Below are positions 1 to 64,000 of a DNA stretch of 64,000 nucleotides, one piece after another (the first letter of the stretch is position 1; each line of letters starts with the position of its first letter). Both the position numbers and the translations under genes were made by a program. The notes under the pieces were generated by a model that did not search any database, was not told the origin of the DNA, and was given only the letters and a program-made list of their open reading frames with translations. The stretch lies in contig JAFWES010000059.1 in NCBI GenBank assembly GCA_017512805.1, positions 141,421 to 205,420 of the forward strand, read 5' to 3'. The stretch is from Clostridia bacterium (lineage in GTDB: Bacteria; Bacillota; Clostridia; Christensenellales; Aristaeellaceae).

Positions 1-1434
1 TGAAAGATAAAGTGCCTTTTTGCCAGCTGCGTACAAGGAGAGAGAAATCCTAGTCCATGCGTTTGCCGGCTGCAGCGAAACGATTCCCTGTGATTCTTCA
101 TCGGTACGCACCTTCAGCACTCCCTCTGCTGTCCCCCGGCAGATCAGGTTCAGCGTGCAGGAGCCATTAAAGGAAAAGAATTTATAGCCTACCAGCGTCC
201 TGTCTGTTATGCCTGAGAGAAAATGCTCCTCACCATCATGGGTGATGACAGGCATGGGATCCATATGATCATGTTGGCCAATATGTGGCATGTGGCCATT
301 GGTCAGGCAGCAGCAAATGGAAGCGGGATAAGATCCCTTGGCGGCAAGTGGACCGCTATTTAAACCGCAGGAGGTGATTTCCACCTGAGGAATCCGTCCG
401 TCCGGCAGTATGTCGATTCTTTCCGCACAGCCCTGACGGCTGAAGGTGTTGCGGTGTGTCTGCCGATGATAAAAGATATACCACTGTCCGCCAATTTGCT
501 CGAAGCTGCCGTGGTTGTTGCCGGTCATCATTACGCGGTCTTTTTCAATGCGCCCCTGATAGCTAATATCCCCGTTATCCACGATGATGCCGCCATAGAC
601 AAAATCTCTGTCAGGATACTTGCTGACAGCGTAGCACAGCTCGTGCTGATGTTGGCTGGAATAGATGAAATAATATACACCACCGATTTTGCGGATACTG
701 CTGGCTTCGTGGAAAGCGTGGTTTTCAAAGCTGGTGCCCGCGGCGTCCAGCTGTCCAGGCACGATGCGCCGGGGATGATAGCGGATGGTGAGCATATCGG
801 CTTCCAGCTCCACCGTGTTGGCCCACATCATATGGGAAGGAACCTCACTGATTTCTTCATCCTTTTTGTCGAACAGCCGGATCAGCACGTTCCTTAGCAT
901 ATCCTTTGGTACCCCGTCCCTGGGAATGCGTTCAGGCGGCACAAAGATCGATGTGCCATAATACAGGCGGATGATGCCGTTATCGTTGATGACTGCTGGA
1001 TCAAAGGTAATGTATTCGGTCATTGGGCTGCCGTCAGGATTGCGTACAGAGCCGTGATATTGAAAGGGGCCATCGGGATGATCGCTGACTGCCACGTGAA
1101 TCGGCCCGGTATATAAGCCGCCGCCCGCCAGCGCGTAATACAGGTAATAGCGGCCGTCGTTCCCTTGTACACAGTCTGGGGCATACATGGCATAGCCGCG
1201 TGTTGGTGTCCAGTCCGGATCCTGGTTGGCGCTGTATGCGGTGCCCGGGCAGCTCCAATCGGACAGATCATCCACTGGTGCCGACCAAACCTCATAATCA
1301 AGCACACAGAAATCGTTCCCGCCCTCCGCGTCATGGGAGCCGTAAACATACACCCGATCTCCGAACACATGAGGTTCGCCGTCCGGGATATATACATTCA
1401 GAGGTAGATAGGGATTCACGGCTTGCTTTTTCAT
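1..1434 (-). CDS. GH43 family glycoside hydrolase, C-terminus beyond window edge
   Basis: The frame is open from an ATG at 1434 to base 1 (478 codons) with no stop, so the C-terminus lies outside the window. The N-terminus has the five-bladed beta-propeller signature of GH43: IPDGEPHVF near residue 18 carries the likely catalytic base Asp, TFDPAVIND the pKa-modulating Asp, and FHEASSI the general-acid Glu. The last 100 residues look like an accessory beta-sandwich, possibly CBM6-like. The family contains beta-xylosidases and alpha-L-arabinofuranosidases; I cannot choose between them. It starts 5 bases after the GH1 stop and is the last visible gene of the leftward MATE-GH3-GH1-GH43 operon. 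No signal peptide is visible, so it probably acts on imported oligosaccharides in the cytoplasm. Confidence 0.85.
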   Translation of the reverse strand, partial: MKKQAVNPYLPLNVYIPDGEPHVFGDRVYVYGSHDAEGGNDFCVLDYEVWSAPVDDLSDWSCPGTAYSANQDPDWTPTRGYAMYAPDCVQGNDGRYYLYYALAGGGLYTGPIHVAVSDHPDGPFQYHGSVRNPDGSPMTEYITFDPAVINDNGIIRLYYGTSIFVPPERIPRDGVPKDMLRNVLIRLFDKKDEEISEVPSHMMWANTVELEADMLTIRYHPRRIVPGQLDAAGTSFENHAFHEASSIRKIGGVYYFIYSSQHQHELCYAVSKYPDRDFVYGGIIVDNGDISYQGRIEKDRVMMTGNNHGSFEQIGGQWYIFYHRQTHRNTFSRQGCAERIDILPDGRIPQVEITSCGLNSGPLAAKGSYPASICCCLTNGHMPHIGQHDHMDPMPVITHDGEEHFLSGITDRTLVGYKFFSFNGSCTLNLICRGTAEGVLKVRTDEESQGIVSLQPANAWTRISLSLYAAGKKALYLS

Positions 1435-1439
1435 AGTGT

Positions 1440-2699
1440 TTACCTCAATGTGCCCAGGAAGGAAAGGCTTGCCTTGGGCTGGCGCTGCTGCGTTTCACGG
1501 TTCACGCCGATCAGACCGAAGGTCATGGCGTAGCCCTTCTGCCATTCAAAGTTGTCAAGCAAACTCCAATACAGATAGCCCTTCACCGGCAGGCCTTCGG
1601 CTGTGCAGTCAGCCACACCCTGGGTCGCCGTGTCGATAAAGGCTATCCGACGGCTGTCGTCGGCGGTAGCGATGCCGTTTTCGGTGACGATCAGATCACC
1701 ACGGAAATCCTTCGCCACCCGGCGCAGCACATGGGCGACGCCCTCGGGGTAGTATTCGTAATCCATTTGGGTCTTTTCTTTGCCCTCGGGTACGGGCAGG
1801 GAACCGTCCGGGCCGATGATCGTGCGGGAATAGTTCTGCACGCCCAGGAAATCGTCCTCCGCCATGACGGACAGATAGTGGGTGAATTCCTGATCCCATT
1901 CTTCCTTGGCTTTTTCTTCTCCACCGGGAACGGCTTGCACGTCATGCAGGCTCAGCGTCCAGCCTACTTTAATATGGGGTGCAGCTTCCCGAATGGCCTG
2001 TCGGGAGGCAGCGTGGGCCCGCATCACGATTTCATCGCCGTGAGAGGTGCGGGGAGACACGAAAGTGGCGGGCTTTTCGGTGCCGAATGCGTTTCTGTTT
2101 TCCTGGGCCAAGAGGGGATTGCCTTTCATTAAATCCTCTAAGTTCACGCCTACCTGCACCTTGCCCGCGGCTACCATCTGCTGGAAAATCTGCCGGGCTA
2201 CGGCGGCGATCTGGATGCCCATGTTGGCCTCGTTAATGGTGCAGATATAGTGTAGCTCACTGCCGTACTGCTCCGCGATATACCGGGCGTAGCGGGCAAA
2301 ATCAGCGGGGGTGGTGTCCGCCTCCCAACCGCCCTTGCGGATCAACCACACCGGGCTGGTAAAGTGGTGCAGGGTGACGACGGGTTCAAGGCCGTTTTCC
2401 TTGCAGCAGCGGATTACGTCCCGATAATGCTGGGTTTCCTTTTCGCTGAATACGCCTTCCTCCGGCTCGATCCGCGCCCATTCGATAGAGAAGCGATAGG
2501 CGTTCAGCCCGGCCTCCGCCATCAGCGCAATATCCTCCGCATAGCGGTTGTAGTGATCGCAGGCGATGCCGCTTGGTTCAGCGAAGCTGGAATGCTTCAT
2601 CTGCTCCTGGGCCCAGTTGTCGCTGTTTGTATTGTTGCCTTCCACCTGATGGGCCGCGGTGGCCGCGCCAAGCAGGAAATCTTTATCAAAGCGTGCCAT
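1440..2699 (-). CDS. GH1 family beta-glucosidase / 6-phospho-beta-glucosidase-like
   Basis: A 419-residue GH1 TIM-barrel enzyme. The acid/base Glu is E157 in TINEA (the usual Pro after NE is Ala here) and the nucleophile is E340 in IVTENG. The N-terminal FLLGAATAAHQVEG matches the GH1 signature. I chose the ATG at 2699, 9 bases after AAAGGAG; an ATG seven codons upstream overlaps the preceding stop and has no ribosome site. It is slightly shorter than the usual 440-480 residues. There is no signal sequence, so it is probably cytoplasmic and hydrolyses beta-linked gluco-, galacto- or fuco-oligosaccharides. It sits between GH3 and GH43 and is probably translated from the same message. Confidence 0.93.
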   Translation of the reverse strand: MARFDKDFLLGAATAAHQVEGNNTNSDNWAQEQMKHSSFAEPSGIACDHYNRYAEDIALMAEAGLNAYRFSIEWARIEPEEGVFSEKETQHYRDVIRCCKENGLEPVVTLHHFTSPVWLIRKGGWEADTTPADFARYARYIAEQYGSELHYICTINEANMGIQIAAVARQIFQQMVAAGKVQVGVNLEDLMKGNPLLAQENRNAFGTEKPATFVSPRTSHGDEIVMRAHAASRQAIREAAPHIKVGWTLSLHDVQAVPGGEEKAKEEWDQEFTHYLSVMAEDDFLGVQNYSRTIIGPDGSLPVPEGKEKTQMDYEYYPEGVAHVLRRVAKDFRGDLIVTENGIATADDSRRIAFIDTATQGVADCTAEGLPVKGYLYWSLLDNFEWQKGYAMTFGLIGVNRETQQRQPKASLSFLGTLR

Positions 2700-2716
2700 G
2701 CTTTCCGTCTCCTTTA

Positions 2717-4960
2717 TCATGCGTTCAGGGTGGCAATCAGATCCTTGAGCTGTTTGCGGGTCAGGCGGCCATAGCTCACCAGCGCGCCTAATTGAATGCC
2801 CATCATCATGCCCTGCATCATGCGCTCGCTGCCCTCGCCCATGGAATCGGTCTGGTCCACATGGCTCAAAGCGGAGGAGCGCATCATATTGCCGATGATC
2901 TCCTTGCCCTTGGGATGCTTGAGGAGCTGGCCAATGGTGGTGTTTACAGTGACCGTGAAAGGTAATTCGATGGTGCCCTCCACCTGGACGGGCTGCGTTA
3001 TCCGGATATCCCGGCAGCTCTCGCCGATCTCGATCACATATTCTCCGCTTGCCACAAAGAAATCATGACACTTGGGCTCCCAGTAGGCGAAGGCCCGTTT
3101 ATCCAGCGTGAACGTGACAGTCTTGATTTCGCCGGGCTGCAAAGCGATTTTTTCAAAAGCCCGCAGCTCCCGGACGGGACGGCGCACGGCGCTTTCCACG
3201 TCCCGTACATACAATTGCACGGCGGCCTTTCCTGCGACAGAGCCAATATTCTTCACGTCCACGGATACCGTCAGGGTGTCCTGATCGGTCAGGCTGTCTT
3301 TATCCAGCTTCAAATTGGCATATTCAAACTGCGTATAGCTCAGCCCGTGGCCGAAGCAGAAGTTCACGGGCATTTCCTTTTTGTCGTAATACCGGTAGCC
3401 CACGAAAATGCCCTCGGCATAGGTCACGACGCCCTCCTCGCCGGGGAAATTGAGGTAAGAAGGATTGTCCTGCAAACGAATGGGCCAGGTTTCGGCCAGA
3501 TGGCCGCTGGGATTTACCTTGCCATACAGCAGATCCACCGTGGCCGCGCCCACCTGCTCGCCGCCCAGGTATGCGCACAGCACGGCAGGAACGTCATGCA
3601 GCCAGGGCAGCTCCACCGGAGAGCCGCCATGCAGCACCACCACGGTATGCGGGTTGGCTTGCGAAACGGCCTTGATCAGTTCGTTCTGATTGTCCGGCAG
3701 GCGCATATGATCCCGGTCCGCACCTTCGGTTTCAAAGGCATCCGGCAGGCCTGCGAAAATCACGGCCACATCAGCCTTTTTCGCCGTTTCGACGGCTTCC
3801 TTCAGCATCGCTTCATCGGTAACATCGCTGTGGGCGTCGTAGCCCCGGGCGTAGATGACGGCGTTGCCCGCGGTTTCCAGGGCGCTGACGGCATGGGGCA
3901 CGTTGATGTGGCTGGAGCCGGCACCCTGATAGCGGGGCTTGTCGGCAAATTCTCCGATGAACGCCACCTTTTGATTTTCTTTCAGCGGCAGGAGACTGCC
4001 CTCGTTCTTCATCAGCACGGCGCATTCGCCTGCCAGCTTCCGGGCCAGTTTGCGGCAGGCGTCCCGGTCGATGGTCGCGCCGGGCCTGCGCTGCTCCACG
4101 CTGTCCTTCACGAATTGCAGCAGCCGCAGCACAGTTTTATCCAAATCAGATTCATCCAGTGTTCCGGCCTTGACTGCTTCCACGATCTCCTCGCCGGTGG
4201 CGTTGGGACCGCCGGGCATTTCCAGGTCAAGGCCCGCGGCCACGCCCTTGGCCTGATCCTTGATGGCACCCCAATCGGTGACTACAAAGGCGTCTGATTT
4301 CCATTCATCCCGCAGGATGTCGGTGAGCAGCATTTTGTTTTCAGAGCAGAAGGTGCCATTGATGGCGTTGTAGGCGCACATCAGGCTGCGGGTCTTGCCT
4401 TTTTTGACCACCGCTTCAAAGGCGGGCAGATAGATTTCCCGAAGCGTCCGCTCGTCCAGGTTGGAGGAACCGCTCATGCGCAGCGTTTCCTGATTGTTGC
4501 AGGCAAAGTGCTTGGCACAGGCGGCAATACCATGGCCCTGCAGTGCCTGCACGTAGGCCGCGCCCATTTCGCCAGCCAGATACGGGTCTTCGGAAAAGTA
4601 TTCAAAGTTCCGGCCGCACAGGGGGCTGCGCTTGATATTGAGGCCGGGCCCCAGCAGCATGGCGACGTTCTCCGCCTGGCATTCCTGGCCCAGGGCTTCG
4701 CCAAGCTTACGCATCACGTCCCGGTCAAAGGAGGAAGCCAGAGCTGCTGCGGTGGGGTAGCAGACCGTTTCGATGCTTTTGTTGATGCCCAGGTGGTCGC
4801 CCTCGCCCTCCTGCTTGCGCAGCCCGTGAGGGCCGTCGCACATCATGACAGTGGGCACGCCCAGCCGGTCGATTGCTTTTGTGTGCCAGAAATCATGGCC
4901 GGAGCAGAAGGCGGCTTTTTCTTCCAATGTCATTTGCTGCATAATTTCCTGTACGTTCAT
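2717..4960 (-). CDS. GH3 family beta-glucosidase/xylosidase with C-terminal helical module
   Basis: A 747-residue GH3 enzyme with the usual order: TIM barrel, alpha/beta sandwich, fibronectin III-like domain. The nucleophile is D229 in VVTDWGA and the substrate-binding KHF is at 150-152. GQGLSYTxFEY-type sequence marks the entry to the Fn3 domain. From about residue 668 the chain continues into an approximately 80-residue Met/Leu-rich helical tail (GQLLKHPKG ... LTRKQLKDLIATLN) that is not part of the core GH3 fold and resembles the linker of the GH2-esterase fusion at 31876-34854. AAGGAAGGAG precedes the ATG. The gene follows the MATE gene by 16 bases and precedes GH1. The enzyme removes non-reducing beta-linked glucose or xylose; the exact sugar is not deducible. 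No signal peptide. Confidence 0.93.
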   Translation of the reverse strand: MNVQEIMQQMTLEEKAAFCSGHDFWHTKAIDRLGVPTVMMCDGPHGLRKQEGEGDHLGINKSIETVCYPTAAALASSFDRDVMRKLGEALGQECQAENVAMLLGPGLNIKRSPLCGRNFEYFSEDPYLAGEMGAAYVQALQGHGIAACAKHFACNNQETLRMSGSSNLDERTLREIYLPAFEAVVKKGKTRSLMCAYNAINGTFCSENKMLLTDILRDEWKSDAFVVTDWGAIKDQAKGVAAGLDLEMPGGPNATGEEIVEAVKAGTLDESDLDKTVLRLLQFVKDSVEQRRPGATIDRDACRKLARKLAGECAVLMKNEGSLLPLKENQKVAFIGEFADKPRYQGAGSSHINVPHAVSALETAGNAVIYARGYDAHSDVTDEAMLKEAVETAKKADVAVIFAGLPDAFETEGADRDHMRLPDNQNELIKAVSQANPHTVVVLHGGSPVELPWLHDVPAVLCAYLGGEQVGAATVDLLYGKVNPSGHLAETWPIRLQDNPSYLNFPGEEGVVTYAEGIFVGYRYYDKKEMPVNFCFGHGLSYTQFEYANLKLDKDSLTDQDTLTVSVDVKNIGSVAGKAAVQLYVRDVESAVRRPVRELRAFEKIALQPGEIKTVTFTLDKRAFAYWEPKCHDFFVASGEYVIEIGESCRDIRITQPVQVEGTIELPFTVTVNTTIGQLLKHPKGKEIIGNMMRSSALSHVDQTDSMGEGSERMMQGMMMGIQLGALVSYGRLTRKQLKDLIATLNA

Positions 4961-4976
4961 GATGCTTGCTCCTTCC

Positions 4977-6353
4977 TTACCATTCCTTTATATCTTTCAG
5001 TTCCTTCCGGTAATCTTTATAGCAGAAGATCAGCGCGGCCATTGCTGACAAAACAGTGGTGACTGTGGCAGAGAAAACAATGCCGTACATTTTGAACAGC
5101 CAGTTCATCAGGAATACCAAAGGAATATAGATGATGCCCTTTTCCAGCAGGGATACGATAATGGCCTGCCTGGATTTTCCCGCTGCCTGGAGATAGGTCG
5201 TGCAGATCTGGTAAAAGCCAAAGAAGGGGCCGATGACGATGGAGGCGAACAGGCAGACGCGCCCGATTTCCAGCACGTCCGGGTTATCCAGGAAGGCGTT
5301 CAGCAATAGATCCCGGAAAATCAGGCACAGGGCGGACAAAACCGTTCCAGCCACTACGGCCAGGCCGGTGGTTTTCATCAGGATTTCCGTCAACCGCTGA
5401 TAGTTTTTCGCACTGTAGTTAAGGGAAATGGCAGGTTGCATGCCCATGCACACGCCCATGACCGTCATGGAGATCATCTGTCCAATACGCCCGGCTACGC
5501 TCTGCCCGGCCACGGCAATGGAGCCGTACTGCATCATCAGGTTATTGACGACGGTGCTGGATATGCTGCCCAGCACCGTTGCGCAGCTCATGGGTAGGCC
5601 CAGGCTGATCACCGTCAAGACAATCGCCTTTTCAAATGAAATATCCCTGGGAGATACGGAGTAAATCTTGCCCTTGGTACGCAGGAAGTAAACGTAATAG
5701 CACAGACTGACCACGTTGGCCGCCACTGTGGCGATGGCTGCGCCGGACACGCCCATGTTCAAAACGGAAATCAGCAGCGGGTCCAGAGCAATGTTCAGCA
5801 CCGTACCCAGCATGTTGCCGATCATGGAATCGGTGGTGGAGCCGTCAGCCCGGATCAGGGCGGGCACCACGTTGGTCAGCATGATCACCGGCGCGCCGAT
5901 GGCGATGACGCGCAGGTATTCGGCAGTAAAGCCCCGTGTTTCATCGTTTGCCCCCAGCAGATTGCAGATGGGCCCCATGAGCGGCAGCACCACGGCGGCA
6001 AAAACGACGCCGGTCACAATGGCGCCCCACACAGCAAAGGCGCTTATTTTTTTGATTTTGTCATATTCTCCCTTGCCAAGCGAAAGGGAGATGGCGGTAC
6101 AGCCACCATTTCCCAGCAACACACCCAAGCCGGATAAAATGGAAAACATGGGCGAGGCCAGCGTGACTGCCGCCACTTTGTTGGCGTCGCCGGTCTGGCC
6201 AATAAAGAACACATCCGCCATGTGATAGAGTACCATCACCAGCATGATCAGAATGGCGGGGATGCACAGTTTTCTTGCCAGCGTCCAAAAGCTGCCGGAA
6301 CGGAGCATTTCTTCATTGGCAGTCGCGCTGGAGGATGTCTGGTTGTGCTGCAT
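4977..6353 (-). CDS. MATE family transporter, first gene of leftward GH operon
   Basis: A 458-residue protein with about 12 hydrophobic segments and the MATE pattern (LARKLCIPAILIMLVMVLYHMADVFFIG, then TLASPMFSILSGLGVLLGNGG). I placed the start at 6353 because AGGGAGGA lies 6 bases upstream; a longer frame reaches 6401 but lacks a site and would start close to the proposed -10 box. MATE proteins export organic cations, drugs or metabolites using Na+ or H+ gradients. It heads a glycosidase operon under the same repeat-type promoter as the rest of the locus, so export of a sugar by-product or plant phenolic is possible but unproven. Confidence 0.9.
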   Translation of the reverse strand: MQHNQTSSSATANEEMLRSGSFWTLARKLCIPAILIMLVMVLYHMADVFFIGQTGDANKVAAVTLASPMFSILSGLGVLLGNGGCTAISLSLGKGEYDKIKKISAFAVWGAIVTGVVFAAVVLPLMGPICNLLGANDETRGFTAEYLRVIAIGAPVIMLTNVVPALIRADGSTTDSMIGNMLGTVLNIALDPLLISVLNMGVSGAAIATVAANVVSLCYYVYFLRTKGKIYSVSPRDISFEKAIVLTVISLGLPMSCATVLGSISSTVVNNLMMQYGSIAVAGQSVAGRIGQMISMTVMGVCMGMQPAISLNYSAKNYQRLTEILMKTTGLAVVAGTVLSALCLIFRDLLLNAFLDNPDVLEIGRVCLFASIVIGPFFGFYQICTTYLQAAGKSRQAIIVSLLEKGIIYIPLVFLMNWLFKMYGIVFSATVTTVLSAMAALIFCYKDYRKELKDIKEW

Positions 6354-6406
6354 CAGCGTTCCTCCCTGTTTCTGAGTGAAATACGGATTCTCAGTGGACA
6401 ACTTCT

Positions 6407-6470
6407 ATTTTAAATGATCAGTCTTTTCCTGTCTTTTTGTTTTCCGATGCTTTTTTTCACAAATCCGACA
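6407..6470 (-). promoter_or_regulatory. Repeat-type promoter P1 (leftward MATE-GH3-GH1-GH43 operon)
   Basis: On the minus strand TGTCGG starts at 6470 and CATCGG at 6449, exactly 21 bases apart. The -10 hexamer TAAAAT starts at 6412, exactly 37 bases after the second repeat. No good -35 is present. The same spacing occurs at three other promoters in this locus. The -10 lies about 54 bases upstream of the MATE ATG. Two direct repeats two helical turns apart next to the -35 position fit an AraC-type activator dimer; YesN at 18862 is the likely protein (inference). Confidence 0.7.
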
Positions 6471-6493
6471 TGCGCCGGCATCCGGATGCACAA

Positions 6494-6557
6494 TGTCGGT
6501 TTTCTGTCATTTCGAGTCGGAAATCGGGAAGAAATCGCCGGAAGCGATTGATACAAT
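6494..6557 (+). promoter_or_regulatory. Repeat-type promoter P2 (yesL and rightward operon)
   Basis: TGTCGG at 6494, AGTCGG at 6515 (period 21) and -10 hexamer TACAAT at 6552 (37 from the second repeat). It is divergent from P1; the two outer repeats are only 24 bases apart, so both directions could be activated together. The -10 is about 33 bases before the yesL ATG. No recognisable -35. Confidence 0.7.
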
Positions 6558-6589
6558 ACAAACAGCAACCCGAAAAGGAGGAAAGAGAA

Positions 6590-7279
6590 ATGCAGCTTTT
6601 TAATCCGGACAGCAAGTTTTCACAGTTTATCTATTCACTGCTTGATTATATCAAGCTCGGGTTGGTATTCCTGCTTTTCTCCATTCCAGGCTTTACCGCT
6701 GGTGCTGCCGCAGCCGCTGTGATGACGGTGGGTATGCGGATTGAGCGAAAAGAAGCGCCGACTATCTTCCGCCCCTTTTGGCAGGCCTTCAAGGATAATT
6801 TCCGCCAGGGTACTATGCTGACGCTGCTGTTTATGCTGGTCTTCGGATTCCTGGCTGCAGACTGGTACATCCTGATGCAGATGGAAGGAACCCCGTTGAT
6901 CCGCCTGTTGTGCGCAGTAATCTTTGTGCTGGCATTGCTGACGGCGGCGCTGATGCTTTGGACATTTCCCACGCTGGCCCGGTTCCAACTGACCAACCGG
7001 CAGATCATTCATAACGCCGTCATTCATATGCTGTCCCGCTTCCCCCAGACGCTGTTGGCCCTGGCAGTTGCCGTGGGCGGCTTCATCCTGGCGGCGCTGT
7101 TCCCGCAGGTGATGCCTCTCATCACATTCTTTGTGCCCGCCTTTGTGGTCTGGTATATGTCCAGAACCTGTGTGAAACGTTTCCGCAAATTTGACGGAAG
7201 CAAGGAAAACGAAACTGAATGCCAGGAGTTCGAGCCGAACCGACAGGCAGACCCTGCAGAGTCTCTCGAGCTTAACTGA
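6590..7279 (+). CDS. YesL-like DUF624 membrane protein
   Basis: A 229-residue integral membrane protein with four to six hydrophobic segments (for example GLVFLLFSIPGFTAGAAAAAV near the N-terminus and TLLALAVAVGGFILAALFP near the C-terminus). The pattern matches the DUF624/YesL family, which in Bacillus accompanies YesM/YesN and Lpl-type ABC genes in rhamnogalacturonan utilisation clusters. The ATG follows AAAAGGAGGAAAGAGAA; a longer frame upstream would cover the P2 promoter and is rejected. Its function is not established in the family; a role in assembly or control of the importer is plausible. The GH43 gene follows after 20 bases. Confidence 0.85.
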   Translation: MQLFNPDSKFSQFIYSLLDYIKLGLVFLLFSIPGFTAGAAAAAVMTVGMRIERKEAPTIFRPFWQAFKDNFRQGTMLTLLFMLVFGFLAADWYILMQMEGTPLIRLLCAVIFVLALLTAALMLWTFPTLARFQLTNRQIIHNAVIHMLSRFPQTLLALAVAVGGFILAALFPQVMPLITFFVPAFVVWYMSRTCVKRFRKFDGSKENETECQEFEPNRQADPAESLELN

Positions 7280-7299
7280 CTGCGCAGGAGGAAAGAAAA

Positions 7300-9102
7300 A
7301 TGCCTTACTTTTGCAACCCTGTCAATGTAAATTATCGGTATCAGTTCAATTTGGATCAGCGCCAGGGCGGAAATATGAAAATCTGTCGTGAAGCGGCAGA
7401 CCCCTCCATGATCTGCTTTCAGGGTCGCTATTACATCTTTGCGTCCATGACCCTGGGCGTGTGGGTGTCGGATGACCTGGCGCATTGGCAAAACCATCGG
7501 CTTCCCCGGGAGCTGCCGCTGTATGATTATGCCCCTGACGTGCGTGTGATGGGCGAGTGGGTATATTTCTGTGCTTCCCGCCGGGATGAAAGCTGCGATC
7601 GCTGGCGCACACGGGATATTCTGAACGGGCCTTATGAAAAAACACCAGGTAACTTTCCCTTTTGGGATCCCAATCTGTTTATCGATGACAACGGCAGGGT
7701 CTATTTCTACTGGGGCTGCTCCAACGCCACCCCGATCTGGGGCGTGGAATTGGACGCGGAGACGATGCTTCCAAAGGGAGAAAAAAAGGTTCTGATCGAG
7801 GGACGTCCTTTTGAAATCGGGTTTGAGCGCTCGGGAGAAGATCACAGCCTTCAGCCTCTCGGACAGGAAGAGGCCGACGCGGAGATGCGGGCATTCCTGG
7901 CTGCCAGAGGCATGCGAGAGGATCAGATTCCGGATGACCGCAAGGCGATGATCCGAGGCATGTTCTCCAATGCGCCTTTCATCGAGGGCTCATGGATGAC
8001 AAAGCATGAAGACAGGTATTATCTGCAATACGCATGCCCGGGCACGGAATATAACATCTATGCCGATGGGGTCTATGTCAGCGACGGTCCCCTGGGTCCG
8101 TTCACCCTGGCGAAAAACAATCCCTACTCCTACCATCCCGGTGGTTTTCTGCCCGGCGCGGGCCACGGCTCCACCATGCAGGACCGGCAAGGGCAATGGT
8201 GGCATACGTCAACGATGCGCATCAGTGTAAACCATAATTTTGAGCGCCGTGTCGGCCTGTGGCCTGCGGGCTTCGACACAGATGGGGAGCTCTTTTGCAA
8301 CCAGCGTTACGGCGACTGGCCTATGGCCACGGATGGCGATCCCTGGCGGGACCCGGCCTGGATGCTTCTCAGCGTGGGGAAAGCGGCTTTTGCCTCCTCC
8401 TGCGCGGAAGGGCATGAACCGGCAAGAGCGACAGAAGAAGACGCGCGTACCTGGTGGCGGGCAGCAACAAACAGCCGAACAGAATGGGTGCAGGTTGATC
8501 TTGGAGCGGTCTATGATGTTCATGCCATTCAGGTCAATTTCGCAGATGACGGGATCAGTATTCCATGCCCTGTTCCGATGATGGAAGGCCAGGCTCGTCA
8601 TATTGAAGAAAGGGATCTGCAAACTCAATGGCGGCTGGAGGGCAGCGTGGACGGGGCAAGCTGGTTCGTCATCGAGGACAAGTCTGACGCTCGGACCGAC
8701 CTCTCCCACGATCTGGTTCTTCGGGAGAGCGGCTTCAAGGCCCGGCTGATCCGACTGACAAATATCGCCGTGCCATACGCCCAAAGCCCCTGCGTATCCG
8801 GCCTTCGCGTATTTGGCAGAGGTCACGGCGCAAAACCAGAGATTCCTTCTTTTACCGCCGCACAAACCGGTGAATTGGATATGGCTGTAACCATCCGCGA
8901 ACAGAAAAACACGCTTGGCTATAACATTCTCTTTGGCTCTGCCCCCGATAAGCTGTATCACAGCTATATGGTGTTCTCCGCAGGTGAAAAACGCATTGGC
9001 GCACTGGTAAAAGGCTGTCATTATTTTGTTCGGGTCGATGCTTTCAATGAAAGCGGAATAACGGAAGGAAGGTGCATTTCCCTTGAAAAAAACGATCTAT
9101 GA
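7300..9102 (+). CDS. GH43 family hydrolase with F5/8-type-C (discoidin-like) domain
   Basis: A 600-residue modular enzyme. The five-bladed propeller spans about 25-345, with likely catalytic base D34 (ADPSMI), pKa modulator D123 (WDPNLF) and general acid E229 (FIEGSW). Residues about 370-505 have the layout of an F5/8-type-C/CBM32-like domain (RTEWVQVDLGAVYDVHAIQV), and the last 85 residues look fibronectin III-like (GYNILFGSA ... YFVRVDAFNE). No signal peptide is visible. The family acts on arabinose-, xylose- or galactose-containing side chains; the exact linkage is unknown. AGGAGG lies 8 bases before the ATG. It overlaps the next gene by 20 bases, so the two are translationally linked. Confidence 0.88.
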   Translation: MPYFCNPVNVNYRYQFNLDQRQGGNMKICREAADPSMICFQGRYYIFASMTLGVWVSDDLAHWQNHRLPRELPLYDYAPDVRVMGEWVYFCASRRDESCDRWRTRDILNGPYEKTPGNFPFWDPNLFIDDNGRVYFYWGCSNATPIWGVELDAETMLPKGEKKVLIEGRPFEIGFERSGEDHSLQPLGQEEADAEMRAFLAARGMREDQIPDDRKAMIRGMFSNAPFIEGSWMTKHEDRYYLQYACPGTEYNIYADGVYVSDGPLGPFTLAKNNPYSYHPGGFLPGAGHGSTMQDRQGQWWHTSTMRISVNHNFERRVGLWPAGFDTDGELFCNQRYGDWPMATDGDPWRDPAWMLLSVGKAAFASSCAEGHEPARATEEDARTWWRAATNSRTEWVQVDLGAVYDVHAIQVNFADDGISIPCPVPMMEGQARHIEERDLQTQWRLEGSVDGASWFVIEDKSDARTDLSHDLVLRESGFKARLIRLTNIAVPYAQSPCVSGLRVFGRGHGAKPEIPSFTAAQTGELDMAVTIREQKNTLGYNILFGSAPDKLYHSYMVFSAGEKRIGALVKGCHYFVRVDAFNESGITEGRCISLEKNDL

Positions 9103-11203
9103 TCCCAAGCAGGATTCACGTTTCCAGCATCCGGTTATCGATCAGGATGAATGGAGAGAACGCTATCTGCCCGGCGGCGAAACCATTCCCTTCCGGTTCA
9201 TGCACGGCTGTTTTGAGGGAACGGATGTGAAGTTCGCCTTCTGCTTTCCACCGGCGGAGCGTTATGAAAACCGTTTTCAGCAGTATCTGTCTCCCTTCCC
9301 CGGTCCCGATGAAGAGGTAGCCTCTCTGGGGCATACCGGCACCGAGGACAGGATCGGCTTTGCCCTCAAATGCGGAGCATATTATGTGGAAACCAACATG
9401 GGCTCCCACTCCCAGTTCGGCGGCAACCGGGATGACAAGCTGACCTGGCAATCCTCCGCTGCGGCGGCGGAGTATTCCCGGGAAAAGGCCATGGAAATCT
9501 ATGAAACGGCCCAGCGGCCCTATGGCTATGTGTACGGCGGCAGCGGCGGCGGCTACAAATCCATGGCCTGCATCGAGAATACCTCCGCCTGGGACGGGGC
9601 TGCGCCCTTTGTCATCGGCTCTCCCGTGAGCCTGCCCAACACCATCACCATGCACGTGCAGGGACAGCGGGTGCTGCGAGATGCTTTTCCCAAAATTCTG
9701 GACGCCCTGGACGCGGGCGGCAGCGGCGACCCCTATAAAGAACTGAATCGGGACGAGGCGGATATGCTGCGGGAGCTGACAAGGATGGGCTTCCCTCCGC
9801 TGGCCTGGTATCTGGAGGCCAAGGGCGTCATCGATCCCGGCTCCCTGCCGGTGCTGATGCCCGGCGTCAAAAGAATGGATCCCGACTACTTTACCGATTT
9901 CTGGACCAAGCCCGGGTATGCGGGGGCTGACCCGGAAAGCTCTTCCTCCAAGGATCGCATTTACTTCAAAACCAAAGTTCATTCGGTGCATTTGGCTGAT
10001 AAGGCGGAAGCCCGCAGTGCGGAAAACGGCCTGAATGGCGTGGATGACGCCTGGAAAAAGCAGCTGGCCAATGGCAATGGCGCCTATCTCGAACTGGAGG
10101 CTCTGCCCCAGGGGGATCATCTGTACCTGGAAGGTCTTTCGATGATTTTTGAAAGTGGCGAGGCTACGGGTGCGAACCTGCTCATGGGCAAAATGATGCG
10201 TTATTCCGACCGCGACGGTGGCATCGTCACCATCGGTTCCGCCTACGGCACCAGCGACGTGGGAGAAACACTGGGGAAAGTGCGGCCTGGGGATGAAATC
10301 CTGCTGGATAATTCCGATTATATCGCAGCCCAGAGCTATTATCGCCACCAGGTGCCGGAGGATCTGTCCTTCCATGCCTGGGATCAGTTCCGCAATGCAG
10401 ACGGCACACCCAAAACGCCCCAGCGGAAGCCTTTCCCGGTGCCCTTTACCGGTGTGGGCGTGCGGCAGGATGGCGAAATTCAAGGTAAGGTCATCAACAT
10501 CCAAGCGCTAATGGACGAAAGCACGTGCCCATGGTGCGCCGATTGGTGGCGGAACAAGATCGTTGAGGCCAAGGGCAGCGACGCAGATCACCGCACCTAC
10601 TTTATGGAACGCTGCATGCACGGCGACGTGGCCGCCATCGGCAACTATATGGTGGTCAACTATGTGGGTGCTCTGCGGCAGGCGCTGATTGACCTGAGCA
10701 ACTGGGTGGAGAAGGGTATTGAACCCCTGAATCGTACCGCCTATACCCTGGGCGAAGACGGGCAGATTCATACGGAGCCCGATGTGAGCAAACGGTACGG
10801 CATTCAGGCGATCCCCACACTGAAGGCCAACGGCGAAAAGTGTACCCATGTAAAAGCAGGCGAGTGTGTGCGCTTCACGGTGGATGTTGAGGTGCCCGAA
10901 AACGCGGGCGACGTGACGGAGATCCTGTTTGCCCAGCAGGAAAAACAGCTTGCCGCTAAGGAAACCGAAACCAACGGCGCGGCCAGACTGATGCTGGGAA
11001 AAGAAATGTGGGATGGTGCACTGACCTTTATAAAAGGAGTCCGGGGGCAGGTACACACCGCGCACGCGGAAACCGTCTGTTCTTTTGATAAGCCCGGCAC
11101 ATACTTTGCCACCGTACGCATCGCTACCCAGCGCAATGGCGATGCCGCAGATCCATTTACCCAGGTGCTGAACCTGGATCGGGCGCGAATCATCGTAGAA
11201 TAA
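9083..11203 (+). CDS. Putative alpha/beta-hydrolase of unrecognised family, 706 aa
   Basis: I do not recognise this family with certainty. It has a nucleophile-elbow-like segment YGGSGGGYKS with candidate Ser154, preceded by YETAQRPYGYV, consistent with an alpha/beta-hydrolase core in the first half. The second half begins near residue 300 and contains GVRQDGEIQGKVI, CPWCADWW and a late beta-rich region. A TTG start is proposed: it lies 11 bases after GGAAGGAAGG and within the 3' end of the GH43 gene. No signal peptide. The position inside a glycosidase operon suggests a carbohydrate esterase or a tannase/feruloyl-esterase-like function, but this is inference. The large extra domain makes it much longer than typical esterases. 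Confidence 0.6.
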   Translation: MKKTIYDPKQDSRFQHPVIDQDEWRERYLPGGETIPFRFMHGCFEGTDVKFAFCFPPAERYENRFQQYLSPFPGPDEEVASLGHTGTEDRIGFALKCGAYYVETNMGSHSQFGGNRDDKLTWQSSAAAAEYSREKAMEIYETAQRPYGYVYGGSGGGYKSMACIENTSAWDGAAPFVIGSPVSLPNTITMHVQGQRVLRDAFPKILDALDAGGSGDPYKELNRDEADMLRELTRMGFPPLAWYLEAKGVIDPGSLPVLMPGVKRMDPDYFTDFWTKPGYAGADPESSSSKDRIYFKTKVHSVHLADKAEARSAENGLNGVDDAWKKQLANGNGAYLELEALPQGDHLYLEGLSMIFESGEATGANLLMGKMMRYSDRDGGIVTIGSAYGTSDVGETLGKVRPGDEILLDNSDYIAAQSYYRHQVPEDLSFHAWDQFRNADGTPKTPQRKPFPVPFTGVGVRQDGEIQGKVINIQALMDESTCPWCADWWRNKIVEAKGSDADHRTYFMERCMHGDVAAIGNYMVVNYVGALRQALIDLSNWVEKGIEPLNRTAYTLGEDGQIHTEPDVSKRYGIQAIPTLKANGEKCTHVKAGECVRFTVDVEVPENAGDVTEILFAQQEKQLAAKETETNGAARLMLGKEMWDGALTFIKGVRGQVHTAHAETVCSFDKPGTYFATVRIATQRNGDAADPFTQVLNLDRARIIVE

Positions 11204-11257
11204 GGATTTTGTGAAAGGCTGGTTTTTCCAGTCTTTCATTTTCAAAGAGGTAACAGA

Positions 11258-13507
11258 ATGTGGGAATCTGCGCAATGGATCAGGATTCCGCCGGACGAGC
11301 TGAAACAGAAGCAAATCTATCACGGTGATCTGGGCGGACGCTTCGCTTACTTCCGCTGCGAGCAGGCGCTGCCGGAGAAAGCCCATCTGACGGTCTGCCT
11401 CACGGCGGTATCCCGTTATCGGCTGTGGGTCAATGAACAGCCGGTGCTGTCAGGCCCCTGCAAAGGCGATCTGAATCGGCAGTATTATGAAACGGTGGAG
11501 CTGACACCCTATCTGCGGGCGGGAAAAAACGTGTTTGCCGTACAGGTGCTCTTTAACGATCCCGATGTCGCCCGGGATCAAACCGATGAAAGGGCGGCCA
11601 TCTACGGCGTGGTTGGCGCTGGCAATTGCCATTCGCTGGCAATGGAGGGAAGCATATTCGCTGGCGATGGGGAAATCATTGGTTCTGTTACCACAGGCCA
11701 GGCTGACTGGCGGGTGTGGCTGGACAGCAGCTTTTATCTGAAGTCCACGCAATGTTCCGTCTATCTTGGCGCAGTGGAGGAAAACATCGATTTTCGGCTG
11801 ACGCCCAGCGACTGGAAAACCGTCGATTTTGACGCATCGGCCTGGCGGCCCGCGATGCCCTATGGACCAGTGACCTTCTCAGCTACCTTCCAGAGCGTGG
11901 GACTGATCCCACGGGTGCACGTGATCCCCCGGGAAATCCCGCTGCTGGAGGAAAGGGAAACGGACTTTACGCGGATCATTTGCAGGGAAAACGATATTGT
12001 GCTGGATGCCGGAGTCCATGTGAATGGTTATCCGCGGTTCCTGTTTGACGGCGAAGCAGGAACAGAAATCACGATCACCTATTTGGAACGTTTCGGGGAC
12101 GGCATGGATGGGCAGCCCATCGATGATCTGAACGGCAGTGTTTCGGGCCGGGCCGATCATATCGTGCTGAACGGCAGCCCCCTACGCTATGAGCCCTTCT
12201 GGGTGCGTACCTTCCGTTATATCGTGATCCAGGGTGGACAGTTGTCGGAGCCGCCGACCTATCGAAAAACAGGGTATCCTTTGACAGTGGAATCTTCGAT
12301 CGCATCATCCGCTTCCTGGGTCAATTCGCTTTGGAATATCAGCCTGCGCACGCTGCGAAACTGCATGCTGGAAACCTACATGGATTGCCCGTACTATGAG
12401 CAATTGCAATTCATCATGGATACGCGGCTGCAAATGCTTTTCACCTATGCGGTGAGCAGCGATACGCGTCTGGCAAAGAAAGCGCTGCTGGACTTCCACT
12501 GTGGAATGCTGCCGAACGGATTGCTGCCGGGGAAGACGCCGACAGCTTATCTGCAAGTAATTTCTACGTTCTCCCTTCATTATGCGTTTGCTCTTTGGGA
12601 GTATGTGGATCATACGGGTGATCTGGATCTAGCCCGTAAATACCGCTCCGATGTCGACCGAATTCTGGATTGCTTCGATAGCAAGCGGGACAAATCCGGG
12701 CTGGTGGGAGCCATTGAACCCTGGGCTTTCATAGACTGGCAGGAAGACTGGAAAGAAACTGGCGGCGTGCCTCCGGCTTACTTTGAAGGTCCCAGCACCA
12801 TCATCAATCTGATGTATGCGTATGCCCTGGAATGTGGTGCAAAACTATATGAAGCAACGGGGCGCCCCGGTACAGCGAATGAGTACCGGCAGCGGCGGGC
12901 AGATATTCTTCAAAGGGTCAAGGAAAAATGCTTTGATCCAGATCAAGGCATGGTACGGGAAGGCCCGGAATGTCCTCAGTTCACCCGCCATGCACAGGCC
13001 TGGGCTGTGATCAATGGGATGCTGAACGAAAGGGAAAGTATCCGTGCGCTGAAATCCGCAATAAGCTGTCCTCCCTGCTCCTTTGCCACTTCCTACGAAT
13101 GGTTTCGTGCGCTTGAAAAAGCAGGTATGGAGGAACAGCTACGCTGGGATTTGGAGGCCTGGGTCAGCCTGAAAGACCGCGGCAGCACCACCTGCCCGGA
13201 AGAGCCGCACCATCCCCGCAGCGAGTGCCACGCCTGGAGCGCGCTTCCGCTGTATACGTTCATACACACGCTGGCCGGGATCCGGCAGGAAAACGGTGTC
13301 ATCGTAATCCGGCCGCATTTGCTGGGTTTTCCAGACCTTTCCGGTTCGGCTGCAACGCCTCTGGGAAATGTCCAATTTGTGTACAGGCGGACGGATGATG
13401 GCACATGGCAGTATCGGATCAGACTGCCTGAAAATGTGCATGGCTTGCTGATCATGCCATCAGATAAGCGGATTCCCTTTTCAGGAGAGCTCCGGTATGC
13501 GGAATAA
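11258..13507 (+). CDS. GH78-like alpha-L-rhamnosidase family protein
   Basis: A 749-residue protein with the GH78 plan: N-terminal beta-sandwich domains with lectin-like FAYFRCEQ ... YRLWVNEQPV (about 25-110), an (alpha/alpha)6 barrel, and a C-terminal beta domain. The conserved acidic loop is DCPYYEQLQFIMDTR (376-390), a variant of the usual DCPQRDERLGWTGD, with Glu381 at the catalytic-acid position. Such variants occur in GH78-related proteins and may have altered specificity. AAAGAGG precedes the ATG. A 54-base gap with a weak hairpin separates it from the previous gene. It probably removes terminal alpha-linked rhamnose from imported oligosaccharides. Confidence 0.8.
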   Translation: MWESAQWIRIPPDELKQKQIYHGDLGGRFAYFRCEQALPEKAHLTVCLTAVSRYRLWVNEQPVLSGPCKGDLNRQYYETVELTPYLRAGKNVFAVQVLFNDPDVARDQTDERAAIYGVVGAGNCHSLAMEGSIFAGDGEIIGSVTTGQADWRVWLDSSFYLKSTQCSVYLGAVEENIDFRLTPSDWKTVDFDASAWRPAMPYGPVTFSATFQSVGLIPRVHVIPREIPLLEERETDFTRIICRENDIVLDAGVHVNGYPRFLFDGEAGTEITITYLERFGDGMDGQPIDDLNGSVSGRADHIVLNGSPLRYEPFWVRTFRYIVIQGGQLSEPPTYRKTGYPLTVESSIASSASWVNSLWNISLRTLRNCMLETYMDCPYYEQLQFIMDTRLQMLFTYAVSSDTRLAKKALLDFHCGMLPNGLLPGKTPTAYLQVISTFSLHYAFALWEYVDHTGDLDLARKYRSDVDRILDCFDSKRDKSGLVGAIEPWAFIDWQEDWKETGGVPPAYFEGPSTIINLMYAYALECGAKLYEATGRPGTANEYRQRRADILQRVKEKCFDPDQGMVREGPECPQFTRHAQAWAVINGMLNERESIRALKSAISCPPCSFATSYEWFRALEKAGMEEQLRWDLEAWVSLKDRGSTTCPEEPHHPRSECHAWSALPLYTFIHTLAGIRQENGVIVIRPHLLGFPDLSGSAATPLGNVQFVYRRTDDGTWQYRIRLPENVHGLLIMPSDKRIPFSGELRYAE

Positions 13508-13523
13508 ATTCAGAAAGCCGACG

Positions 13524-13587
13524 TGTCGGAAATACCGTATTTTTTGTCGGAAATCATAAAGCGCTTTTTTCTGTGATTCGCTATCAT
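13524..13587 (+). promoter_or_regulatory. Repeat-type promoter P3 (solute-binding protein and permeases)
   Basis: TGTCGGAAAT occurs twice, starting at 13524 and 13545 (period 21, all ten bases identical). The -10 hexamer TATCAT starts at 13582, 37 bases after the second copy. The sequence at the expected -35 is AAGCGC, with no similarity to TTGACA, suggesting dependence on an activator. The -10 lies 60 bases before the binding-protein ATG. Confidence 0.75.
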
Positions 13588-13646
13588 GGATAGCATCAAG
13601 GGAGATATCCCTCCGTTCAGTCCATTCGAGAAAGGAGATCAAACCC

Positions 13647-15431
13647 ATGTCCATTCGCACAAAGTGGATTGCCTTGATGATCGCTGTAGTGGTCATGCTG
13701 GTCGGCATGCAGGTCTATTACAGCAACATCGGCGGCACCACCGGCCAGAGTGCATCTCCGGAAACCACCTTTGACTGGTGGATCTATTCCGGCACCTCCT
13801 CGGAGTATTATGGCAATTACGCCGAGAACCCTGCGGTTCAGTACACGCTTCGCCGCGGCTGGGGCCCGGAAGAAAAGGGAATCGCCCTCAATTTCCTGCA
13901 GCCCCCGCCTGGCTCCGAAAATGACAACTACACCACCATGATCGCCTCCGGCGACCTGCCGGATTTGATCGACGCGGTTATCTGCGAACCGCCCCGCATC
14001 ATGGTGGAAAAAGGATACGGCATAGAGATCACCGATTATGTGCTGGCCAACATGCCCAATTATGTGGCGCTGGTGCATTCCAATCCGGTCTATTTCAATA
14101 ATGCCGTCAGCGTGGATGCCAATGGAAACGAGCATTATTACGGCCTGACCAATCTGCAGGACGATTATAACGCGGTGTTCCAGGGCTACATGTACCGCCG
14201 GGATTGGATCGTGAAATATGGAACTAACCCGACCACCGGCGCTGCTTTCACCGGCGGCTATACTGATCCCGCTGACGCGGACAGCTGGGTGGACGATGTG
14301 GTGTTCCCCTCGGGCGGAACCGATCCCAAGTACATCTCCGACTGGGAATGGATGTTTGAGATCTTTACCCGCGCGCAGGCCGATCTTGGAATCAAGGATA
14401 AATACTGCATGAGCCTGTATTATCCCGGTTTCACCTGGTCTGGAGGCCTCCTTTCCTGCTTCGGCGGAGGCGTCAACGTGTGGTATCAGGATGCCGAAAA
14501 CAAGGTGCACTTCGGCGGCAACGAGGAGCCCTTCAAAACCTACTTGCAATGCATGCACGCTTGGTATGAAAAGGGCTGGCTGGATCACGACTTCAATCAA
14601 CGCACCTCCGATTCTTTCTTCCAGATAGATTCCACCTCCGTGCGCCAGGGCATGATCGGTATGTGGAACGGCCAGCAGAGCGAACTGGGCGGCCGGCTGG
14701 ATATGCATGATGGCGGATACACCGAGGGCATCTTTGTGGCCGGCGCAGCCTATCCCATCAACGATATGTATGGCCCGGAAAGCTGCCGGAACGTGCCGCC
14801 GAACTGCGTGATGGGCGGCGAGCTGACCGGCGGCGGCGTGATCATTACGCCTACTGCCAAGGATAAGGACCTGGCCGCCCTGTGCAGTTACCTGGATTAC
14901 TTCTATTCCGAAGAAGGCGCGCTGATCCGCACCCTGGGCCTCAGCGCTGAACAGGTGGCGGACTTTTCCGAAAACACCTTCTATGCCAGCAATGGCCTGA
15001 GCGATGGCGCTTATTTCATCAACAGTGAAGGCAAGTACGAAAAGAGCAATGTGCTGGTGACAGACAGCGGTCAATTGAACACCGCAGTAGGATTCAACAA
15101 AGCGCCCGGTCTGCTGTTGGTGAAAAACGTGGATCTTGGTTATGCCGATACCTATCAGGCTTCTCTGGATCGATGGCTGCTGTATCCCAACACCGGTTTC
15201 TTCCAGGGCACCCGCACCACCAACGAGATGACGCAGGCGGACAGCAAAACCTGTGATGACATCCGCGCCAAGGTGCTGGAATACATGACCAAGAACTGTG
15301 CCAACTTCATCACCGGTCAGAGCAATTTCGACAAGGATTGGGACAAGTGGTGCACGGTACTGAAAAAGTATAAGATCGACAGCATCACAGAGATTTATCA
15401 GTACTATGTGGACAATTATCCCTTCCGATAA
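13647..15431 (+). CDS. LipO-like extracellular solute-binding protein, N-terminally anchored
   Basis: A 594-residue type-1-like binding protein, long as in the LipO/LplA group that works with LplB and YtcP permeases. The N-terminus has positive charges, one hydrophobic stretch (about 7-25, IALMIAVVVMLVGMQVYY) and no lipobox Cys and no clear signal-peptidase I site, so it is probably held in the membrane by an uncleaved anchor. The mature part has Trp/Tyr-rich segments typical of sugar sites (TFDWWIYSG, GFTWSGGLL). AAAGGAG precedes the ATG. It lies directly after P3 and 19 bases before the first permease, and should capture the oligosaccharide produced outside the cell. Confidence 0.9.
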   Translation: MSIRTKWIALMIAVVVMLVGMQVYYSNIGGTTGQSASPETTFDWWIYSGTSSEYYGNYAENPAVQYTLRRGWGPEEKGIALNFLQPPPGSENDNYTTMIASGDLPDLIDAVICEPPRIMVEKGYGIEITDYVLANMPNYVALVHSNPVYFNNAVSVDANGNEHYYGLTNLQDDYNAVFQGYMYRRDWIVKYGTNPTTGAAFTGGYTDPADADSWVDDVVFPSGGTDPKYISDWEWMFEIFTRAQADLGIKDKYCMSLYYPGFTWSGGLLSCFGGGVNVWYQDAENKVHFGGNEEPFKTYLQCMHAWYEKGWLDHDFNQRTSDSFFQIDSTSVRQGMIGMWNGQQSELGGRLDMHDGGYTEGIFVAGAAYPINDMYGPESCRNVPPNCVMGGELTGGGVIITPTAKDKDLAALCSYLDYFYSEEGALIRTLGLSAEQVADFSENTFYASNGLSDGAYFINSEGKYEKSNVLVTDSGQLNTAVGFNKAPGLLLVKNVDLGYADTYQASLDRWLLYPNTGFFQGTRTTNEMTQADSKTCDDIRAKVLEYMTKNCANFITGQSNFDKDWDKWCTVLKKYKIDSITEIYQYYVDNYPFR

Positions 15432-15450
15432 GCGATAGGAGGTGTGAAAC

Positions 15451-16407
15451 ATGGCAAAGCGTAAAAATTTCGATCTGGCTGCCTCCACACGCCGAAGCTG
15501 GAAGGCGGAGCTCAAGCGCGACTGGGTGGTCTACCTGCTGTTTGTGCCGATCATCGTGTATGAGATCGTTCTGCACTATCTGCCGATGTTCGGCATCGTG
15601 ATGGCCTTTGAAGATTACAACGTCGCGGACGGCTACTTCCACAGCCCGTGGGTGGGCCTGAAGCACTTCATTGATCTGTTCAGCGGTGAAGACTTCCTGC
15701 AGGCCATCCGCAACACCGTGGTCATCGGCGTGCTGCGCGCCACCATCGGCTTTGTGGCCCCCATCATCTTCGCACTGATGCTGAGCCTGATCAATTCAAA
15801 GAAATTCAAGCGGACCGCGCAGACCATGTCCTACATGCCCAACTTCGTGGCTGCGGTCATCGTTTGCTCCCTGTTCACCCAGTTCCTGGCCAAGGACGGC
15901 CCCCTGACGCTGTTCCTGACCAATGTGTTCGGGGCGGAAAACCAGAACTGGTTTGCCAACGACAAGGCCCCCGTGTTCTGGATCATTTACGTCCTGATGG
16001 GCATCTGGCAGGGCATTGGCTGGGGATCCATCATGTATGTGGCGGCGATCTCCCAGGTCAGCGGTGATTTACACGAAGCAGCAGCCCTGGATGGCGCAAC
16101 CCGCATGCAGCGGCTGTTCAAGATCACCCTTCCTTCCATCCTGCCCATGATCCTGATGATGTTCGTGATCAACGTGGGAACCGCCCTGGCCGCGGGCTAC
16201 GACAACATCCTGCTTCTGTACATGCCCAGCACCTACAAGGTGGCAGACACGGTGTACACCTACACCTATCGTCAGGCATTCGGCGGCGGCAACAGCAATT
16301 ACTCGCTTTCCGCGGCTTCCGGCCTGTTCCAGTCACTTGTTTCCACAATCCTTCTGGTGGGTTCCAACGCCCTGTCGCGTAAAGCCGCCGGAAGCAGCCT
16401 GTTCTGA
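15451..16407 (+). CDS. ABC transporter permease, LplB/YteP type
   Basis: A 318-residue membrane protein with six predicted transmembrane segments. The cytoplasmic EAA loop for ATPase contact reads EAAALDGATRMQRLFKITLP. The N-terminal LKRDWVVYLLFVPIIVYEIVLHYLPMFGIVMAFEDYN is typical of the LplB/YteP group that imports complex oligosaccharides. GATAGGAGGTG precedes the ATG. No ATPase gene is in the window, so a shared MsmX-type ATPase elsewhere is likely, as is common for these systems. Confidence 0.93.
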   Translation: MAKRKNFDLAASTRRSWKAELKRDWVVYLLFVPIIVYEIVLHYLPMFGIVMAFEDYNVADGYFHSPWVGLKHFIDLFSGEDFLQAIRNTVVIGVLRATIGFVAPIIFALMLSLINSKKFKRTAQTMSYMPNFVAAVIVCSLFTQFLAKDGPLTLFLTNVFGAENQNWFANDKAPVFWIIYVLMGIWQGIGWGSIMYVAAISQVSGDLHEAAALDGATRMQRLFKITLPSILPMILMMFVINVGTALAAGYDNILLLYMPSTYKVADTVYTYTYRQAFGGGNSNYSLSAASGLFQSLVSTILLVGSNALSRKAAGSSLF

Positions 16408-16421
16408 GAGGAGGGATCACC

Positions 16422-17333
16422 ATGGCAAGAAAGCAAAGGAAAAAGGAAGAATGGGAAAACAACATGGTGGAGACCAAAACCATCGCGGACAGGATTGTGG
16501 ACGTGATCGTGTATCTTTGCGTAGCGCTGGTAGCGCTGTGCAGCGTGCTCCCTATGTGGCATGTGCTCATGTCCTCCTTCTCGGATGGTAAATCCCTGCT
16601 GGCCCATGTGGGCCTGGTTCTATGGCCTGTGGGTAGCTTCACGCTGGACGGTTACTCCCTGATCTTCCAGAACGCCAGTATCGTGGGAGGCTATATCAAC
16701 ACCATCATCTATACGATCAGCTTCACAGTGATCGGTTTCCTGCTGTCCGCAGTCACGGGCTATGCCCTGAGCCGGGACACGAAACTGAAAAAGCCCGTCA
16801 CCATGGCGCTAATGGTGACCATGCTCTTTGGCGGCGGTATGGTGCCCACCTACATGATCATTCGGGCTTTGGGCTGGGTGGGTACGCCCTGGGCGCTGGT
16901 CATCCCGGGATGCACCAACAGCATGTACTGCATCATGATGATGAACGCTTTCAACTCTATCCCCAAGGAAATGTACGAGGCCAGCCACATCGACGGCGCG
17001 GGGCATCTTTCCACCTTGTTTGAAATCACACTGCCCCAGGCCATGAACATGGGTAGCGTGATCATCCTGAACCTGGCGGTCGGCCAGTGGAACTCCTGGC
17101 TGCAGGCTTCCATTTATGTGCCCAACAAAAAGGCTTTGTGGCCCCTGCAGCTGGTGATCCGCCAGATCACCTCCGAGAACGCCGACTTCCTCAATTCCTC
17201 CAACCCCAACTACGCCCGTTATCTGATCCAGTTCGCGGTGATCATCGCGGCCATCGCGCCTATCATTATCGCTTTCCCCTTCTTCCAGGACAAAATGGAG
17301 AAGGGCGTCATTCAGGGCGGCGTCAAAGGATAA
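16422..17333 (+). CDS. ABC transporter permease, YtcP type
   Basis: A 303-residue membrane protein with six predicted transmembrane segments, the second permease of the importer. The EAA loop is YEASHIDGAGHLSTLFEITLP. The C-terminal FFQDKMEKGVIQGGVKG is characteristic of the YtcP/LplC group. It begins 14 bases after the LplB-type stop with GAGAGGAGG upstream, and a strong terminator follows at 17349, so binding protein and two permeases form one unit. Confidence 0.93.
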   Translation: MARKQRKKEEWENNMVETKTIADRIVDVIVYLCVALVALCSVLPMWHVLMSSFSDGKSLLAHVGLVLWPVGSFTLDGYSLIFQNASIVGGYINTIIYTISFTVIGFLLSAVTGYALSRDTKLKKPVTMALMVTMLFGGGMVPTYMIIRALGWVGTPWALVIPGCTNSMYCIMMMNAFNSIPKEMYEASHIDGAGHLSTLFEITLPQAMNMGSVIILNLAVGQWNSWLQASIYVPNKKALWPLQLVIRQITSENADFLNSSNPNYARYLIQFAVIIAAIAPIIIAFPFFQDKMEKGVIQGGVKG

Positions 17334-17348
17334 TCAACGACGGCTTTC

Positions 17349-17380
17349 AACGGCTTGCGCATCGGCGCAAGCCGTTTTTT
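17349..17380 (+). terminator. Rho-independent terminator after the importer genes
   Basis: A perfect 12-bp stem (AACGGCTTGCGC / GCGCAAGCCGTT) with loop ATCG, followed by a T run. It separates the ABC genes from the two-component genes. Confidence 0.92.
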
Positions 17381-17404
17381 CTATACAAAATCCGTGTTTT
17401 CGTG

Positions 17405-17410
17405 TATAAT
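17405..17410 (+). promoter_or_regulatory. Probable -10 of the yesMN promoter
   Basis: A consensus TATAAT at 17405 lies 40 bases before the kinase ATG and after a strong terminator. The -35 at 17-bp spacing (TATACA) is weak. It gives the regulator genes a promoter separate from the repeat-type promoters, as expected if YesN activates those. Confidence 0.5.
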
Positions 17411-17449
17411 GAAAAAAGAACGACTCTCTTTCCCGGGAGGGATTGACCG

Positions 17450-18865
17450 ATGAAATCTCTTCAGATGTTCAAGGGTTGGTTCTGGAGCCATGAATGCTTT
17501 CGTCGCCTGCGGCCCAGGCTCATGACGATGATCCTGGCCCTGGTGCTGCCCGTTTGCCTGATCTGTGTGGTCATCTCCGTCATTTCCATTGTGCAGAGCC
17601 GCGAGCTGACCTATCAGATCGGGAATAACGGACTGTCGTCGTTTCTGAAAACAGCGACACTTCAGTTTAAAGCGGACAGCTGGGATCCTCTTACGGATTT
17701 TCCTGCCGGAATATCCCAAAAATTCAGCCATTTCCATGCTTATGTGGAAGCGAATAACGGGAAAGTATACGTGTCCCTGAATGGCAGCCAGGCCTTTTTG
17801 CTGTCAAATGACGGTTCTTATACCGAATCTCCGGAAGAATTTGAAGCGTTAAGGAAAAACCCTTATAAATATGAATGGCAGGGGGAGGAGCTGCCTTTTC
17901 GGGTTCTGGTTACCTTCCCGTATCATTTTGCACTGGTTCATGTGCCTTTTGTCCTTTGGATCGGTTTGATTATCTCCATGGCCACGCTGATGCTCAGCCC
18001 GTTTTTGTACAAACGGCTCCGCCTTGACATCCTCCAGCCCATGGACACGCTGCGGAATGCAATCGACACGCTGGGAACGGACAGTTCTTACCGGATTCCG
18101 CCGCAATCCGGAAAAATCAGCGATGATTTTCTGATGATTTTCGATGACTTTAACCGGATGGCTAAAGAAATTCAGGCTTCTCACGAAAAAGACATCAAGC
18201 TCCTGGAAACCGAGATGGACAATCTGCGCCTGCAGGTGAATCCACACATGCTGCTGAACTCTTACAACACAATTTATGCCCTGGCGGAAAGTAAAAACTA
18301 TCCCGTAATCCAGGACTATACGCTGTGTCTGGTGGATTATTTCCGCTATGTGCTGCGCCGGGGCCAGCAGCTGGTGACGGTTCGGCAGGAGCTGGAATTT
18401 GTGAATAATTTCATCCGCATTCAGCGCATCCGTTTTCCGAGCCGCTTTTCCTATGTATATCAGGCCGAAGAGGAATGCCTTGCCGCCCGGATCCCGCCGC
18501 TGCTGATTGAAAACTTTGTGGAAAACGCCATCAAGTACGCGCTGGAGCCCAGGGAAGCCATCGAAATCGTGGTCTCCGTGCGGAAAGAGCAGAATAGGAA
18601 CGGAAAGGATGCCCTGCACATCGCCATTACCGATACGGGCAGCGGCATCCTGCCGGAAGTGCTGGAAAAGCTGAAGGCCCGCGAACCCTATATAGACGAA
18701 AGCGGGAAAAAGCATATCGGCATCTATAATTGTCTGCGGCGAATCGAGCTGTTTTATGGGGAAGAAGGAGAGGTGAATTTTTCCAGCGAAAAAGGAAAAG
18801 GGACGCAGGTCTACATGGTGGTGCCATTTCTTGCATCGGACAATGAAGAAGAGGAGCGTACATGA
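17450..18865 (+). CDS. YesM-type sensor histidine kinase
   Basis: A 471-residue membrane kinase. TM1 spans about 25-47, a short extracellular part about 48-158, and TM2 about 159-187, followed by a HAMP-like region. The phospho-acceptor is H266 in LQVNPHMLLN (family form NPHFLYN). The ATPase domain shows IENFVENAIKYA (N box, about 353-363) and DTGSGI (395-400). The family senses extracellular oligosaccharide or a loaded binding protein and phosphorylates a YesN-type regulator. It is shorter than many YesM proteins because the sensor loop is only about 110 residues. The stop overlaps the yesN ATG by 4 bases. Confidence 0.93.
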   Translation: MKSLQMFKGWFWSHECFRRLRPRLMTMILALVLPVCLICVVISVISIVQSRELTYQIGNNGLSSFLKTATLQFKADSWDPLTDFPAGISQKFSHFHAYVEANNGKVYVSLNGSQAFLLSNDGSYTESPEEFEALRKNPYKYEWQGEELPFRVLVTFPYHFALVHVPFVLWIGLIISMATLMLSPFLYKRLRLDILQPMDTLRNAIDTLGTDSSYRIPPQSGKISDDFLMIFDDFNRMAKEIQASHEKDIKLLETEMDNLRLQVNPHMLLNSYNTIYALAESKNYPVIQDYTLCLVDYFRYVLRRGQQLVTVRQELEFVNNFIRIQRIRFPSRFSYVYQAEEECLAARIPPLLIENFVENAIKYALEPREAIEIVVSVRKEQNRNGKDALHIAITDTGSGILPEVLEKLKAREPYIDESGKKHIGIYNCLRRIELFYGEEGEVNFSSEKGKGTQVYMVVPFLASDNEEEERT

Positions 18866-19632
18866 ACATCTTGATTGTGGACGATGAACAATTCGCTATC
18901 CAGGGAATGCTGGATGGCATCAACTGGGATATGCTGGGCTTTGACAAGGTTTTGACAGCCTGCAGCTATGAAGAGGCCGTGAGCATCGTCAAAAAAACCT
19001 ATGTGGATATCCTTGTCAGCGATATTGAAATGCCGGGTGAAAGCGGGCTCAGGCTGATCGCTTACATGAACGAGCACAGCGCGAATACGGAATGTATCAT
19101 TTTGACCTGTCATGACGAATTTGACTATGCTCAGACTGCTGTGCGCCTGAACTGTATGGAATATGTACTCAAGCCTGTCCGGTATCAAAAGCTTACCGAG
19201 ATCCTTCTTCGGGCCAAGGAGAAGGTGAATCAACGGCGGCAGAATGAACAGATCCGCCAATACGGGCAGCAGTTTATTGATTCTCTGGCGAAGGAAACAA
19301 AAGGAGACGCAGTGAACGCGCTGGAAATGGCTGTAGGGTACATTGACAGCCACCTGGCGGAGGAGCTTTCCGTTCGGGATTTAGCCACGCTGTGCTATGT
19401 GAGCGCGGATCACCTGACCCGTCTTTTCAAGAAAAAATACGGCATGACTGTTTCGGAATACATTCAGGAGAAGCGCATTCGCCTTGCCGGAGAGTTGCTG
19501 CAGCGGGAAGATCTGACCATTTCCATGGTCGCCAACACGGTGGGCTTCGGCAATTATTCCTACTTTACCGAACAATTCAAAAAACACTATGGCATGACGC
19601 CCCGGGAGTATCAGAAGCAGATCCGCAAGTAG
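18862..19632 (+). CDS. YesN-type response regulator (REC + AraC HTH)
   Basis: A 256-residue two-domain regulator, compact compared with YesN proteins of 500 residues because the middle region is missing. The receiver domain (1-120) has the acidic pair D7/D8, phospho-acceptor D54 in LVSDIEMPG and Lys in VLKPV. After a short helical linker the AraC-type double HTH covers about 155-256 (LCYVSADHLTRLFKKKYGMTVSEYI, then GFGNYSYFTEQFKKHYGMTPREY). ATG overlaps the kinase stop. It is the likely protein for the four 21-bp direct-repeat promoters of this locus (inference from proximity and the type of site). Confidence 0.94.
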   Translation: MNILIVDDEQFAIQGMLDGINWDMLGFDKVLTACSYEEAVSIVKKTYVDILVSDIEMPGESGLRLIAYMNEHSANTECIILTCHDEFDYAQTAVRLNCMEYVLKPVRYQKLTEILLRAKEKVNQRRQNEQIRQYGQQFIDSLAKETKGDAVNALEMAVGYIDSHLAEELSVRDLATLCYVSADHLTRLFKKKYGMTVSEYIQEKRIRLAGELLQREDLTISMVANTVGFGNYSYFTEQFKKHYGMTPREYQKQIRK

Positions 19633-19638
19633 CATTCA

Positions 19639-19702
19639 TGTCGGATCAGCAGGATTTTTCATCGGATTTCATACAGCATTTTTCCTCCGCCAATGGCATA
19701 AT
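19639..19702 (+). promoter_or_regulatory. Repeat-type promoter P4 (secreted unknown protein)
   Basis: TGTCGG at 19639, CATCGG at 19660 (period 21), -10 hexamer CATAAT at 19697 (37 bases after the second repeat). The ATTTTT before the second repeat and the TCATA after it are shared with P3. The -10 lies 78 bases before the ATG at 19780. This is the only support for placing the unknown secreted protein in the regulon. Confidence 0.7.
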
Positions 19703-19779
19703 GGCGCCATCAGCACGGATAATGGTTCCGTGTAAGAACAAACAATCCATCCGCAAGATGGCAAGGAGGAAAAAACACC

Positions 19780-20844
19780 ATGAAAAAAGCGATCGCCCTG
19801 CTGCTTTGCCTGGTCCTGACACTTTCACTGGCTGCTTTCGCTCAGGCGGAAGGCGAAGTACCCAACCTGGCTGGCACCTACTATTCCTACGGCTATGATG
19901 TGGGTACCATGTTCATGAATTACTATATCCACTTTTACGATGAGATTCCCGGCCTCGGCAAAGTATTCCACGCCGGCATGTGCATGGATCAGATCACCTT
20001 TGACGGCACCTATGAAGTGATCGCCGAAGAGCGAGCCTACAGCGTGGCCATGGACCGCGCCGCCAGCGAAGCGGGCACCATGACCGAAGCCACCGCTCCC
20101 TATACCGTGGTTTTCTATGATTTCGACGGCACGGAAATCGACCGCTGCGCCATGGACGCCGAGCATATTTACAATGACATGGCTGCAATCACCGGCGTGG
20201 GCGGCGACCACTGTGCCCTGAACCTGGACACCGACCCCGAAAACAGCAAGTTCGCCGCCCAGTATGCCAGCGAGCCCGCTGTGGAGCTGCTGAGCCTCAT
20301 CAATCCTGATGACGACACCGCGACTCTGAAGCTCAAGGTCAACGGCAAGTATGAGGACCTGATTGTCTTCTTCGTGGAAGGCACCTATGCCATGAATGCT
20401 GATCAGACCGAAATCACCCTGACGCCTGATTCTGAGAGCGATGAAGGTGCGAAGGTGACCAAGAATGAAGACGGAACCTACACCTATGTTTCCGACAGCG
20501 GTGAAGAAGTGGCGCTGGTGGAAGTGAAGCCCGTGGAAGTGGCCTATGCTCTGAAAGGCGAAATTCCTGTGCCCGGCATGGAAGGAACCAACGCCGAGTT
20601 CATCTGCAATCTGCTGAGCGACAACACGGTGCAGCTGTATGCCGACTTCATGGGCAACAAAATGGATGTGGACAAGGGCACCTATGAGATCGACATGACT
20701 ACTTATTCCTTCATCATTCACTTCGAGGCTGCTGGCGATCTGACCACCGAAGGCTATGCCGCCGATATGGTGCTCAACTACAAGGTGGACGATGTGCAGC
20801 CCTTCGGTGCCATCGAACAGACCCTGAAGTTCGTGACGGAGTAA
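19780..20844 (+). CDS. Secreted protein of unknown function, 354 aa
   Basis: I do not recognise this protein. It begins with a clear signal peptide (MKKAIALLLCLVLTLSLAAFAQA) with a signal-peptidase I site after AQA and no lipobox. The mature chain is acidic and beta-rich, with two GTYE/GTYA-type strands segments suggesting repeated small beta-barrel or lipocalin-like units: an N-terminal one (about 24-170) and a second one (about 245-354) after an Asp/Glu/Thr-rich middle. It has its own repeat-type promoter P4 and AAGGAGG, stands alone between the two-component genes and a terminator, and so is probably an induced cell-surface or extracellular protein of this locus. A substrate- or product-binding role is possible but not shown. 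Confidence 0.8.
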   Translation: MKKAIALLLCLVLTLSLAAFAQAEGEVPNLAGTYYSYGYDVGTMFMNYYIHFYDEIPGLGKVFHAGMCMDQITFDGTYEVIAEERAYSVAMDRAASEAGTMTEATAPYTVVFYDFDGTEIDRCAMDAEHIYNDMAAITGVGGDHCALNLDTDPENSKFAAQYASEPAVELLSLINPDDDTATLKLKVNGKYEDLIVFFVEGTYAMNADQTEITLTPDSESDEGAKVTKNEDGTYTYVSDSGEEVALVEVKPVEVAYALKGEIPVPGMEGTNAEFICNLLSDNTVQLYADFMGNKMDVDKGTYEIDMTTYSFIIHFEAAGDLTTEGYAADMVLNYKVDDVQPFGAIEQTLKFVTE

Positions 20845-20884
20845 TCATTTACAAATCATCAGAGGCTGCCTCTGATCAACTCAG

Positions 20885-20917
20885 TGCCGCCGCCCGTATT
20901 GGACGGCGGCCTTTTCA
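20885..20917 (+). terminator. Terminator after the secreted-protein gene
   Basis: A GC-rich stem GCCGCCG ... CGGCGGC (20886-20910, one mismatch near the loop) followed by CTTTTC. A second small hairpin (ATCAGAGGC/GCCTCTGAT) lies just upstream. The hydrolase series downstream has a ribosome site but no separate promoter that I can see, so read-through is likely. Confidence 0.75.
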
Positions 20918-20935
20918 AAAAAGGAGATTCCTTCC

Positions 20936-22000
20936 ATGCAGCGTGCGTTTTATCCCGGTCAGGAATGGCTGGATACCAACGGCAAGCCCATCCAGGCCCA
21001 CGGCGGCAGCATTTTGACTGTGAACGGCATCCATTACTGGTACGGCGAAAACAAGGAAAAGACCAACGGAAAGAACGGCATCTGGCATTGGGGTGTGCGC
21101 TGCTACCGTTCCCGAGACCTCTATAACTGGGAGGACTGCGGGCTGATCATCCCGCCGGATGAAACAGACGAGCAATCCCCCCTGCACCCCGCCAGCATGA
21201 TGGACCGGCCTCATATCCTGTACAACCAGCGGACAAAGCAATACGTCTGCTGGCTGAAAATCATGGAGAAAAACGGGGAACAGACCGAAACGGTGCTGAC
21301 CGCAGAACGGATCACGGGGCCGTATACGATTGTCCGCAAGGGGCTGCGCCCGCTGGGCATGAGCGCCGGGGATTTCGACCTGGCTGCCGCGCCGGATGGG
21401 AAAGGCTACTATTTCTTTGAGCGGGTGCACAGTGAAACCATCATCGCCGATCTGACGGAGGATTATACCAATGTGACCGGCTATTACTCAACGCACTTCC
21501 CCCAGGCTCAGCCGCCCTTTGTGCGGGAAGCCACGGCGCATTTTGTGCGGCGCGGCAAGCACTATCTGGTTACCTCCGGTACCACAGGCTATCTGCCCAA
21601 TCCTTCCCAAATCGCCGTAGCGGATACCTGGCACGGGCCGTATAGGGTGCTGGGCGACCCCCATCCCGGGGACGAAAGCCAAACCTCCTTCCATTCGCAG
21701 ATCACTTCGGTATTCAAGGTGCCGGGCAAGCGGGATCTGTACATCGCCCTGGCGGATCGCTGGGCTCCAGCGTTGATGCACCTGCGCTATCAGGATTACG
21801 GCGAATGGTTTCGCCTGCGGTTTGCGGAAGAAAGAACGCCTGCAGAAGAAGCCCGCATGGCGGAATTGCAAAAGCTGCTGCCTCCGGACAGCGCGATGGA
21901 TACCTCCAAAGCGCGCTATGTGTGGCTACCTTTCCGTTTCGAGGGAGAGATGGGTATTCTGGACTGGCGGGATCAATGGAGCCTGGACGAATTTGAGTAA
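20936..22000 (+). CDS. GH43-type hydrolase, beta-1,3-galactanase-like
   Basis: A 354-residue five-bladed propeller protein. The opening PIQAHGGSILTVNGIHYWYGE and MMDRPHILYN resemble the GH43 subfamilies that include exo-beta-1,3-galactanases, in which the usual base Asp is absent and His-Gly-Gly is seen at the start. Assignment to that subfamily is from memory of the motif, not from a search. No signal peptide, so it would act on imported oligosaccharides. AAAGGAG lies 9 bases before the ATG. It is first in a tight run of hydrolase genes with gaps of 13-18 bases. Confidence 0.75.
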   Translation: MQRAFYPGQEWLDTNGKPIQAHGGSILTVNGIHYWYGENKEKTNGKNGIWHWGVRCYRSRDLYNWEDCGLIIPPDETDEQSPLHPASMMDRPHILYNQRTKQYVCWLKIMEKNGEQTETVLTAERITGPYTIVRKGLRPLGMSAGDFDLAAAPDGKGYYFFERVHSETIIADLTEDYTNVTGYYSTHFPQAQPPFVREATAHFVRRGKHYLVTSGTTGYLPNPSQIAVADTWHGPYRVLGDPHPGDESQTSFHSQITSVFKVPGKRDLYIALADRWAPALMHLRYQDYGEWFRLRFAEERTPAEEARMAELQKLLPPDSAMDTSKARYVWLPFRFEGEMGILDWRDQWSLDEFE

Positions 22001-22014
22001 GGGGTGTTGCCGCA

Positions 22015-23562
22015 ATGAAGCAGTATGAAATGTTCGAGCTTGTTTTTCCCGGCGAAGCGCTGACGGACCGCTGGGCGCAGATCGATCTGACGACGGAATT
22101 TGCCTGCGGCGATACCGTCAAAACCGTCAAAGGCTTTTATGATGGCGACGGGCGATATATCGTCCGCTTCCTCCCGGAAATCGCCGGGGAATGGCATTGG
22201 CGCGTTACCGGCGCGGTGAACGCCGAAGGAACGGAAATCAGCGAAGCGGCGAACGGTGCGCACGGACTGGTTAAAGCCGTCGATACCCATTTTGAATACG
22301 AAGACGGCTCGCTGTTTATCCCCTTCGGCACCACGGTGTACGCCCTGGCTCACCAGGACGACGCGCTGGTAGAGCAGACCCTGCAGAGCCTGAAAGCCGC
22401 TCCCTTCAACAAGGTGCGCATGTGTGTGTTCCCCAAGCATTATGATTACAACCACAATGAACCACCTTATTATGCCTTTGAAAAAAAGGCCGATGGCTCC
22501 TGGGATGTGAACCGTCCCTGCATCGCTTTCTGGCATCGGTTTGAAAAAATATTGCAACGAATTGCGGAAATGGACATTCAGATTGATTTGATTCTGTTCC
22601 ATCCCTATGACCGGTGGGGTTTTTCCAGGCTGCCGCAGCGGGACAACCTGATTTATCTGGATTACCTGCTGCGCCGCCTGGCCGCGTTCCCGAACATCTG
22701 GTGGAGCCTGGCCAACGAATACGATCTGAACATGGATGATAAATCCCTTATCGATTGGGAAGAAATCGAGGAATTTGTGGCGGGCAATGATCCGTACTGT
22801 CATCTGCTGTCCAACCACAACTGCATGTGCTTCTGGGACGTAACCCGGCCCAACATCACCCACGCAAGCCTGCAAACCAAGGGATTATCCGAAATTCCCC
22901 GGTGGATCCGGGAATACAAAAAGCCCGTGGTGATCGACGAATGCTGCTATGAGGGCAATCTTCCGCACTTCTGGGGCAGCATATCCGGGCAGGAAATGGT
23001 GCGACGCTTCTGGCGCTGCTATGCTTCCGGCGCGTACTGCACCCACGGAGAGACGTTCCTTTCCGATGACGAGATTCTCTGGTGGGCAAGGGGCGGAAAG
23101 CTTAAAGGCGAAAGCCCCGAGCGCATCGCTTTCCTGCGTCTGATTATGGAAAGCCTGCCTGGGCCGCTGACACCCAGGGAGGATAACATCTGGTCGGTTG
23201 TGCTCAAGGAGGGAGAAGAGCTGGATCAGGGCTTGTCCTCCGTGCCTGCGGAAATGCAAGGCTTTTGCCGGCTGCTCTCGGCCAGTATCCACCGGATGAG
23301 CGCGCAGGACCGCACAGCCCACCTGGGCGGAGAACACGCCTGGGAGGCTCATTGCGGCGAGGAAGCGTACCTGACTTATTTCGATCTGCAATGCTACGGC
23401 GAACAGACCGTGAAGTTGCCAGAGGACAAGCTTTATAAGGCCGAACTGATCGACGTGTGGAACATGACCCGGGAAGTGATCGCCCAAAACATCAGTGGCG
23501 AAACCAAGCTGACCTTGCCCGGGCGGGACAATCTGGCTTTGCTGATCACGCGAATCAAATAA
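22015..23562 (+). CDS. DUF5060/DUF4038/DUF5605-type clan-A glycoside hydrolase
   Basis: A 515-residue protein. The N-terminal 90 residues form a DUF5060-like beta-sandwich (FLPEIAGEWHWRVTG). The middle is a TIM barrel of the DUF4038 type with two Glu at the expected clan-A positions, E235 in SLANEYD and E309 in VVIDECCYE. The C-terminal 95 residues are DUF5605-like. Related proteins include apiosidase-like and other pectin side-chain enzymes, but the substrate here cannot be read from sequence. It starts 14 bases after the previous stop with GGGGTG as a weak ribosome site, and is probably cytoplasmic. Confidence 0.8.
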   Translation: MKQYEMFELVFPGEALTDRWAQIDLTTEFACGDTVKTVKGFYDGDGRYIVRFLPEIAGEWHWRVTGAVNAEGTEISEAANGAHGLVKAVDTHFEYEDGSLFIPFGTTVYALAHQDDALVEQTLQSLKAAPFNKVRMCVFPKHYDYNHNEPPYYAFEKKADGSWDVNRPCIAFWHRFEKILQRIAEMDIQIDLILFHPYDRWGFSRLPQRDNLIYLDYLLRRLAAFPNIWWSLANEYDLNMDDKSLIDWEEIEEFVAGNDPYCHLLSNHNCMCFWDVTRPNITHASLQTKGLSEIPRWIREYKKPVVIDECCYEGNLPHFWGSISGQEMVRRFWRCYASGAYCTHGETFLSDDEILWWARGGKLKGESPERIAFLRLIMESLPGPLTPREDNIWSVVLKEGEELDQGLSSVPAEMQGFCRLLSASIHRMSAQDRTAHLGGEHAWEAHCGEEAYLTYFDLQCYGEQTVKLPEDKLYKAELIDVWNMTREVIAQNISGETKLTLPGRDNLALLITRIK

Positions 23563-23575
23563 AGGAGAAACGGCT

Positions 23576-25975
23576 ATGAAGGAATACATGAACGCATCCC
23601 TGGCCCCCCGGAAGCGGGCGGAATTGCTTTTGCAGGAAATGAACCTGGACGAAAAGATGGCCCAGTTGGTGGGCGTGTTCGCCATCAAAGGGGCGGAGGA
23701 CCGCATGGCGGCCTTCTTCAAAAACGGCATCGGCCAGATAAGCTCCCTGGAGTTCCGCTCCTGCGACAGCCTGGAGGAAGTGGCAGCCTGGCAGCGGCAA
23801 TTGCAGACCATCGTGATGGAAAACAGCCGTCATCACATTCCTGCCGTGTTTCACATGGAAGGCCTGTGCGGGCCCCTGATGCAGGATACCACCACCTTTC
23901 CTTCCGGCGTCGCCCGGGGCTCCTCCTTTGACCCAGAGCTGGAGAGGGAGATCGGCGAAACCGTGTCCCGCCAGGAAGCGGCGGTCGGCATCACCCAGGT
24001 TTTAGCGCCTGTATTGGATATTTCCCGGGATTCCCGCATGGGCCGTCAGTGCGAGCCCTACGGGGAGGACCCCACCCTGGCCGCCGCTATGGGCTCGGCC
24101 TACACCCACGGCATCCAGGAGACCGAAACCGCAGGCCGTACTCCGGACGCTTCCGCCAAGCATTTCTTCGGCTTCCATAATTCCGCCGGGGCCATCCATG
24201 GCGCGCATGTGGACGCCGGGGACAGGCTGCTGCTGGAAATCTACGGCAAGCCCTTCCAGGCGGCCATCACCGAAGCGGGCCTCAAGGGCGTCATGCCCTG
24301 CTATGGTTCCGTGAACGGATTGCCCATCCATGCCTCCAAGCATTACCTGAACGGCATCCTGCGGGGCGAAATGGGCTTTGAAGGCGTCACCGTGTCCGAC
24401 TACGGCGGGGCCAGTAATGCCCATGAATATCAGGGCATCGGCGAAACCATGGGCGACGCGGGCCTGCGCTGCCTGGCCGCGGGCTTGGATGTGGAGCTGC
24501 CCATGCCCAAGGCTTATGCCGATGAGCTAAAGCAGAAGTTTGCCGACGGCGAAGCGGATATGGCCCTGCTGGACAACGTGGTGACCCGGGTGCTGGAAGC
24601 CAAATTCCGCATGGGCCTGTTTGAGCATCCCTTTGCCCTGGAGGGTGAAGAACTGGACAAGACCGTGCATCATGAGGAAGACGAGCGTATCGCCGCCCAA
24701 AGCGCCCGGGAGGCCCTGGTGCTGCTGAAAAACGACGGCGCGCTGCCCCTGACTGGCAGGGAAAAGACTATTGCCGTTATCGGCCCCGCCGCGGTCAACG
24801 CCCGCTATTACTTTGGAGGCTACACCCATCTGTCCATGGTGGAGGCCAAGCACGCCGCCCGCAATTCCATGGCGGGCGTCAATGGCAATGGCGTCAAAAA
24901 TGAAGTGCGTTTTGTGCCCGGCACCAGCGTGGAGGACGACGAAAATGAAGAATTTGCCGGCGTGTTGACCAAATTGAAGCCCCACTGCAAAAACCTTCTC
25001 CAGGTTTTGACAGAGAAATTGCCGAATACCCGCGTCCTGTATGCTCAGGGTTATCATAAAGCAGGCGCGGATGAAAGCCTGTTCCCGGATGCGTTGGAAA
25101 TCGCCAGGCAGGCCGACGTGATCCTTTTGACCCTGGGCGGCAAAAACGGCTCTGGCTCCATTGCCACCATGGGCGAGGGTGTAGACGGCACCAACATCAA
25201 CCTGCCCGCCTGCCAGGATGCCTTCATCCGGGAGGCGAAGAAGCTGGGCAAGCCCCTGATCGGCATTCACTTTGACGGTCGGGCCATCTCCAGCGACGCG
25301 GCGGATGCGTGTCTGGACGCGATCCTGGAATGCTGGAACCCCGCCGTTTATACAGCGGAAGCCGTCACCGACGCCCTGCTGGGCCGCCTGAATCCCTCCG
25401 GCAAAATGCCCCTGTCCACCGCCCGCTGCGCGGGGCAGATCCCCGTTTACTATAACCATCCTAACGGCTCCATGTGGACCCAGGCTCCCAGCATCGGCTT
25501 TACGGATTACGTGGATTGCGCGCACCGTCCCCGCTACTGCTTCGGCCACGGACTGAGCTATACCGAATTTGAATTCAGCGATTTGACCCTGGACAAAAAA
25601 GAAACCAAGCCCTTTGAAGCGGTGAATATCTCTTTGAAGGTAAAGAACACCGGGAAATGCGACGGAACAGAAATCGTGCAGCTCTACGTAAAAGATATCC
25701 ACGCCTCCATGACCCGGCCGAATAAAGAATTGCAGGGCTTTGCCCGGGTGGAATTGCGGCCCGGCGAAGGGAAAGAAGTAACCTTTGCCCTGCAGCCCAG
25801 CCAGATGGCTTTTCTGGACGAAGACATGCGTTGGAAGATCGAGAAGGGCGAATTTGAGGTGCAGATCGGTTCTTCCTCCGAGGATATCCGCCTTAAGGAT
25901 TCCTTCCGTGTAACGGAAAACGCCTGGCTGGCTGGCAGAACCCGCGCTTTCTATGTCCTGGGTGAAATCAAATAA
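23576..25975 (+). CDS. GH3 family beta-xylosidase/beta-glucosidase
   Basis: A 799-residue GH3 enzyme of xylosidase-like layout: TIM barrel, sandwich domain with the RCAGQIPVYYNH segment, and Fn3-like C-terminus. The nucleophile is D275 in VTVSDYGGA and the substrate-binding KHF is at 195-197. RMGRQCEPYGEDP is the characteristic loop. It differs from the GH3 at 2717-4960 in domain sequence and lacks its helical tail, so the two are not recent duplicates. AAAGGAG precedes the ATG. No signal peptide. Confidence 0.92.
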   Translation: MKEYMNASLAPRKRAELLLQEMNLDEKMAQLVGVFAIKGAEDRMAAFFKNGIGQISSLEFRSCDSLEEVAAWQRQLQTIVMENSRHHIPAVFHMEGLCGPLMQDTTTFPSGVARGSSFDPELEREIGETVSRQEAAVGITQVLAPVLDISRDSRMGRQCEPYGEDPTLAAAMGSAYTHGIQETETAGRTPDASAKHFFGFHNSAGAIHGAHVDAGDRLLLEIYGKPFQAAITEAGLKGVMPCYGSVNGLPIHASKHYLNGILRGEMGFEGVTVSDYGGASNAHEYQGIGETMGDAGLRCLAAGLDVELPMPKAYADELKQKFADGEADMALLDNVVTRVLEAKFRMGLFEHPFALEGEELDKTVHHEEDERIAAQSAREALVLLKNDGALPLTGREKTIAVIGPAAVNARYYFGGYTHLSMVEAKHAARNSMAGVNGNGVKNEVRFVPGTSVEDDENEEFAGVLTKLKPHCKNLLQVLTEKLPNTRVLYAQGYHKAGADESLFPDALEIARQADVILLTLGGKNGSGSIATMGEGVDGTNINLPACQDAFIREAKKLGKPLIGIHFDGRAISSDAADACLDAILECWNPAVYTAEAVTDALLGRLNPSGKMPLSTARCAGQIPVYYNHPNGSMWTQAPSIGFTDYVDCAHRPRYCFGHGLSYTEFEFSDLTLDKKETKPFEAVNISLKVKNTGKCDGTEIVQLYVKDIHASMTRPNKELQGFARVELRPGEGKEVTFALQPSQMAFLDEDMRWKIEKGEFEVQIGSSSEDIRLKDSFRVTENAWLAGRTRAFYVLGEIK

Positions 25976-25988
25976 GGAGGCTGCCCCA

Positions 25989-28154
25989 ATGAACATCAAA
26001 ACCAGCGCCTGGATCACGGTATCCCAGAATACGGGCGACATTTGTCCTTTGTTTAGGAAACTGTTCGCTCCTGAAAAAGCAATTGAAAAAGCCGAATTGC
26101 AAATCACCGCCTTGGGGATTTACCATGCGGAAATCAATGGCCAGCGAATCAGTGATTTCGTGCTGGCTCCCGGCTGGACCAGCTATGATCATCGACTGCA
26201 GGTGCAGACCTATGATGTGACGGCGCTGCTGCAAAAAGAAAACGAGCTGTGCATCACCGTAGGCCGGGGCTGGTTCCGCTCGCCCATGCCGGGCTGGCTG
26301 AACAGCGAGGACAAGCAGCGGCGGATGGCCCAGCCCTGCGGACTGATCGCTTCCCTGCATATTGGGTATGCCGACGGCACGGAAGAAATCATCCTTACGG
26401 ATGAAAGCTGGCAATGGGCGAAGGGCCGGGTGCTGTTCAGCGAAATTTACGACGGCGAAACCTGCGATGCCCGGATCAAGCCGAAGGATTGGCGGCCGGT
26501 AAAGCCGCTGAAATGGAGCAAGGATATCCTGATCCCCCAGGAGGGCGAAGAAATCCGGGAGACCGAGCGCGTCGCCGCGAAGCGCGTTTTCAAAACGCTC
26601 CAGGGCGACACCGTGGTGGATTTCGGCCAGGAGGTCACGGGCTATGTGGAAATCACGCTGAACGCCCACGCGGGGGACGAAGTGCTGTTCGATCACGCCG
26701 AGGTGCAGGACAGGGACGGCAACTGGTATAACGAAAACTACCGCAGCGCCAAGGCCCTGGCAAGGTATATCTGCCGGGACGGGCAGCAGACATGGCATCC
26801 GGAGCTGACCTTCTTTGGCTTCCGGTACATCAGGCTTTTATCCTGGCCGGGTGAAGCCAAGCCGGAAAACTTCACCGCCATTGCCGTGCATTCCGATATG
26901 AAGCGCACCGGCTGGCTGAAGAGCGGAAACGCCGAGCTGAACCAGCTGTTTTCCAACATCGTGTGGGGCCAGCGGGGCAACTTCCTGGACGTGCCCACCG
27001 ACTGCCCCCAGCGGGACGAGCGCCTGGGCTGGACGGGCGACGCCCAGGTATTCATCAAGACCGCCAGCTACCTGTTTGACACAGAAAAATTCTTCAAGAA
27101 ATGGCTCCACGACATGGCCGCCGATCAGCGGGAAAGCGGCGAAGTGGGCCAGGTGATTCCCGACATGATGCCCGAAGGACCAAGCAGCGCCGCCTGGGGC
27201 GACGCCGCCACCATCTGCCCCTGGCAGGTGTACCAGACCTACGGCGACAAGGCTGTGCTGGAAGACCAGTTCGAGAGCATGCGGAAATGGGTAGACTTCA
27301 TTGGCTCCGTCACCAAAACCCCAAACCTGTGGATCGACCATTTCCACTTTGGCGACTGGCTGGGCCTTGACGCGCCTGACGGCAGCTATAAGGGTTCTTC
27401 CCGGGAAGATTTCATTGCCAGCGCGTTCTATGCCCATTCCACGGAATTGGTGGTAAAGGCCGGCAAGCTGCTGGGCAAGGACGTTTCCGATTATGAAAAG
27501 CTGCATCAGAATATCGTCGCCGCTTTTCGCAAGACATTCCCGGAATACAAAACCCAGACCGAGCATGTGCTGGCCGTCCACTTCGGGCTGGCGGAGGATG
27601 CGCAAAAGACCGCCGATGCCCTGGCCGAGATGGTCAAGGCAGACGGCGTGCAGCTGCGTACCGGCTTTGTGGGCACGCCCTACATCCTGCATGTGCTGAG
27701 CAACTATGGCCACGCCGATCTGGCCTGGTCGCTGGTGCTGCGCAGGGAATATCCCGGCTGGCTGTACCCTGTCACCAAGGGGGCCACCACCATCTGGGAG
27801 CACTGGGACGGCATCAAGTCCGACGGTTCCTTCTGGAGCAAGGATATGAATTCCTTCAACCATTATTCCTACGGCGCAGTGGCGGACTGGGTATTCGAGC
27901 AGGCGGCGGGAATTCAGCACGCCGAGGACAAGCCCGGCTTTGAGGAATTGATTTACGCCCCGCAGCCCGACTCGCGCCTGGGCTGGCTGCAAGCCAGGCT
28001 GGACACCCGCCACGGCACGATCAGCGTCCTGTGGGTCTGCAAGGAGGACGGCGTGCGCTATGAATTGGAAACTCCGGTACGCACACTGGTTTGCCTGAAC
28101 GGTGAGGAAAAATGGGTGAACCCCGGCAAATATATATTCTGGACAAAGCAATAA
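25989..28154 (+). CDS. GH78 alpha-L-rhamnosidase
   Basis: A 721-residue GH78 enzyme, complete, with the full catalytic loop DVPTDCPQRDERLGWTGD (334-351) in which Asp338, Asp343/Glu344 and Asp351 are the conserved acids. N-terminal domains show LGIYHAEINGQRI and GWTSYDHRLQVQTYDV, typical of Bac_rhamnosid_N; the C-terminal part has NHYSYGAVADWVFE and the closing beta domain. The ATG at 25989 follows AAGGAGG; a longer frame starts inside the preceding gene and is rejected. It releases terminal L-rhamnose, pointing to rhamnogalacturonan or rhamnose-capped arabinogalactan. Confidence 0.95.
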   Translation: MNIKTSAWITVSQNTGDICPLFRKLFAPEKAIEKAELQITALGIYHAEINGQRISDFVLAPGWTSYDHRLQVQTYDVTALLQKENELCITVGRGWFRSPMPGWLNSEDKQRRMAQPCGLIASLHIGYADGTEEIILTDESWQWAKGRVLFSEIYDGETCDARIKPKDWRPVKPLKWSKDILIPQEGEEIRETERVAAKRVFKTLQGDTVVDFGQEVTGYVEITLNAHAGDEVLFDHAEVQDRDGNWYNENYRSAKALARYICRDGQQTWHPELTFFGFRYIRLLSWPGEAKPENFTAIAVHSDMKRTGWLKSGNAELNQLFSNIVWGQRGNFLDVPTDCPQRDERLGWTGDAQVFIKTASYLFDTEKFFKKWLHDMAADQRESGEVGQVIPDMMPEGPSSAAWGDAATICPWQVYQTYGDKAVLEDQFESMRKWVDFIGSVTKTPNLWIDHFHFGDWLGLDAPDGSYKGSSREDFIASAFYAHSTELVVKAGKLLGKDVSDYEKLHQNIVAAFRKTFPEYKTQTEHVLAVHFGLAEDAQKTADALAEMVKADGVQLRTGFVGTPYILHVLSNYGHADLAWSLVLRREYPGWLYPVTKGATTIWEHWDGIKSDGSFWSKDMNSFNHYSYGAVADWVFEQAAGIQHAEDKPGFEELIYAPQPDSRLGWLQARLDTRHGTISVLWVCKEDGVRYELETPVRTLVCLNGEEKWVNPGKYIFWTKQ

Positions 28155-28168
28155 GGAGGACACGTACA

Positions 28169-30682
28169 ATGCGCAGCATGAAGATCAATCAGGAATGGGA
28201 TTTTGGTCTTGGTCAGGTGGACCTGGGACAGCGCATCCGCGGGATTTTCGGGGATCGGAAAGTCAATCTGCCCCATGATTATATGATCGAAAGCGACGTT
28301 TTCCCGGAAGCGGCATCCGGCGCGTCCAGCGGCTATTACAACGCGGGCGTGGCCCATTATGCCAAGGAGATCGATATCCCGGCGGAATGGGAAAACGACC
28401 AGATCTTCCTGCGCTTCGACGGGGTCATGATGAACGCCACCGTGGAGGTGAACGGCAATCTGTCCTGCCTGCAGCATTACGGCTACGCGCCATTTGAGAC
28501 GGATATTACCCATTTGGTCTATCCGGGCCAGAAGAACCGCGTCGTGATCACCGTGAACCCCAGCATGCAGCCGAACTCCCGCTGGTTCTCCGGCGCGGGC
28601 CTGTTCCGGGGTGTGGAGCTGGCGCACACGCCCAAGCTGCACATCGCTTTCGAGGGCCTGTCCGGCTACACGAAAAAGATCGAATATAAGGCCGACGGCA
28701 CGCCCGAGACCGCCTATTTGCAGGTATCTGCGGAAATCAAAAACGAATACGCCGAAAGCCGTCTGGCCGAAGTCACATTCGCCCTGATCGACGATCAGAC
28801 CGGCGAAACGGTGAAGGCCAGCAAAACCCTGACCCAGGTGCTGGCCATGAGCGTTGGCTCTGCCTACATGACCCTGACCGTGGATGATCCCAAGCTATGG
28901 GATGCGGAAAACCCCAATCTGTACCGCTTACAGGCGACGGTGAAAGACGTTGGTACTTTCAAAACGCACATGATCCCCTACGAACACCCCACCGAGGACA
29001 CCGAAAGCGTGCTGTTCGGCATCCGCACCATCGAGGCGGATGTGAAGCACGGCCTGCGCATCAACGGCAAAGAGGTCAAATTGAAGGGCGGCTGCCTGCA
29101 CCACGACAACGGCCCCATCGGCACAGTGACGGTGTACGACGCGGAAGCCCGGAAGGTAAAGAAATTAAAGGAAGTGGGCTTCAACGCCATCCGCACCACC
29201 CACAACCCGCCATCCGCCGCCCTGATCGAGGCCTGCGATCGGCTGGGCATGTATATCTTCGACGAGGCCTTTGACGCCTGGGGCATGGGCAAGCAGCCCG
29301 GCGACTATAACCAATATTTTGAAACCGATTGGGAAAAGGATCTGACCGCCTTTGTGAAGCGGGACCGCTGCCATCCCTGCGTCACGCTCTGGTCCACCGG
29401 CAACGAGATCACTGAGCGCGGCGGCCTGAACGACGGCTATGTGTGGGCGGCGAAGCTGGCGGATACGGTGCGCAGGCTCGATCCCAGCCGCCCCATCTCC
29501 AACGGCATCTGCTCCTTTTGGAACGGGCTGGATGATTTCATCATGGCCGAGCAGATGAAGAAGCGGATGGAAGGGCTCTCCGGCGGTTTGCAAAACGCCG
29601 ACATCGGCGGCAAGAAGGATTTGCTGTGGGAGCAGTACACCGAGGGCTTTGCCAACGGCCTGGACGTGGTGGGCTACAACTATCTGGAGGGCAAGTACGA
29701 GCAGGATCATCAGATGTTCCCCGAGCGGGTGATCCTGGGCAGCGAAAACTATCCCAAGGAAATCGGCGTGCACTGGCCCATGATCGAAAAAACGCCCTGG
29801 GTCATCGGCGATTTCACCTGGACAGCCTGGGATTACATCGGCGAGGCGGGCATCGGCAAGGCCACCTTCTATGAGCCCGGCGACCCCAACATCGGCAATC
29901 CCTGGGGTGCGCCTTCGCCCTTCCCTTGGCGCACCGCCAACGACGCGGATTTCGACGTGACCGGTCAGATCCGTCCCCAGGGCGTCTATCGCCGCATCGT
30001 GTGGGGCAGAAAGGAAACCGGCCTGTTCTCCTATGACCCTGCCGTGATTGGCAAGGTGGAGACCCTGTCCAGCTGGGGCTTCCCTGGCGTGTGGCAGCGT
30101 TGGAACTGGCAGGGCTGGGAAGGAAAGCCTGTGGATATCGCCGTATTCAGCAGCGCGGAGGAAGTGGAACTCTTTATCAACGGCGTAAGTCTTGGCCGCA
30201 AAAAGGCCGGCGAGGCGCTGATCCAGGACATGCCGCTCACCTTCCTCTTCCGGGCTGTCTACCAGCCGGGAACGGTGGAGGCCGTCAGCTATACGGATGG
30301 GAAAGAGGTCTCCCGAACGGTATTGAAAACCGCCGGCAAGCCCGTTTCCATCCGCCTGACCGCGGAAACGGAAGCAATGAAAGCCGACGGTGAATCCCTG
30401 TGCTATGTGAACGCCGAGCTGATCGACAAAGACGGAAACGTGGTTCCCGACGCCGATATCCTTTTGAAAGCGGAAGTCAACGGCGCGGCGGAGCTGCTGG
30501 GCTTTGGCAGCGGCAATCCCATCACCGACGAAAACTACAGCAAGGGCCGGTTTACCAGCTATCAGGGAAAAGCCCTGGCCGTGCTGCGCTCCGGCTATGA
30601 AGCGGGCCAGGCAAAGCTGACCGTCTCCGCTGAGGGGTTGGAGAAAGCTGAAATCACCCTGCCGCTTGAGGAAGAAAAATGA
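28169..30682 (+). CDS. GH2 family beta-galactosidase-like enzyme with DUF4982-type C-terminus
   Basis: An 837-residue GH2 enzyme. The N-terminal sandwich is GWNFG-like (INQEWDFGLG, LPHDYMIES), followed by an immunoglobulin-like domain and the TIM barrel with acid/base E413 in STGNEIT and nucleophile E526 in LGSENYPKE. The C-terminal region includes WNWQGWEGKPVDIAVFSSAEEVELFING, the DUF4982 type, then another beta domain. AAGGAGG precedes the ATG at 28169; a frame extension into the GH78 gene is rejected. No signal peptide. Probably removes beta-linked galactose, though some such enzymes act on other sugars. Confidence 0.93.
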   Translation: MRSMKINQEWDFGLGQVDLGQRIRGIFGDRKVNLPHDYMIESDVFPEAASGASSGYYNAGVAHYAKEIDIPAEWENDQIFLRFDGVMMNATVEVNGNLSCLQHYGYAPFETDITHLVYPGQKNRVVITVNPSMQPNSRWFSGAGLFRGVELAHTPKLHIAFEGLSGYTKKIEYKADGTPETAYLQVSAEIKNEYAESRLAEVTFALIDDQTGETVKASKTLTQVLAMSVGSAYMTLTVDDPKLWDAENPNLYRLQATVKDVGTFKTHMIPYEHPTEDTESVLFGIRTIEADVKHGLRINGKEVKLKGGCLHHDNGPIGTVTVYDAEARKVKKLKEVGFNAIRTTHNPPSAALIEACDRLGMYIFDEAFDAWGMGKQPGDYNQYFETDWEKDLTAFVKRDRCHPCVTLWSTGNEITERGGLNDGYVWAAKLADTVRRLDPSRPISNGICSFWNGLDDFIMAEQMKKRMEGLSGGLQNADIGGKKDLLWEQYTEGFANGLDVVGYNYLEGKYEQDHQMFPERVILGSENYPKEIGVHWPMIEKTPWVIGDFTWTAWDYIGEAGIGKATFYEPGDPNIGNPWGAPSPFPWRTANDADFDVTGQIRPQGVYRRIVWGRKETGLFSYDPAVIGKVETLSSWGFPGVWQRWNWQGWEGKPVDIAVFSSAEEVELFINGVSLGRKKAGEALIQDMPLTFLFRAVYQPGTVEAVSYTDGKEVSRTVLKTAGKPVSIRLTAETEAMKADGESLCYVNAELIDKDGNVVPDADILLKAEVNGAAELLGFGSGNPITDENYSKGRFTSYQGKALAVLRSGYEAGQAKLTVSAEGLEKAEITLPLEEEK

Positions 30683-31857
30683 TGTATCCTTTGAAGCGTG
30701 AAAGCATCCAGCAGCGCCGGGAAGCGCTGCTGGATTGCCTGAATCGAGCCACTGCCGCCGGGGCGAATGCCGGTAGCAATTTACTGGTGATGGATGGGCG
30801 CGGAGAAATCTGCTATTTGGAAAACGGCTGCGCGGATCTTGCCCGGCAAACGCCCATGCAAAGAAACAGCATTTTCCGCTGTTATTCCATGACCAAGCCT
30901 TTAACCTCCTGCGCCGCCATGCTGCTGATCCAGGAAGGAAAGCTGGATCTGTATGAGCCAGTATCCCGGTATATCGGTTCCTTCCGGCATCAGCAGGTGC
31001 AGATGCCGACAGGCGTGGTTCCCGCGGCCAGGGAATGCCTGGTGCGCGATCTTCTGGATATGACGGCGGGGCTTTCCTATGACGGCGATGATACCCTGCC
31101 CCAGCGGGAAACGAAAATGGTTTTTCAGGAGGCGGAGAGGCGCTTTGACACCGATCGTCCCATGGATACCCAGGAATTTGCGGAGCGGATCGGAACCATT
31201 CCGCTTTTGTTCCACCCCGGCGAAGACTGGAATTACAGTGTTTGCGCCGATGTGTTGGGCGCGGTGATCGAAAAGGCCGCCGATATGCCCTTTGCGGACT
31301 TTTTGCAAAAGCGCGTTTTATCGCCTTTGGGCATGGAGGACAGCGGCTTTTTCGTGCCGGAGGATAAACGCGCAAGGCTGGTGACCGTATATCAGAAGGA
31401 CGAATGCGGCAGCCTTGTTCCTTATACCGGCAATCATCTGGCGATCCGCAACGACGGCGGGGAAAATGCCTTCCATTCCGGCGGGGCGGGGCTTTTCTCC
31501 ACCATTGAGGATTACACCCGCTTCGCGCGGATGCTGATGAACGGCGGACAGGGCATCCTGAATGAAAGCACCGTGCGCTTTATGACCGGTCGCCGGCAAA
31601 CGGGGAAACCCCAGCAAACCATTGCTCAAACCATGGGGATGGAAGGCCGCAGCTATGCCAATCTTCTGCGGGTGACGGTGGACCCGGCCGCTGCCTTTTT
31701 CCCCACCAATATGGGAGAATACGGCTGGGACGGCTGGCTGAGCACCTTTTTTATCAACGATCCCGCCACCGGCGTGACCATCCTGCTGATGCAAAATCAA
31801 AAGGACGGCGACGGAACGCTGATCGGCAAAATCCGCAGCCTGATCTACCTTTCCTGA
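30679..31857 (+). CDS. Serine hydrolase, beta-lactamase/esterase EstB type
   Basis: A 392-residue class-C beta-lactamase-like protein. The nucleophile motif is S70-M-T-K73 (SxxK), the second catalytic Tyr is in WNYSVCADVLG, and HSGGAGLFST takes the place of KTG. Members in sugar-utilisation loci are usually esterases or D-aminopeptidase-like enzymes, not antibiotic resistance genes. No signal peptide. Its ATG overlaps the GH2 stop by 4 bases (ATGA), indicating translational coupling, and it precedes another GH2 with an esterase domain. De-esterification of sugar acetates is plausible. Confidence 0.85.
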   Translation: MMYPLKRESIQQRREALLDCLNRATAAGANAGSNLLVMDGRGEICYLENGCADLARQTPMQRNSIFRCYSMTKPLTSCAAMLLIQEGKLDLYEPVSRYIGSFRHQQVQMPTGVVPAARECLVRDLLDMTAGLSYDGDDTLPQRETKMVFQEAERRFDTDRPMDTQEFAERIGTIPLLFHPGEDWNYSVCADVLGAVIEKAADMPFADFLQKRVLSPLGMEDSGFFVPEDKRARLVTVYQKDECGSLVPYTGNHLAIRNDGGENAFHSGGAGLFSTIEDYTRFARMLMNGGQGILNESTVRFMTGRRQTGKPQQTIAQTMGMEGRSYANLLRVTVDPAAAFFPTNMGEYGWDGWLSTFFINDPATGVTILLMQNQKDGDGTLIGKIRSLIYLS

Positions 31858-31875
31858 CGAAAAGGAGGAAAACCT

Positions 31876-34854
31876 GTGCGTAAACTGATCCCATTCAATG
31901 AAAGCTGGCTGTTTACAAAACCCGGAGAAAACCGCGTGCCCGTCACGCTGCCCCATACATGGAACGCCTTGGACGGCCAGGATGGTGGCGGGGATTACTG
32001 GCGGGGTGAATGCGTGTATGAAAAAACCTTCGCCGCGCCGGACAAGAAAGCGGACGAGAAAACCTATCTGGAATTTGACGGCGTATCCGCTTCCGCCAAA
32101 GTGACGCTGAATGATCACTTCGTCGGGGAGCATCACGGAGGTTACAGCCGGTTCCGGTTCAACATTTCAAAATACCTCCAGGATGGGGACAACCATCTGA
32201 CTGTCGCTGTCAGCAACGCTGCCTGCGATACCGTGTATCCCCAGAACGCCGATTTTACGTTCTATGGCGGGATCTACCGGGCTGCGCGTCTGGTGGTATT
32301 GCCTAAAATCCATTTCGATATGGACACCCTGGGCGGCTGCGGCATTCGGGTGACGCCGAAGGTACTGGATGACGACTCTGCCGACGTGCTTGTATCTGCA
32401 TGCTCCACCGGCGGTCAGGCCGTGTTTGAATTGAATGGGGAAACACTGACAGGGAACGAAGTTACCTTCCATATTGAGCATCCCGTGCTGTGGCAGGGCC
32501 GGAAGAATCCCCATCTGTACACGCTGAAAGCCCGCCTGTACGACGGTGAGACGCTGTGCGATTCCCTGGATATTCCCTTCGGTATCCGTTCCTTCCGTAT
32601 CGACCCCAATGAAGGGTTTACCCTGAACGGAGAAAGCTACCCCCTGCGGGGCGTGGCCATGCACCAGGACTGGCTGGGCAAGGGCAACGCCATTTCCGAA
32701 GCAGACATGGAAGAAAGCCTGCGCCACGTATACGACATGGGAGCCACCACCGTGCGCCTGGCTCATTACCAGCACGATCAGCACACCTATGACCTGTGCG
32801 ACCGGCTGGGCATCGTGGTGTGGACGGAAATCCCCTACATCAGCGAACATCTGGACAACGCAAGGGACAACGCGCTGAGCCAGATGCGGGAGCTGATCGA
32901 ACAGAATTACAACCATCCCTCCATCGTGGTGTGGGGCCTGAGCAATGAAATCACCATGGCCCACGGCGACCAGGAAACCCTGGTGCCCTTCCATCAAAAG
33001 CTGAACGATTTGTGCCACGAGATGGACGATACCCGTCTCACCACCATGGCCTGCATATCGCCCTTGCCTACGGATCATCCCCTTTTGGATGTGCCGGACG
33101 TGCTTTCCTACAACCATTATTTCGGTTGGTACGGCGGGCGGCTGGAGGATAACGGCCCCTGGTTCGACCGCTTCCATGCCCTGCATCCCGATCTGCCCGT
33201 GGGCGTATCGGAATACGGCTGCGAAAACAGCCTGTGGCATTCCTCCCACCCCGAACCCGGTGATTACAGCAACGAGTACCAGATGATCTACCACGAAAGC
33301 CTGATCAAGCAGCTGTATTCCCGGAAATACCTGTGGGCCACCCATGTGTGGAATATGTTTGATTTCGCCGCCGACGCCCGGGAGGAGGGCGGCACCAAGG
33401 GCCGCAACAACAAAGGTCTGGTGACTTTTGACCGAAAAATACGGAAGGACGCTTTCTATGCCTACCAGGCCTGGCTGACGAATGAACCCATGCTGCATCT
33501 GTGCGGCAAGGAGTTTGTCAACCGGGACGGGGATACCGCCGAATTTGTGGTATATAGCAATTTGCCGGAAGTCACCCTGACGGTAAACGGAACGGCTTAT
33601 GCAAAGCAGGCCGAGGATCACTTCTTCCATTTCACCGTACCTCAGCCGGAGGGGAATTATACTGTTATTGCAACCGCGGGTGACTTAACTGAGCAGGCAA
33701 CGTTCAATCATGTTTCCCAGCCCGATCCCACCTATCGCTTCCAGCAGGGCACGGTGCTCAACTGGTTCGATATCGAAACGCCCGAGGGTTTCTATTCCGT
33801 CAAGGATTTGCTGAAGGATATCTCCCAGACCCCGGACGCTGCGGCACTGGTGAAGCCGCTTCTGGCGGAAATGACCGCTGCCCGGGCCGCGAAAGCAAAG
33901 CAGAAGGAACAGGAAACCGGGCGGGAGACAGTGAAAAGCGGTGAGGGCATGAGCGCCGAGGATCGCCGCCGCACGACGATGCAGTTCAGTCTTTTGCAGC
34001 TCATCCGCATGGGCGCACCGGATATGCCCAAGGAGCGCATCATTGCCATCAATAAACAGCTCAATCAGATTCCCAAATATGTGCCGCCCAAGGACATGGA
34101 TATGGAGCAAGCGGAAAAGGACGCCCACCGGGAAAACACCTACGCCTTGGACGACCGCTTTGTGCTCCGGGACGGTCAGCGCCATCCTTTCGCGGTGATC
34201 TGCCCAGGCGGCGGATATACCATGGTGTGCAGTTTTATTGAAGGCGTGCCCTACGCCAGAAAGCTCAACGAAATGGGCATATCCGCTTTTATCGTGTATT
34301 ACCGTGTGAAGGATCAGGCCCGTTTTCCCGCTCCCCAGGACGATCTGGCCCAGGCTGTGCGGGACATCTTTGCGAAAGCAGATGAATATCTGCTGGACAC
34401 CGCCCACTGGTCCGTGTGGGGTTCCTCCGCCGGCGGCCATCTGGCGGCCAGCTTCGGCACGGCCAACATGGGCTATTCCCATTATGATCTGCCAAAGCCC
34501 GAAGCGTTGATCCTGACCTATCCCGTCATCAGCATGCGTCCGGACCTGACCGAGCAGCAGACCCATAACATGCTGCTGGGCGATCCCGCCGAGGCATCCA
34601 TGGAAGCCTTTGCCAGCGTGGACGAGCAGGTGAACGCCGACTATCCGTCCACCTACATTTGGTGCGGCGACGCGGACAAAACCGTAAAGCCCAACAACAC
34701 CCGCCGCATGGCGGAAGTGCTCAAAAAAGCTGGGGTCCCGTACCAATGCGAAATCTTCCCCGGCGTGGATCACGGCGTCGGCCCCGGCACGGAAACCGCC
34801 GCCGAAGGGTGGATCGAGCATGCCGTGGCCTTCTGGAAAAGGCAGCAATCATAA
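31876..34854 (+). CDS. GH2 glycosidase fused to alpha/beta-hydrolase (esterase)
   Basis: A 992-residue three-part fusion. Residues 1-620 form a complete GH2 enzyme with acid/base E358 in SNEIT and nucleophile E446 in VSEYG. Residues about 637-733 are a charged helical linker with a Leu-rich pattern (SVKDLLKD ... IIAINKQLNQIPK) similar to the tail of the GH3 at 2717-4960. Residues about 750-992 are an alpha/beta-hydrolase with oxyanion PGGGY, nucleophile S851 in GSSAGGH, Asp in CGDADK and His in VDHGVG. A GTG start follows AAAGGAGG by 7 bases. One polypeptide could both remove beta-galactosyl (or related) residues and O-acetyl groups. No signal peptide. Confidence 0.9.
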   Translation: MRKLIPFNESWLFTKPGENRVPVTLPHTWNALDGQDGGGDYWRGECVYEKTFAAPDKKADEKTYLEFDGVSASAKVTLNDHFVGEHHGGYSRFRFNISKYLQDGDNHLTVAVSNAACDTVYPQNADFTFYGGIYRAARLVVLPKIHFDMDTLGGCGIRVTPKVLDDDSADVLVSACSTGGQAVFELNGETLTGNEVTFHIEHPVLWQGRKNPHLYTLKARLYDGETLCDSLDIPFGIRSFRIDPNEGFTLNGESYPLRGVAMHQDWLGKGNAISEADMEESLRHVYDMGATTVRLAHYQHDQHTYDLCDRLGIVVWTEIPYISEHLDNARDNALSQMRELIEQNYNHPSIVVWGLSNEITMAHGDQETLVPFHQKLNDLCHEMDDTRLTTMACISPLPTDHPLLDVPDVLSYNHYFGWYGGRLEDNGPWFDRFHALHPDLPVGVSEYGCENSLWHSSHPEPGDYSNEYQMIYHESLIKQLYSRKYLWATHVWNMFDFAADAREEGGTKGRNNKGLVTFDRKIRKDAFYAYQAWLTNEPMLHLCGKEFVNRDGDTAEFVVYSNLPEVTLTVNGTAYAKQAEDHFFHFTVPQPEGNYTVIATAGDLTEQATFNHVSQPDPTYRFQQGTVLNWFDIETPEGFYSVKDLLKDISQTPDAAALVKPLLAEMTAARAAKAKQKEQETGRETVKSGEGMSAEDRRRTTMQFSLLQLIRMGAPDMPKERIIAINKQLNQIPKYVPPKDMDMEQAEKDAHRENTYALDDRFVLRDGQRHPFAVICPGGGYTMVCSFIEGVPYARKLNEMGISAFIVYYRVKDQARFPAPQDDLAQAVRDIFAKADEYLLDTAHWSVWGSSAGGHLAASFGTANMGYSHYDLPKPEALILTYPVISMRPDLTEQQTHNMLLGDPAEASMEAFASVDEQVNADYPSTYIWCGDADKTVKPNNTRRMAEVLKKAGVPYQCEIFPGVDHGVGPGTETAAEGWIEHAVAFWKRQQS

Positions 34855-34883
34855 ACGCATGAAAATACAGGGAGGTGCAGACC

Positions 34884-35310
34884 TTGAAAGCCGTTCACCT
34901 CAGAGCAGAACACATGAAAAACCCTTTGGGCTTGCAAACTGTCCGACCGGTTTTTTCCTGGCATACCGATGACGGTCTGCAAAGCGCTTATGAAATCAAC
35001 GTCATCAAAGGGAAAACAACCGTTTGGAAAAGCGGCAAGGTAACCACCGGCCGCATGCTGGCCCGCTGCGGTTATGATGCTGCTCCACGGGAACATCTCA
35101 CCTGGCGTATACGTCTGTGGGATGAAAATGATCAGCCCGGCGAATGGAATGACGCCTGGTTCGAGATGGGATTGTTGCAAGCTTCATCCCGGATGGCCGG
35201 ATCTCGACGGAAAAAGCAATCCTCCAACAGAAATGGTTGCATCCTTCCGGGGGTAGGACAATGTCCAATGCTCACTGCGAAACGGATTATGCATGATCCC
35301 GAAAGGGAAC
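34884..35310 (+). pseudogene. Remnant of a GH78 rhamnosidase gene (N-terminal part only)
   Basis: A TTG with GGGAGGTG upstream begins a frame matching the start of GH78 proteins: MKNPLGLQTVRPVFSWHTDD, then LTWRIRLWDEN and WFEMGLLQ (about 100 residues). Near 35195 the reading frame becomes implausible; a neighbouring frame continues with ISTEKAILQQKWLHPSGG and ends at about 35312. The remaining 600 residues of a rhamnosidase are absent, and an unrelated gene on the other strand follows. It marks the decayed right edge of the locus. Confidence 0.65.
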
Positions 35311-35400
35311 ACAGGAGGTGGTTCGCGCCCTGCAAGTTTGCTTGGGGGTTCATCTCTCGACATATTCGATCCAATCCCAGTTTGTCGATGGCCGATTATC

Positions 35401-36204
35401 TCAAGGCCTTTCAGATACACAGAATTCATAGACCCTGTCATAGAAGTCCTTTGCTTCTTCAAAAACGCCATGTCCTAATCCTTCATAAATGAACATGCGG
35501 CTGTTCGGAATGCCTTCGTTCAGTTCATAAGGGGCATCATTTCCTACCGTGTTGTCGTCATCCCCGGCGATGATCAGCACAGGACAGCTCATTTTTGACA
35601 GTTCTTCGCGTGCGTCGAACTCCATGATCGCACAGGCATTCCTGAGAAAACGTTCATAACTGCGAGGCTTGGTAAACCTCGCCATAACAGGAAACAGTTT
35701 CCTGTTCCTTTCAAGGTACGCCTTTGAATACATTCTTTCAGCCGTGTTCACCATCAGGCGGACATGATCCTCCTGTTTCGCCATCCCGATCCAGGATCCG
35801 ACGGCGTCTTTGACAACGTCATTCGCGTATGGCGCGGTCACCGCAAGGATCAGTTTTTCAACCAGTTCGGGATGATCGATCGCCAGATACTGGGAAATCA
35901 TGCCGCCCTGAGATACGCCGAGCACTGCCGCCCTGCCGATGCCAAGCGCCTTCATCGCAAAAGCCTGGTCATCTGCCATCTGCCGGATTGTATAGCCTTC
36001 CGGCATCTTGTTCTTCCGGCTGAACATATAAACGGTGTATTCATTCAGGAATCTTCTATAGGGCGCTTTCAGGAATAACGCTTTCCCTTTTACCGTCGCG
36101 AGTCCGTCCGATAAGCCGGGGAGCGCGACCAGATTCTTGCCGCCGTGCCCAAAGGAGACATAGTACATATCCGTATCTTTGATCGCAACATTTCCGTTCT
36201 TCAT
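35401..36204 (-). CDS. Alpha/beta-fold hydrolase
   Basis: A 267-residue single-domain hydrolase. The nucleophile Ser is in LGVSQGGM, the acid Asp in IIAGDDDN and the His in GLGHGVFEE, so the triad appears complete. The overall pattern is that of small esterase or haloperoxidase-like proteins; the substrate is unknown. The start at 36204 has only a weak purine-rich site (GAAGAACGG). It converges on the GH78 remnant and is not part of the rightward operon. No signal peptide. Confidence 0.85.
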   Translation of the reverse strand: MKNGNVAIKDTDMYYVSFGHGGKNLVALPGLSDGLATVKGKALFLKAPYRRFLNEYTVYMFSRKNKMPEGYTIRQMADDQAFAMKALGIGRAAVLGVSQGGMISQYLAIDHPELVEKLILAVTAPYANDVVKDAVGSWIGMAKQEDHVRLMVNTAERMYSKAYLERNRKLFPVMARFTKPRSYERFLRNACAIMEFDAREELSKMSCPVLIIAGDDDNTVGNDAPYELNEGIPNSRMFIYEGLGHGVFEEAKDFYDRVYEFCVSERP

Positions 36205-36395
36205 CCTTGATCAATTCCTCCAATTCATCTTGTATCATACAACGATCCTGCTCGCCATTCATCGCTCTGTTCGCAAAATGGAATACCAGCTTGCGTCGCA
36301 GACCCCGTGTTGTTGCGGTCCGATGCAGGCTGCTTTGGCAGGCTCCATAAATCAATATCCCGAATCATCATCTGAAATTACAACTCCTTTTGAAA
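36205..36395. other. Non-coding stretch upstream of the alpha/beta-hydrolase
   Basis: No convincing gene or RNA structure. On the minus strand a TATGAT lies about 30 bases before the hydrolase ATG but no good -35 pairs with it. A 99-codon minus-strand frame crosses into the hydrolase gene and has no ribosome site. Confidence 0.4.
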
Positions 36396-36433
36396 ATAAC
36401 AAAGCCGCCTGTCTCTCAGAGATAAGCGGCTGA
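36396..36433 (-). terminator. Terminator of the small-protein gene
   Basis: Read on the minus strand, AGCCGC (from 36431) pairs with GCGGCT (to 36403) with further TCTCT/AGAGA pairing, followed by TTTGTTATTTT. It lies 25 bases after the stop of the 32-codon gene. Confidence 0.8.
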
Positions 36434-36458
36434 TAAGCTGAATAACGATCTTCTTCGG

Positions 36459-36557
36459 CTACTCTTCTCTGGATTGCCGATAATTGTATACGGCAATAGT
36501 ACGGACACGGTCTTCAGTGTTCGCATATATCATGGAAACCATTTCATATCCGTACAT
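36459..36557 (-). CDS. Small protein of 32 residues, unknown function
   Basis: A short gene with all parts of an independent transcription unit: promoter at 36589-36617, GGAAAGGAG 8 bases before the ATG, 32 codons, TAG, and a terminator. The peptide starts MYGYEMVSMIYANTED and ends with NYRQSREE; it has a hydrophobic/aromatic first half and a charged second half, and is not a typical signal peptide or toxin transmembrane helix. I do not recognise it. It lies upstream of and divergent from nrdD. Confidence 0.6.
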   Translation of the reverse strand: MYGYEMVSMIYANTEDRVRTIAVYNYRQSREE

Positions 36558-36588
36558 GAGAAGAGCTCCTTTCCGAAAGATTGGGAAG

Positions 36589-36617
36589 AATATACTACGA
36601 AACGCCTTACGCGTCAA
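36589..36617 (-). promoter_or_regulatory. Sigma-A promoter of the small-protein gene
   Basis: Minus-strand TTGACG (36617-36612), 17-base spacer, TATATT (36594-36589). Five of six bases match the -35 consensus and five of six the -10. The transcript would begin about 25 bases before the 32-codon gene. Confidence 0.8.
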
Positions 36618-36721
36618 GGCGCTTTCTTTTATTATGCAAAAAATGGCGGCGGGATTAAACGGGCGGAGAATCCAAAGAAAAACACAAAAACACAAGATAT
36701 GGTGAGTTTGAAAAAAATCCA

Positions 36722-36760
36722 AATCTATATATTGACATTGCCTTCTGTCGGTGTTATATT
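36722..36760 (+). promoter_or_regulatory. nrdD promoter with NrdR-like box over the -35
   Basis: TTGACA at 36732, 17-base spacer, TATATT at 36755. AATCTATATATTGACA (36722-36737) matches 13 of 16 positions of the NrdR box consensus as I remember it, with the CWATATWTWG core intact, and overlaps the -35. The second box normally found 31-32 bases away is not convincing here, so NrdR control is tentative. The leader to the nrdD ATG is about 90 bases. Confidence 0.6.
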
Positions 36761-36855
36761 GTACCGGCACGCGAAAAAGCAGGAGGGCCTGTTTTTTGCG
36801 GGAAAAATCGCGAAACACGGCCGCGGCCTTCTCCGCGGAAAAGGGAGGTTGAACC

Positions 36856-39276
36856 ATGTATCAGGTTGTCAAACGGGACGGGAAAATCGCCGAGTTTGAG
36901 ATTACCAAGATTTCTGATGCCATTACGAAGGCCTTCAATGCCCTGGACAAGCAGTATCATCCCAGCGTCATCGATATGCTGGCGCTGCGGGTGACGGCGG
37001 AATACGAGCCCATGATCCGGGACGGAAAAATCGCCGTGGAAACCATCCAGGACTGCGTGGAAAAGGTTTTGAGCGAAGCGGGCTACGCGGATGTGGCCAA
37101 GGCCTACATCCTGTACCGGAAACAGCGTGAAAAGGTCCGGAATGTGAATTCCGCGCTCCTGAACTATAAGGATCTGGTGGATAACTATCTGCACATCAAC
37201 GACTGGCGGGTCAAGGAAAACTCCACGGTCACCTATTCCGTGGGCGGCCTGATCCTGTCCAACTCCGGCGCGATTACCGCGAACTACTGGCTCAGCGAGA
37301 TCTATGACACGGAGATCGCCGAAGCCCACCGGTCCGCGGCCATGCATCTGCATGACCTGAGTATGCTGACCGGGTACTGCGCGGGATGGAGCCTGAAACA
37401 GCTGATTCAGGAAGGCCTGGGCGGCGTGCCGGGGAAGATTACCTCCTCTCCCGCGGGACACCTGTCCACCCTGTGCAATCAGATGGTCAACTTCCTGGGC
37501 ATTATGCAGAATGAATGGGCCGGCGCCCAGGCTTTCTCCAGCTTCGATACCTATCTGGCGCCCTTCGTCAAGGCGGATAACCTGAGCCAGAAGGAAGTCA
37601 AGCAGTGCATTCAGAGCTTCATTTACGGCGTGAATACTCCCTCCCGCTGGGGAACCCAGGCGCCCTTCAGTAATATCACGCTGGACTGGGTCTGCCCGAA
37701 AGATCTGGCCAACCTGCCGGCGATCGTGGGCGGGAAGGAAATGGACTTTACCTATGGCGACTGCCAGAAGGAAATGGACATGGTGAATAAGGCCTTCATC
37801 GAGATTATGATCGAAGGTGACGCCAATGGCCGGGGGTTCCAGTATCCCATCCCCACCTATTCCATCACCCGGGATTTCGACTGGTCCGAGACGGAGAACA
37901 ACAAGCTGCTCTTCGAGATGACCGCCAAGTACGGGACGCCCTATTTCAGCAATTACATCAACAGCGACATGGAACCCAGCGATGTACGCAGCATGTGCTG
38001 CAGGCTCCGGCTGGACCTGCGGGAGCTGCGGAAAAAGAGCGGCGGCTTCTTCGGCAGCGGGGAGAGTACCGGGTCCATCGGCGTGGTGACCATCAACCTG
38101 CCCCGGATCGCCTATCTGGCGACGGACGAAAAGGACTTCTATGCCCGGCTGAACAAGCTGATGGACGTGGCGGCCCGCAGCCTGAAGACCAAGCGCACGG
38201 TCATTACCAAGCTGCTGGAAAGCGGCCTCTATCCCTATACCAAGCGGTATCTGGGCACCTTTGACAACCACTTCTCCACCATTGGGCTGGTGGGCATGAA
38301 TGAAACCGGCCTGAATGCCCGGTGGCTGCGGAAGGACCTGACCCATCCGGAGACCCAGAAATTCGCCCAGGACGTGCTGAACCATATGCGGACCCGGCTG
38401 AGCGACTACCAGGAGCTGTACGGGGATCTGTACAACCTGGAAGCCACGCCCGCTGAATCCACCGCTTACCGCTTTGCCAAGCATGACAAGGAGCAGTATC
38501 CGGATATCATCACCGCCAACGAAAACGGCAAGCCCTACTATACCAATTCCAGCCACCTGCCCGTGGGCTACAGCGAGGACATCTTCTCCGCCCTGGATGT
38601 GCAGGACGAGCTGCAGACCCTGTATACTTCCGGGACTGTGTTCCACGCCTTCCTGGGAGAAAAGCTGCCGGACTGGAAGGCGGCGTCCACCCTGGTACGG
38701 AAGATTGCGGAGAACTATAAGCTTCCCTATTATACGATGAGCCCCACCTATTCCGTGTGCAAGGATCACGGGTATCTGGCGGGAGAGGTCTATACCTGTC
38801 CCCACTGCGGCGGGAAAACGGAGGTGTACAGCCGAATTACCGGATACTACCGGCCCGTGCAGAACTGGAACGACGGCAAGGCCCAGGAATTCAGGGACCG
38901 GAAGGTATACGACATCGGCCGCAGCCGGCTGACCCATCAGGGGCCGGTGAAGCCTGAAGTGTCCGCGGCCGCCGCGGGGGAGAAGGAGACGGCGCCCGCG
39001 GTGAGCGAGAAGAAGCGCGTGACCCGGGCCATGCTCTTCGTTTCCGCGACATGCCCCAACTGCAAGCTGGCAAAGAGCCTCCTGCAGAAGGAAGGATACG
39101 TGTACAAGGAAGTCCTGGCCACGGACAACGTGGACCTGGCGAATAAGTACGGCATCCGTCAGGCTCCGACGCTGGTGGTGACCGAGGGAGACAGCTTTAC
39201 CAAATATAAGGGCGTCAGCGAGATCAAAGCGATGCTGACCGCCGGCAGACTGGAAAGCGAAAAACAGGCCATGTAA
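36856..39276 (+). CDS. nrdD: Class III anaerobic ribonucleotide reductase with C-terminal glutaredoxin-like domain
   Basis: An 806-residue protein making deoxyribonucleotides under anoxia by glycyl-radical chemistry. Order: ATP-cone allosteric domain (1-95, VVKRDGKIAEFEITKI), ten-stranded barrel with SMCCRLRLD, zinc-binding region with C648-PH-C651, and the glycyl-radical motif RITGYYRP (Gly663). After an Ala/Glu/Pro-rich linker, residues about 722-800 form a thioredoxin/glutaredoxin-like domain with C733-PN-C736 and a cis-Pro segment QAPTLVV. This fits NrdD forms reduced by a redoxin, not formate. The activase NrdG is not in the window. GGGAGG precedes the ATG; thioredoxin reductase follows after 67 bases. 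Confidence 0.95.
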   Translation: MYQVVKRDGKIAEFEITKISDAITKAFNALDKQYHPSVIDMLALRVTAEYEPMIRDGKIAVETIQDCVEKVLSEAGYADVAKAYILYRKQREKVRNVNSALLNYKDLVDNYLHINDWRVKENSTVTYSVGGLILSNSGAITANYWLSEIYDTEIAEAHRSAAMHLHDLSMLTGYCAGWSLKQLIQEGLGGVPGKITSSPAGHLSTLCNQMVNFLGIMQNEWAGAQAFSSFDTYLAPFVKADNLSQKEVKQCIQSFIYGVNTPSRWGTQAPFSNITLDWVCPKDLANLPAIVGGKEMDFTYGDCQKEMDMVNKAFIEIMIEGDANGRGFQYPIPTYSITRDFDWSETENNKLLFEMTAKYGTPYFSNYINSDMEPSDVRSMCCRLRLDLRELRKKSGGFFGSGESTGSIGVVTINLPRIAYLATDEKDFYARLNKLMDVAARSLKTKRTVITKLLESGLYPYTKRYLGTFDNHFSTIGLVGMNETGLNARWLRKDLTHPETQKFAQDVLNHMRTRLSDYQELYGDLYNLEATPAESTAYRFAKHDKEQYPDIITANENGKPYYTNSSHLPVGYSEDIFSALDVQDELQTLYTSGTVFHAFLGEKLPDWKAASTLVRKIAENYKLPYYTMSPTYSVCKDHGYLAGEVYTCPHCGGKTEVYSRITGYYRPVQNWNDGKAQEFRDRKVYDIGRSRLTHQGPVKPEVSAAAAGEKETAPAVSEKKRVTRAMLFVSATCPNCKLAKSLLQKEGYVYKEVLATDNVDLANKYGIRQAPTLVVTEGDSFTKYKGVSEIKAMLTAGRLESEKQAM

Positions 39277-39343
39277 AGAGACGGACATTCGGCGGAAACA
39301 GAAGGTTTATGCGCCTGCGGCGCAAGATGCGGAGAACAGGAAA

Positions 39344-40258
39344 ATGGTTGATATCATTATTGTTGGCGGCGGCCCTGCCGGTATGACCGCGGCCCTGTAT
39401 GCCCTGAGAAACGGGAAAAGCGTCCTGGTGCTGGAGAAGACCGGCTTCGGCGGGCAGATCACCCACAGCCCGAAGGTGGAAAACTGGCCGGGAAAGCAGC
39501 GGATGAACGGCAACGAATTTGCGGACGCGTTCCTGGAGCAGATTTTGGACCAGGGGGCGGAAGTGGATCTGAGCGAGGTCATCCGGGTGGAGGATCGCGG
39601 CAGTTTTAAAACCGTGTATACCGCTGAGGGGGAGGCGAAGGACTGCAGGGCCGTTATCCTGGCCACCGGCGTTAAGCACAGGGAGCTGGGCCTGCCCGGA
39701 GAACGGGAGATGACGGGCGAAGGCGTCAGCTATTGCGCCGTGTGCGACGGAGATTTCTTTAAGGACCGGAAGGTGTGCGTGGCCGGGGGCGGCAACTCCG
39801 CCCTGCAGGAGGCGCTGCTGTTGTCCGGCAAGTGCAGCGAGGTGATCATGCTGCAGGATCTGCCGGAGTTTACAGGGGAGAAGAAGCTGCAGGAACTGCT
39901 CTTTGCCCGGAGCAATGTTTCCGCCCGAACCGGCGTTCGCATCGTAGATCTGGGGATGGATGAAAACGTGCGCCTGACAGGCGTGACGGTGGAAGACGCC
40001 CGGGGTCAGCGGGAAACCATCGACTGCGACGGATTGTTCGTTGCCATCGGACTGATTCCGGAAAACGACGCCTTTGGAGACGTGGCGAAGCTGGATGCCA
40101 GGGGCTATTTCGACGCGACGGAATCCTGCGTCACCGGAACCCCGGGGATCTTCGTGGCCGGGGACTGCAGGGCCAAGGAGATCCGCCAGCTGACCACCGC
40201 CGCCGGGGACGGATCCGCCGCCGCGCTGGCTGCCTGCCGGTACATCGATACCCTGTGA
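39344..40258 (+). CDS. trxB: Thioredoxin-disulfide reductase
   Basis: A 304-residue FAD/NAD(P)-dependent reductase of the low-molecular-weight TrxB type. FAD site IIIVGGGPAGMTAA at the N-terminus, redox pair CAVC in YCAVCDGDFF, pyridine nucleotide site VAGGGNSALQEA, and C-terminal FAD segment GIFVAGDCRAKEIRQ. The NAD(P) site lacks the usual HRR motif after the Gly-rich loop, so the electron donor (NADPH, NADH or ferredoxin-linked) is uncertain. Directly downstream of nrdD with its fused redoxin domain, it probably reduces that domain. Confidence 0.93.
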   Translation: MVDIIIVGGGPAGMTAALYALRNGKSVLVLEKTGFGGQITHSPKVENWPGKQRMNGNEFADAFLEQILDQGAEVDLSEVIRVEDRGSFKTVYTAEGEAKDCRAVILATGVKHRELGLPGEREMTGEGVSYCAVCDGDFFKDRKVCVAGGGNSALQEALLLSGKCSEVIMLQDLPEFTGEKKLQELLFARSNVSARTGVRIVDLGMDENVRLTGVTVEDARGQRETIDCDGLFVAIGLIPENDAFGDVAKLDARGYFDATESCVTGTPGIFVAGDCRAKEIRQLTTAAGDGSAAALAACRYIDTL

Positions 40259-40300
40259 TCACAGGGATTTCCAACCGGGCTGTGAACAAAATACACATAA

Positions 40301-41737
<1,437 letters not shown>

Positions 41738-41785
41738 GAGAAAGCACAACCAGAAAAACCCGGGGCCGGCGGTTTAACCGGACAG

Positions 41786-41836
41786 AAAAAAGACCGCGGG
41801 CAGGTTCATTCTTCGAACCGTGCCTGCGGTCTTTTT
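41786..41836. terminator. Bidirectional terminator between gdhA and the acyltransferase gene
   Basis: AAAAAAGACCGC pairs with GCGGTCTTTTT with an inner GGTTC/GAACC arm. A-run on the left and T-run on the right allow termination from both converging genes. Confidence 0.9.
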
Positions 41837-41941
41837 GCGTTCTCCGGAACATGCCGCGGAAGGACGCCCTGTCTCCCATGCCCGCAAACCGAACTGGCAT
41901 ATCGGCATTTGCGGAGGGCGCGATCCCGGGTGGGGGAGGGC

Positions 41942-42610
41942 TCATTCCTCAAAAATCCCCTGGAGAACCCGCTGTGTCAGATCCCGGGTCTGATCCCGCA
42001 GGGGAATATCCGGGTTCATGGTAAAGGGTGCGTGCACCCGCATCTCCTTCCCCTTCAGATCCAGATGGATGGGCCAGATTTTCAGGGGTTTTCCCGCCCG
42101 GCGGGCGTACATGGGCATGATCATCAGCCAGCCCTCGTTGATGTTTTCCCGGTCGTGCTCCCCGAAGGCGGTGGGGATCTCCGGGAAGATGACCAGATTG
42201 CGCCCATCCTGCAGGAGGCGGAGGCTTTCCTTCATGGTGGTGGCGGCCCGGGCATCGTGATAAACCGGGACATGGGGCACCGAGCGCAGCACAAACGGCA
42301 GGATGAGGGCGGCGATGGGCGGGATGATCCGATTCCACAGGGGGGCCAGCCGGCCGTTTTCGTTCCACCAGTGATCCTGGCGGACATAGGCGGGGGTGGT
42401 TTCCCGGGAGAGGGGGGCGGCGTAAATCCAGATGTGGCTCTCCTTCCGCAGAGGGAAACGGGTGGCCATTTCCAGGGGACCGGTGGCCCGCTCGTGATTG
42501 CAGATAAAGACGCAGGGCTCTCCGTCGAAGGGGACCTCCCAGGTGGTTTTCAGCTTCGGGATACACAACCGAAGGATCGGTACGGCAAGGTGATAGAAGA
42601 TTTTTCCCAT
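41942..42610 (-). CDS. PlsC-like lysophospholipid acyltransferase
   Basis: A 222-residue acyltransferase-like protein. The N-terminal hydrophobic segment (about 5-20) suits membrane association. ICNHERATGP corresponds to the NHxxxxD block of glycerolipid acyltransferases, although the position of the catalytic Asp is Gly here, and LVIFPEIPTAFGE corresponds to the FPEG block. The missing Asp leaves activity or substrate uncertain. The ribosome site (CGGGAG) is moderate. It follows the acyl-CoA ligase by 170 bases in the same direction, suggesting a shared lipid theme. Confidence 0.78.
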   Translation of the reverse strand: MGKIFYHLAVPILRLCIPKLKTTWEVPFDGEPCVFICNHERATGPLEMATRFPLRKESHIWIYAAPLSRETTPAYVRQDHWWNENGRLAPLWNRIIPPIAALILPFVLRSVPHVPVYHDARAATTMKESLRLLQDGRNLVIFPEIPTAFGEHDRENINEGWLMIMPMYARRAGKPLKIWPIHLDLKGKEMRVHAPFTMNPDIPLRDQTRDLTQRVLQGIFEE

Positions 42611-42780
42611 ACATTACTCCCGCCCGCGGCGCGGCGCGCCGCAGCGGCTTTTATGATATCTTTTTTTTCGTAACTTTCCAGTTCCGCAAGCGGAGCGGCT
42701 AAATAGCTACTTTCTATTTCGGTCAGGGCAAGGGAGGATCGGATCGCGGCAGGCTTCGCGGGCGGAAAGCGCACAGCGCG
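42611..42780. other. Gap between acyl-CoA ligase and acyltransferase genes
   Basis: Contains a GC-rich palindrome (GCGGCGCGGCGCGCCGC, near 42628-42645) and a TCCGCTTGCGGA hairpin on the minus strand, but no U-run terminator. A 74-codon minus frame starting with GTG has no ribosome site and overlaps the acyltransferase out of frame. Confidence 0.4.
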
Positions 42781-45078
42781 TTACAGCAGCGAGCGCTGAA
42801 TCTTGCCGCTGACGGTCTTGGGAAGCTCGTCCCGGAAGACCACGATGCGGGGATATTTATACGGCGCGGTATGCTCCTTCACGTAGTTCTGGATTTCCTT
42901 CTTCAGCGCGTCGGTCCCTTCTGTTCCTTTGGTCAGAACCACGCTGGCCTTGACCACCTGGCCGCGAACCTCGTCGGGCGCGGCGCTGACGCCGCATTCC
43001 AGCACATAGGGCAGCTCCATGATGACGCTTTCAATTTCGAACGGCCCGATCCGGTATCCGCTGCTCTTGATGACATCGTCCGCCCGGCCCACGTACCAGA
43101 AGAACCCGTCCTCATCCTGCCAGGCCACGTCTCCGGTATGATACCAGCCGTCGTGCATGACCTCCAGGGTCTTTTCCTCGTCCAGATAGTATTCCCGGAA
43201 CAGGCCGATCGGAATGCCCTCCGAGATATCGATGCAGATTTCGCCCGGCGTACCGGTGGGAACTTCTTTTCCCTCGCTGTCCAGCAGGCTGACCTTGTAG
43301 ATGGGGGCCACTTTGCCCATGGAGCCCAGCTTATGGTCAGCGCCCGCCAGATTCCCGATGATCATGGTGCTTTCGCTTTGACCGAAGCCTTCCATGACCT
43401 GCAGCCCGGTCTGCTTTTCGATCTGCCGGTAGACCTCCGGATTCAGCGCCTCTCCGGCGCTGGAAGCGTGGGTCACGCTGCTCAGGTCATATTTGCTCAG
43501 ATCCTGCTTGATCAGCATCCGGTACATGGTGGGCGGCGCACAGAAGGTCGTAATATGATATTTGGCGAACAGGGGCAGAATATCCGCCGCGTCAAAACGG
43601 TCAAAGTCATACACGAAGATGGCGGCCTCACAAAGCCACTGACCGTAGATCTTGCCCCAGCCGGCTTTGGCCCACCCGGTATCGGAGATGGTCAGATGCA
43701 GCCCGTTGGGATTCACGCAATGCCAGTATTTTGCCGTATGCAGATGCCCCAGCGGATGTTTGAAGCTGTGGGCGGCGATCTTGGGGTAGCCGGTGGTGCC
43801 GCTGGTGAAATACATGAGCATCAGATCGTCGCCGCAGGCGGCGTCCTCCGGCCGGTTGTAATGGGTGGAATACATCTGGTATTCCTCATCGAAGGAATGC
43901 CATCCTTCCCGGGTGCCGTTCACGATCATTTTCAGCGTCAGGCTCGGGGCGTTCCGGGCCGCCAGGTCCGCCTGATGGGCGGTATCCCCGTCGGCGGTGC
44001 AGAGGATGGCCTTGACCCCCGCGGCGTTAAAACGGTATTCGAAATCGTGTTCCTGCAGCTGGGCCACGGCGGGAATGGCAATGGCGCCGATCTTCTCCAG
44101 CCCCAGAATCGCAAACCAGAACTGATAATGCCGCTTCAGAACCAGCATGACCCGGTCTCCCTTTTTGATGCCCAGGGCCTTGAAGTAGTTGGCACAGCGG
44201 TTGGAAGCCCGGCGGATGTCGTTAAAGGTAAAGCGGTGCTCCTCCTTATTCTTGCTCAGGTGGAGCATGGCAAGCTTATTGGGCACTTCCGCGGCGATGG
44301 CGTCCATCACGTCAAAGGCGAAGTTGAAATGTTCCGTATTTTTGAAGGTGATCTCCGTGGGGGTGCCGTTTTCGTCCTTCACCACATCGGCAAAGCGATG
44401 CCACACCCGGGTACGCCCGTTTTCCGCGGGGAATTCCTGCAGGACCGGGCCGGAGGTGATCTTCTCATGGGTCAGCTCCGGAATCGGCGCGCCGGTGGGG
44501 TTGAGCACGATGGCGTAGAACAGGCAGTCCTTTCCGCCCACGGCGATCATGCCATGGGGAGTGCCGCTGTCATAGTAGATGGTATCCCCGGGGTTCAGCA
44601 GGGAAATATGCTCCCCGACCTGAACCTTCAGCTGCCCTTCGATGACGATATCGAATTCCTGCCCCTCGTGGGTGGTCAGCTTGATGTCCTCCCGCTCCGC
44701 TTCCGCGCTGTAAGCCGCGACCACGTACAGTGGCTCGGCGATCCGGTTGCGGAAGGAATAGGCCATGTTGTAATACACCATTTCGTGGGCTTCCTCGATC
44801 CGCTGCCCCTGCCCGGAACGGGTCACGGTGAAGGAGCTCAGATTCGGGCCTGCGCCGTCGATAATATCCCCCACGTCGACGCCGAAGGCCAGGGCACAGC
44901 GATACAGGAAGGCGAAGTTCAGGTCGCTGCGACCCATTTCGCAATCGATATATTCCTGCTCGGAGACGCCGGTTTTCATGGCCATCTCCGCGATGGTAAA
45001 GTTCTCTATCTCCCGCAGCTCCCGAATCCGGTGCGCCATTTCCTGGATTTTGAAGTTCAGGCCCGTTGTCTGTTGCAT
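42781..45078 (-). CDS. HTH-cupin-acyl-CoA synthetase fusion
   Basis: A 765-residue fusion. Residues 12-73 form an XRE-type helix-turn-helix (IRELREIENFTIAEMAMKTG, then YIDCEMGRSDLNF). Residues about 115-195 form a cupin with EGQEFDIVIEGQLKV and LNPGDTIYYDSGTPHGM. Residues about 250-765 are an AMP-forming acyl-CoA ligase with P-loop TSGTTGYPK (425-433), GFGQSE, YHTGD and catalytic K759 in SGKIQRSLL. It would adenylate and thioesterify a short/medium-chain or aromatic acid; the fused regulator-like part may bind DNA or sense the acid. GGGAGG precedes the ATG, and a consensus promoter lies at 45135-45163. Confidence 0.93.
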   Translation of the reverse strand: MQQTTGLNFKIQEMAHRIRELREIENFTIAEMAMKTGVSEQEYIDCEMGRSDLNFAFLYRCALAFGVDVGDIIDGAGPNLSSFTVTRSGQGQRIEEAHEMVYYNMAYSFRNRIAEPLYVVAAYSAEAEREDIKLTTHEGQEFDIVIEGQLKVQVGEHISLLNPGDTIYYDSGTPHGMIAVGGKDCLFYAIVLNPTGAPIPELTHEKITSGPVLQEFPAENGRTRVWHRFADVVKDENGTPTEITFKNTEHFNFAFDVMDAIAAEVPNKLAMLHLSKNKEEHRFTFNDIRRASNRCANYFKALGIKKGDRVMLVLKRHYQFWFAILGLEKIGAIAIPAVAQLQEHDFEYRFNAAGVKAILCTADGDTAHQADLAARNAPSLTLKMIVNGTREGWHSFDEEYQMYSTHYNRPEDAACGDDLMLMYFTSGTTGYPKIAAHSFKHPLGHLHTAKYWHCVNPNGLHLTISDTGWAKAGWGKIYGQWLCEAAIFVYDFDRFDAADILPLFAKYHITTFCAPPTMYRMLIKQDLSKYDLSSVTHASSAGEALNPEVYRQIEKQTGLQVMEGFGQSESTMIIGNLAGADHKLGSMGKVAPIYKVSLLDSEGKEVPTGTPGEICIDISEGIPIGLFREYYLDEEKTLEVMHDGWYHTGDVAWQDEDGFFWYVGRADDVIKSSGYRIGPFEIESVIMELPYVLECGVSAAPDEVRGQVVKASVVLTKGTEGTDALKKEIQNYVKEHTAPYKYPRIVVFRDELPKTVSGKIQRSLL

Positions 45079-45134
45079 TGCCGCCGCCTCCCTGATTGGT
45101 TCTTCCCAAATGCGAAAAATCGGTACAAATAAGA

Positions 45135-45163
45135 AATGTAAGCTTTTCAGGTTGTTTTGTCAA
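45135..45163 (-). promoter_or_regulatory. Sigma-A promoter of the HTH-cupin-ligase gene
   Basis: Minus-strand TTGACA (45163-45158), 17-base spacer, TACATT (45140-45135), about 57 bases before the ATG. Confidence 0.8.
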
Positions 45164-45305
45164 TAAAAACACAGAAAAAAGACGAGAATCGTAGCTGCGC
45201 GTATGATACAATGGGCGTGGAGAAGGGGAGAAACAGGGAAAAAGCCGGTTTTCCGCCGACGGGGCGGAGAGGCCGGACAGACAGGAAGGAGACGCGGAAA
45301 AAGAG

Positions 45306-45791
45306 ATGTTCAATTCAACGCTGTGCTATGTGGAGCGCCGGGGCGCGGCCGGGGAGCCGGAGGTGCTGCTGCTGCACCGGGTGAAGAAGGAAAACGACCT
45401 CAACCGCGACAAATGGATCGGAATCGGCGGGAAGTTTGAGGAAGGGGAAAGCCCGGAGGAGTGCCTGCTGCGGGAGGCGAAGGAGGAAACGGGGCTGACC
45501 CTGACCGCGTGGCGGTATCGGGGAATCGTGACCTTTCTCTCCGACCAGTGTCCCGAGACGGAGTTTATGCATCTCTTTACCGCCGACGGCTTCGAAGGCT
45601 CGCTGAAGGAGTGCGACGAAGGAGACCTGGAGTGGGTGCCCAAAAGCCGGATGCGGGGCTTTCCGACCTGGGAGGGGGACCGGATCTTTCTGGATTTGCT
45701 GGATCAGGACGCGCCCTTCTTTTCCCTGAAGCTGCGGTATGAGGGGGATGCGCTGAAGGAGGCCGTGCTGAACGGAAAAGAGCGCCGCTGA
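45306..45791 (+). CDS. Nudix hydrolase, MutT/8-oxo-dGTP diphosphatase type
   Basis: A 161-residue Nudix protein. The box Gx5Ex7REUxEExGU is complete at residues 42-64 (G42, E48, R56-E57, E60-E61, G63). Closest in layout to 8-oxo-dGTP diphosphatases that cleanse oxidised nucleotides, but other nucleotide substrates are possible. GACAGGAAGGAG lies upstream of the ATG at 45306. It is divergent from the acyl-CoA ligase and convergent with the beta-glucuronidase gene. Confidence 0.92.
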   Translation: MFNSTLCYVERRGAAGEPEVLLLHRVKKENDLNRDKWIGIGGKFEEGESPEECLLREAKEETGLTLTAWRYRGIVTFLSDQCPETEFMHLFTADGFEGSLKECDEGDLEWVPKSRMRGFPTWEGDRIFLDLLDQDAPFFSLKLRYEGDALKEAVLNGKERR

Positions 45792-45925
45792 AATACGGCC
45801 TTCCGCCGCGGACCGGCGGATTCGCCCGGGCGCCCTTCTCCATGGGCTCGAAAAGGGCGCAGAGCATCACGCGCGATTCAGGGAAGGTCGGCGTACCGCG
45901 CCTGTGGGAGGGTTTTTGCCGGGTA

Positions 45926-47689
45926 TCAAAGGCCATCCTTCAGGGCATCCTGCTCCTGCTTTCCCCACCGGTCGCGGAAGTAATGGGCGGCCATCTTGGG
46001 CCGGCGGTCCCGGGTAAAGAGTCCCTTTCGATTGCCGCCCACCCGCATGGGACCCTGACAGGTGTTGAAGTCTGCGAAGACCCAGGGCATTTCTCCCACC
46101 ACAAAGGGCCGCTCATCCAGGCATTCGTCCATCGCCTGATAGAATTCCACCTGGTATTCCTCGGTAAACATTTCCGCGGGGGCGCCGTGGAGGCCGGCCA
46201 CCGTATCCGCGCCGAACTCGGAAAGCACCATGGGTTTGCCCTTGTCCGCCCACCAGTCCAGCTCCATCCGCAGGGCGAACTTGGCCGCCTCCAGATCGCC
46301 GGACAGGTTATACCAGCCGTAATAGCGGTTGATGAAGACGATATCCATGGCGGGGATGATCAGATCCCGGTCATAATTATTCTGGCAGCCCACCAGCGTC
46401 ACGGGCCGGTTCTGCGGATCCGCCTCATGGGCCAGACGGTACAGGGGCATCCAGTAATCCCGGGCCTTTTCTGGATAAGTGTCCGTGGAGGGTTCATTGC
46501 CCAGGCTCCACAGAACGACGCAGGGATGGTTTTTGTCCCGGGCGATCATATCCCGCAGAACCTGGGCGTGGTATTCCGCCAGATCCCATCCGTAGTGTTC
46601 GTCAGCCCACATGCCCACGGCGGGGGTTTCGTCCACAATGACGATGCCCTCCCGGTCGCACAGCTGGTACATCTCTTCCGCGTTGGGATAGTGGCTGGTG
46701 CGGAAGCAATTGGCATGCATCCAGTGATACAGGTTGATATCCGTCATGTTCACCACCGGATCCGTGCCCCGGCCGCGGAAGGGGCTGTCCTCGTGCTTGC
46801 AGGGCCCGTGGAAGCGGAAGGGCCTGCCGTTGATCAGGAATTGCGCCCCTTCCACCTTCACCTCCCGGATGCCGAAGGGAAGATCGTATGCGTCCTCCCC
46901 GGCCCGGACGCGGGCGGTATATAGATAGGGGACGCCGGGACGGGGCTCCCAGAGATGTGGGCGATCGACCCTGCATTCCCCCTTCGCGCCCTTGCCGACG
47001 GCCACCTCCGCTCCCTCCGCGTCCAGCACGGAAAGGGTGATTTCTTCCTCGGCGATTCCGGGAGCGTCGATGAGAAAGCGAACGCTCCCGTCCACCGCGG
47101 GCACCAGGGTGATATCCCGGATATATTTTTCCGGCAGCACGCAAAGGCGGACCGGCCGGTTGATCCCGCTATAATTGAAGAAATCGAAGGCGGGCAGATT
47201 GATGCCCTTCTCCTGCTGGAGGCGCTTTCCGGCTTCCACGGAGGGAATGCCGGCGTTATCGGAGCCGAAGAAGGCGGTGCCGCCCTCCGTGCCGATGGGG
47301 AGGGTGGAATGGTTGATCCGGTTATCCACCTCCACGGTCAGCTCCCCTGTTTCCCCGGGGAAAAGCCGGTCCGTCAGATCGATTTCGAAGGGCAGGAAGC
47401 CGCCCCGGTGGGCGCCCGCCGGTTTCCCGTTCCAGAAGACCCTGCAGGAATGGGCCACCGCGTCGAAACGAAGGACGACGCGCTGCCCGGTGAAGCAGGC
47501 GGGAAGGGTAACATGGGTTTTATACCAGGCCAGGCCCACATGATTCCGGAAGGCGGGATCGGGAGACTGATCGTTGTAGGACGCGGGAACGGCGATGTTC
47601 CGCCAGGGATCGTTTTCATGCAGCCGGAACGACCACAGGCCGGACAGATCAAGCACCGTCCGGGATGCGTTGGACTGGGGATAGAGCAT
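45926..47689 (-). CDS. uidA: GH2 beta-glucuronidase
   Basis: A 587-residue GH2 enzyme. Sandwich domain, Ig-like domain, then TIM barrel with acid/base E399 (LGNEPSTD) and nucleophile E491 (VLSEFGAD). Near the C-terminus GGNRKG provides N553-x-K555, the Asn-x-Lys pair that binds the glucuronate carboxylate in known beta-glucuronidases and is absent in galactosidases. It therefore releases glucuronic acid. ATAGGAGG precedes the ATG at 47689; an earlier in-frame start lacks a site. It lies 86 bases after the LacI gene, same direction, and is probably co-transcribed. No signal peptide, so it acts on imported glucuronides. Confidence 0.95.
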   Translation of the reverse strand: MLYPQSNASRTVLDLSGLWSFRLHENDPWRNIAVPASYNDQSPDPAFRNHVGLAWYKTHVTLPACFTGQRVVLRFDAVAHSCRVFWNGKPAGAHRGGFLPFEIDLTDRLFPGETGELTVEVDNRINHSTLPIGTEGGTAFFGSDNAGIPSVEAGKRLQQEKGINLPAFDFFNYSGINRPVRLCVLPEKYIRDITLVPAVDGSVRFLIDAPGIAEEEITLSVLDAEGAEVAVGKGAKGECRVDRPHLWEPRPGVPYLYTARVRAGEDAYDLPFGIREVKVEGAQFLINGRPFRFHGPCKHEDSPFRGRGTDPVVNMTDINLYHWMHANCFRTSHYPNAEEMYQLCDREGIVIVDETPAVGMWADEHYGWDLAEYHAQVLRDMIARDKNHPCVVLWSLGNEPSTDTYPEKARDYWMPLYRLAHEADPQNRPVTLVGCQNNYDRDLIIPAMDIVFINRYYGWYNLSGDLEAAKFALRMELDWWADKGKPMVLSEFGADTVAGLHGAPAEMFTEEYQVEFYQAMDECLDERPFVVGEMPWVFADFNTCQGPMRVGGNRKGLFTRDRRPKMAAHYFRDRWGKQEQDALKDGL

Positions 47690-47775
47690 GGGGAAACCTC
47701 CTATATAATATATGGATATAAACGTCGGCGCATACCGTGAATGCATCCAAAATGGCGTTCGGGAGATCGAAACAA

Positions 47776-48822
47776 CTACCCCCGGTCCTGCCAGCCCAGC
47801 TTGGCGCCGCAGCTTTCCCGGATGATCAGGGACGCGTCGCGCACGATGGTGGCGGACTGATTTTTCGAGGCGGAGAGCAGTTCCCGGACGGCGCTGCGGC
47901 CGTGCTCCTCGGTTTGCATGTCGATGGACGTCAGGGGCGGGGCGGTAAAGGGACAGAAGAACTGATTGTCGCAGCCGATGACCGCTACGTCCTCCGGGAC
48001 CCGCAGGCCCATCTGGCGCAGCTGGTGCAGGGCGCCGAGGGCGACCAGGTCGTTATAGCACAGCAGCGCGGTGGGCCGCTGCTCCTTCGGCAGCCGGGTC
48101 ATCAGCCGGAGGACTTCCTGCTGCCCGGCGGAGGGATCCCCGCCGCCCAGATGCCCGTATTCCGGCGGAGCGGGCAGATCCAGGATCCGAAGCTCATCCA
48201 GGAAGGACAGGGCGCGGGCGCCGGAATCCTCCAGATGCTCCGCGCCGCCGATCATGGCGAAGCGCCGGTGTCCCAGCAGGTTCAGGTGGCGCACGGCCTG
48301 GCGCACGGCGCCGTCCAGATTATGGTACATACAGATGAAGCCCAGGTTTTCCCGGGGCGGACAGATGGCCACGATGGGCATGTATTTCCCCAGCTTATCC
48401 AGAAGGAGCCGCAGATCCGGCCGATCCACATCCACAAAGCTGCCGATGAAGAAAGCGCCGGAGAGGCGGCGGGCGATGAGGTTTCCCACCACCCCGGCGG
48501 TGATTTTTTCTTCCTGGGGAATCTGATACAGCCACAGAGAATACCCCCTGGCGCGGGCTTCCGCGTCGGCGGCGGAGACCAGGTCCGCGTAATAGGGATT
48601 GCGGATGCTGGGCAGGATCATGCCGATGGTCTTCGTGTTCCCGCTGCCCAGATCCTGGGCCACGGAGCTGGGAGCATAGCCGTGGACGTCGATGATCTTC
48701 CGGACCTTTTCCCGCGTGGCATCCTTCACGCTGGGCGAATTTTTCAGCACCCGGGTCACGGTGGCGGCGGAGACCCCTGCCTCCCGGGCGATATCGTAGA
48801 TGGTGACGTTCTTCAGACTCAC
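47776..48822 (-). CDS. LacI/GalR family transcriptional regulator
   Basis: A 348-residue repressor. The N-terminal HTH (VTIYDIAREAGVSAATVTRVL) and hinge (YAPSSVAQDLGSG) are followed by the periplasmic-binding-like sensor domain (IGMILPSIRNPYYADLV, PTALLCYNDLVALGAL). A GTG start follows AAAGGAGG by about 7 bases. Two related palindromes in the intergenic region (48934 and 49101) are likely operators, which would control both the leftward lacI-uidA and the rightward importer-GH88 genes; the inducer would be a glucuronide or unsaturated disaccharide (inference). Confidence 0.94.
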   Translation of the reverse strand: MSLKNVTIYDIAREAGVSAATVTRVLKNSPSVKDATREKVRKIIDVHGYAPSSVAQDLGSGNTKTIGMILPSIRNPYYADLVSAADAEARARGYSLWLYQIPQEEKITAGVVGNLIARRLSGAFFIGSFVDVDRPDLRLLLDKLGKYMPIVAICPPRENLGFICMYHNLDGAVRQAVRHLNLLGHRRFAMIGGAEHLEDSGARALSFLDELRILDLPAPPEYGHLGGGDPSAGQQEVLRLMTRLPKEQRPTALLCYNDLVALGALHQLRQMGLRVPEDVAVIGCDNQFFCPFTAPPLTSIDMQTEEHGRSAVRELLSASKNQSATIVRDASLIIRESCGAKLGWQDRG

Positions 48823-48900
48823 GGGGGAAGCCTCCTTTCTCGGAAGATGATCGCGGGGATGGGCCGGGCGGTTCCCGGCGGATTTCCCTGAAGCAACTGT

Positions 48901-48929
48901 ATCTTAACACAGGGGAAAGGATTTCGCAA
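48901..48929 (-). promoter_or_regulatory. Promoter of the lacI-uidA unit
   Basis: Minus-strand TTGCGA (48929-48924), 17-base spacer, TAAGAT (48906-48901). The palindrome at 48934-48949 lies 4 bases upstream of the -35. Confidence 0.65.
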
Positions 48930-48933
48930 GGAA

Positions 48934-48949
48934 ATGTTTTGGGAAACAT
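48934..48949. promoter_or_regulatory. Candidate LacI-type operator O2
   Basis: ATGTTTTGGGAAACAT, 16 bases with 6-base arms, sharing ATGTT/AACAT with O1. It sits just upstream of the lacI -35, suited to autoregulation or looping to O1, 167 bases away. Confidence 0.55.
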
Positions 48950-49021
48950 GTGCCAAAAAGGACAAATAAGAATCATCCGGAAGGTGAAAGCAGGTTTTTG
49001 AAAAAAATTATCTCAAAATGG

Positions 49022-49051
49022 TTGACAGAAGTGGATAAAGGAGGGTATAAT
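49022..49051 (+). promoter_or_regulatory. Consensus promoter of the glucuronide importer operon
   Basis: TTGACA at 49022, 18-base spacer, TATAAT at 49046; both hexamers are perfect. Such a strong promoter needs repression, supplied by O1 downstream. Confidence 0.88.
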
Positions 49052-49100
49052 CCGGGCCATAGAAGACCGAAACGGAAAGGGGTTGTTTCGGTACAAAGAA

Positions 49101-49116
49101 ATGTTACCGGTAACAT
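49101..49116. promoter_or_regulatory. LacI-type operator O1
   Basis: ATGTTACCGGTAACAT, a perfect 16-bp palindrome with the central CG typical of LacI/GalR operators. It lies about 43 bases downstream of the expected transcription start and 43 bases upstream of the binding-protein ATG, so it would block elongation or act through a loop. Confidence 0.85.
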
Positions 49117-49159
49117 ACACACGAAACCGCTCGGTCAAAAAGCAAAAGGAGGATTTCTC

Positions 49160-50413
49160 ATGAAAAAGCTGTTGGCTCTGGTACTCTCCGCGATCATGGC
49201 GCTGTCCATGGTCTCCTTTGCCGCCGCGGAAGGCGACACGGTCCTGAAGATCGTCGGCTGGGATATTAACACGACTGCGTATTATGCGGCCCAGAAGGAA
49301 GCCTTCGAGGCGACCCATCCCGGGATCACCATCGAGTACATCGACGTGTCCTCCCAGGATTACGGCACCAAGGCCAGCACCATGCTGGCGGGCGGCGACA
49401 CCTCTGACATCTTCATGGTCAAGGCTGTGCCGGACATCTTGAACTGGTACAATGCCGGCTACGCGGAGCCCCTGAACCCCTACATGGAGAAGGACAATTA
49501 TGACGTGTCCGGCTTCGTGGGCATGGAAACCGGCTATCGGTATGACGACGTGCAGGCCGCGCTGCCCTTCCGGTCTGACTTCTGGGTGCTGTTCTACAAC
49601 AAGACCCTGTTCGATAACGCGGGCGTGCCGTATCCCACCAACGACATGACCTGGGAACAGTATAAGGATCTGGCCATCAAGATGACGGATTCCGAAAAGG
49701 GCATCTACGGCGCCCACTATCACACCTGGCTGAGCGCTGTGGTGAACTGGGCCGTGGATGATGGCGTCAACACCCTGGTGGACGGGGACTACGAAGACCT
49801 GAAATATTTCTACGAGCTTTACTTCGCGCTGGAAGACGCGGGCGCCATCATGCCCTATCCGGAAGTGCAGGCGGCCGGACTGCATTACAGCGGCGCCTTC
49901 GGCAACGGCAACATCGCCATGATGCCCATGGGCTACTGGTATGTGGCTACCCTGATTTCCAACATCCAGAACGGCACCTACAACGTCAGTGACTGGGGCA
50001 TCACCGCCGTTCCGCATAAGGAAGACGTGCCCGCCGGTTCCTCCTTCGGCAACCTGACCGGCGTCATGATCAACAAGGCTTCTGCTAACAAGGACGCGGC
50101 CTGGACCTATGCGGCCTGGCTGTGCGGCGCGGAAGGCGCGGCCGTGACTGCGGGCACCGGCAATCGTCCCGCGTGGGTTTCCGAGGATGTGGCGAACGTG
50201 ATGGCCTCCGTGGAAGGCTTCCCGGCGGACGAGAATTCCAAGGCGGCGCTGCTGCCCTCCATGGTATCCATCGAGCTGCCCGGCCATCCCAAGGCCAGCG
50301 AGATCAACACCATCCTGAGCGAAGAGCATTCCGCCATCATCACCCGCGAGATCGATATCGAGGAAGGCATCCTGAACATGAATGACCGGGTGGCCGAGGT
50401 GCTGGCGCAGTAA
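49160..50413 (+). CDS. ABC sugar-binding protein (family 1), non-lipoprotein signal peptide
   Basis: A 417-residue family 1 binding protein (MalE/UgpB-like). The signal peptide MKKLLALVLSAIMALSMVSFAAA ends in an Ala-rich signal-peptidase I site, and there is no lipobox Cys, unusual for a Gram-positive binding protein. The mature part begins with VLKIVGWDINTTAYYAAQ and includes AGGDTSDIFMVKA and FRSDFWVLFYNKTLFDNAG, typical of the fold. AAAGGAGG precedes the ATG at 49160; a long upstream extension of the frame covers the promoter and operator and is rejected. First gene of the importer operon; it captures the glucuronide. Confidence 0.94.
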   Translation: MKKLLALVLSAIMALSMVSFAAAEGDTVLKIVGWDINTTAYYAAQKEAFEATHPGITIEYIDVSSQDYGTKASTMLAGGDTSDIFMVKAVPDILNWYNAGYAEPLNPYMEKDNYDVSGFVGMETGYRYDDVQAALPFRSDFWVLFYNKTLFDNAGVPYPTNDMTWEQYKDLAIKMTDSEKGIYGAHYHTWLSAVVNWAVDDGVNTLVDGDYEDLKYFYELYFALEDAGAIMPYPEVQAAGLHYSGAFGNGNIAMMPMGYWYVATLISNIQNGTYNVSDWGITAVPHKEDVPAGSSFGNLTGVMINKASANKDAAWTYAAWLCGAEGAAVTAGTGNRPAWVSEDVANVMASVEGFPADENSKAALLPSMVSIELPGHPKASEINTILSEEHSAIITREIDIEEGILNMNDRVAEVLAQ

Positions 50414-50444
50414 TTGATTTCCATTCCTTTCAGGTTTATTCACC

Positions 50445-50481
50445 GGCGGGAGGGGCGAATCGCTCGCTCCTCCCGCCTTTC
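50445..50481 (+). terminator. Hairpin between binding protein and permease genes
   Basis: A 9-bp perfect stem GGCGGGAGG/CCTCCCGCC (50445-50477) followed by a short TTTCC. The weak T-run suggests partial termination or mRNA stabilisation, giving more binding protein than permease. Confidence 0.65.
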
Positions 50482-50587
50482 CTGTTTCCGGTCTGCCGGC
50501 TTTTCCCCCCAGAAGGGGGAACGTCCCTTTTGAGGGGAGACGCCGGCGGCGTTTCCGTACCGTATCCGCAAAGGGAGGAAAAATACC

Positions 50588-51574
50588 GTGTCTATGCAGC
50601 AGCTCAATGCCGAAGCGAGGCGGCGCAAGGGCAGCCTGGAGCGAAAGAAAACCCTGGTGGCCCTCAGCTTCATCGCGCCGAACTTTATCGGCTTTGCCCT
50701 CTTTACCCTGATTCCGGTGGTGGTGGCCGTATTCATGTCCATGACGGAATGGAACGGCGGATCCCTCGCCAGCATGAAATGGGTGGGGCTGGACAATTAC
50801 GCGAAGCTTTTCGCGGTGCCCCAGCGGTATATCGACCGGCTGGAGAACCCGAATTTCTTTTCCGTTCTGGGCGTGTTTTTTGAAAGGGTGGATATCGGCA
50901 TTGCCCTGAAGAACACGGTCACCTATACGATTATCACCGTGCCGCTGACCCTGATCTGCTCCATCGTGCTGGCGCTGGTGCTGAACAAGGCGGTTAAAGG
51001 GGCGGTGGCCTTCCGGGCCATTCTGTTCTTCCCCTACGTTTCCTCCACGGTGGCCATCTGCGTATGCTGGAACTTCATGATGATGAAAAATGGGCCCATC
51101 AACCAGCTGCTGATGTTTTTCGGGTCCTCCTTCAATAAAACCTGGACGGCTGATTCCGCCATGGCCATCTGGGCGGTGATCGTGGTCAGCGTCTGGAAAA
51201 GCATGGGGTATTACATGGTCATCTATCTGGCGGCCCTGCAGGGCATCCCCCGGGAGCTGTACGAGGCGGCCACGGTGGACGGGGCCAATAAATGGCAGCA
51301 GTTCCGGAGCATCACCCTGCCACAGCTGAGCCCCACCACTTTCTTCGTATCCGTGATGCTGATCATCGGGTGCTTCAAGGTATACGATACGGTGGCGCTG
51401 ATGACGGGCGGCGGCCCGGGGCGGGCCACCAAGATGCTGGTGACCTATACCATCGACGAATTCAACGCCTTCAAGTACGGCTCCGCCTGCGCCATCGCCA
51501 TGGTACTGCTGGTGCTGGTGCTGACGGTGACGCTGATCCAGTTCCGCATGGAAAAGAAATTCTCCGCGGATTAA
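50588..51574 (+). CDS. ABC sugar permease, MalF/UgpA type
   Basis: A 328-residue membrane protein with six predicted segments; the EAA loop reads YEAATVDGANKWQQFRSITLPQLSP. The GTG start follows GGGAGG by 9 bases; an ATG two codons later is possible. The N-terminus RKKTLVALSFIAPNFIGFALFTLIPVV is typical of the family. It pairs with the MalG-type permease 19 bases downstream. No ATPase gene is nearby. Confidence 0.93.
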   Translation: MSMQQLNAEARRRKGSLERKKTLVALSFIAPNFIGFALFTLIPVVVAVFMSMTEWNGGSLASMKWVGLDNYAKLFAVPQRYIDRLENPNFFSVLGVFFERVDIGIALKNTVTYTIITVPLTLICSIVLALVLNKAVKGAVAFRAILFFPYVSSTVAICVCWNFMMMKNGPINQLLMFFGSSFNKTWTADSAMAIWAVIVVSVWKSMGYYMVIYLAALQGIPRELYEAATVDGANKWQQFRSITLPQLSPTTFFVSVMLIIGCFKVYDTVALMTGGGPGRATKMLVTYTIDEFNAFKYGSACAIAMVLLVLVLTVTLIQFRMEKKFSAD

Positions 51575-51593
51575 CGAAAGGAGGTCTTCCGCT

Positions 51594-52466
51594 GTGTCTG
51601 AAAAAGCGTTATCATCCGGCAGGGCCATTCGGCCCACCAATTATACCGCGGGCAAAATCGGCAAGGTTCTCCTTTACGTGGCGTTGATTTTGCTCTCCGT
51701 CGTGACCCTGATTCCCTTTGTATGGATGCTTTCCGCGTCCCTGAAGCTGGACCGGGAGGTCTTCGAATTCCCGATCCGCTGGATCCCCCAGACCTTTCAC
51801 TGGGAGAACTACAGCCTGATCTGGACGAAGGCACCGATGCTCATGTATGCCAAAAACACCGCCATCGTGGCAATCTGCGTGACCTTTATCCAGACCCTGA
51901 CCTCCTCCTTCGCGGCGTATTCCTTCGCCAAGCTGGAGTTCAAGGGGCGGGATACCCTGTTCCTGTGCTATATCGCGACGATCGCGGTGCCGTGGCAGGC
52001 GTACATGATTCCCCAGTTTATCGAATTCCGGGCCATCGGGTTGTACGACAAGCTGACGGCGATTATGGTGCTGCAGGCCTTCTCCGCCTTCGGGGTATTC
52101 CTGATGCGCCAGTTCTATCGGGGGATTCCCACGGAGCTGTGCGAGGCGGCGCGCATTGACGGGCTGAGCGAATACGGCATCTGGGCCCGGATCATGCTGC
52201 CCCTGTCCAAGGCGGCCATCGCCACCCTGGTGATCTTTACCTTCATCGGCACGTGGAATGACTACATGGGGCCCATGATCTATCTGACCACCGAAAGCGT
52301 CAAGACAATCCAGGTGGGCCTGCGCAGGTTCATTCAGGAAAATTCCAGCGACTATCACCTGATCATGGCGGCCTCCGTGGTTTCGCTGATTCCCGTATCC
52401 GCCGTGTTCCTGTGCCTGCAGCGGTATTTCATCGAAGGCATTGCCACCAGCGGGCTGAAAGGTTAA
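51594..52466 (+). CDS. ABC sugar permease, MalG/UgpE type
   Basis: A 290-residue membrane protein with six predicted segments. EAA loop: CEAARIDGLSEYGIWARIMLPLSK; C-terminal QRYFIEGIATSGLKG is a hallmark of the second sugar permease. A GTG start follows GAAAGGAGG by 9 bases. It completes the importer begun at 49160 and is followed by the GH88-type gene. Confidence 0.94.
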   Translation: MSEKALSSGRAIRPTNYTAGKIGKVLLYVALILLSVVTLIPFVWMLSASLKLDREVFEFPIRWIPQTFHWENYSLIWTKAPMLMYAKNTAIVAICVTFIQTLTSSFAAYSFAKLEFKGRDTLFLCYIATIAVPWQAYMIPQFIEFRAIGLYDKLTAIMVLQAFSAFGVFLMRQFYRGIPTELCEAARIDGLSEYGIWARIMLPLSKAAIATLVIFTFIGTWNDYMGPMIYLTTESVKTIQVGLRRFIQENSSDYHLIMAASVVSLIPVSAVFLCLQRYFIEGIATSGLKG

Positions 52467-52486
52467 CAGAGCCATGATCCTGCGGA

Positions 52487-52518
52487 CCCCTTTCCGACGC
52501 GAAAGGGGTTTCGCTTTC
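52487..52518 (+). terminator. Attenuator-like hairpin before the GH88 gene
   Basis: CCCCTTTC/GAAAGGGG, 8-bp perfect stem with a 6-base loop, followed by TTTCGCTTTC. The T-run is interrupted, so read-through into the GH88 gene is likely. Confidence 0.5.
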
Positions 52519-52571
52519 AAAGCGGGCCGGGAACGGGCCCGTACCAGGCAAAAAAGAAGGGGGATACACCC

Positions 52572-53678
52572 ATGAACCGATATCAGGAAGCGCAGAAAAG
52601 AATGATCGAGAAATTCCGCAGAACCGCGCCGATGGCGGCGGAAGCGGATCTGATTCCGTACAAGAGCGAAGGGGGAAAATGGATTCCCTCCCCCTACGCG
52701 GGGGACGGATGGTGGACCGGCGGATTCTGGCCAGGGCTCATGTGGCAGCTGTATAAAGCCTGCGGGGAGGAGCTGTTCCTGCGGGAAGCGCTGCGGGTGG
52801 AGGAAAAGCTGATCGGCCAGTTCCGGGTGTTCCGGGAGCTGAACCACGACGTGGGATTCATGTATCTGCTGTCCTGCGGGGCCCACGCGAAGCTGACCGG
52901 GGACGCGCAGGCCGGGTGGGACACCCTGCACGCCGCCAGCCTGATGATGGGCCGGTTCAACCCCGTGGGCTTTTTCCGGGCCTGGGACGGGGAGGACCGG
53001 AAGGGATATGCCATTATCGACTGTATGATGAACCTGAGCCTGCTGTTCCGGGCCGGCAGGATGACCGGGGATCCCCGTTTTGTCCATGCCGCCCGGATCC
53101 ACGCGGATACCACGCTCCGGGAGTTTATTCGGCCGGACGGATCCTGCAGCCATATCATCGAATTTGATCCGGAAACGGGAAAGCGGGCGGCGGAGCACGG
53201 CGGACAGGGGTATGCCCTGGGAGGGCAGTGGAGCCGGGGACAGGCATGGGGGCTGTACGGGTTTGCGCTGGCCTATATGAACACAAAGGAAGTCCGCTAT
53301 CTGGACGCGGCGGAACGGATCGCCCGGAACTTTATCGCCCATATCCGTCCGGACGGGCTCACGGACAGCGACTTCTGCCAGCCGAAGGAAGAGGAGCGGA
53401 TCGACAACATGGCAGGGGCGATTGCCGCCTGCGGGCTGTGGGAGCTGGGGAAAGCCACCGGGACGGAAGCGTACCGGGATGCGGCCCTGCGGCTGACGGA
53501 CGGGCTGCTGGACCATTGCTGCGACTGGACGGAGGAACGATGCGGGGTGCTGACCAAATGCACCGCCAGTTATCATGACGACGGGGCCGGGAGGCACACC
53601 AACATCACGTATGGGGATTATTTCCTCGCGGAGATGCTGGGGAAGTTCTGCGGCACGGATCCCATGCTGTGGATCTGA
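52572..53678 (+). CDS. GH88-family unsaturated glucuronyl hydrolase
   Basis: A 368-residue (alpha/alpha)6-barrel enzyme. The two catalytic Asp of GH88 correspond to D93 (NHDVGFM) and D150 (IIDCMMNLSLL), and the SRGQAWGLYGFA segment is conserved. It removes 4,5-unsaturated glucuronic or galacturonic acid from oligosaccharides produced by lyases; GH105 is the closest alternative but the NHDVGFM and DCMMN blocks favour GH88. Ribosome site AGAAGGGGG precedes the ATG. Together with beta-glucuronidase and the importer it can process both saturated and unsaturated glucuronides. No lyase is in the window. Confidence 0.9.
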   Translation: MNRYQEAQKRMIEKFRRTAPMAAEADLIPYKSEGGKWIPSPYAGDGWWTGGFWPGLMWQLYKACGEELFLREALRVEEKLIGQFRVFRELNHDVGFMYLLSCGAHAKLTGDAQAGWDTLHAASLMMGRFNPVGFFRAWDGEDRKGYAIIDCMMNLSLLFRAGRMTGDPRFVHAARIHADTTLREFIRPDGSCSHIIEFDPETGKRAAEHGGQGYALGGQWSRGQAWGLYGFALAYMNTKEVRYLDAAERIARNFIAHIRPDGLTDSDFCQPKEEERIDNMAGAIAACGLWELGKATGTEAYRDAALRLTDGLLDHCCDWTEERCGVLTKCTASYHDDGAGRHTNITYGDYFLAEMLGKFCGTDPMLWI

Positions 53679-53753
53679 CGGCAAAAGGGATGGAAAGGAA
53701 AACGGGACATACCGGAACCGGGGCGGAGCGGGAGCACACGTTCGCCCCGGTAG

Positions 53754-53970
53754 AAGTTCGCCTACTCCACCCACTTTGCCTTCTCCGTCGCCAAGGAATC
53801 CACTGTCCTGGAGGAGGGCGGATACGATTCCATGCTGGCGGTCCGGCGGCAGGGGAGGGACCTGTGGCACGGGCGCAGCGGTTGCGACAGCTTCCGCCTG
53901 ACGGAGGAAAAAGTGGAATGCGTCTGGCGCCGGCTGTTTGGGCCGGCGCCGCTTTTGGGCCCATTCTGTC
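53754..53970 (+). pseudogene. Fragment of a DUF2264-like gene
   Basis: From 53754 one frame reads KFAYSTHFAFSVAKESTVLE, then GGYDSMLAVRR and FRLTEEKVECVW, resembling the later part of DUF2264 proteins found in pectin and glucuronan loci. It is preceded in frame by a TAG at 53751 and lacks the N-terminal 350 residues or so and any start. The match is from memory of the family. The rest of the 544-base gap between 53679 and 54222 holds only a terminator and a promoter. Confidence 0.55.
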
Positions 53971-53984
53971 AGATGCTTTTTCGT

Positions 53985-54008
53985 CCGGGGCTCAGCCCCG
54001 GTTTTTTT
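53985..54008 (+). terminator. Terminator after the glucuronide locus
   Basis: CCGGGGCT/AGCCCCGG with a one-base loop (53985-54001) followed by seven T. Confidence 0.9.
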
Positions 54009-54144
54009 GTTTCTCCCAATCAGCCCCATGATCTCTGTCGCTGGTAATCAGCTCCGGATTTGCTTTATACAGTCAATGGGGCCGAATTGCAACAAACCAA
54101 TCATGCATTTTGAGCTGGGAAGGTTTCGCTCGTTGCGTTTTCTG

Positions 54145-54174
54145 TTGACGCGGAAAATCGGTTCATGGTATCCT
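54145..54174 (+). promoter_or_regulatory. Promoter of the MATE gene at 54223
   Basis: TTGACG at 54145, 18-base spacer, TATCCT at 54169, 49 bases upstream of the ATG. Confidence 0.55.
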
Positions 54175-54222
54175 TTTCCGGACATTCAGGAAGGCTTCTG
54201 CAAAAAGGGGGAGTGAGACTGC

Positions 54223-55578
54223 ATGAGCGCGGATACGAAAACCGAACTTTTTGAAGTCATGCCTGTCCCCCGGGCCCTGATGCGGATGGCCGTTCCCACC
54301 ATCGTCAGTCAGCTGATCAATCTGATTTACAACATGGCGGACACCTGGTTCATTGGCCGGGCCGGAAACCCCTATATGGTCGCGGCCTCCTCCCTGGTGC
54401 TGACGGTTTTCCTGATGGCCGGCGCGCTGGGCAACCTGTTCGGCGTCGGCGGCGGAAGCCTGGTGGTCCGGCTGCTGGGCCGGAAGGATCCGGAGGAGGC
54501 AAAGAGGGCCGCCTCCTGGACGCTGTCGGTTTCCGTCCTGGCTGCCCTGGCCTTTTCCCTGCTGTGTCTGCTGTTCATGGACCCGCTGCTGCGCCTGCTT
54601 GGCGCCAGCGACAGCACAATCGAGTTTGCCCGGCAGTATCTGATCTTCGTGGTTGTCATCGGCGGCGTCGCCAATGTAACAAACACAACCATGTCCTTCA
54701 TGCTGCGGAATGTGGGCTACTCCCGGGAAGCCGCTTTCGGCCTGAGCATGGGCGGCGTGCTCAATATGGCGCTGGATCCGCTGTTCATGTTTGTCCTTCT
54801 GCCGGCAGGATATCAGGTGATGGGCGCCGGCATCGCCACCATGCTTTCCAATTACGCCACGCTGCTTTACTTTATCTTGACCTACCGCCGGGTCCGGGCG
54901 CATTCGGTATTAACCATCCCGCGGCGTCTGGAAGGGATACGTCCAGAATCCGGACGGAGCATCTTCGCCATCGGCGTTCCCGCCGCGCTGAGCGTCTTCC
55001 TTTTCGATCTGACCAATATCGTCATCAACCGGCTCACGGCCTCCCATGGGGATCTGGAGCTGGCGGCCATCGGGATCGTGCAGAAGGTGGAACGCCTTCC
55101 GCTGAACATTGGCATCGGGATCTGTCTGGGCATGATTCCTCTGATCGCCTACAATTATGCCTCCGGAAATATCCGGCGCATGAAGGAATTCTTCCTGGCC
55201 GCGCGGGTCGCCGGGCTGATCGTCGCGGGGATCAGCGTTGCGCTGTACTATGCCTTCGCAAATCAGTTTATGGCGCTGTTCATCAACAACGACGAAACTG
55301 TGCGCCTCGGCGCCATATTCCTGCGGGCTCGATGCTTCGCGACGCCCTTCATGTTTCTCAGCTTCAACATGGTCAACTTCATGCAGGCCGTTAACCGCGG
55401 CCGGGAATCCTTCTGGCTGGCCGCGATCCGGCAGCTTGGTCTGAATATTCCCCTTCTCTTCCTGATGAACGCGCTTTTCGGAATGATGGGCATTGTCTGG
55501 ACCCAGGCTGTCGCCGACATCCTGAACGTCATTATCTCGTATATCATCTACTTCCGCGTTCTGAAGGAAATAAAGTGA
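54223..55578 (+). CDS. MATE family efflux transporter
   Basis: A 451-residue protein with about 12 hydrophobic segments. The N-terminal block VPRALMRMAVPTIVSQLINLIYNMADTWFIGR and the duplicated second half (SIFAIGVPAALSVFLFDLTNIVINR) show the two six-helix MATE bundles. Substrate unknown; members export cationic drugs or metabolites. GGGGGAG precedes the ATG. A second MATE gene follows in the same direction. Confidence 0.92.
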   Translation: MSADTKTELFEVMPVPRALMRMAVPTIVSQLINLIYNMADTWFIGRAGNPYMVAASSLVLTVFLMAGALGNLFGVGGGSLVVRLLGRKDPEEAKRAASWTLSVSVLAALAFSLLCLLFMDPLLRLLGASDSTIEFARQYLIFVVVIGGVANVTNTTMSFMLRNVGYSREAAFGLSMGGVLNMALDPLFMFVLLPAGYQVMGAGIATMLSNYATLLYFILTYRRVRAHSVLTIPRRLEGIRPESGRSIFAIGVPAALSVFLFDLTNIVINRLTASHGDLELAAIGIVQKVERLPLNIGIGICLGMIPLIAYNYASGNIRRMKEFFLAARVAGLIVAGISVALYYAFANQFMALFINNDETVRLGAIFLRARCFATPFMFLSFNMVNFMQAVNRGRESFWLAAIRQLGLNIPLLFLMNALFGMMGIVWTQAVADILNVIISYIIYFRVLKEIK

Positions 55579-55677
55579 AACGGGAAAGGAAACCGCTTCA
55601 TCCAATCTGTATCCGCTTTCCCTATCTTTCCGGGAATTGGTGTGGTCACATCAGAGAAAATGTGATAGGATTACAGC

Positions 55678-55712
55678 AGCCGGCGGCCCGTGTGCGCGGG
55701 CGCCGGTTTTTG
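55678..55712 (+). terminator. Hairpin between two MATE genes
   Basis: CCGGCG-G-CCCG pairs with CGGG-CGCCGG (one-base bulge) and is followed by TTTTT. It probably ends the first MATE transcript; the TTTTT is followed by the ribosome site of the next gene. Confidence 0.6.
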
Positions 55713-55730
55713 CGATACGGCGGGAGGTGC

Positions 55731-57110
55731 GTGAAGATCGGCATTCGGAGCGTGGGCGGCACAAGGGATATGACGCGGGGATCCATCGTCAGTCAGATGG
55801 TGGCCTTCGCCCTGCCGCTGATGGTGGGAAACATTTTTCAGATGCTCTACAATACGGTGGACTCCATCGTCGTGGGGCAGTTTGTGGGCAAGGAAGCCCT
55901 GGCGGCGGTCAACTCCACCACGGTGATCATCAATATGCTGGTGTTTTTCTTCAACGGCTTCTCCGTGGGCGCGGGGGTTCTGATCTCCCGGGAATTCGGC
56001 GCGGGGGACCGGAAAAGACTGCACCGGACCATTGAAACCACCATGACCGCCACCTTTCTGCTCTGTGCCGTGTTTACCCTGATCGGGGTGGGCGCTGTGC
56101 GCCCCATGCTGCGGTTCATGGATACCCCCGAGGATGTCATGGAGGAGGCAGCCCTCTATCTGACCATCTATTTCTGGGGCTTTTCGGGGCTGCTGATTTA
56201 CAATATCGGCAGCGGGATCCTGCGGGCGGTGGGGGATACCTTCCGGCCGCTGCTGTTCCTGATCCTGACCAGCCTGCTGAATATCGTGCTGGATCTGCTG
56301 TTCGTGGTTGGCTTTCGCGCGGGGATCGCCGGCGTTGCCTGGGCGACGATTCTGTCCCAGTTCATTTCCGGCATCCTGACGATGCTGCTGCTGTGCCGGA
56401 CCAGGGAGATCTACCGCTTTTCCTTCCGGGAGATGCGGGTGGAGATGGGCATCCTGAAGGAAATCCTCGGGGTGGGGCTGCCGGCGGCCGTTCAGAGCGT
56501 GATCACGGCTTTTTCCAACATCTTTGTCCAGTCCTATATCAACTTCTTCGGCTCCGCCTGCATGGCGGGGTGGGGGTGCTACAACAAGCTGGATCAGTTT
56601 ATCATGCTGCCCATGAGCAGCATGGCCATGGCTGCCACCACCTTCGTCAGCCAGAATATCGGCGCGGGCCAGGAGGAGCGGGCCAACCGGGGCGGCTTTG
56701 TGGCGGCCTTTCTGTCCCTGGGCATAACCGGGTTCATCGCCGTCACCCTTTTCCTCTTTGCCGAGCCCGCCATCCGGCTCTTTACGCCGGATGACTCCGT
56801 GATCGCCTACGGGGCCCTCTTCCTACATAACAATGTGCTCTTTCTGATGTTCAACTGCGTGAATCACGTGCTGGCCGGAGCGCTGCGGGGCCGGGGGGAT
56901 TCAAAGGGACCCATGATGATCATGCTGGTGTCCTTTGTCGCCATCCGGCAGGTTTATCTCTTTGCCGTGACCCGGTGGGTGGCCAACACGCCCACGCTGG
57001 TGGGGCTGGGATACCCGGTGGGGTGGGTCGTGTGCTTTATTATCGAGCTGACGTATTATAAAAAGAAAGGTTTCCTGAGCCCGAAGAAAGCCGCTGCAGA
57101 CTTGCTATAA
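55731..57110 (+). CDS. MATE family efflux transporter
   Basis: A MATE protein of about 459 residues with DMTRGSIVSQMVAFALPLMVGNIFQMLYNTVDSIVVGQFVG, typical of the family. The start is uncertain: GTG at 55731 has GGAGG immediately upstream but very close spacing, whereas ATG at 55770 gives the usual DMT-type N-terminus but only a weak site. A further in-frame extension to 55575 crosses a terminator and is rejected. Sequence differs clearly from the preceding MATE, so they are not tandem duplicates. Confidence 0.88.
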   Translation: MKIGIRSVGGTRDMTRGSIVSQMVAFALPLMVGNIFQMLYNTVDSIVVGQFVGKEALAAVNSTTVIINMLVFFFNGFSVGAGVLISREFGAGDRKRLHRTIETTMTATFLLCAVFTLIGVGAVRPMLRFMDTPEDVMEEAALYLTIYFWGFSGLLIYNIGSGILRAVGDTFRPLLFLILTSLLNIVLDLLFVVGFRAGIAGVAWATILSQFISGILTMLLLCRTREIYRFSFREMRVEMGILKEILGVGLPAAVQSVITAFSNIFVQSYINFFGSACMAGWGCYNKLDQFIMLPMSSMAMAATTFVSQNIGAGQEERANRGGFVAAFLSLGITGFIAVTLFLFAEPAIRLFTPDDSVIAYGALFLHNNVLFLMFNCVNHVLAGALRGRGDSKGPMMIMLVSFVAIRQVYLFAVTRWVANTPTLVGLGYPVGWVVCFIIELTYYKKKGFLSPKKAAADLL

Positions 57111-57159
57111 GCTATTCTCACTTCGCTTGGAGGACGGAACAGGGACCTGTTCAGAATAA

Positions 57160-57206
57160 AAAAACAGCCATGCAGGAGCTTGTTTTCTCCTTCATGGCTG
57201 TTTCTT
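57160..57206. terminator. Bidirectional terminator between MATE and enolase genes
   Basis: AAACAGCCATG pairs perfectly with CATGGCTGTTT (57162-57203), with inner GGAG/CTCC, an A-run before and TTTCTTT after. Confidence 0.9.
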
Positions 57207-57296
57207 TCCGCCCCGCCCGAAAGGACGGTTCAAATTCGGCATTCTTCATGAACTCTTCATTTGAACCGCTGTCGGGGGGACGTTTGAGGCCGGAAA

Positions 57297-58625
<1,329 letters not shown>

Positions 58626-58653
58626 TTAAGTCGTAAAAAAACAACCACTGCTT

Positions 58654-58682
58654 ATTATAGGAAATCCCCGGCTTTTCCGCAA
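58654..58682 (-). promoter_or_regulatory. Enolase promoter
   Basis: Minus-strand TTGCGG (58682-58677), 17-base spacer, TATAAT (58659-58654), 59 bases before the ATG. Confidence 0.8.
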
Positions 58683-58722
58683 GCCTTTTTTCGAAGAAAT
58701 TCGGGAACTTTTCCCGGAAAAT

Positions 58723-60444
58723 TCATCGGTTTTCGTTCAGCACCCAGTCCTCCCGGGCGATCAGGCCGCCCAGATCCGCGGGCGCATCCGCGCAGGCCGC
58801 GTCCGGGGCATTGACCCGCGCCCGGCCGCTCATCAGATCCAGGAACAGTTTCGCGATCTTCACGGCGCCCCGCTCGTGCAGATGGCTGTTGTCCGCGGCG
58901 CCTTCGGGGTAATGGGGATGTCCGGCGGGGACGTGACAGTAAAGGGCCTTGCTGCCCTCGGGGCCGGCCTGCTCAACCAGAACCGCGGCGGCGGATTCCA
59001 GGTCGATGAGCCGCACCTTTTCCCGCTCAGCCAGCGCCCGCACGGCGGCAGGGTAGGCCCCGTGGGTCGGGATCAGCTTTTCGTCCGCCCCAAAGAGACG
59101 CCGGGGGACGGAGGTGACCAGAATGGGCTCCGCTCCGTGGCGGCGGGCGGTTTCCAGATATTTTCCCAGATAAGCGGGATAGGTTTCCTCCGGAGAGGTG
59201 TAGCGGGAGGGATCCTGCTGCTTTTCGTCGTTATGGCCGAAGCAGACGATCAGCCGGTCCCCCGGACGAAGGCAGAGGTCAACGGCCTCCAGCCGCCCCT
59301 CGTCGATAAAGCTTTTGCTGGAACGGCCGTTGATCGCCTCGTTTTGCACGAAGATGTTTTCCGGCAGCAGCGGCTGCAGCATCTGGCCCCAGCCGGCCAT
59401 GGGGGCTCTTTCGGGAGGATAGTCGGCCATGGTGCTGTCCCCGCAGAGGAACCAGGTGGGGGTACGCCGGTCGGGCCGCCAGCCGTCCCATCCGCCGATC
59501 ACCTCCTGCAGGGTGATGACAGCGGCATCCTCATCGGTCAGGCGCTTCTGGGCCGGATGCCGGGAACGTTGATCCGCCCGGGCGCCCCGGGTGTGCCATT
59601 CGCCATAGCGTTCCGTCACGACGCGCTCTCCGTCCCAGTCCCGAAAGCCGTCCGGGGCTACGTGGGCATCCATTTCGCAGTCCAGAAAGACCGTCCGGGC
59701 GAAGGCACGCCAGGGCCGGCCGAGGCTGGCCTCTCCCTCGCCGCAGGCGCCGGTCAGGCGGCAGCGGTGAAAGACCATCCCGTGGGGCTGATGCCGGTTG
59801 GTGTTGGCGGCGGTATACCAACCGCCCCGCTCATTCATGAACAGGGTGCATTTTTCAAACCAGCAGCGGTAAGAGCCGAAGATGAAATCCACGTCTCCCC
59901 GGATGAAGCAGTTTTCGAAATACTGGCGGCTCCAGGTCAGGTGCCCGTCCTCCACCCGGGTCACCGCTTCGGCTGCGCCACGGCGGTCCCCGATCTCTTC
60001 GATCACGTTGGGGATCCGCAAGGGCCCGCAGAACAGGGTGTCCTGGCAGGCGATCATCCGGCAGTTCCGCCAGACACCCCGGTCCCCCGCGGCGTAGACG
60101 GCGACCGCCTGGCCCACTTTTCGGCCGTCTCCGGCGTCATTGCGGACGGTCAGGTTTTCCACCTCCACATTGTGCCCGGTGACCATCAGGGTGGAGGACA
60201 GGAAGGTGCCCTTCTCCGTCCCGTCGGGATAGGTGTCCTTCGCGCAGCCGTTCCAGGTCAGAACCGTGGTTTCCGGATCCTCTCCCACGATGCGGATGTT
60301 ATTCCTGTGGATGACCACCTTTTCCTGATATTCCCCGGCGCGCATCAGGATGATGACCGGCGCTCTTCCGGATTCCGTCACCCCGTCCACCGCCGCCTGC
60401 AGGCTGGTATAATCTCCACTTCCGTCCCGGGCTACAATGATCAT
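58723..60444 (-). CDS. Pectin methylesterase (CE8) fused to SGNH acetylesterase (CE12-like)
   Basis: A 573-residue two-enzyme fusion. Residues 1-320 form a right-handed beta-helix pectinesterase with Q134-D135 (CQDTLF), D186 in GDVDFIFG and R243/W245 in LGRPWR, all catalytic signature positions. Residues about 328-545 are an SGNH hydrolase with S337 (GDSTMADY), the Asn of AINGRSS, H404-N-D and D518/H521 in DNSHLH, as in rhamnogalacturonan acetylesterases. It would remove methyl and acetyl esters from pectin. No signal peptide, so it likely acts on imported oligogalacturonides. CAGGAGG precedes the ATG. It is 114 bases after the MATE gene, same direction. Confidence 0.94.
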   Translation of the reverse strand: MIIVARDGSGDYTSLQAAVDGVTESGRAPVIILMRAGEYQEKVVIHRNNIRIVGEDPETTVLTWNGCAKDTYPDGTEKGTFLSSTLMVTGHNVEVENLTVRNDAGDGRKVGQAVAVYAAGDRGVWRNCRMIACQDTLFCGPLRIPNVIEEIGDRRGAAEAVTRVEDGHLTWSRQYFENCFIRGDVDFIFGSYRCWFEKCTLFMNERGGWYTAANTNRHQPHGMVFHRCRLTGACGEGEASLGRPWRAFARTVFLDCEMDAHVAPDGFRDWDGERVVTERYGEWHTRGARADQRSRHPAQKRLTDEDAAVITLQEVIGGWDGWRPDRRTPTWFLCGDSTMADYPPERAPMAGWGQMLQPLLPENIFVQNEAINGRSSKSFIDEGRLEAVDLCLRPGDRLIVCFGHNDEKQQDPSRYTSPEETYPAYLGKYLETARRHGAEPILVTSVPRRLFGADEKLIPTHGAYPAAVRALAEREKVRLIDLESAAAVLVEQAGPEGSKALYCHVPAGHPHYPEGAADNSHLHERGAVKIAKLFLDLMSGRARVNAPDAACADAPADLGGLIAREDWVLNENR

Positions 60445-60558
60445 GCTTTTTTCCTCCTGCTTATGGACTGCCGTTCTATTGCTTGCGCACGCCGCTTGCC
60501 TGAATCCGTCCGGACTGCGCCGCCGTCAGCCGGCGATGCTTTCGTGAATGCGGGATTT

Positions 60559-61908
60559 TTACCGGGTCAGGTTTTTCACCCATTTATACTTGCGGAACCG
60601 GTACATGACCCAGGGGATTTTCCCCACCTCGTCCAGACATGTACAGGCATAGACCACCAGCACGGGCCAGTTGAACACGAAGGCGCCCAGCAGCGCCAAA
60701 GGAATGGCGATCCCCCACATGCAGACAACGAGGCTGTACATATCAAACAGCGTATCTCCGCCCCCGTCCAGCACGCCGTTGATGGTCACGGTGTTGACAC
60801 AGCGGCCGATCATATAGACCGCCATGATAACCATCATCCCGGTCAGATAGGAGCGGGCCTGATCCGTCAGAATCACCATACGGACGACCAGGGGCGTCAC
60901 AGCCAGCACCAGCGCCATGGATGCGAAGCCGACGATATAGGATATATTTTTCAGCCGGATACCGTAGGCTTTTCCCTTCTCCAGCCGTCCCGCGCCCAGT
61001 TCGTTGCCCACCATAATGCCGGCGGCGTTGCCAATACCGTTACAGGCACAGCAGATCAGGTCCCGCACCACCGCGGACACGGAATTGGCTGCTGCGGCAT
61101 CGGTTCCCATGTGGCCCAGAATGGCCGTATAGGAGGTAAACCCGACGCCCCAGAACAGGGATCCTCCCATCAGCGGCAGCCACTGACGGAAAAAATCCTT
61201 CCGGAGCATCCTGCTCTGGCCGAACAGCCGCCGGAGCGCAGGCCGGAGATAGCCGGGCCGCGCGGAAAGGATCAAGCAGATGATCAGCTCGAACATCCGG
61301 GAAAGCGTCGTGGCGACCGCCGCGCCTCTTGCCTCCATGCGCGGGGCGCCCATCAAGCCGAAGATAAAGACCCCGTTCAGCAGGAGATTGAGGATCACGG
61401 TTCCGGACGAAATAATGGCGCAGGGCCTGACATGATCCGTTACCTTCATGACCGTCAGATAGCATTGGGAAATGCCGGTCAGCAGATAGGACCAGCCGGC
61501 AATCCGCAGATAACCGACACCGATTTCAATCAGCGCGGCGTCCCCGGTAAAGATCTTCATCAGCAGATCCGGGATGCATTCGCAGGCCAGAAAAAAGAGA
61601 AAGGAGGTGAGCCCCGAGAAGCGGAGCATCAGATTGAAAATATCCTGGATGGTCTTTTGATCCTTTTTCCCCCAGTACTGGGCGCCCAGGATGGCGCCAG
61701 CGCCGGTCACAGCGCCCAGGAACATATTCTGCACAAACTGCACCTGGGTGGCCAGGGAAACGGCGGTCATTTCGTTTTGGGTGACCCTGCCCAGCATCAG
61801 CGCATCGCCCGCGGCGACCAGCGCCAGCATCAGGCTTTGCAGAGAAATGGGCAGCGCCAGCCGCGTCAGCTCCCGGTTGAATTCTTTGCGGTTGATTCCG
61901 GATTGCAA
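60559..61908 (-). CDS. MATE family efflux transporter
   Basis: A 449-residue transporter of the two-bundle MATE type (RLALPISLQSLMLALVAAGDALMLGRV, then GSLFWGVGFTSYTAILGHMGTDAAAANS). I propose a TTG start at 61908, 6-7 bases after AGGAGGT; an ATG at 61941 lies upstream of that ribosome site. The closest type is the Na+-driven NorM/DinF-like group. It lies upstream of the pectinesterase fusion in the same direction. Confidence 0.9.
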   Translation of the reverse strand: MQSGINRKEFNRELTRLALPISLQSLMLALVAAGDALMLGRVTQNEMTAVSLATQVQFVQNMFLGAVTGAGAILGAQYWGKKDQKTIQDIFNLMLRFSGLTSFLFFLACECIPDLLMKIFTGDAALIEIGVGYLRIAGWSYLLTGISQCYLTVMKVTDHVRPCAIISSGTVILNLLLNGVFIFGLMGAPRMEARGAAVATTLSRMFELIICLILSARPGYLRPALRRLFGQSRMLRKDFFRQWLPLMGGSLFWGVGFTSYTAILGHMGTDAAAANSVSAVVRDLICCACNGIGNAAGIMVGNELGAGRLEKGKAYGIRLKNISYIVGFASMALVLAVTPLVVRMVILTDQARSYLTGMMVIMAVYMIGRCVNTVTINGVLDGGGDTLFDMYSLVVCMWGIAIPLALLGAFVFNWPVLVVYACTCLDEVGKIPWVMYRFRKYKWVKNLTR

Positions 61909-62156
61909 GGGGAGACCTCCTGTCCGTGATTGATCTTTCACGCGGAAATGTGCCGCGCAAAAGACAGCATATCACGTCGGCCGGTTTATGACAATGAGAA
62001 AATTCCGGCCTTTGTGCGGCCGCAACGGGGCAGCCGTACCGGTTCAGCCGCGGAGAAGGGACGAGCCCTTGGAGCGCTCGAAGGAGGCTTGCGCTTTTCC
62101 CGGGTACGGGATAAAATGGGTCGGAAGGATGAAAGAGTCAAGGGAGACTGGCTGTC

Positions 62157-62825
62157 ATGGAGCTGAACATCATCGCCCGGATCGAGAATGACTACACCAC
62201 CAAATTCGGCGTGCCCCGGCAGAGCGGGCTGGTCGAGGAGGTATTGTCCCGGATCGTGTTTACCCCCGGGTACCGGGCGGCGGAGGCCCTGCGCGGTGTG
62301 GAGGGATTCAGCCATCTGTGGCTGATCTGGGGCTTCCACGAGGCGAAGCAGGAGGACTGGCACCCCACGGTGAGGCCGCCCAGGCTGGGAGGGAACATTC
62401 GGATCGGCGTCTTTGCCACACGCTCCCCTTACAGGCCCAATCCCCTGGGGCTCAGCTGTGTCCGTCTGGCGGGAATCGAAAAGACGGAGCGGGGAATGAC
62501 CCTGCTGGTCAGCGGAGCGGATCTCATGAACGGAACGCCGATTTTTGACATCAAGCCCTATCTGCCCCAGTCGGACTGCCGGCCGGAAGCCACAGGGGGC
62601 TTTACCGATGAAAAAGAGAAGCGAAGGGTGAAGGTCGCGATTCCGGAGGAGGCGGGACGCAGGTTTTCGCCAGAGGAGCTGGAAGCCCTCAGGGCGGTGC
62701 TGGCGGAGGATCCCCGGCCCGCGTATCAGGAGGATCCGGAGCGGATTTACGCCTTTGAATTTGCCGGAAAGAGGGTGCGTTTCCGGGTGATCGGAGAGCA
62801 GCTTACGATGCTGCCGGCGGAATAA
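62157..62825 (+). CDS. trmO: tRNA (t6A37) N6-methyltransferase TrmO
   Basis: A 222-residue protein of the TsaA/TrmO family that methylates N6-threonylcarbamoyl-adenosine at position 37 of tRNAs reading ACY codons, using S-adenosylmethionine. Visible are the N-terminal IARIENDYTTKFGVPRQSG, GFSHLWLIWGFHE, the signature FATRSPYRPNPLGLS and DIKPYLPQSD. The C-terminal half has the smaller TrmO tail. AAGGGAGA precedes the ATG. Stands alone. Confidence 0.95.
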   Translation: MELNIIARIENDYTTKFGVPRQSGLVEEVLSRIVFTPGYRAAEALRGVEGFSHLWLIWGFHEAKQEDWHPTVRPPRLGGNIRIGVFATRSPYRPNPLGLSCVRLAGIEKTERGMTLLVSGADLMNGTPIFDIKPYLPQSDCRPEATGGFTDEKEKRRVKVAIPEEAGRRFSPEELEALRAVLAEDPRPAYQEDPERIYAFEFAGKRVRFRVIGEQLTMLPAE

Positions 62826-62972
62826 CGGGCTCTCTTGGGGGGAGCCGGCTCTTCGCAGGCGCGCTCTTCTGTTTTTCAGCGGGCAGGCCGGTTGATAATC
62901 ACCCGGTTCTGATCCGGGGAGAGGCAGGAAAAAGGAGTTCCCGGCCCTCCGATGACTTTGCGAAAAGAACGA

Positions 62973-63001
62973 ATGACAATTGCGGAAAAATAGGATATAA
63001 T
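62973..63001 (+). promoter_or_regulatory. Promoter of the Thr-Pro repeat protein gene
   Basis: ATGACA at 62973, 17-base spacer, consensus TATAAT at 62996, 78 bases before the ATG at 63079. The rest of 62826-63078 shows nothing beyond weak hairpins after trmO. Confidence 0.75.
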
Positions 63002-63078
63002 GAAACGCAGGATCAGGGGGAACGCTTTGCTGATCTCCCGGGGAAACCTGTTAACTGCCTTTAAAGGAGAGTACTGTT

Positions 63079-64000
63079 ATGTGCCGTAAAGGATTATGCC
63101 TGCTTCTTTCCTTCCTGTTGCTATGCTCCCTGTGGTCGGTGGGCCTGGCGCAGAATTTTTCACTGGAGCTGACGCTTCGGGGCCAGGTCTGGCGTTCCAT
63201 GGAGGAATGGAAGGAACGGACCCTCTATGGCGTTTTCGATGTCTATATGGATGGCTCCAATATGGGAACGCTGGTGTCCAGTTCCTTTGGAAACACCAGC
63301 ATCAATATCCCCTCTTCCGGAGAGGCGCGCCTGGTTCCGAGAAAGGATTCCATCGATGAAGGATATCTGGTGGAGGATGCGTATGTCTTCCAGATCTCCC
63401 CGGACAATTGTGACCTGGAAATCCTTCTTCCGGCCGATGCAGGCTTCTTTCAGGTACAGGCGGACGGAGTTCATGAATACCTGGTGACGTCCGCCCTGCG
63501 CAGGTCGGGTGACTTTTCCTTTGGCCAGAGCAATTTTTCCCTTTCCTTCCGGACGGATGCGCAGGGCTTTTATCAGGCGGAAAAGGCACTGCTGTCCGGG
63601 GATTATCTGCTGACGGAGCCGTCGGATGCCGCGTTTTCCCTGCCTTTCAGGGTGGAACGGTACGAAACGGAGCGGGGGAATATTACGCTCCTGGATACCC
63701 GCCCCGGGGCGGAGCAGCCTGTAGTGGTTCCAACCCCCACGCCTTCGCCGACGCCGGAACCCACGCCGACGCCGACGCCGTCCCCGGAGCCCACGCCGAC
63801 ACCTACGCCGTCGCCGGAACCCACGCCGACACCGACCGCGACGCCGACGGCGACACCGACGGCGACCCCGACGGCGACCCCGACCGCATCGCCGACAGCA
63901 ACGCCTACGGCGACACCGACCGCGACGCCGACGGCGACCCCGACCGCGACGCCTACGGCAACGCCGACCGCAACACCGACCGCGACGCCTACGGCGACCC
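63079..64000 (+). CDS. Secreted protein with Thr-Pro repeat region, runs off the window
   Basis: Open frame from an ATG after AAAGGAGA to the right edge. The first 25 residues are a signal peptide ([24 protein letters not shown], cleavage near LAQ). Residues about 26-215 contain two beta-rich segments: [20 protein letters not shown] resembles the bacterial Spa-A/Cna-B-like surface-domain start, and the second half ([29 protein letters not shown]) has the YxAxxLxxGxYxLxE pattern of such prealbumin-like domains. From about 217 the chain is only Thr-Pro with Ser, Glu or Ala (63727 onward), a probable wall-spanning stalk. Function unknown. Confidence 0.8.
63727..64000 (+). repeat. Thr-Pro/Thr-Ala-Thr-Pro coding repeat
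   Basis: Tandem units encode [12 protein letters not shown] first and then repeated TPTA. Six-base ACGCCG/ACGGCG-like units with third-base changes continue to the window edge, so the true length is unknown. Confidence 0.9.

Follow-up and report, generated by a model that had tools for sequence, protein, structure and literature searches.

Which regulator controls the genes of this locus for plant polysaccharide side chains, and through which sites in the DNA? In the window, by which we mean the whole 64-kb stretch that was analyzed, a pattern search found TGTCGG-N15-NNTCGG, a repeat with a period of 21 bases, at four promoters, P1 to P4. The initial annotation had described this repeat and had placed a -10-like hexamer exactly 37 bases past the start of its second copy. 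Both observations held, the distance being 37 bases at P1, P2, P3, and P4 alike.

Four repeat sites and the genes behind them

The sites have the following coordinates.

P1, 6407..6470, minus strand: half-sites TGTCGG at 6470 and CATCGG at 6449; AAAG-like box; -10 TAAAAT at 6412-6407
P2, 6494..6557, plus strand: half-sites at 6494 and 6515; -10 TACAAT at 6552-6557
P3, 13524..13587, plus strand: half-sites at 13524 and 13545; -10 TATCAT at 13582-13587
P4, 19639..19702, plus strand: half-sites at 19639 and 19660; -10 CATAAT at 19697-19702; upstream of the P4 ORF

The gene content was as first described, with a MATE-GH3-GH1-GH43 group, yesL and hydrolases, an importer, and a secreted-looking protein.

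GH43 1-1434 (runs past the window edge), GH1 1440-2720, GH3 2717-4960, minus strand
MATE transporter, 4977..6353, minus strand: start taken as the ATG at 6353, 54 bases beyond the -10
YesL/MusI-like DUF624 protein, GH43, unk706 (no family), and GH78, 6590..13507, plus strand
ABC importer, 13647..17333, plus strand: solute-binding protein and two permeases
Large solute-binding protein (SBP), 13647-15431, plus strand: no Pfam family; PDB match to solute-binding proteins
Two importer permeases, 15451-16407 and 16422-17333, plus strand
P4 ORF, 19780..20844, plus strand: 354 aa, signal-peptide-like start, no family; first gene behind P4
GH43, GH140-like apiosidase, GH3, GH78, GH2, beta-lactamase-like, and GH2-esterase genes, 20936..34854, plus strand: downstream of P4

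PDB sequence searches with unk706 and the P4 ORF returned nothing significant. A longer MATE frame, from the TTG at 6401, would start at the expected transcription start. Operon extents and start sites are predictions from the sequence: P1 is taken to drive MATE-GH3-GH1-GH43, P2 to drive yesL and the hydrolases behind it, and P3 to drive the ABC importer, while transcription from P4 probably extends into the GH43/GH140/GH3/GH78/GH2 run behind the P4 ORF.

When offsets of 20 to 100 were scanned, none besides 37 had more than one promoter bearing a -10-like hexamer at a threshold of 5.3, a value chosen after the four scores (5.4 to 6.7) had been seen. All four exact matches in the window are intergenic by the gene starts adopted here, and none falls within a coding region. 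When the window's non-coding sequence was simulated with an order-2 Markov model, the mean was 0.027 exact sites, and four were never reached in 2,000 runs; since the non-coding mask took in about 1.8 kb of coding frames (1-1434 and 35493-36204), this test should be conservative. Other periods from 10 to 44 yielded at most two non-coding matches each. With one mismatch allowed, the window held 9 matches against 5.56 expected, a count reached in 12 of 100 shuffles and therefore not significant, so that the signal is carried by exactness, location, and distance to the -10.

We then turned to the genome from which the window comes, a draft of 93 contigs that is 87.8% complete. It contained 12 exact matches, namely P1 to P4 and eight scattered ones, the latter scoring no more than 3.6 at the -10. 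These eight sit in stop-free frames of 202 to 842 aa, a weak criterion, given that P1 and P2 overlap a 299-aa open frame and P4 a 183-aa one. When the pattern's ten fixed letters were left out, a matrix built from relatives gave P1 to P4 +9 to +25 bits and the scattered matches -16 to -45 bits.

A matrix trained on 15 relatives' sites only ranked P3 (43.1 bits), P4 (41.1), P1 (28.3), and P2 (27.4) as the top four in the window, where the next best scored 3.9 bits; across 63 other loci, which amount to 2.17 Mb with both strands counted, it peaked at 19.7 bits. Together with the simulation and the offset scan, this bears out the claim that the shared spacing is unlikely to be due to chance. The strict motif, with up to three mismatches, matched seven times in the genome and its reversed pattern four times. 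Three of the seven were P2, P3, and P4, with P1 missed; the remaining four were no more than in the reversed control, and no regulon members outside the locus were found in this search. The regulon hence looks local to the locus.

Conservation of the site among relatives

Motif statistics were derived from 29 non-redundant sites. Since the exact pattern had been taken from the window and then used to gather sites in relatives, its ten letters, and likewise the period of 21 that formed part of the search, agree by construction; the evidence comes from the remaining letters, from where the sites lie, and from the controls. The conserved site proved longer than earlier described. All 29 have an A right after the second TCGG, and an AAAG-like box lies 13 to 16 bases past the start of the second copy, with A at +15 in 29/29 and G at +16 in 28/29, in the position expected for a -35. 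Conservation then drops to near zero up to the -10. The best -10 stood at offset 37 in 20 of the 29 sites and at 38 in 4, while 5 had a higher-scoring hexamer elsewhere; every one of the 29 carried a hexamer scoring 4 bits or more at one of these two offsets, 37 and 38. The 37-base rule is therefore exact at P1 to P4 but becomes 37 or 38 across species. Seven distinct inexact sites, found with a matrix that stops short of the -10, also carry NANNAT at offset 37.

As to the reported absence of a recognizable -35, the match to TTGACA at spacers of 16 to 18 was at most 4/6 in 29/29 sites and at most 2/6 in 20/29; the case is least clear at P1, where AAGACA-17-TAAAAT gives a weak sigma-70 match (9/12). 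The sites thus combine 21-bp direct half-sites, a proximal half-site over the -35 position, and a -10 with a poor -35, as in class II operators.

Across 308 genomes of the family, the strict motif occurred in 16 (reversed control, 0) and a YesN orthologue in 20, with both present in 14 (Fisher p = 7.6e-18). None of 362 sampled genomes from other families of the order had the strict motif. In the two motif-only genomes the contig ends before the expected yesN position, as it does in G230, which has the SBP orthologue and its site without YesN. The strict motif is missing from six of the 20 genomes with YesN, and loci from all six have an exact relaxed site at P4; in G203 the P4 site is inexact. 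All 24 strict matches in the family lie upstream of orthologues of SBP or the P4 ORF.

In the 17 loci L021-L037, the site preceded the orthologues of SBP (15/15), the P4 ORF (17/17), MATE (7/7), and YesL (4/4). It also preceded unk706 in 3 of 11, and the three loci in which YesL was not found have it before unk706. In these loci the site was missing before nine other gene types: GH140 (0/16), GH3b (0/15), GH43b (0/11), GH78a (0/6), GH78b (0/11), YesM (0/16), YesN (0/17), permA (0/16), and permB (0/16). Because L021-L037 were gathered through YesN and also used in matrix training, there is some circularity in this synteny. Neither the family-wide search for the motif nor an SBP search was selected by YesN, and the SBP search found the site in 23/23 orthologue loci versus 0/7 paralogue loci. 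The genomes are related and many sites are orthologous copies, so that none of these counts represents independent events.

YesM/YesN as the candidate activator

The regulatory genes and the elements before them lie between the importer and P4.

Terminator-like hairpin, 17349-17376, plus strand: before yesM
Ordinary-type promoter TATACA-17-TATAAT, 17382-17410, plus strand: before yesM, without the repeat
yesM, 17450..18865, plus strand: sensor histidine kinase; Pfam His_kinase, HATPase_c
yesN, 18862..19632, plus strand: response regulator; Pfam Response_reg, HTH_AraC, HTH_18

YesN combines a receiver with a C-terminal AraC HTH and is encoded beside a YesM-type kinase; the locus genes that were scanned yielded no further DNA-binding family. 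In 14 aligned sequences, the usual phosphorylation residues D7, D8, D54, and K104 and most of both HTH helices are invariant. The hairpin and the repeat-free promoter, whose -35 matches at only 4 to 5 of 6 positions in most loci, suggest that yesM and yesN have their own promoter rather than being just the last genes of the importer operon. Transcription from P3 could nevertheless read through into yesMN, in which case the pair might be autoregulated.

We consider it very probable that the four repeats are the operators of the locus's own YesM/YesN activator, which would replace the -35 function at P1 to P4. The initial annotation had already proposed an AraC-type site and a YesN regulon, and the sequence data support it: the strict motif co-occurs with YesN, the site tracks the SBP orthologue, and the geometry is that of pBAD. 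Most likely, an oligosaccharide signal would lead membrane-bound YesM to phosphorylate YesN on Asp54, and a phosphorylated dimer would occupy the two direct half-sites, which are offset by one step of 21 bp. The downstream half-site would extend from about -49 to -33, over the usual place of a -35, and a promoter with a -10 and a poor -35 would thus depend on contact between YesN and RNA polymerase, that is, on class II activation like that by AraC at pBAD. One activator would in this way switch on MATE/GH3/GH1/GH43, yesL and the side-chain hydrolases, the importer, and the P4 protein with the large hydrolase run, with a basal level of yesMN coming from its ordinary-type promoter.

The repeat might instead be bound by another regulator encoded elsewhere, of the AraC family or a two-component system, YesN being a mere neighbor. 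Other candidates do exist in the genome (39 at first look, 17 of these scored), but we find this improbable, since the strict motif tracks this particular YesN in the family, its matches all precede SBP or P4 ORF orthologues, and SBP paralogue loci lack the site. YesN could also act as a repressor whose downstream half-site, over the -35 region, blocks polymerase until a signal releases it, and the overlap with the -35 position would fit. Promoters under repression usually retain a good -35, however, which none of the 29 sites has, and the geometry equals that of pBAD, which is activating. In addition, three of five AraC-type two-component systems of Caldicellulosiruptor, whose sites lie upstream of mapped promoters, are read as activators in the portion of the report available (PMC8579813). 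Repression therefore seems highly improbable to us.

We give next to no credence to a chance likeness of short GC-rich hexamers, or to non-coding conservation with another cause such as an RNA leader. The one-mismatch pattern was indeed no commoner than expected in the window, but the exact sites, their common offset, the cross-species matrix, and the letters outside the pattern speak against chance, and the near-zero conservation between the second half-site and the -10 fits a bound operator rather than a leader.

Taking the repeats as YesN operators, this is a new regulon of a known type of system. YesN-type regulators are common in gut Firmicutes, and their operators are seldom defined. A site with a target list, a spacing rule, and built-in controls (the paralogues and the yesM promoter) makes one regulon directly testable, and two conserved proteins without a family, unk706 and the P4 ORF, become tied to a locus devoted to the side chains of plant polysaccharides. 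More tentatively, and in our view less likely than not, the 21/37 layout could be a fixed mechanical rule of AraC-fold activators that is the same in enterobacterial AraC and in a YesN of gut Clostridia driven by phosphorylation, with the near-invariant AAAG box of the proximal half-site as a dedicated contact in place of the -35. If so, the operators of uncharacterized YesN-type regulators could be read from geometry alone.

Comparison with known systems

In the open-license literature searched, as far as its accessible text goes, we found no description of the present motif, only direct-repeat precedents. Among 66 distant AraC-type loci (L017-L020, L038-L099), a generic 21-bp repeat with a -10 gave 27 raw matches against 2 to 17 for other periods, but overlapping frames and related loci push these counts up, and the -10 offset showed no clear peak. 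Weak matrix matches in distant loci (L069, L060, and others) were dropped for want of a convincing -10 at 37.

XydS/XydR and CuaSR of Ruminiclostridium cellulolyticum likewise pair a kinase with a receiver-AraC regulator of plant polysaccharide genes (PMC3572039, PMC10384115). At 538 aa, CuaR is the longer regulator, and a solute-binding protein, CuaD, acts together with CuaS (PMC10384115). The accessible sections of these reports (PMC3572039, which covers XydR, and PMC10384115) give no agreed binding consensus. Excerpts of other reports state that the search for a conserved site was unsuccessful in the case of the system that controls xuaABC and xynB (PMC12175519) and describe no clear repeat for pneumococcal YesN (PMC11034029). 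Bacteroides HTCS have direct-repeat motifs at an average distance of 21 bp before polysaccharide-use operons, according to the part available (PMC3878776), but they fuse kinase and regulator, use SusC/D importers, and belong to another phylum. Caldicellulosiruptor bescii offers local two-component systems with an AraC DNA-binding domain, such as BxgRS, which adjoins a sugar ABC importer; as excerpted, three of five such systems have tandem-repeat sites ahead of promoters and are interpreted as activators (PMC8579813). Those are other regulators in other organisms, and the likeness noted here is one of layout.

The E. coli pBAD promoter (araI1-araI2), measured on the K-12 sequence, has a period of 21 bp and a second half-site 37 bases before the -10, as at P1 to P4, with the bases that we take to be araI1, araI2, and the -10 TACTGT. 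There, according to the part of the source available, AraC with arabinose on araI1 and araI2 recruits polymerase (PMC4760080). The half-site sequence is a different one, and AraC binds the sugar itself and loops to araO2, whereas YesN is a response regulator.

The locus and its four repeat-bearing promoters

The window is part of contig C17 of a 3.07-Mb draft genome, and a plant-polysaccharide locus occupies positions 1 to 34854. Its genes, with two products that lack a family, are arranged as follows.

Within 1-34854, minus strand: MATE, GH3, GH1, and GH43 (behind P1)
Within 1-34854, plus strand: YesL/MusI-like DUF624 protein, GH43, unk706, and GH78 (behind P2)
Then, after GH78, plus strand: large solute-binding protein (SBP) and two permeases (behind P3), YesM, YesN, and the P4 ORF
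Behind the P4 ORF, plus strand: GH43, GH140-like, GH3, GH78, two GH2 proteins, and a beta-lactamase-like protein
9083-11203, plus strand: unk706, 706 aa; the window member has no Pfam, NCBIfam, or significant PDB match
19780-20844, plus strand: P4 ORF, 354 aa, with a signal-peptide-like start and no family

The GH140-like apiosidase, GH78, and GH43 enzymes suggest that the locus acts on pectin side chains; GH140 is associated with rhamnogalacturonan-II. The P4 ORF is a candidate for a new secreted sugar-binding or sensing protein. Its identity is 66 to 98% across 15 relatives' loci, and it is the first gene behind the P4 site in L021 to L037, the loci collected through YesN. Across 11 relatives' loci, unk706 is 83 to 98% identical, and its GGSGGGY stretch is suggestive of a serine-hydrolase elbow. 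The hydrolase run ends with a 205-aa frame (34875-35492, plus strand) whose sole domain is the Rha78A N-terminal Ig-like domain; this frame seems to be a truncated GH78 remnant. The repeat is absent from 48950-57110, where a second SBP lies together with two permeases, a GH88-like gene, and two MATE genes.

The initial annotation had described four promoters, P1 to P4, in which TGTCGG-N15-NNTCGG forms a 21-bp direct repeat, its second copy starting 37 bases before a -10-like hexamer; we confirmed all four exactly where it had placed them. No other exact match occurs in the window, and by the gene starts chosen here all four are intergenic. Simulated non-coding sequence held a mean of 0.027 exact matches and never reached four in 2,000 runs. 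Of 200,000 random draws of four non-coding anchors each, none had a -10-like hexamer at a common offset, with a -10 score threshold chosen afterwards. TGTCGG also occurs on the minus strand at 63801, 63831, and 63897, in an unannotated stretch close to the end of the window; these copies are 30 and 66 bases apart and outside the 21-bp pattern.

Conservation of the site and of its target genes

Thirty-six exact sites were found in 17 relatives' loci, whose YesN orthologues are 75 to 99% identical. These loci, the window, and further genome loci gave 41 distinct 64-mers, reduced to 29 at <88% identity; the 17-locus and genome-locus sets overlap, so that their site counts are not additive. Conservation was high on both half-sites, about nil across some 12 bases, and rose once more at the -10. 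Because the TGTCGG and TCGG letters are set by the search pattern, their constancy is no evidence. Beyond the pattern, the A following the second TCGG was invariant (29/29), and positions +15 and +16 of the second copy were A in 29/29 and G in 28/29 sites. The best -10 offset was 37 in 20 sites, 38 in 4, and another in 5; at 37 or 38, a -10 scoring 4 bits or more was present in all 29.

From 15 sites of relatives, each <75% identical to any window site, we derived a matrix that scored P3 at 43.1, P4 at 41.1, P1 at 28.3, and P2 at 27.4 bits, the window runner-up reaching 3.9. Ten pattern-fixed letters contribute 18.4 bits to each of the four scores; the remaining 28 positions gave 10.0 (P1), 9.1 (P2), 24.7 (P3), and 22.8 bits (P4), and -16.5 to -44.5 bits for the eight other exact matches of the genome.

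The search for the motif before sugar-use genes of relatives, which the initial annotation had proposed, bore out its expectation: in L021 to L037, a site scoring 28 bits or more precedes the SBP (15/15), the P4 ORF (17/17), MATE (7/7), and YesL (4/4). As sites from these loci were also used in the matrix training, the placement of the sites is informative and their high scores are not. A site precedes unk706 in 3 of 11 loci, namely L027 to L029, where YesL was not found and P2 lies directly before unk706. Nine other tallied gene types (GH140, GH3b, GH43b, GH78a, GH78b, YesM, YesN, permA, and permB) had no upstream site by the matrix in these loci (0/6 to 0/17 each). The tally omits genes with an off-contig upstream region or unaligned start, as well as GH1, GH3a, and GH43a.

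SBP homologues occur in 27 of the 308 family genomes. The 23 orthologue loci (73 to 100% identity), fragments L173, L174, and L180 included, all carry a site scoring 32 bits or more by a matrix that includes P3 sites and is hence trained on many of its own targets; the sites of L158, L164, L168, L170, and L174 are inexact and outside that training. One SBP piece of genome G082, without a locus, is uncounted. None of the seven paralogue loci (34 to 45% identity) scored above -3.7 bits. In L161 (G166:C17:7856-9637), the SBP orthologue has one in-frame TAA and the P3 site is intact.

A strict motif derived from P3, P4, and their relatives, TGTCGGANNNNNNGNWTTTTNNNTCGGA, occurred 24 times in 16 of the 308 family genomes; reversed as a control, it had no match in these 308. 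YesN (E at most 1e-60) was present in 20, and 14 genomes had both (p = 7.6e-18). In the two with the motif and no YesN (G119 and G217), the contig ends between the importer and the expected yesN place; in G230, which has an SBP orthologue with its site and no YesN, it likewise ends before that place. The six genomes with YesN and without the strict motif have P4 sites outside the strict pattern. In an order-wide draw of 396 genomes (362 from other families), the strict motif was found only in the genome that contains the window, the other motif-bearing family members not having been drawn.

YesN and its supply

YesN is a 256-aa protein with a receiver and an AraC HTH domain. In 14 aligned sequences, D7, D8, D54, and K104 do not vary, nor do most of the residues in the two HTH helices. 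Its relatives of solved structure include receiver and AraC DNA-binding domains, one of them E. coli AraC (2k9s). The closest YesN relatives with named records come from uncultured Clostridia, several recorded from goat, sheep, or roe-deer gut. Upstream of the kinase gene yesM lies the following feature.

17349-17410: terminator-like hairpin with a T run and ordinary-type promoter TATACA-17-TATAAT, between the second permease and yesM

Its position is kept in relatives, though much of the sequence differs. We compared 15 yesM gaps, from the window and 14 of L021 to L037 (all except L025, L028, and L029). The -10 is TATAAT or one base off in 15/15, a -35-like hexamer, mostly with a 4/6 match, stands 16 to 18 bases before it in 15/15, and the exact direct repeat occurs in 0/15. 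The hairpin is clear in 12 gaps and weak in those of L024, L026, and L031. Because yesM has an ordinary-type promoter without the repeat, YesM and YesN are probably made constitutively. By contrast, the best -35 match of the repeat promoters is at most 2/6 in 20 of 29; this difference is of moderate strength only, since the yesM promoter is the best pick in its gap.

Proposed mode of activation and known systems

If the -10 is taken to span -12 to -7, the two half-sites begin at about -70 and -49, respectively, and the AAAG box of the second falls at about -36 to -33. We infer that YesN would act at P1 to P4 by class II activation, from these putative operators. Among the matches listed from the open-licence literature, the motif itself was not met. 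The geometry agrees with that of E. coli K-12, where the step from araI1 to araI2 measures 21 in the sequence and that from araI2 to TACTGT 37, the same two numbers as at P1 to P4. Bacteroides AraC-type hybrid systems have direct repeats at an average distance of 21 bp (PMC3878776), and Caldicellulosiruptor AraC-type two-component systems have tandem-repeat sites (PMC8579813). This kind of site is thus already known, and the one described here is a further member.
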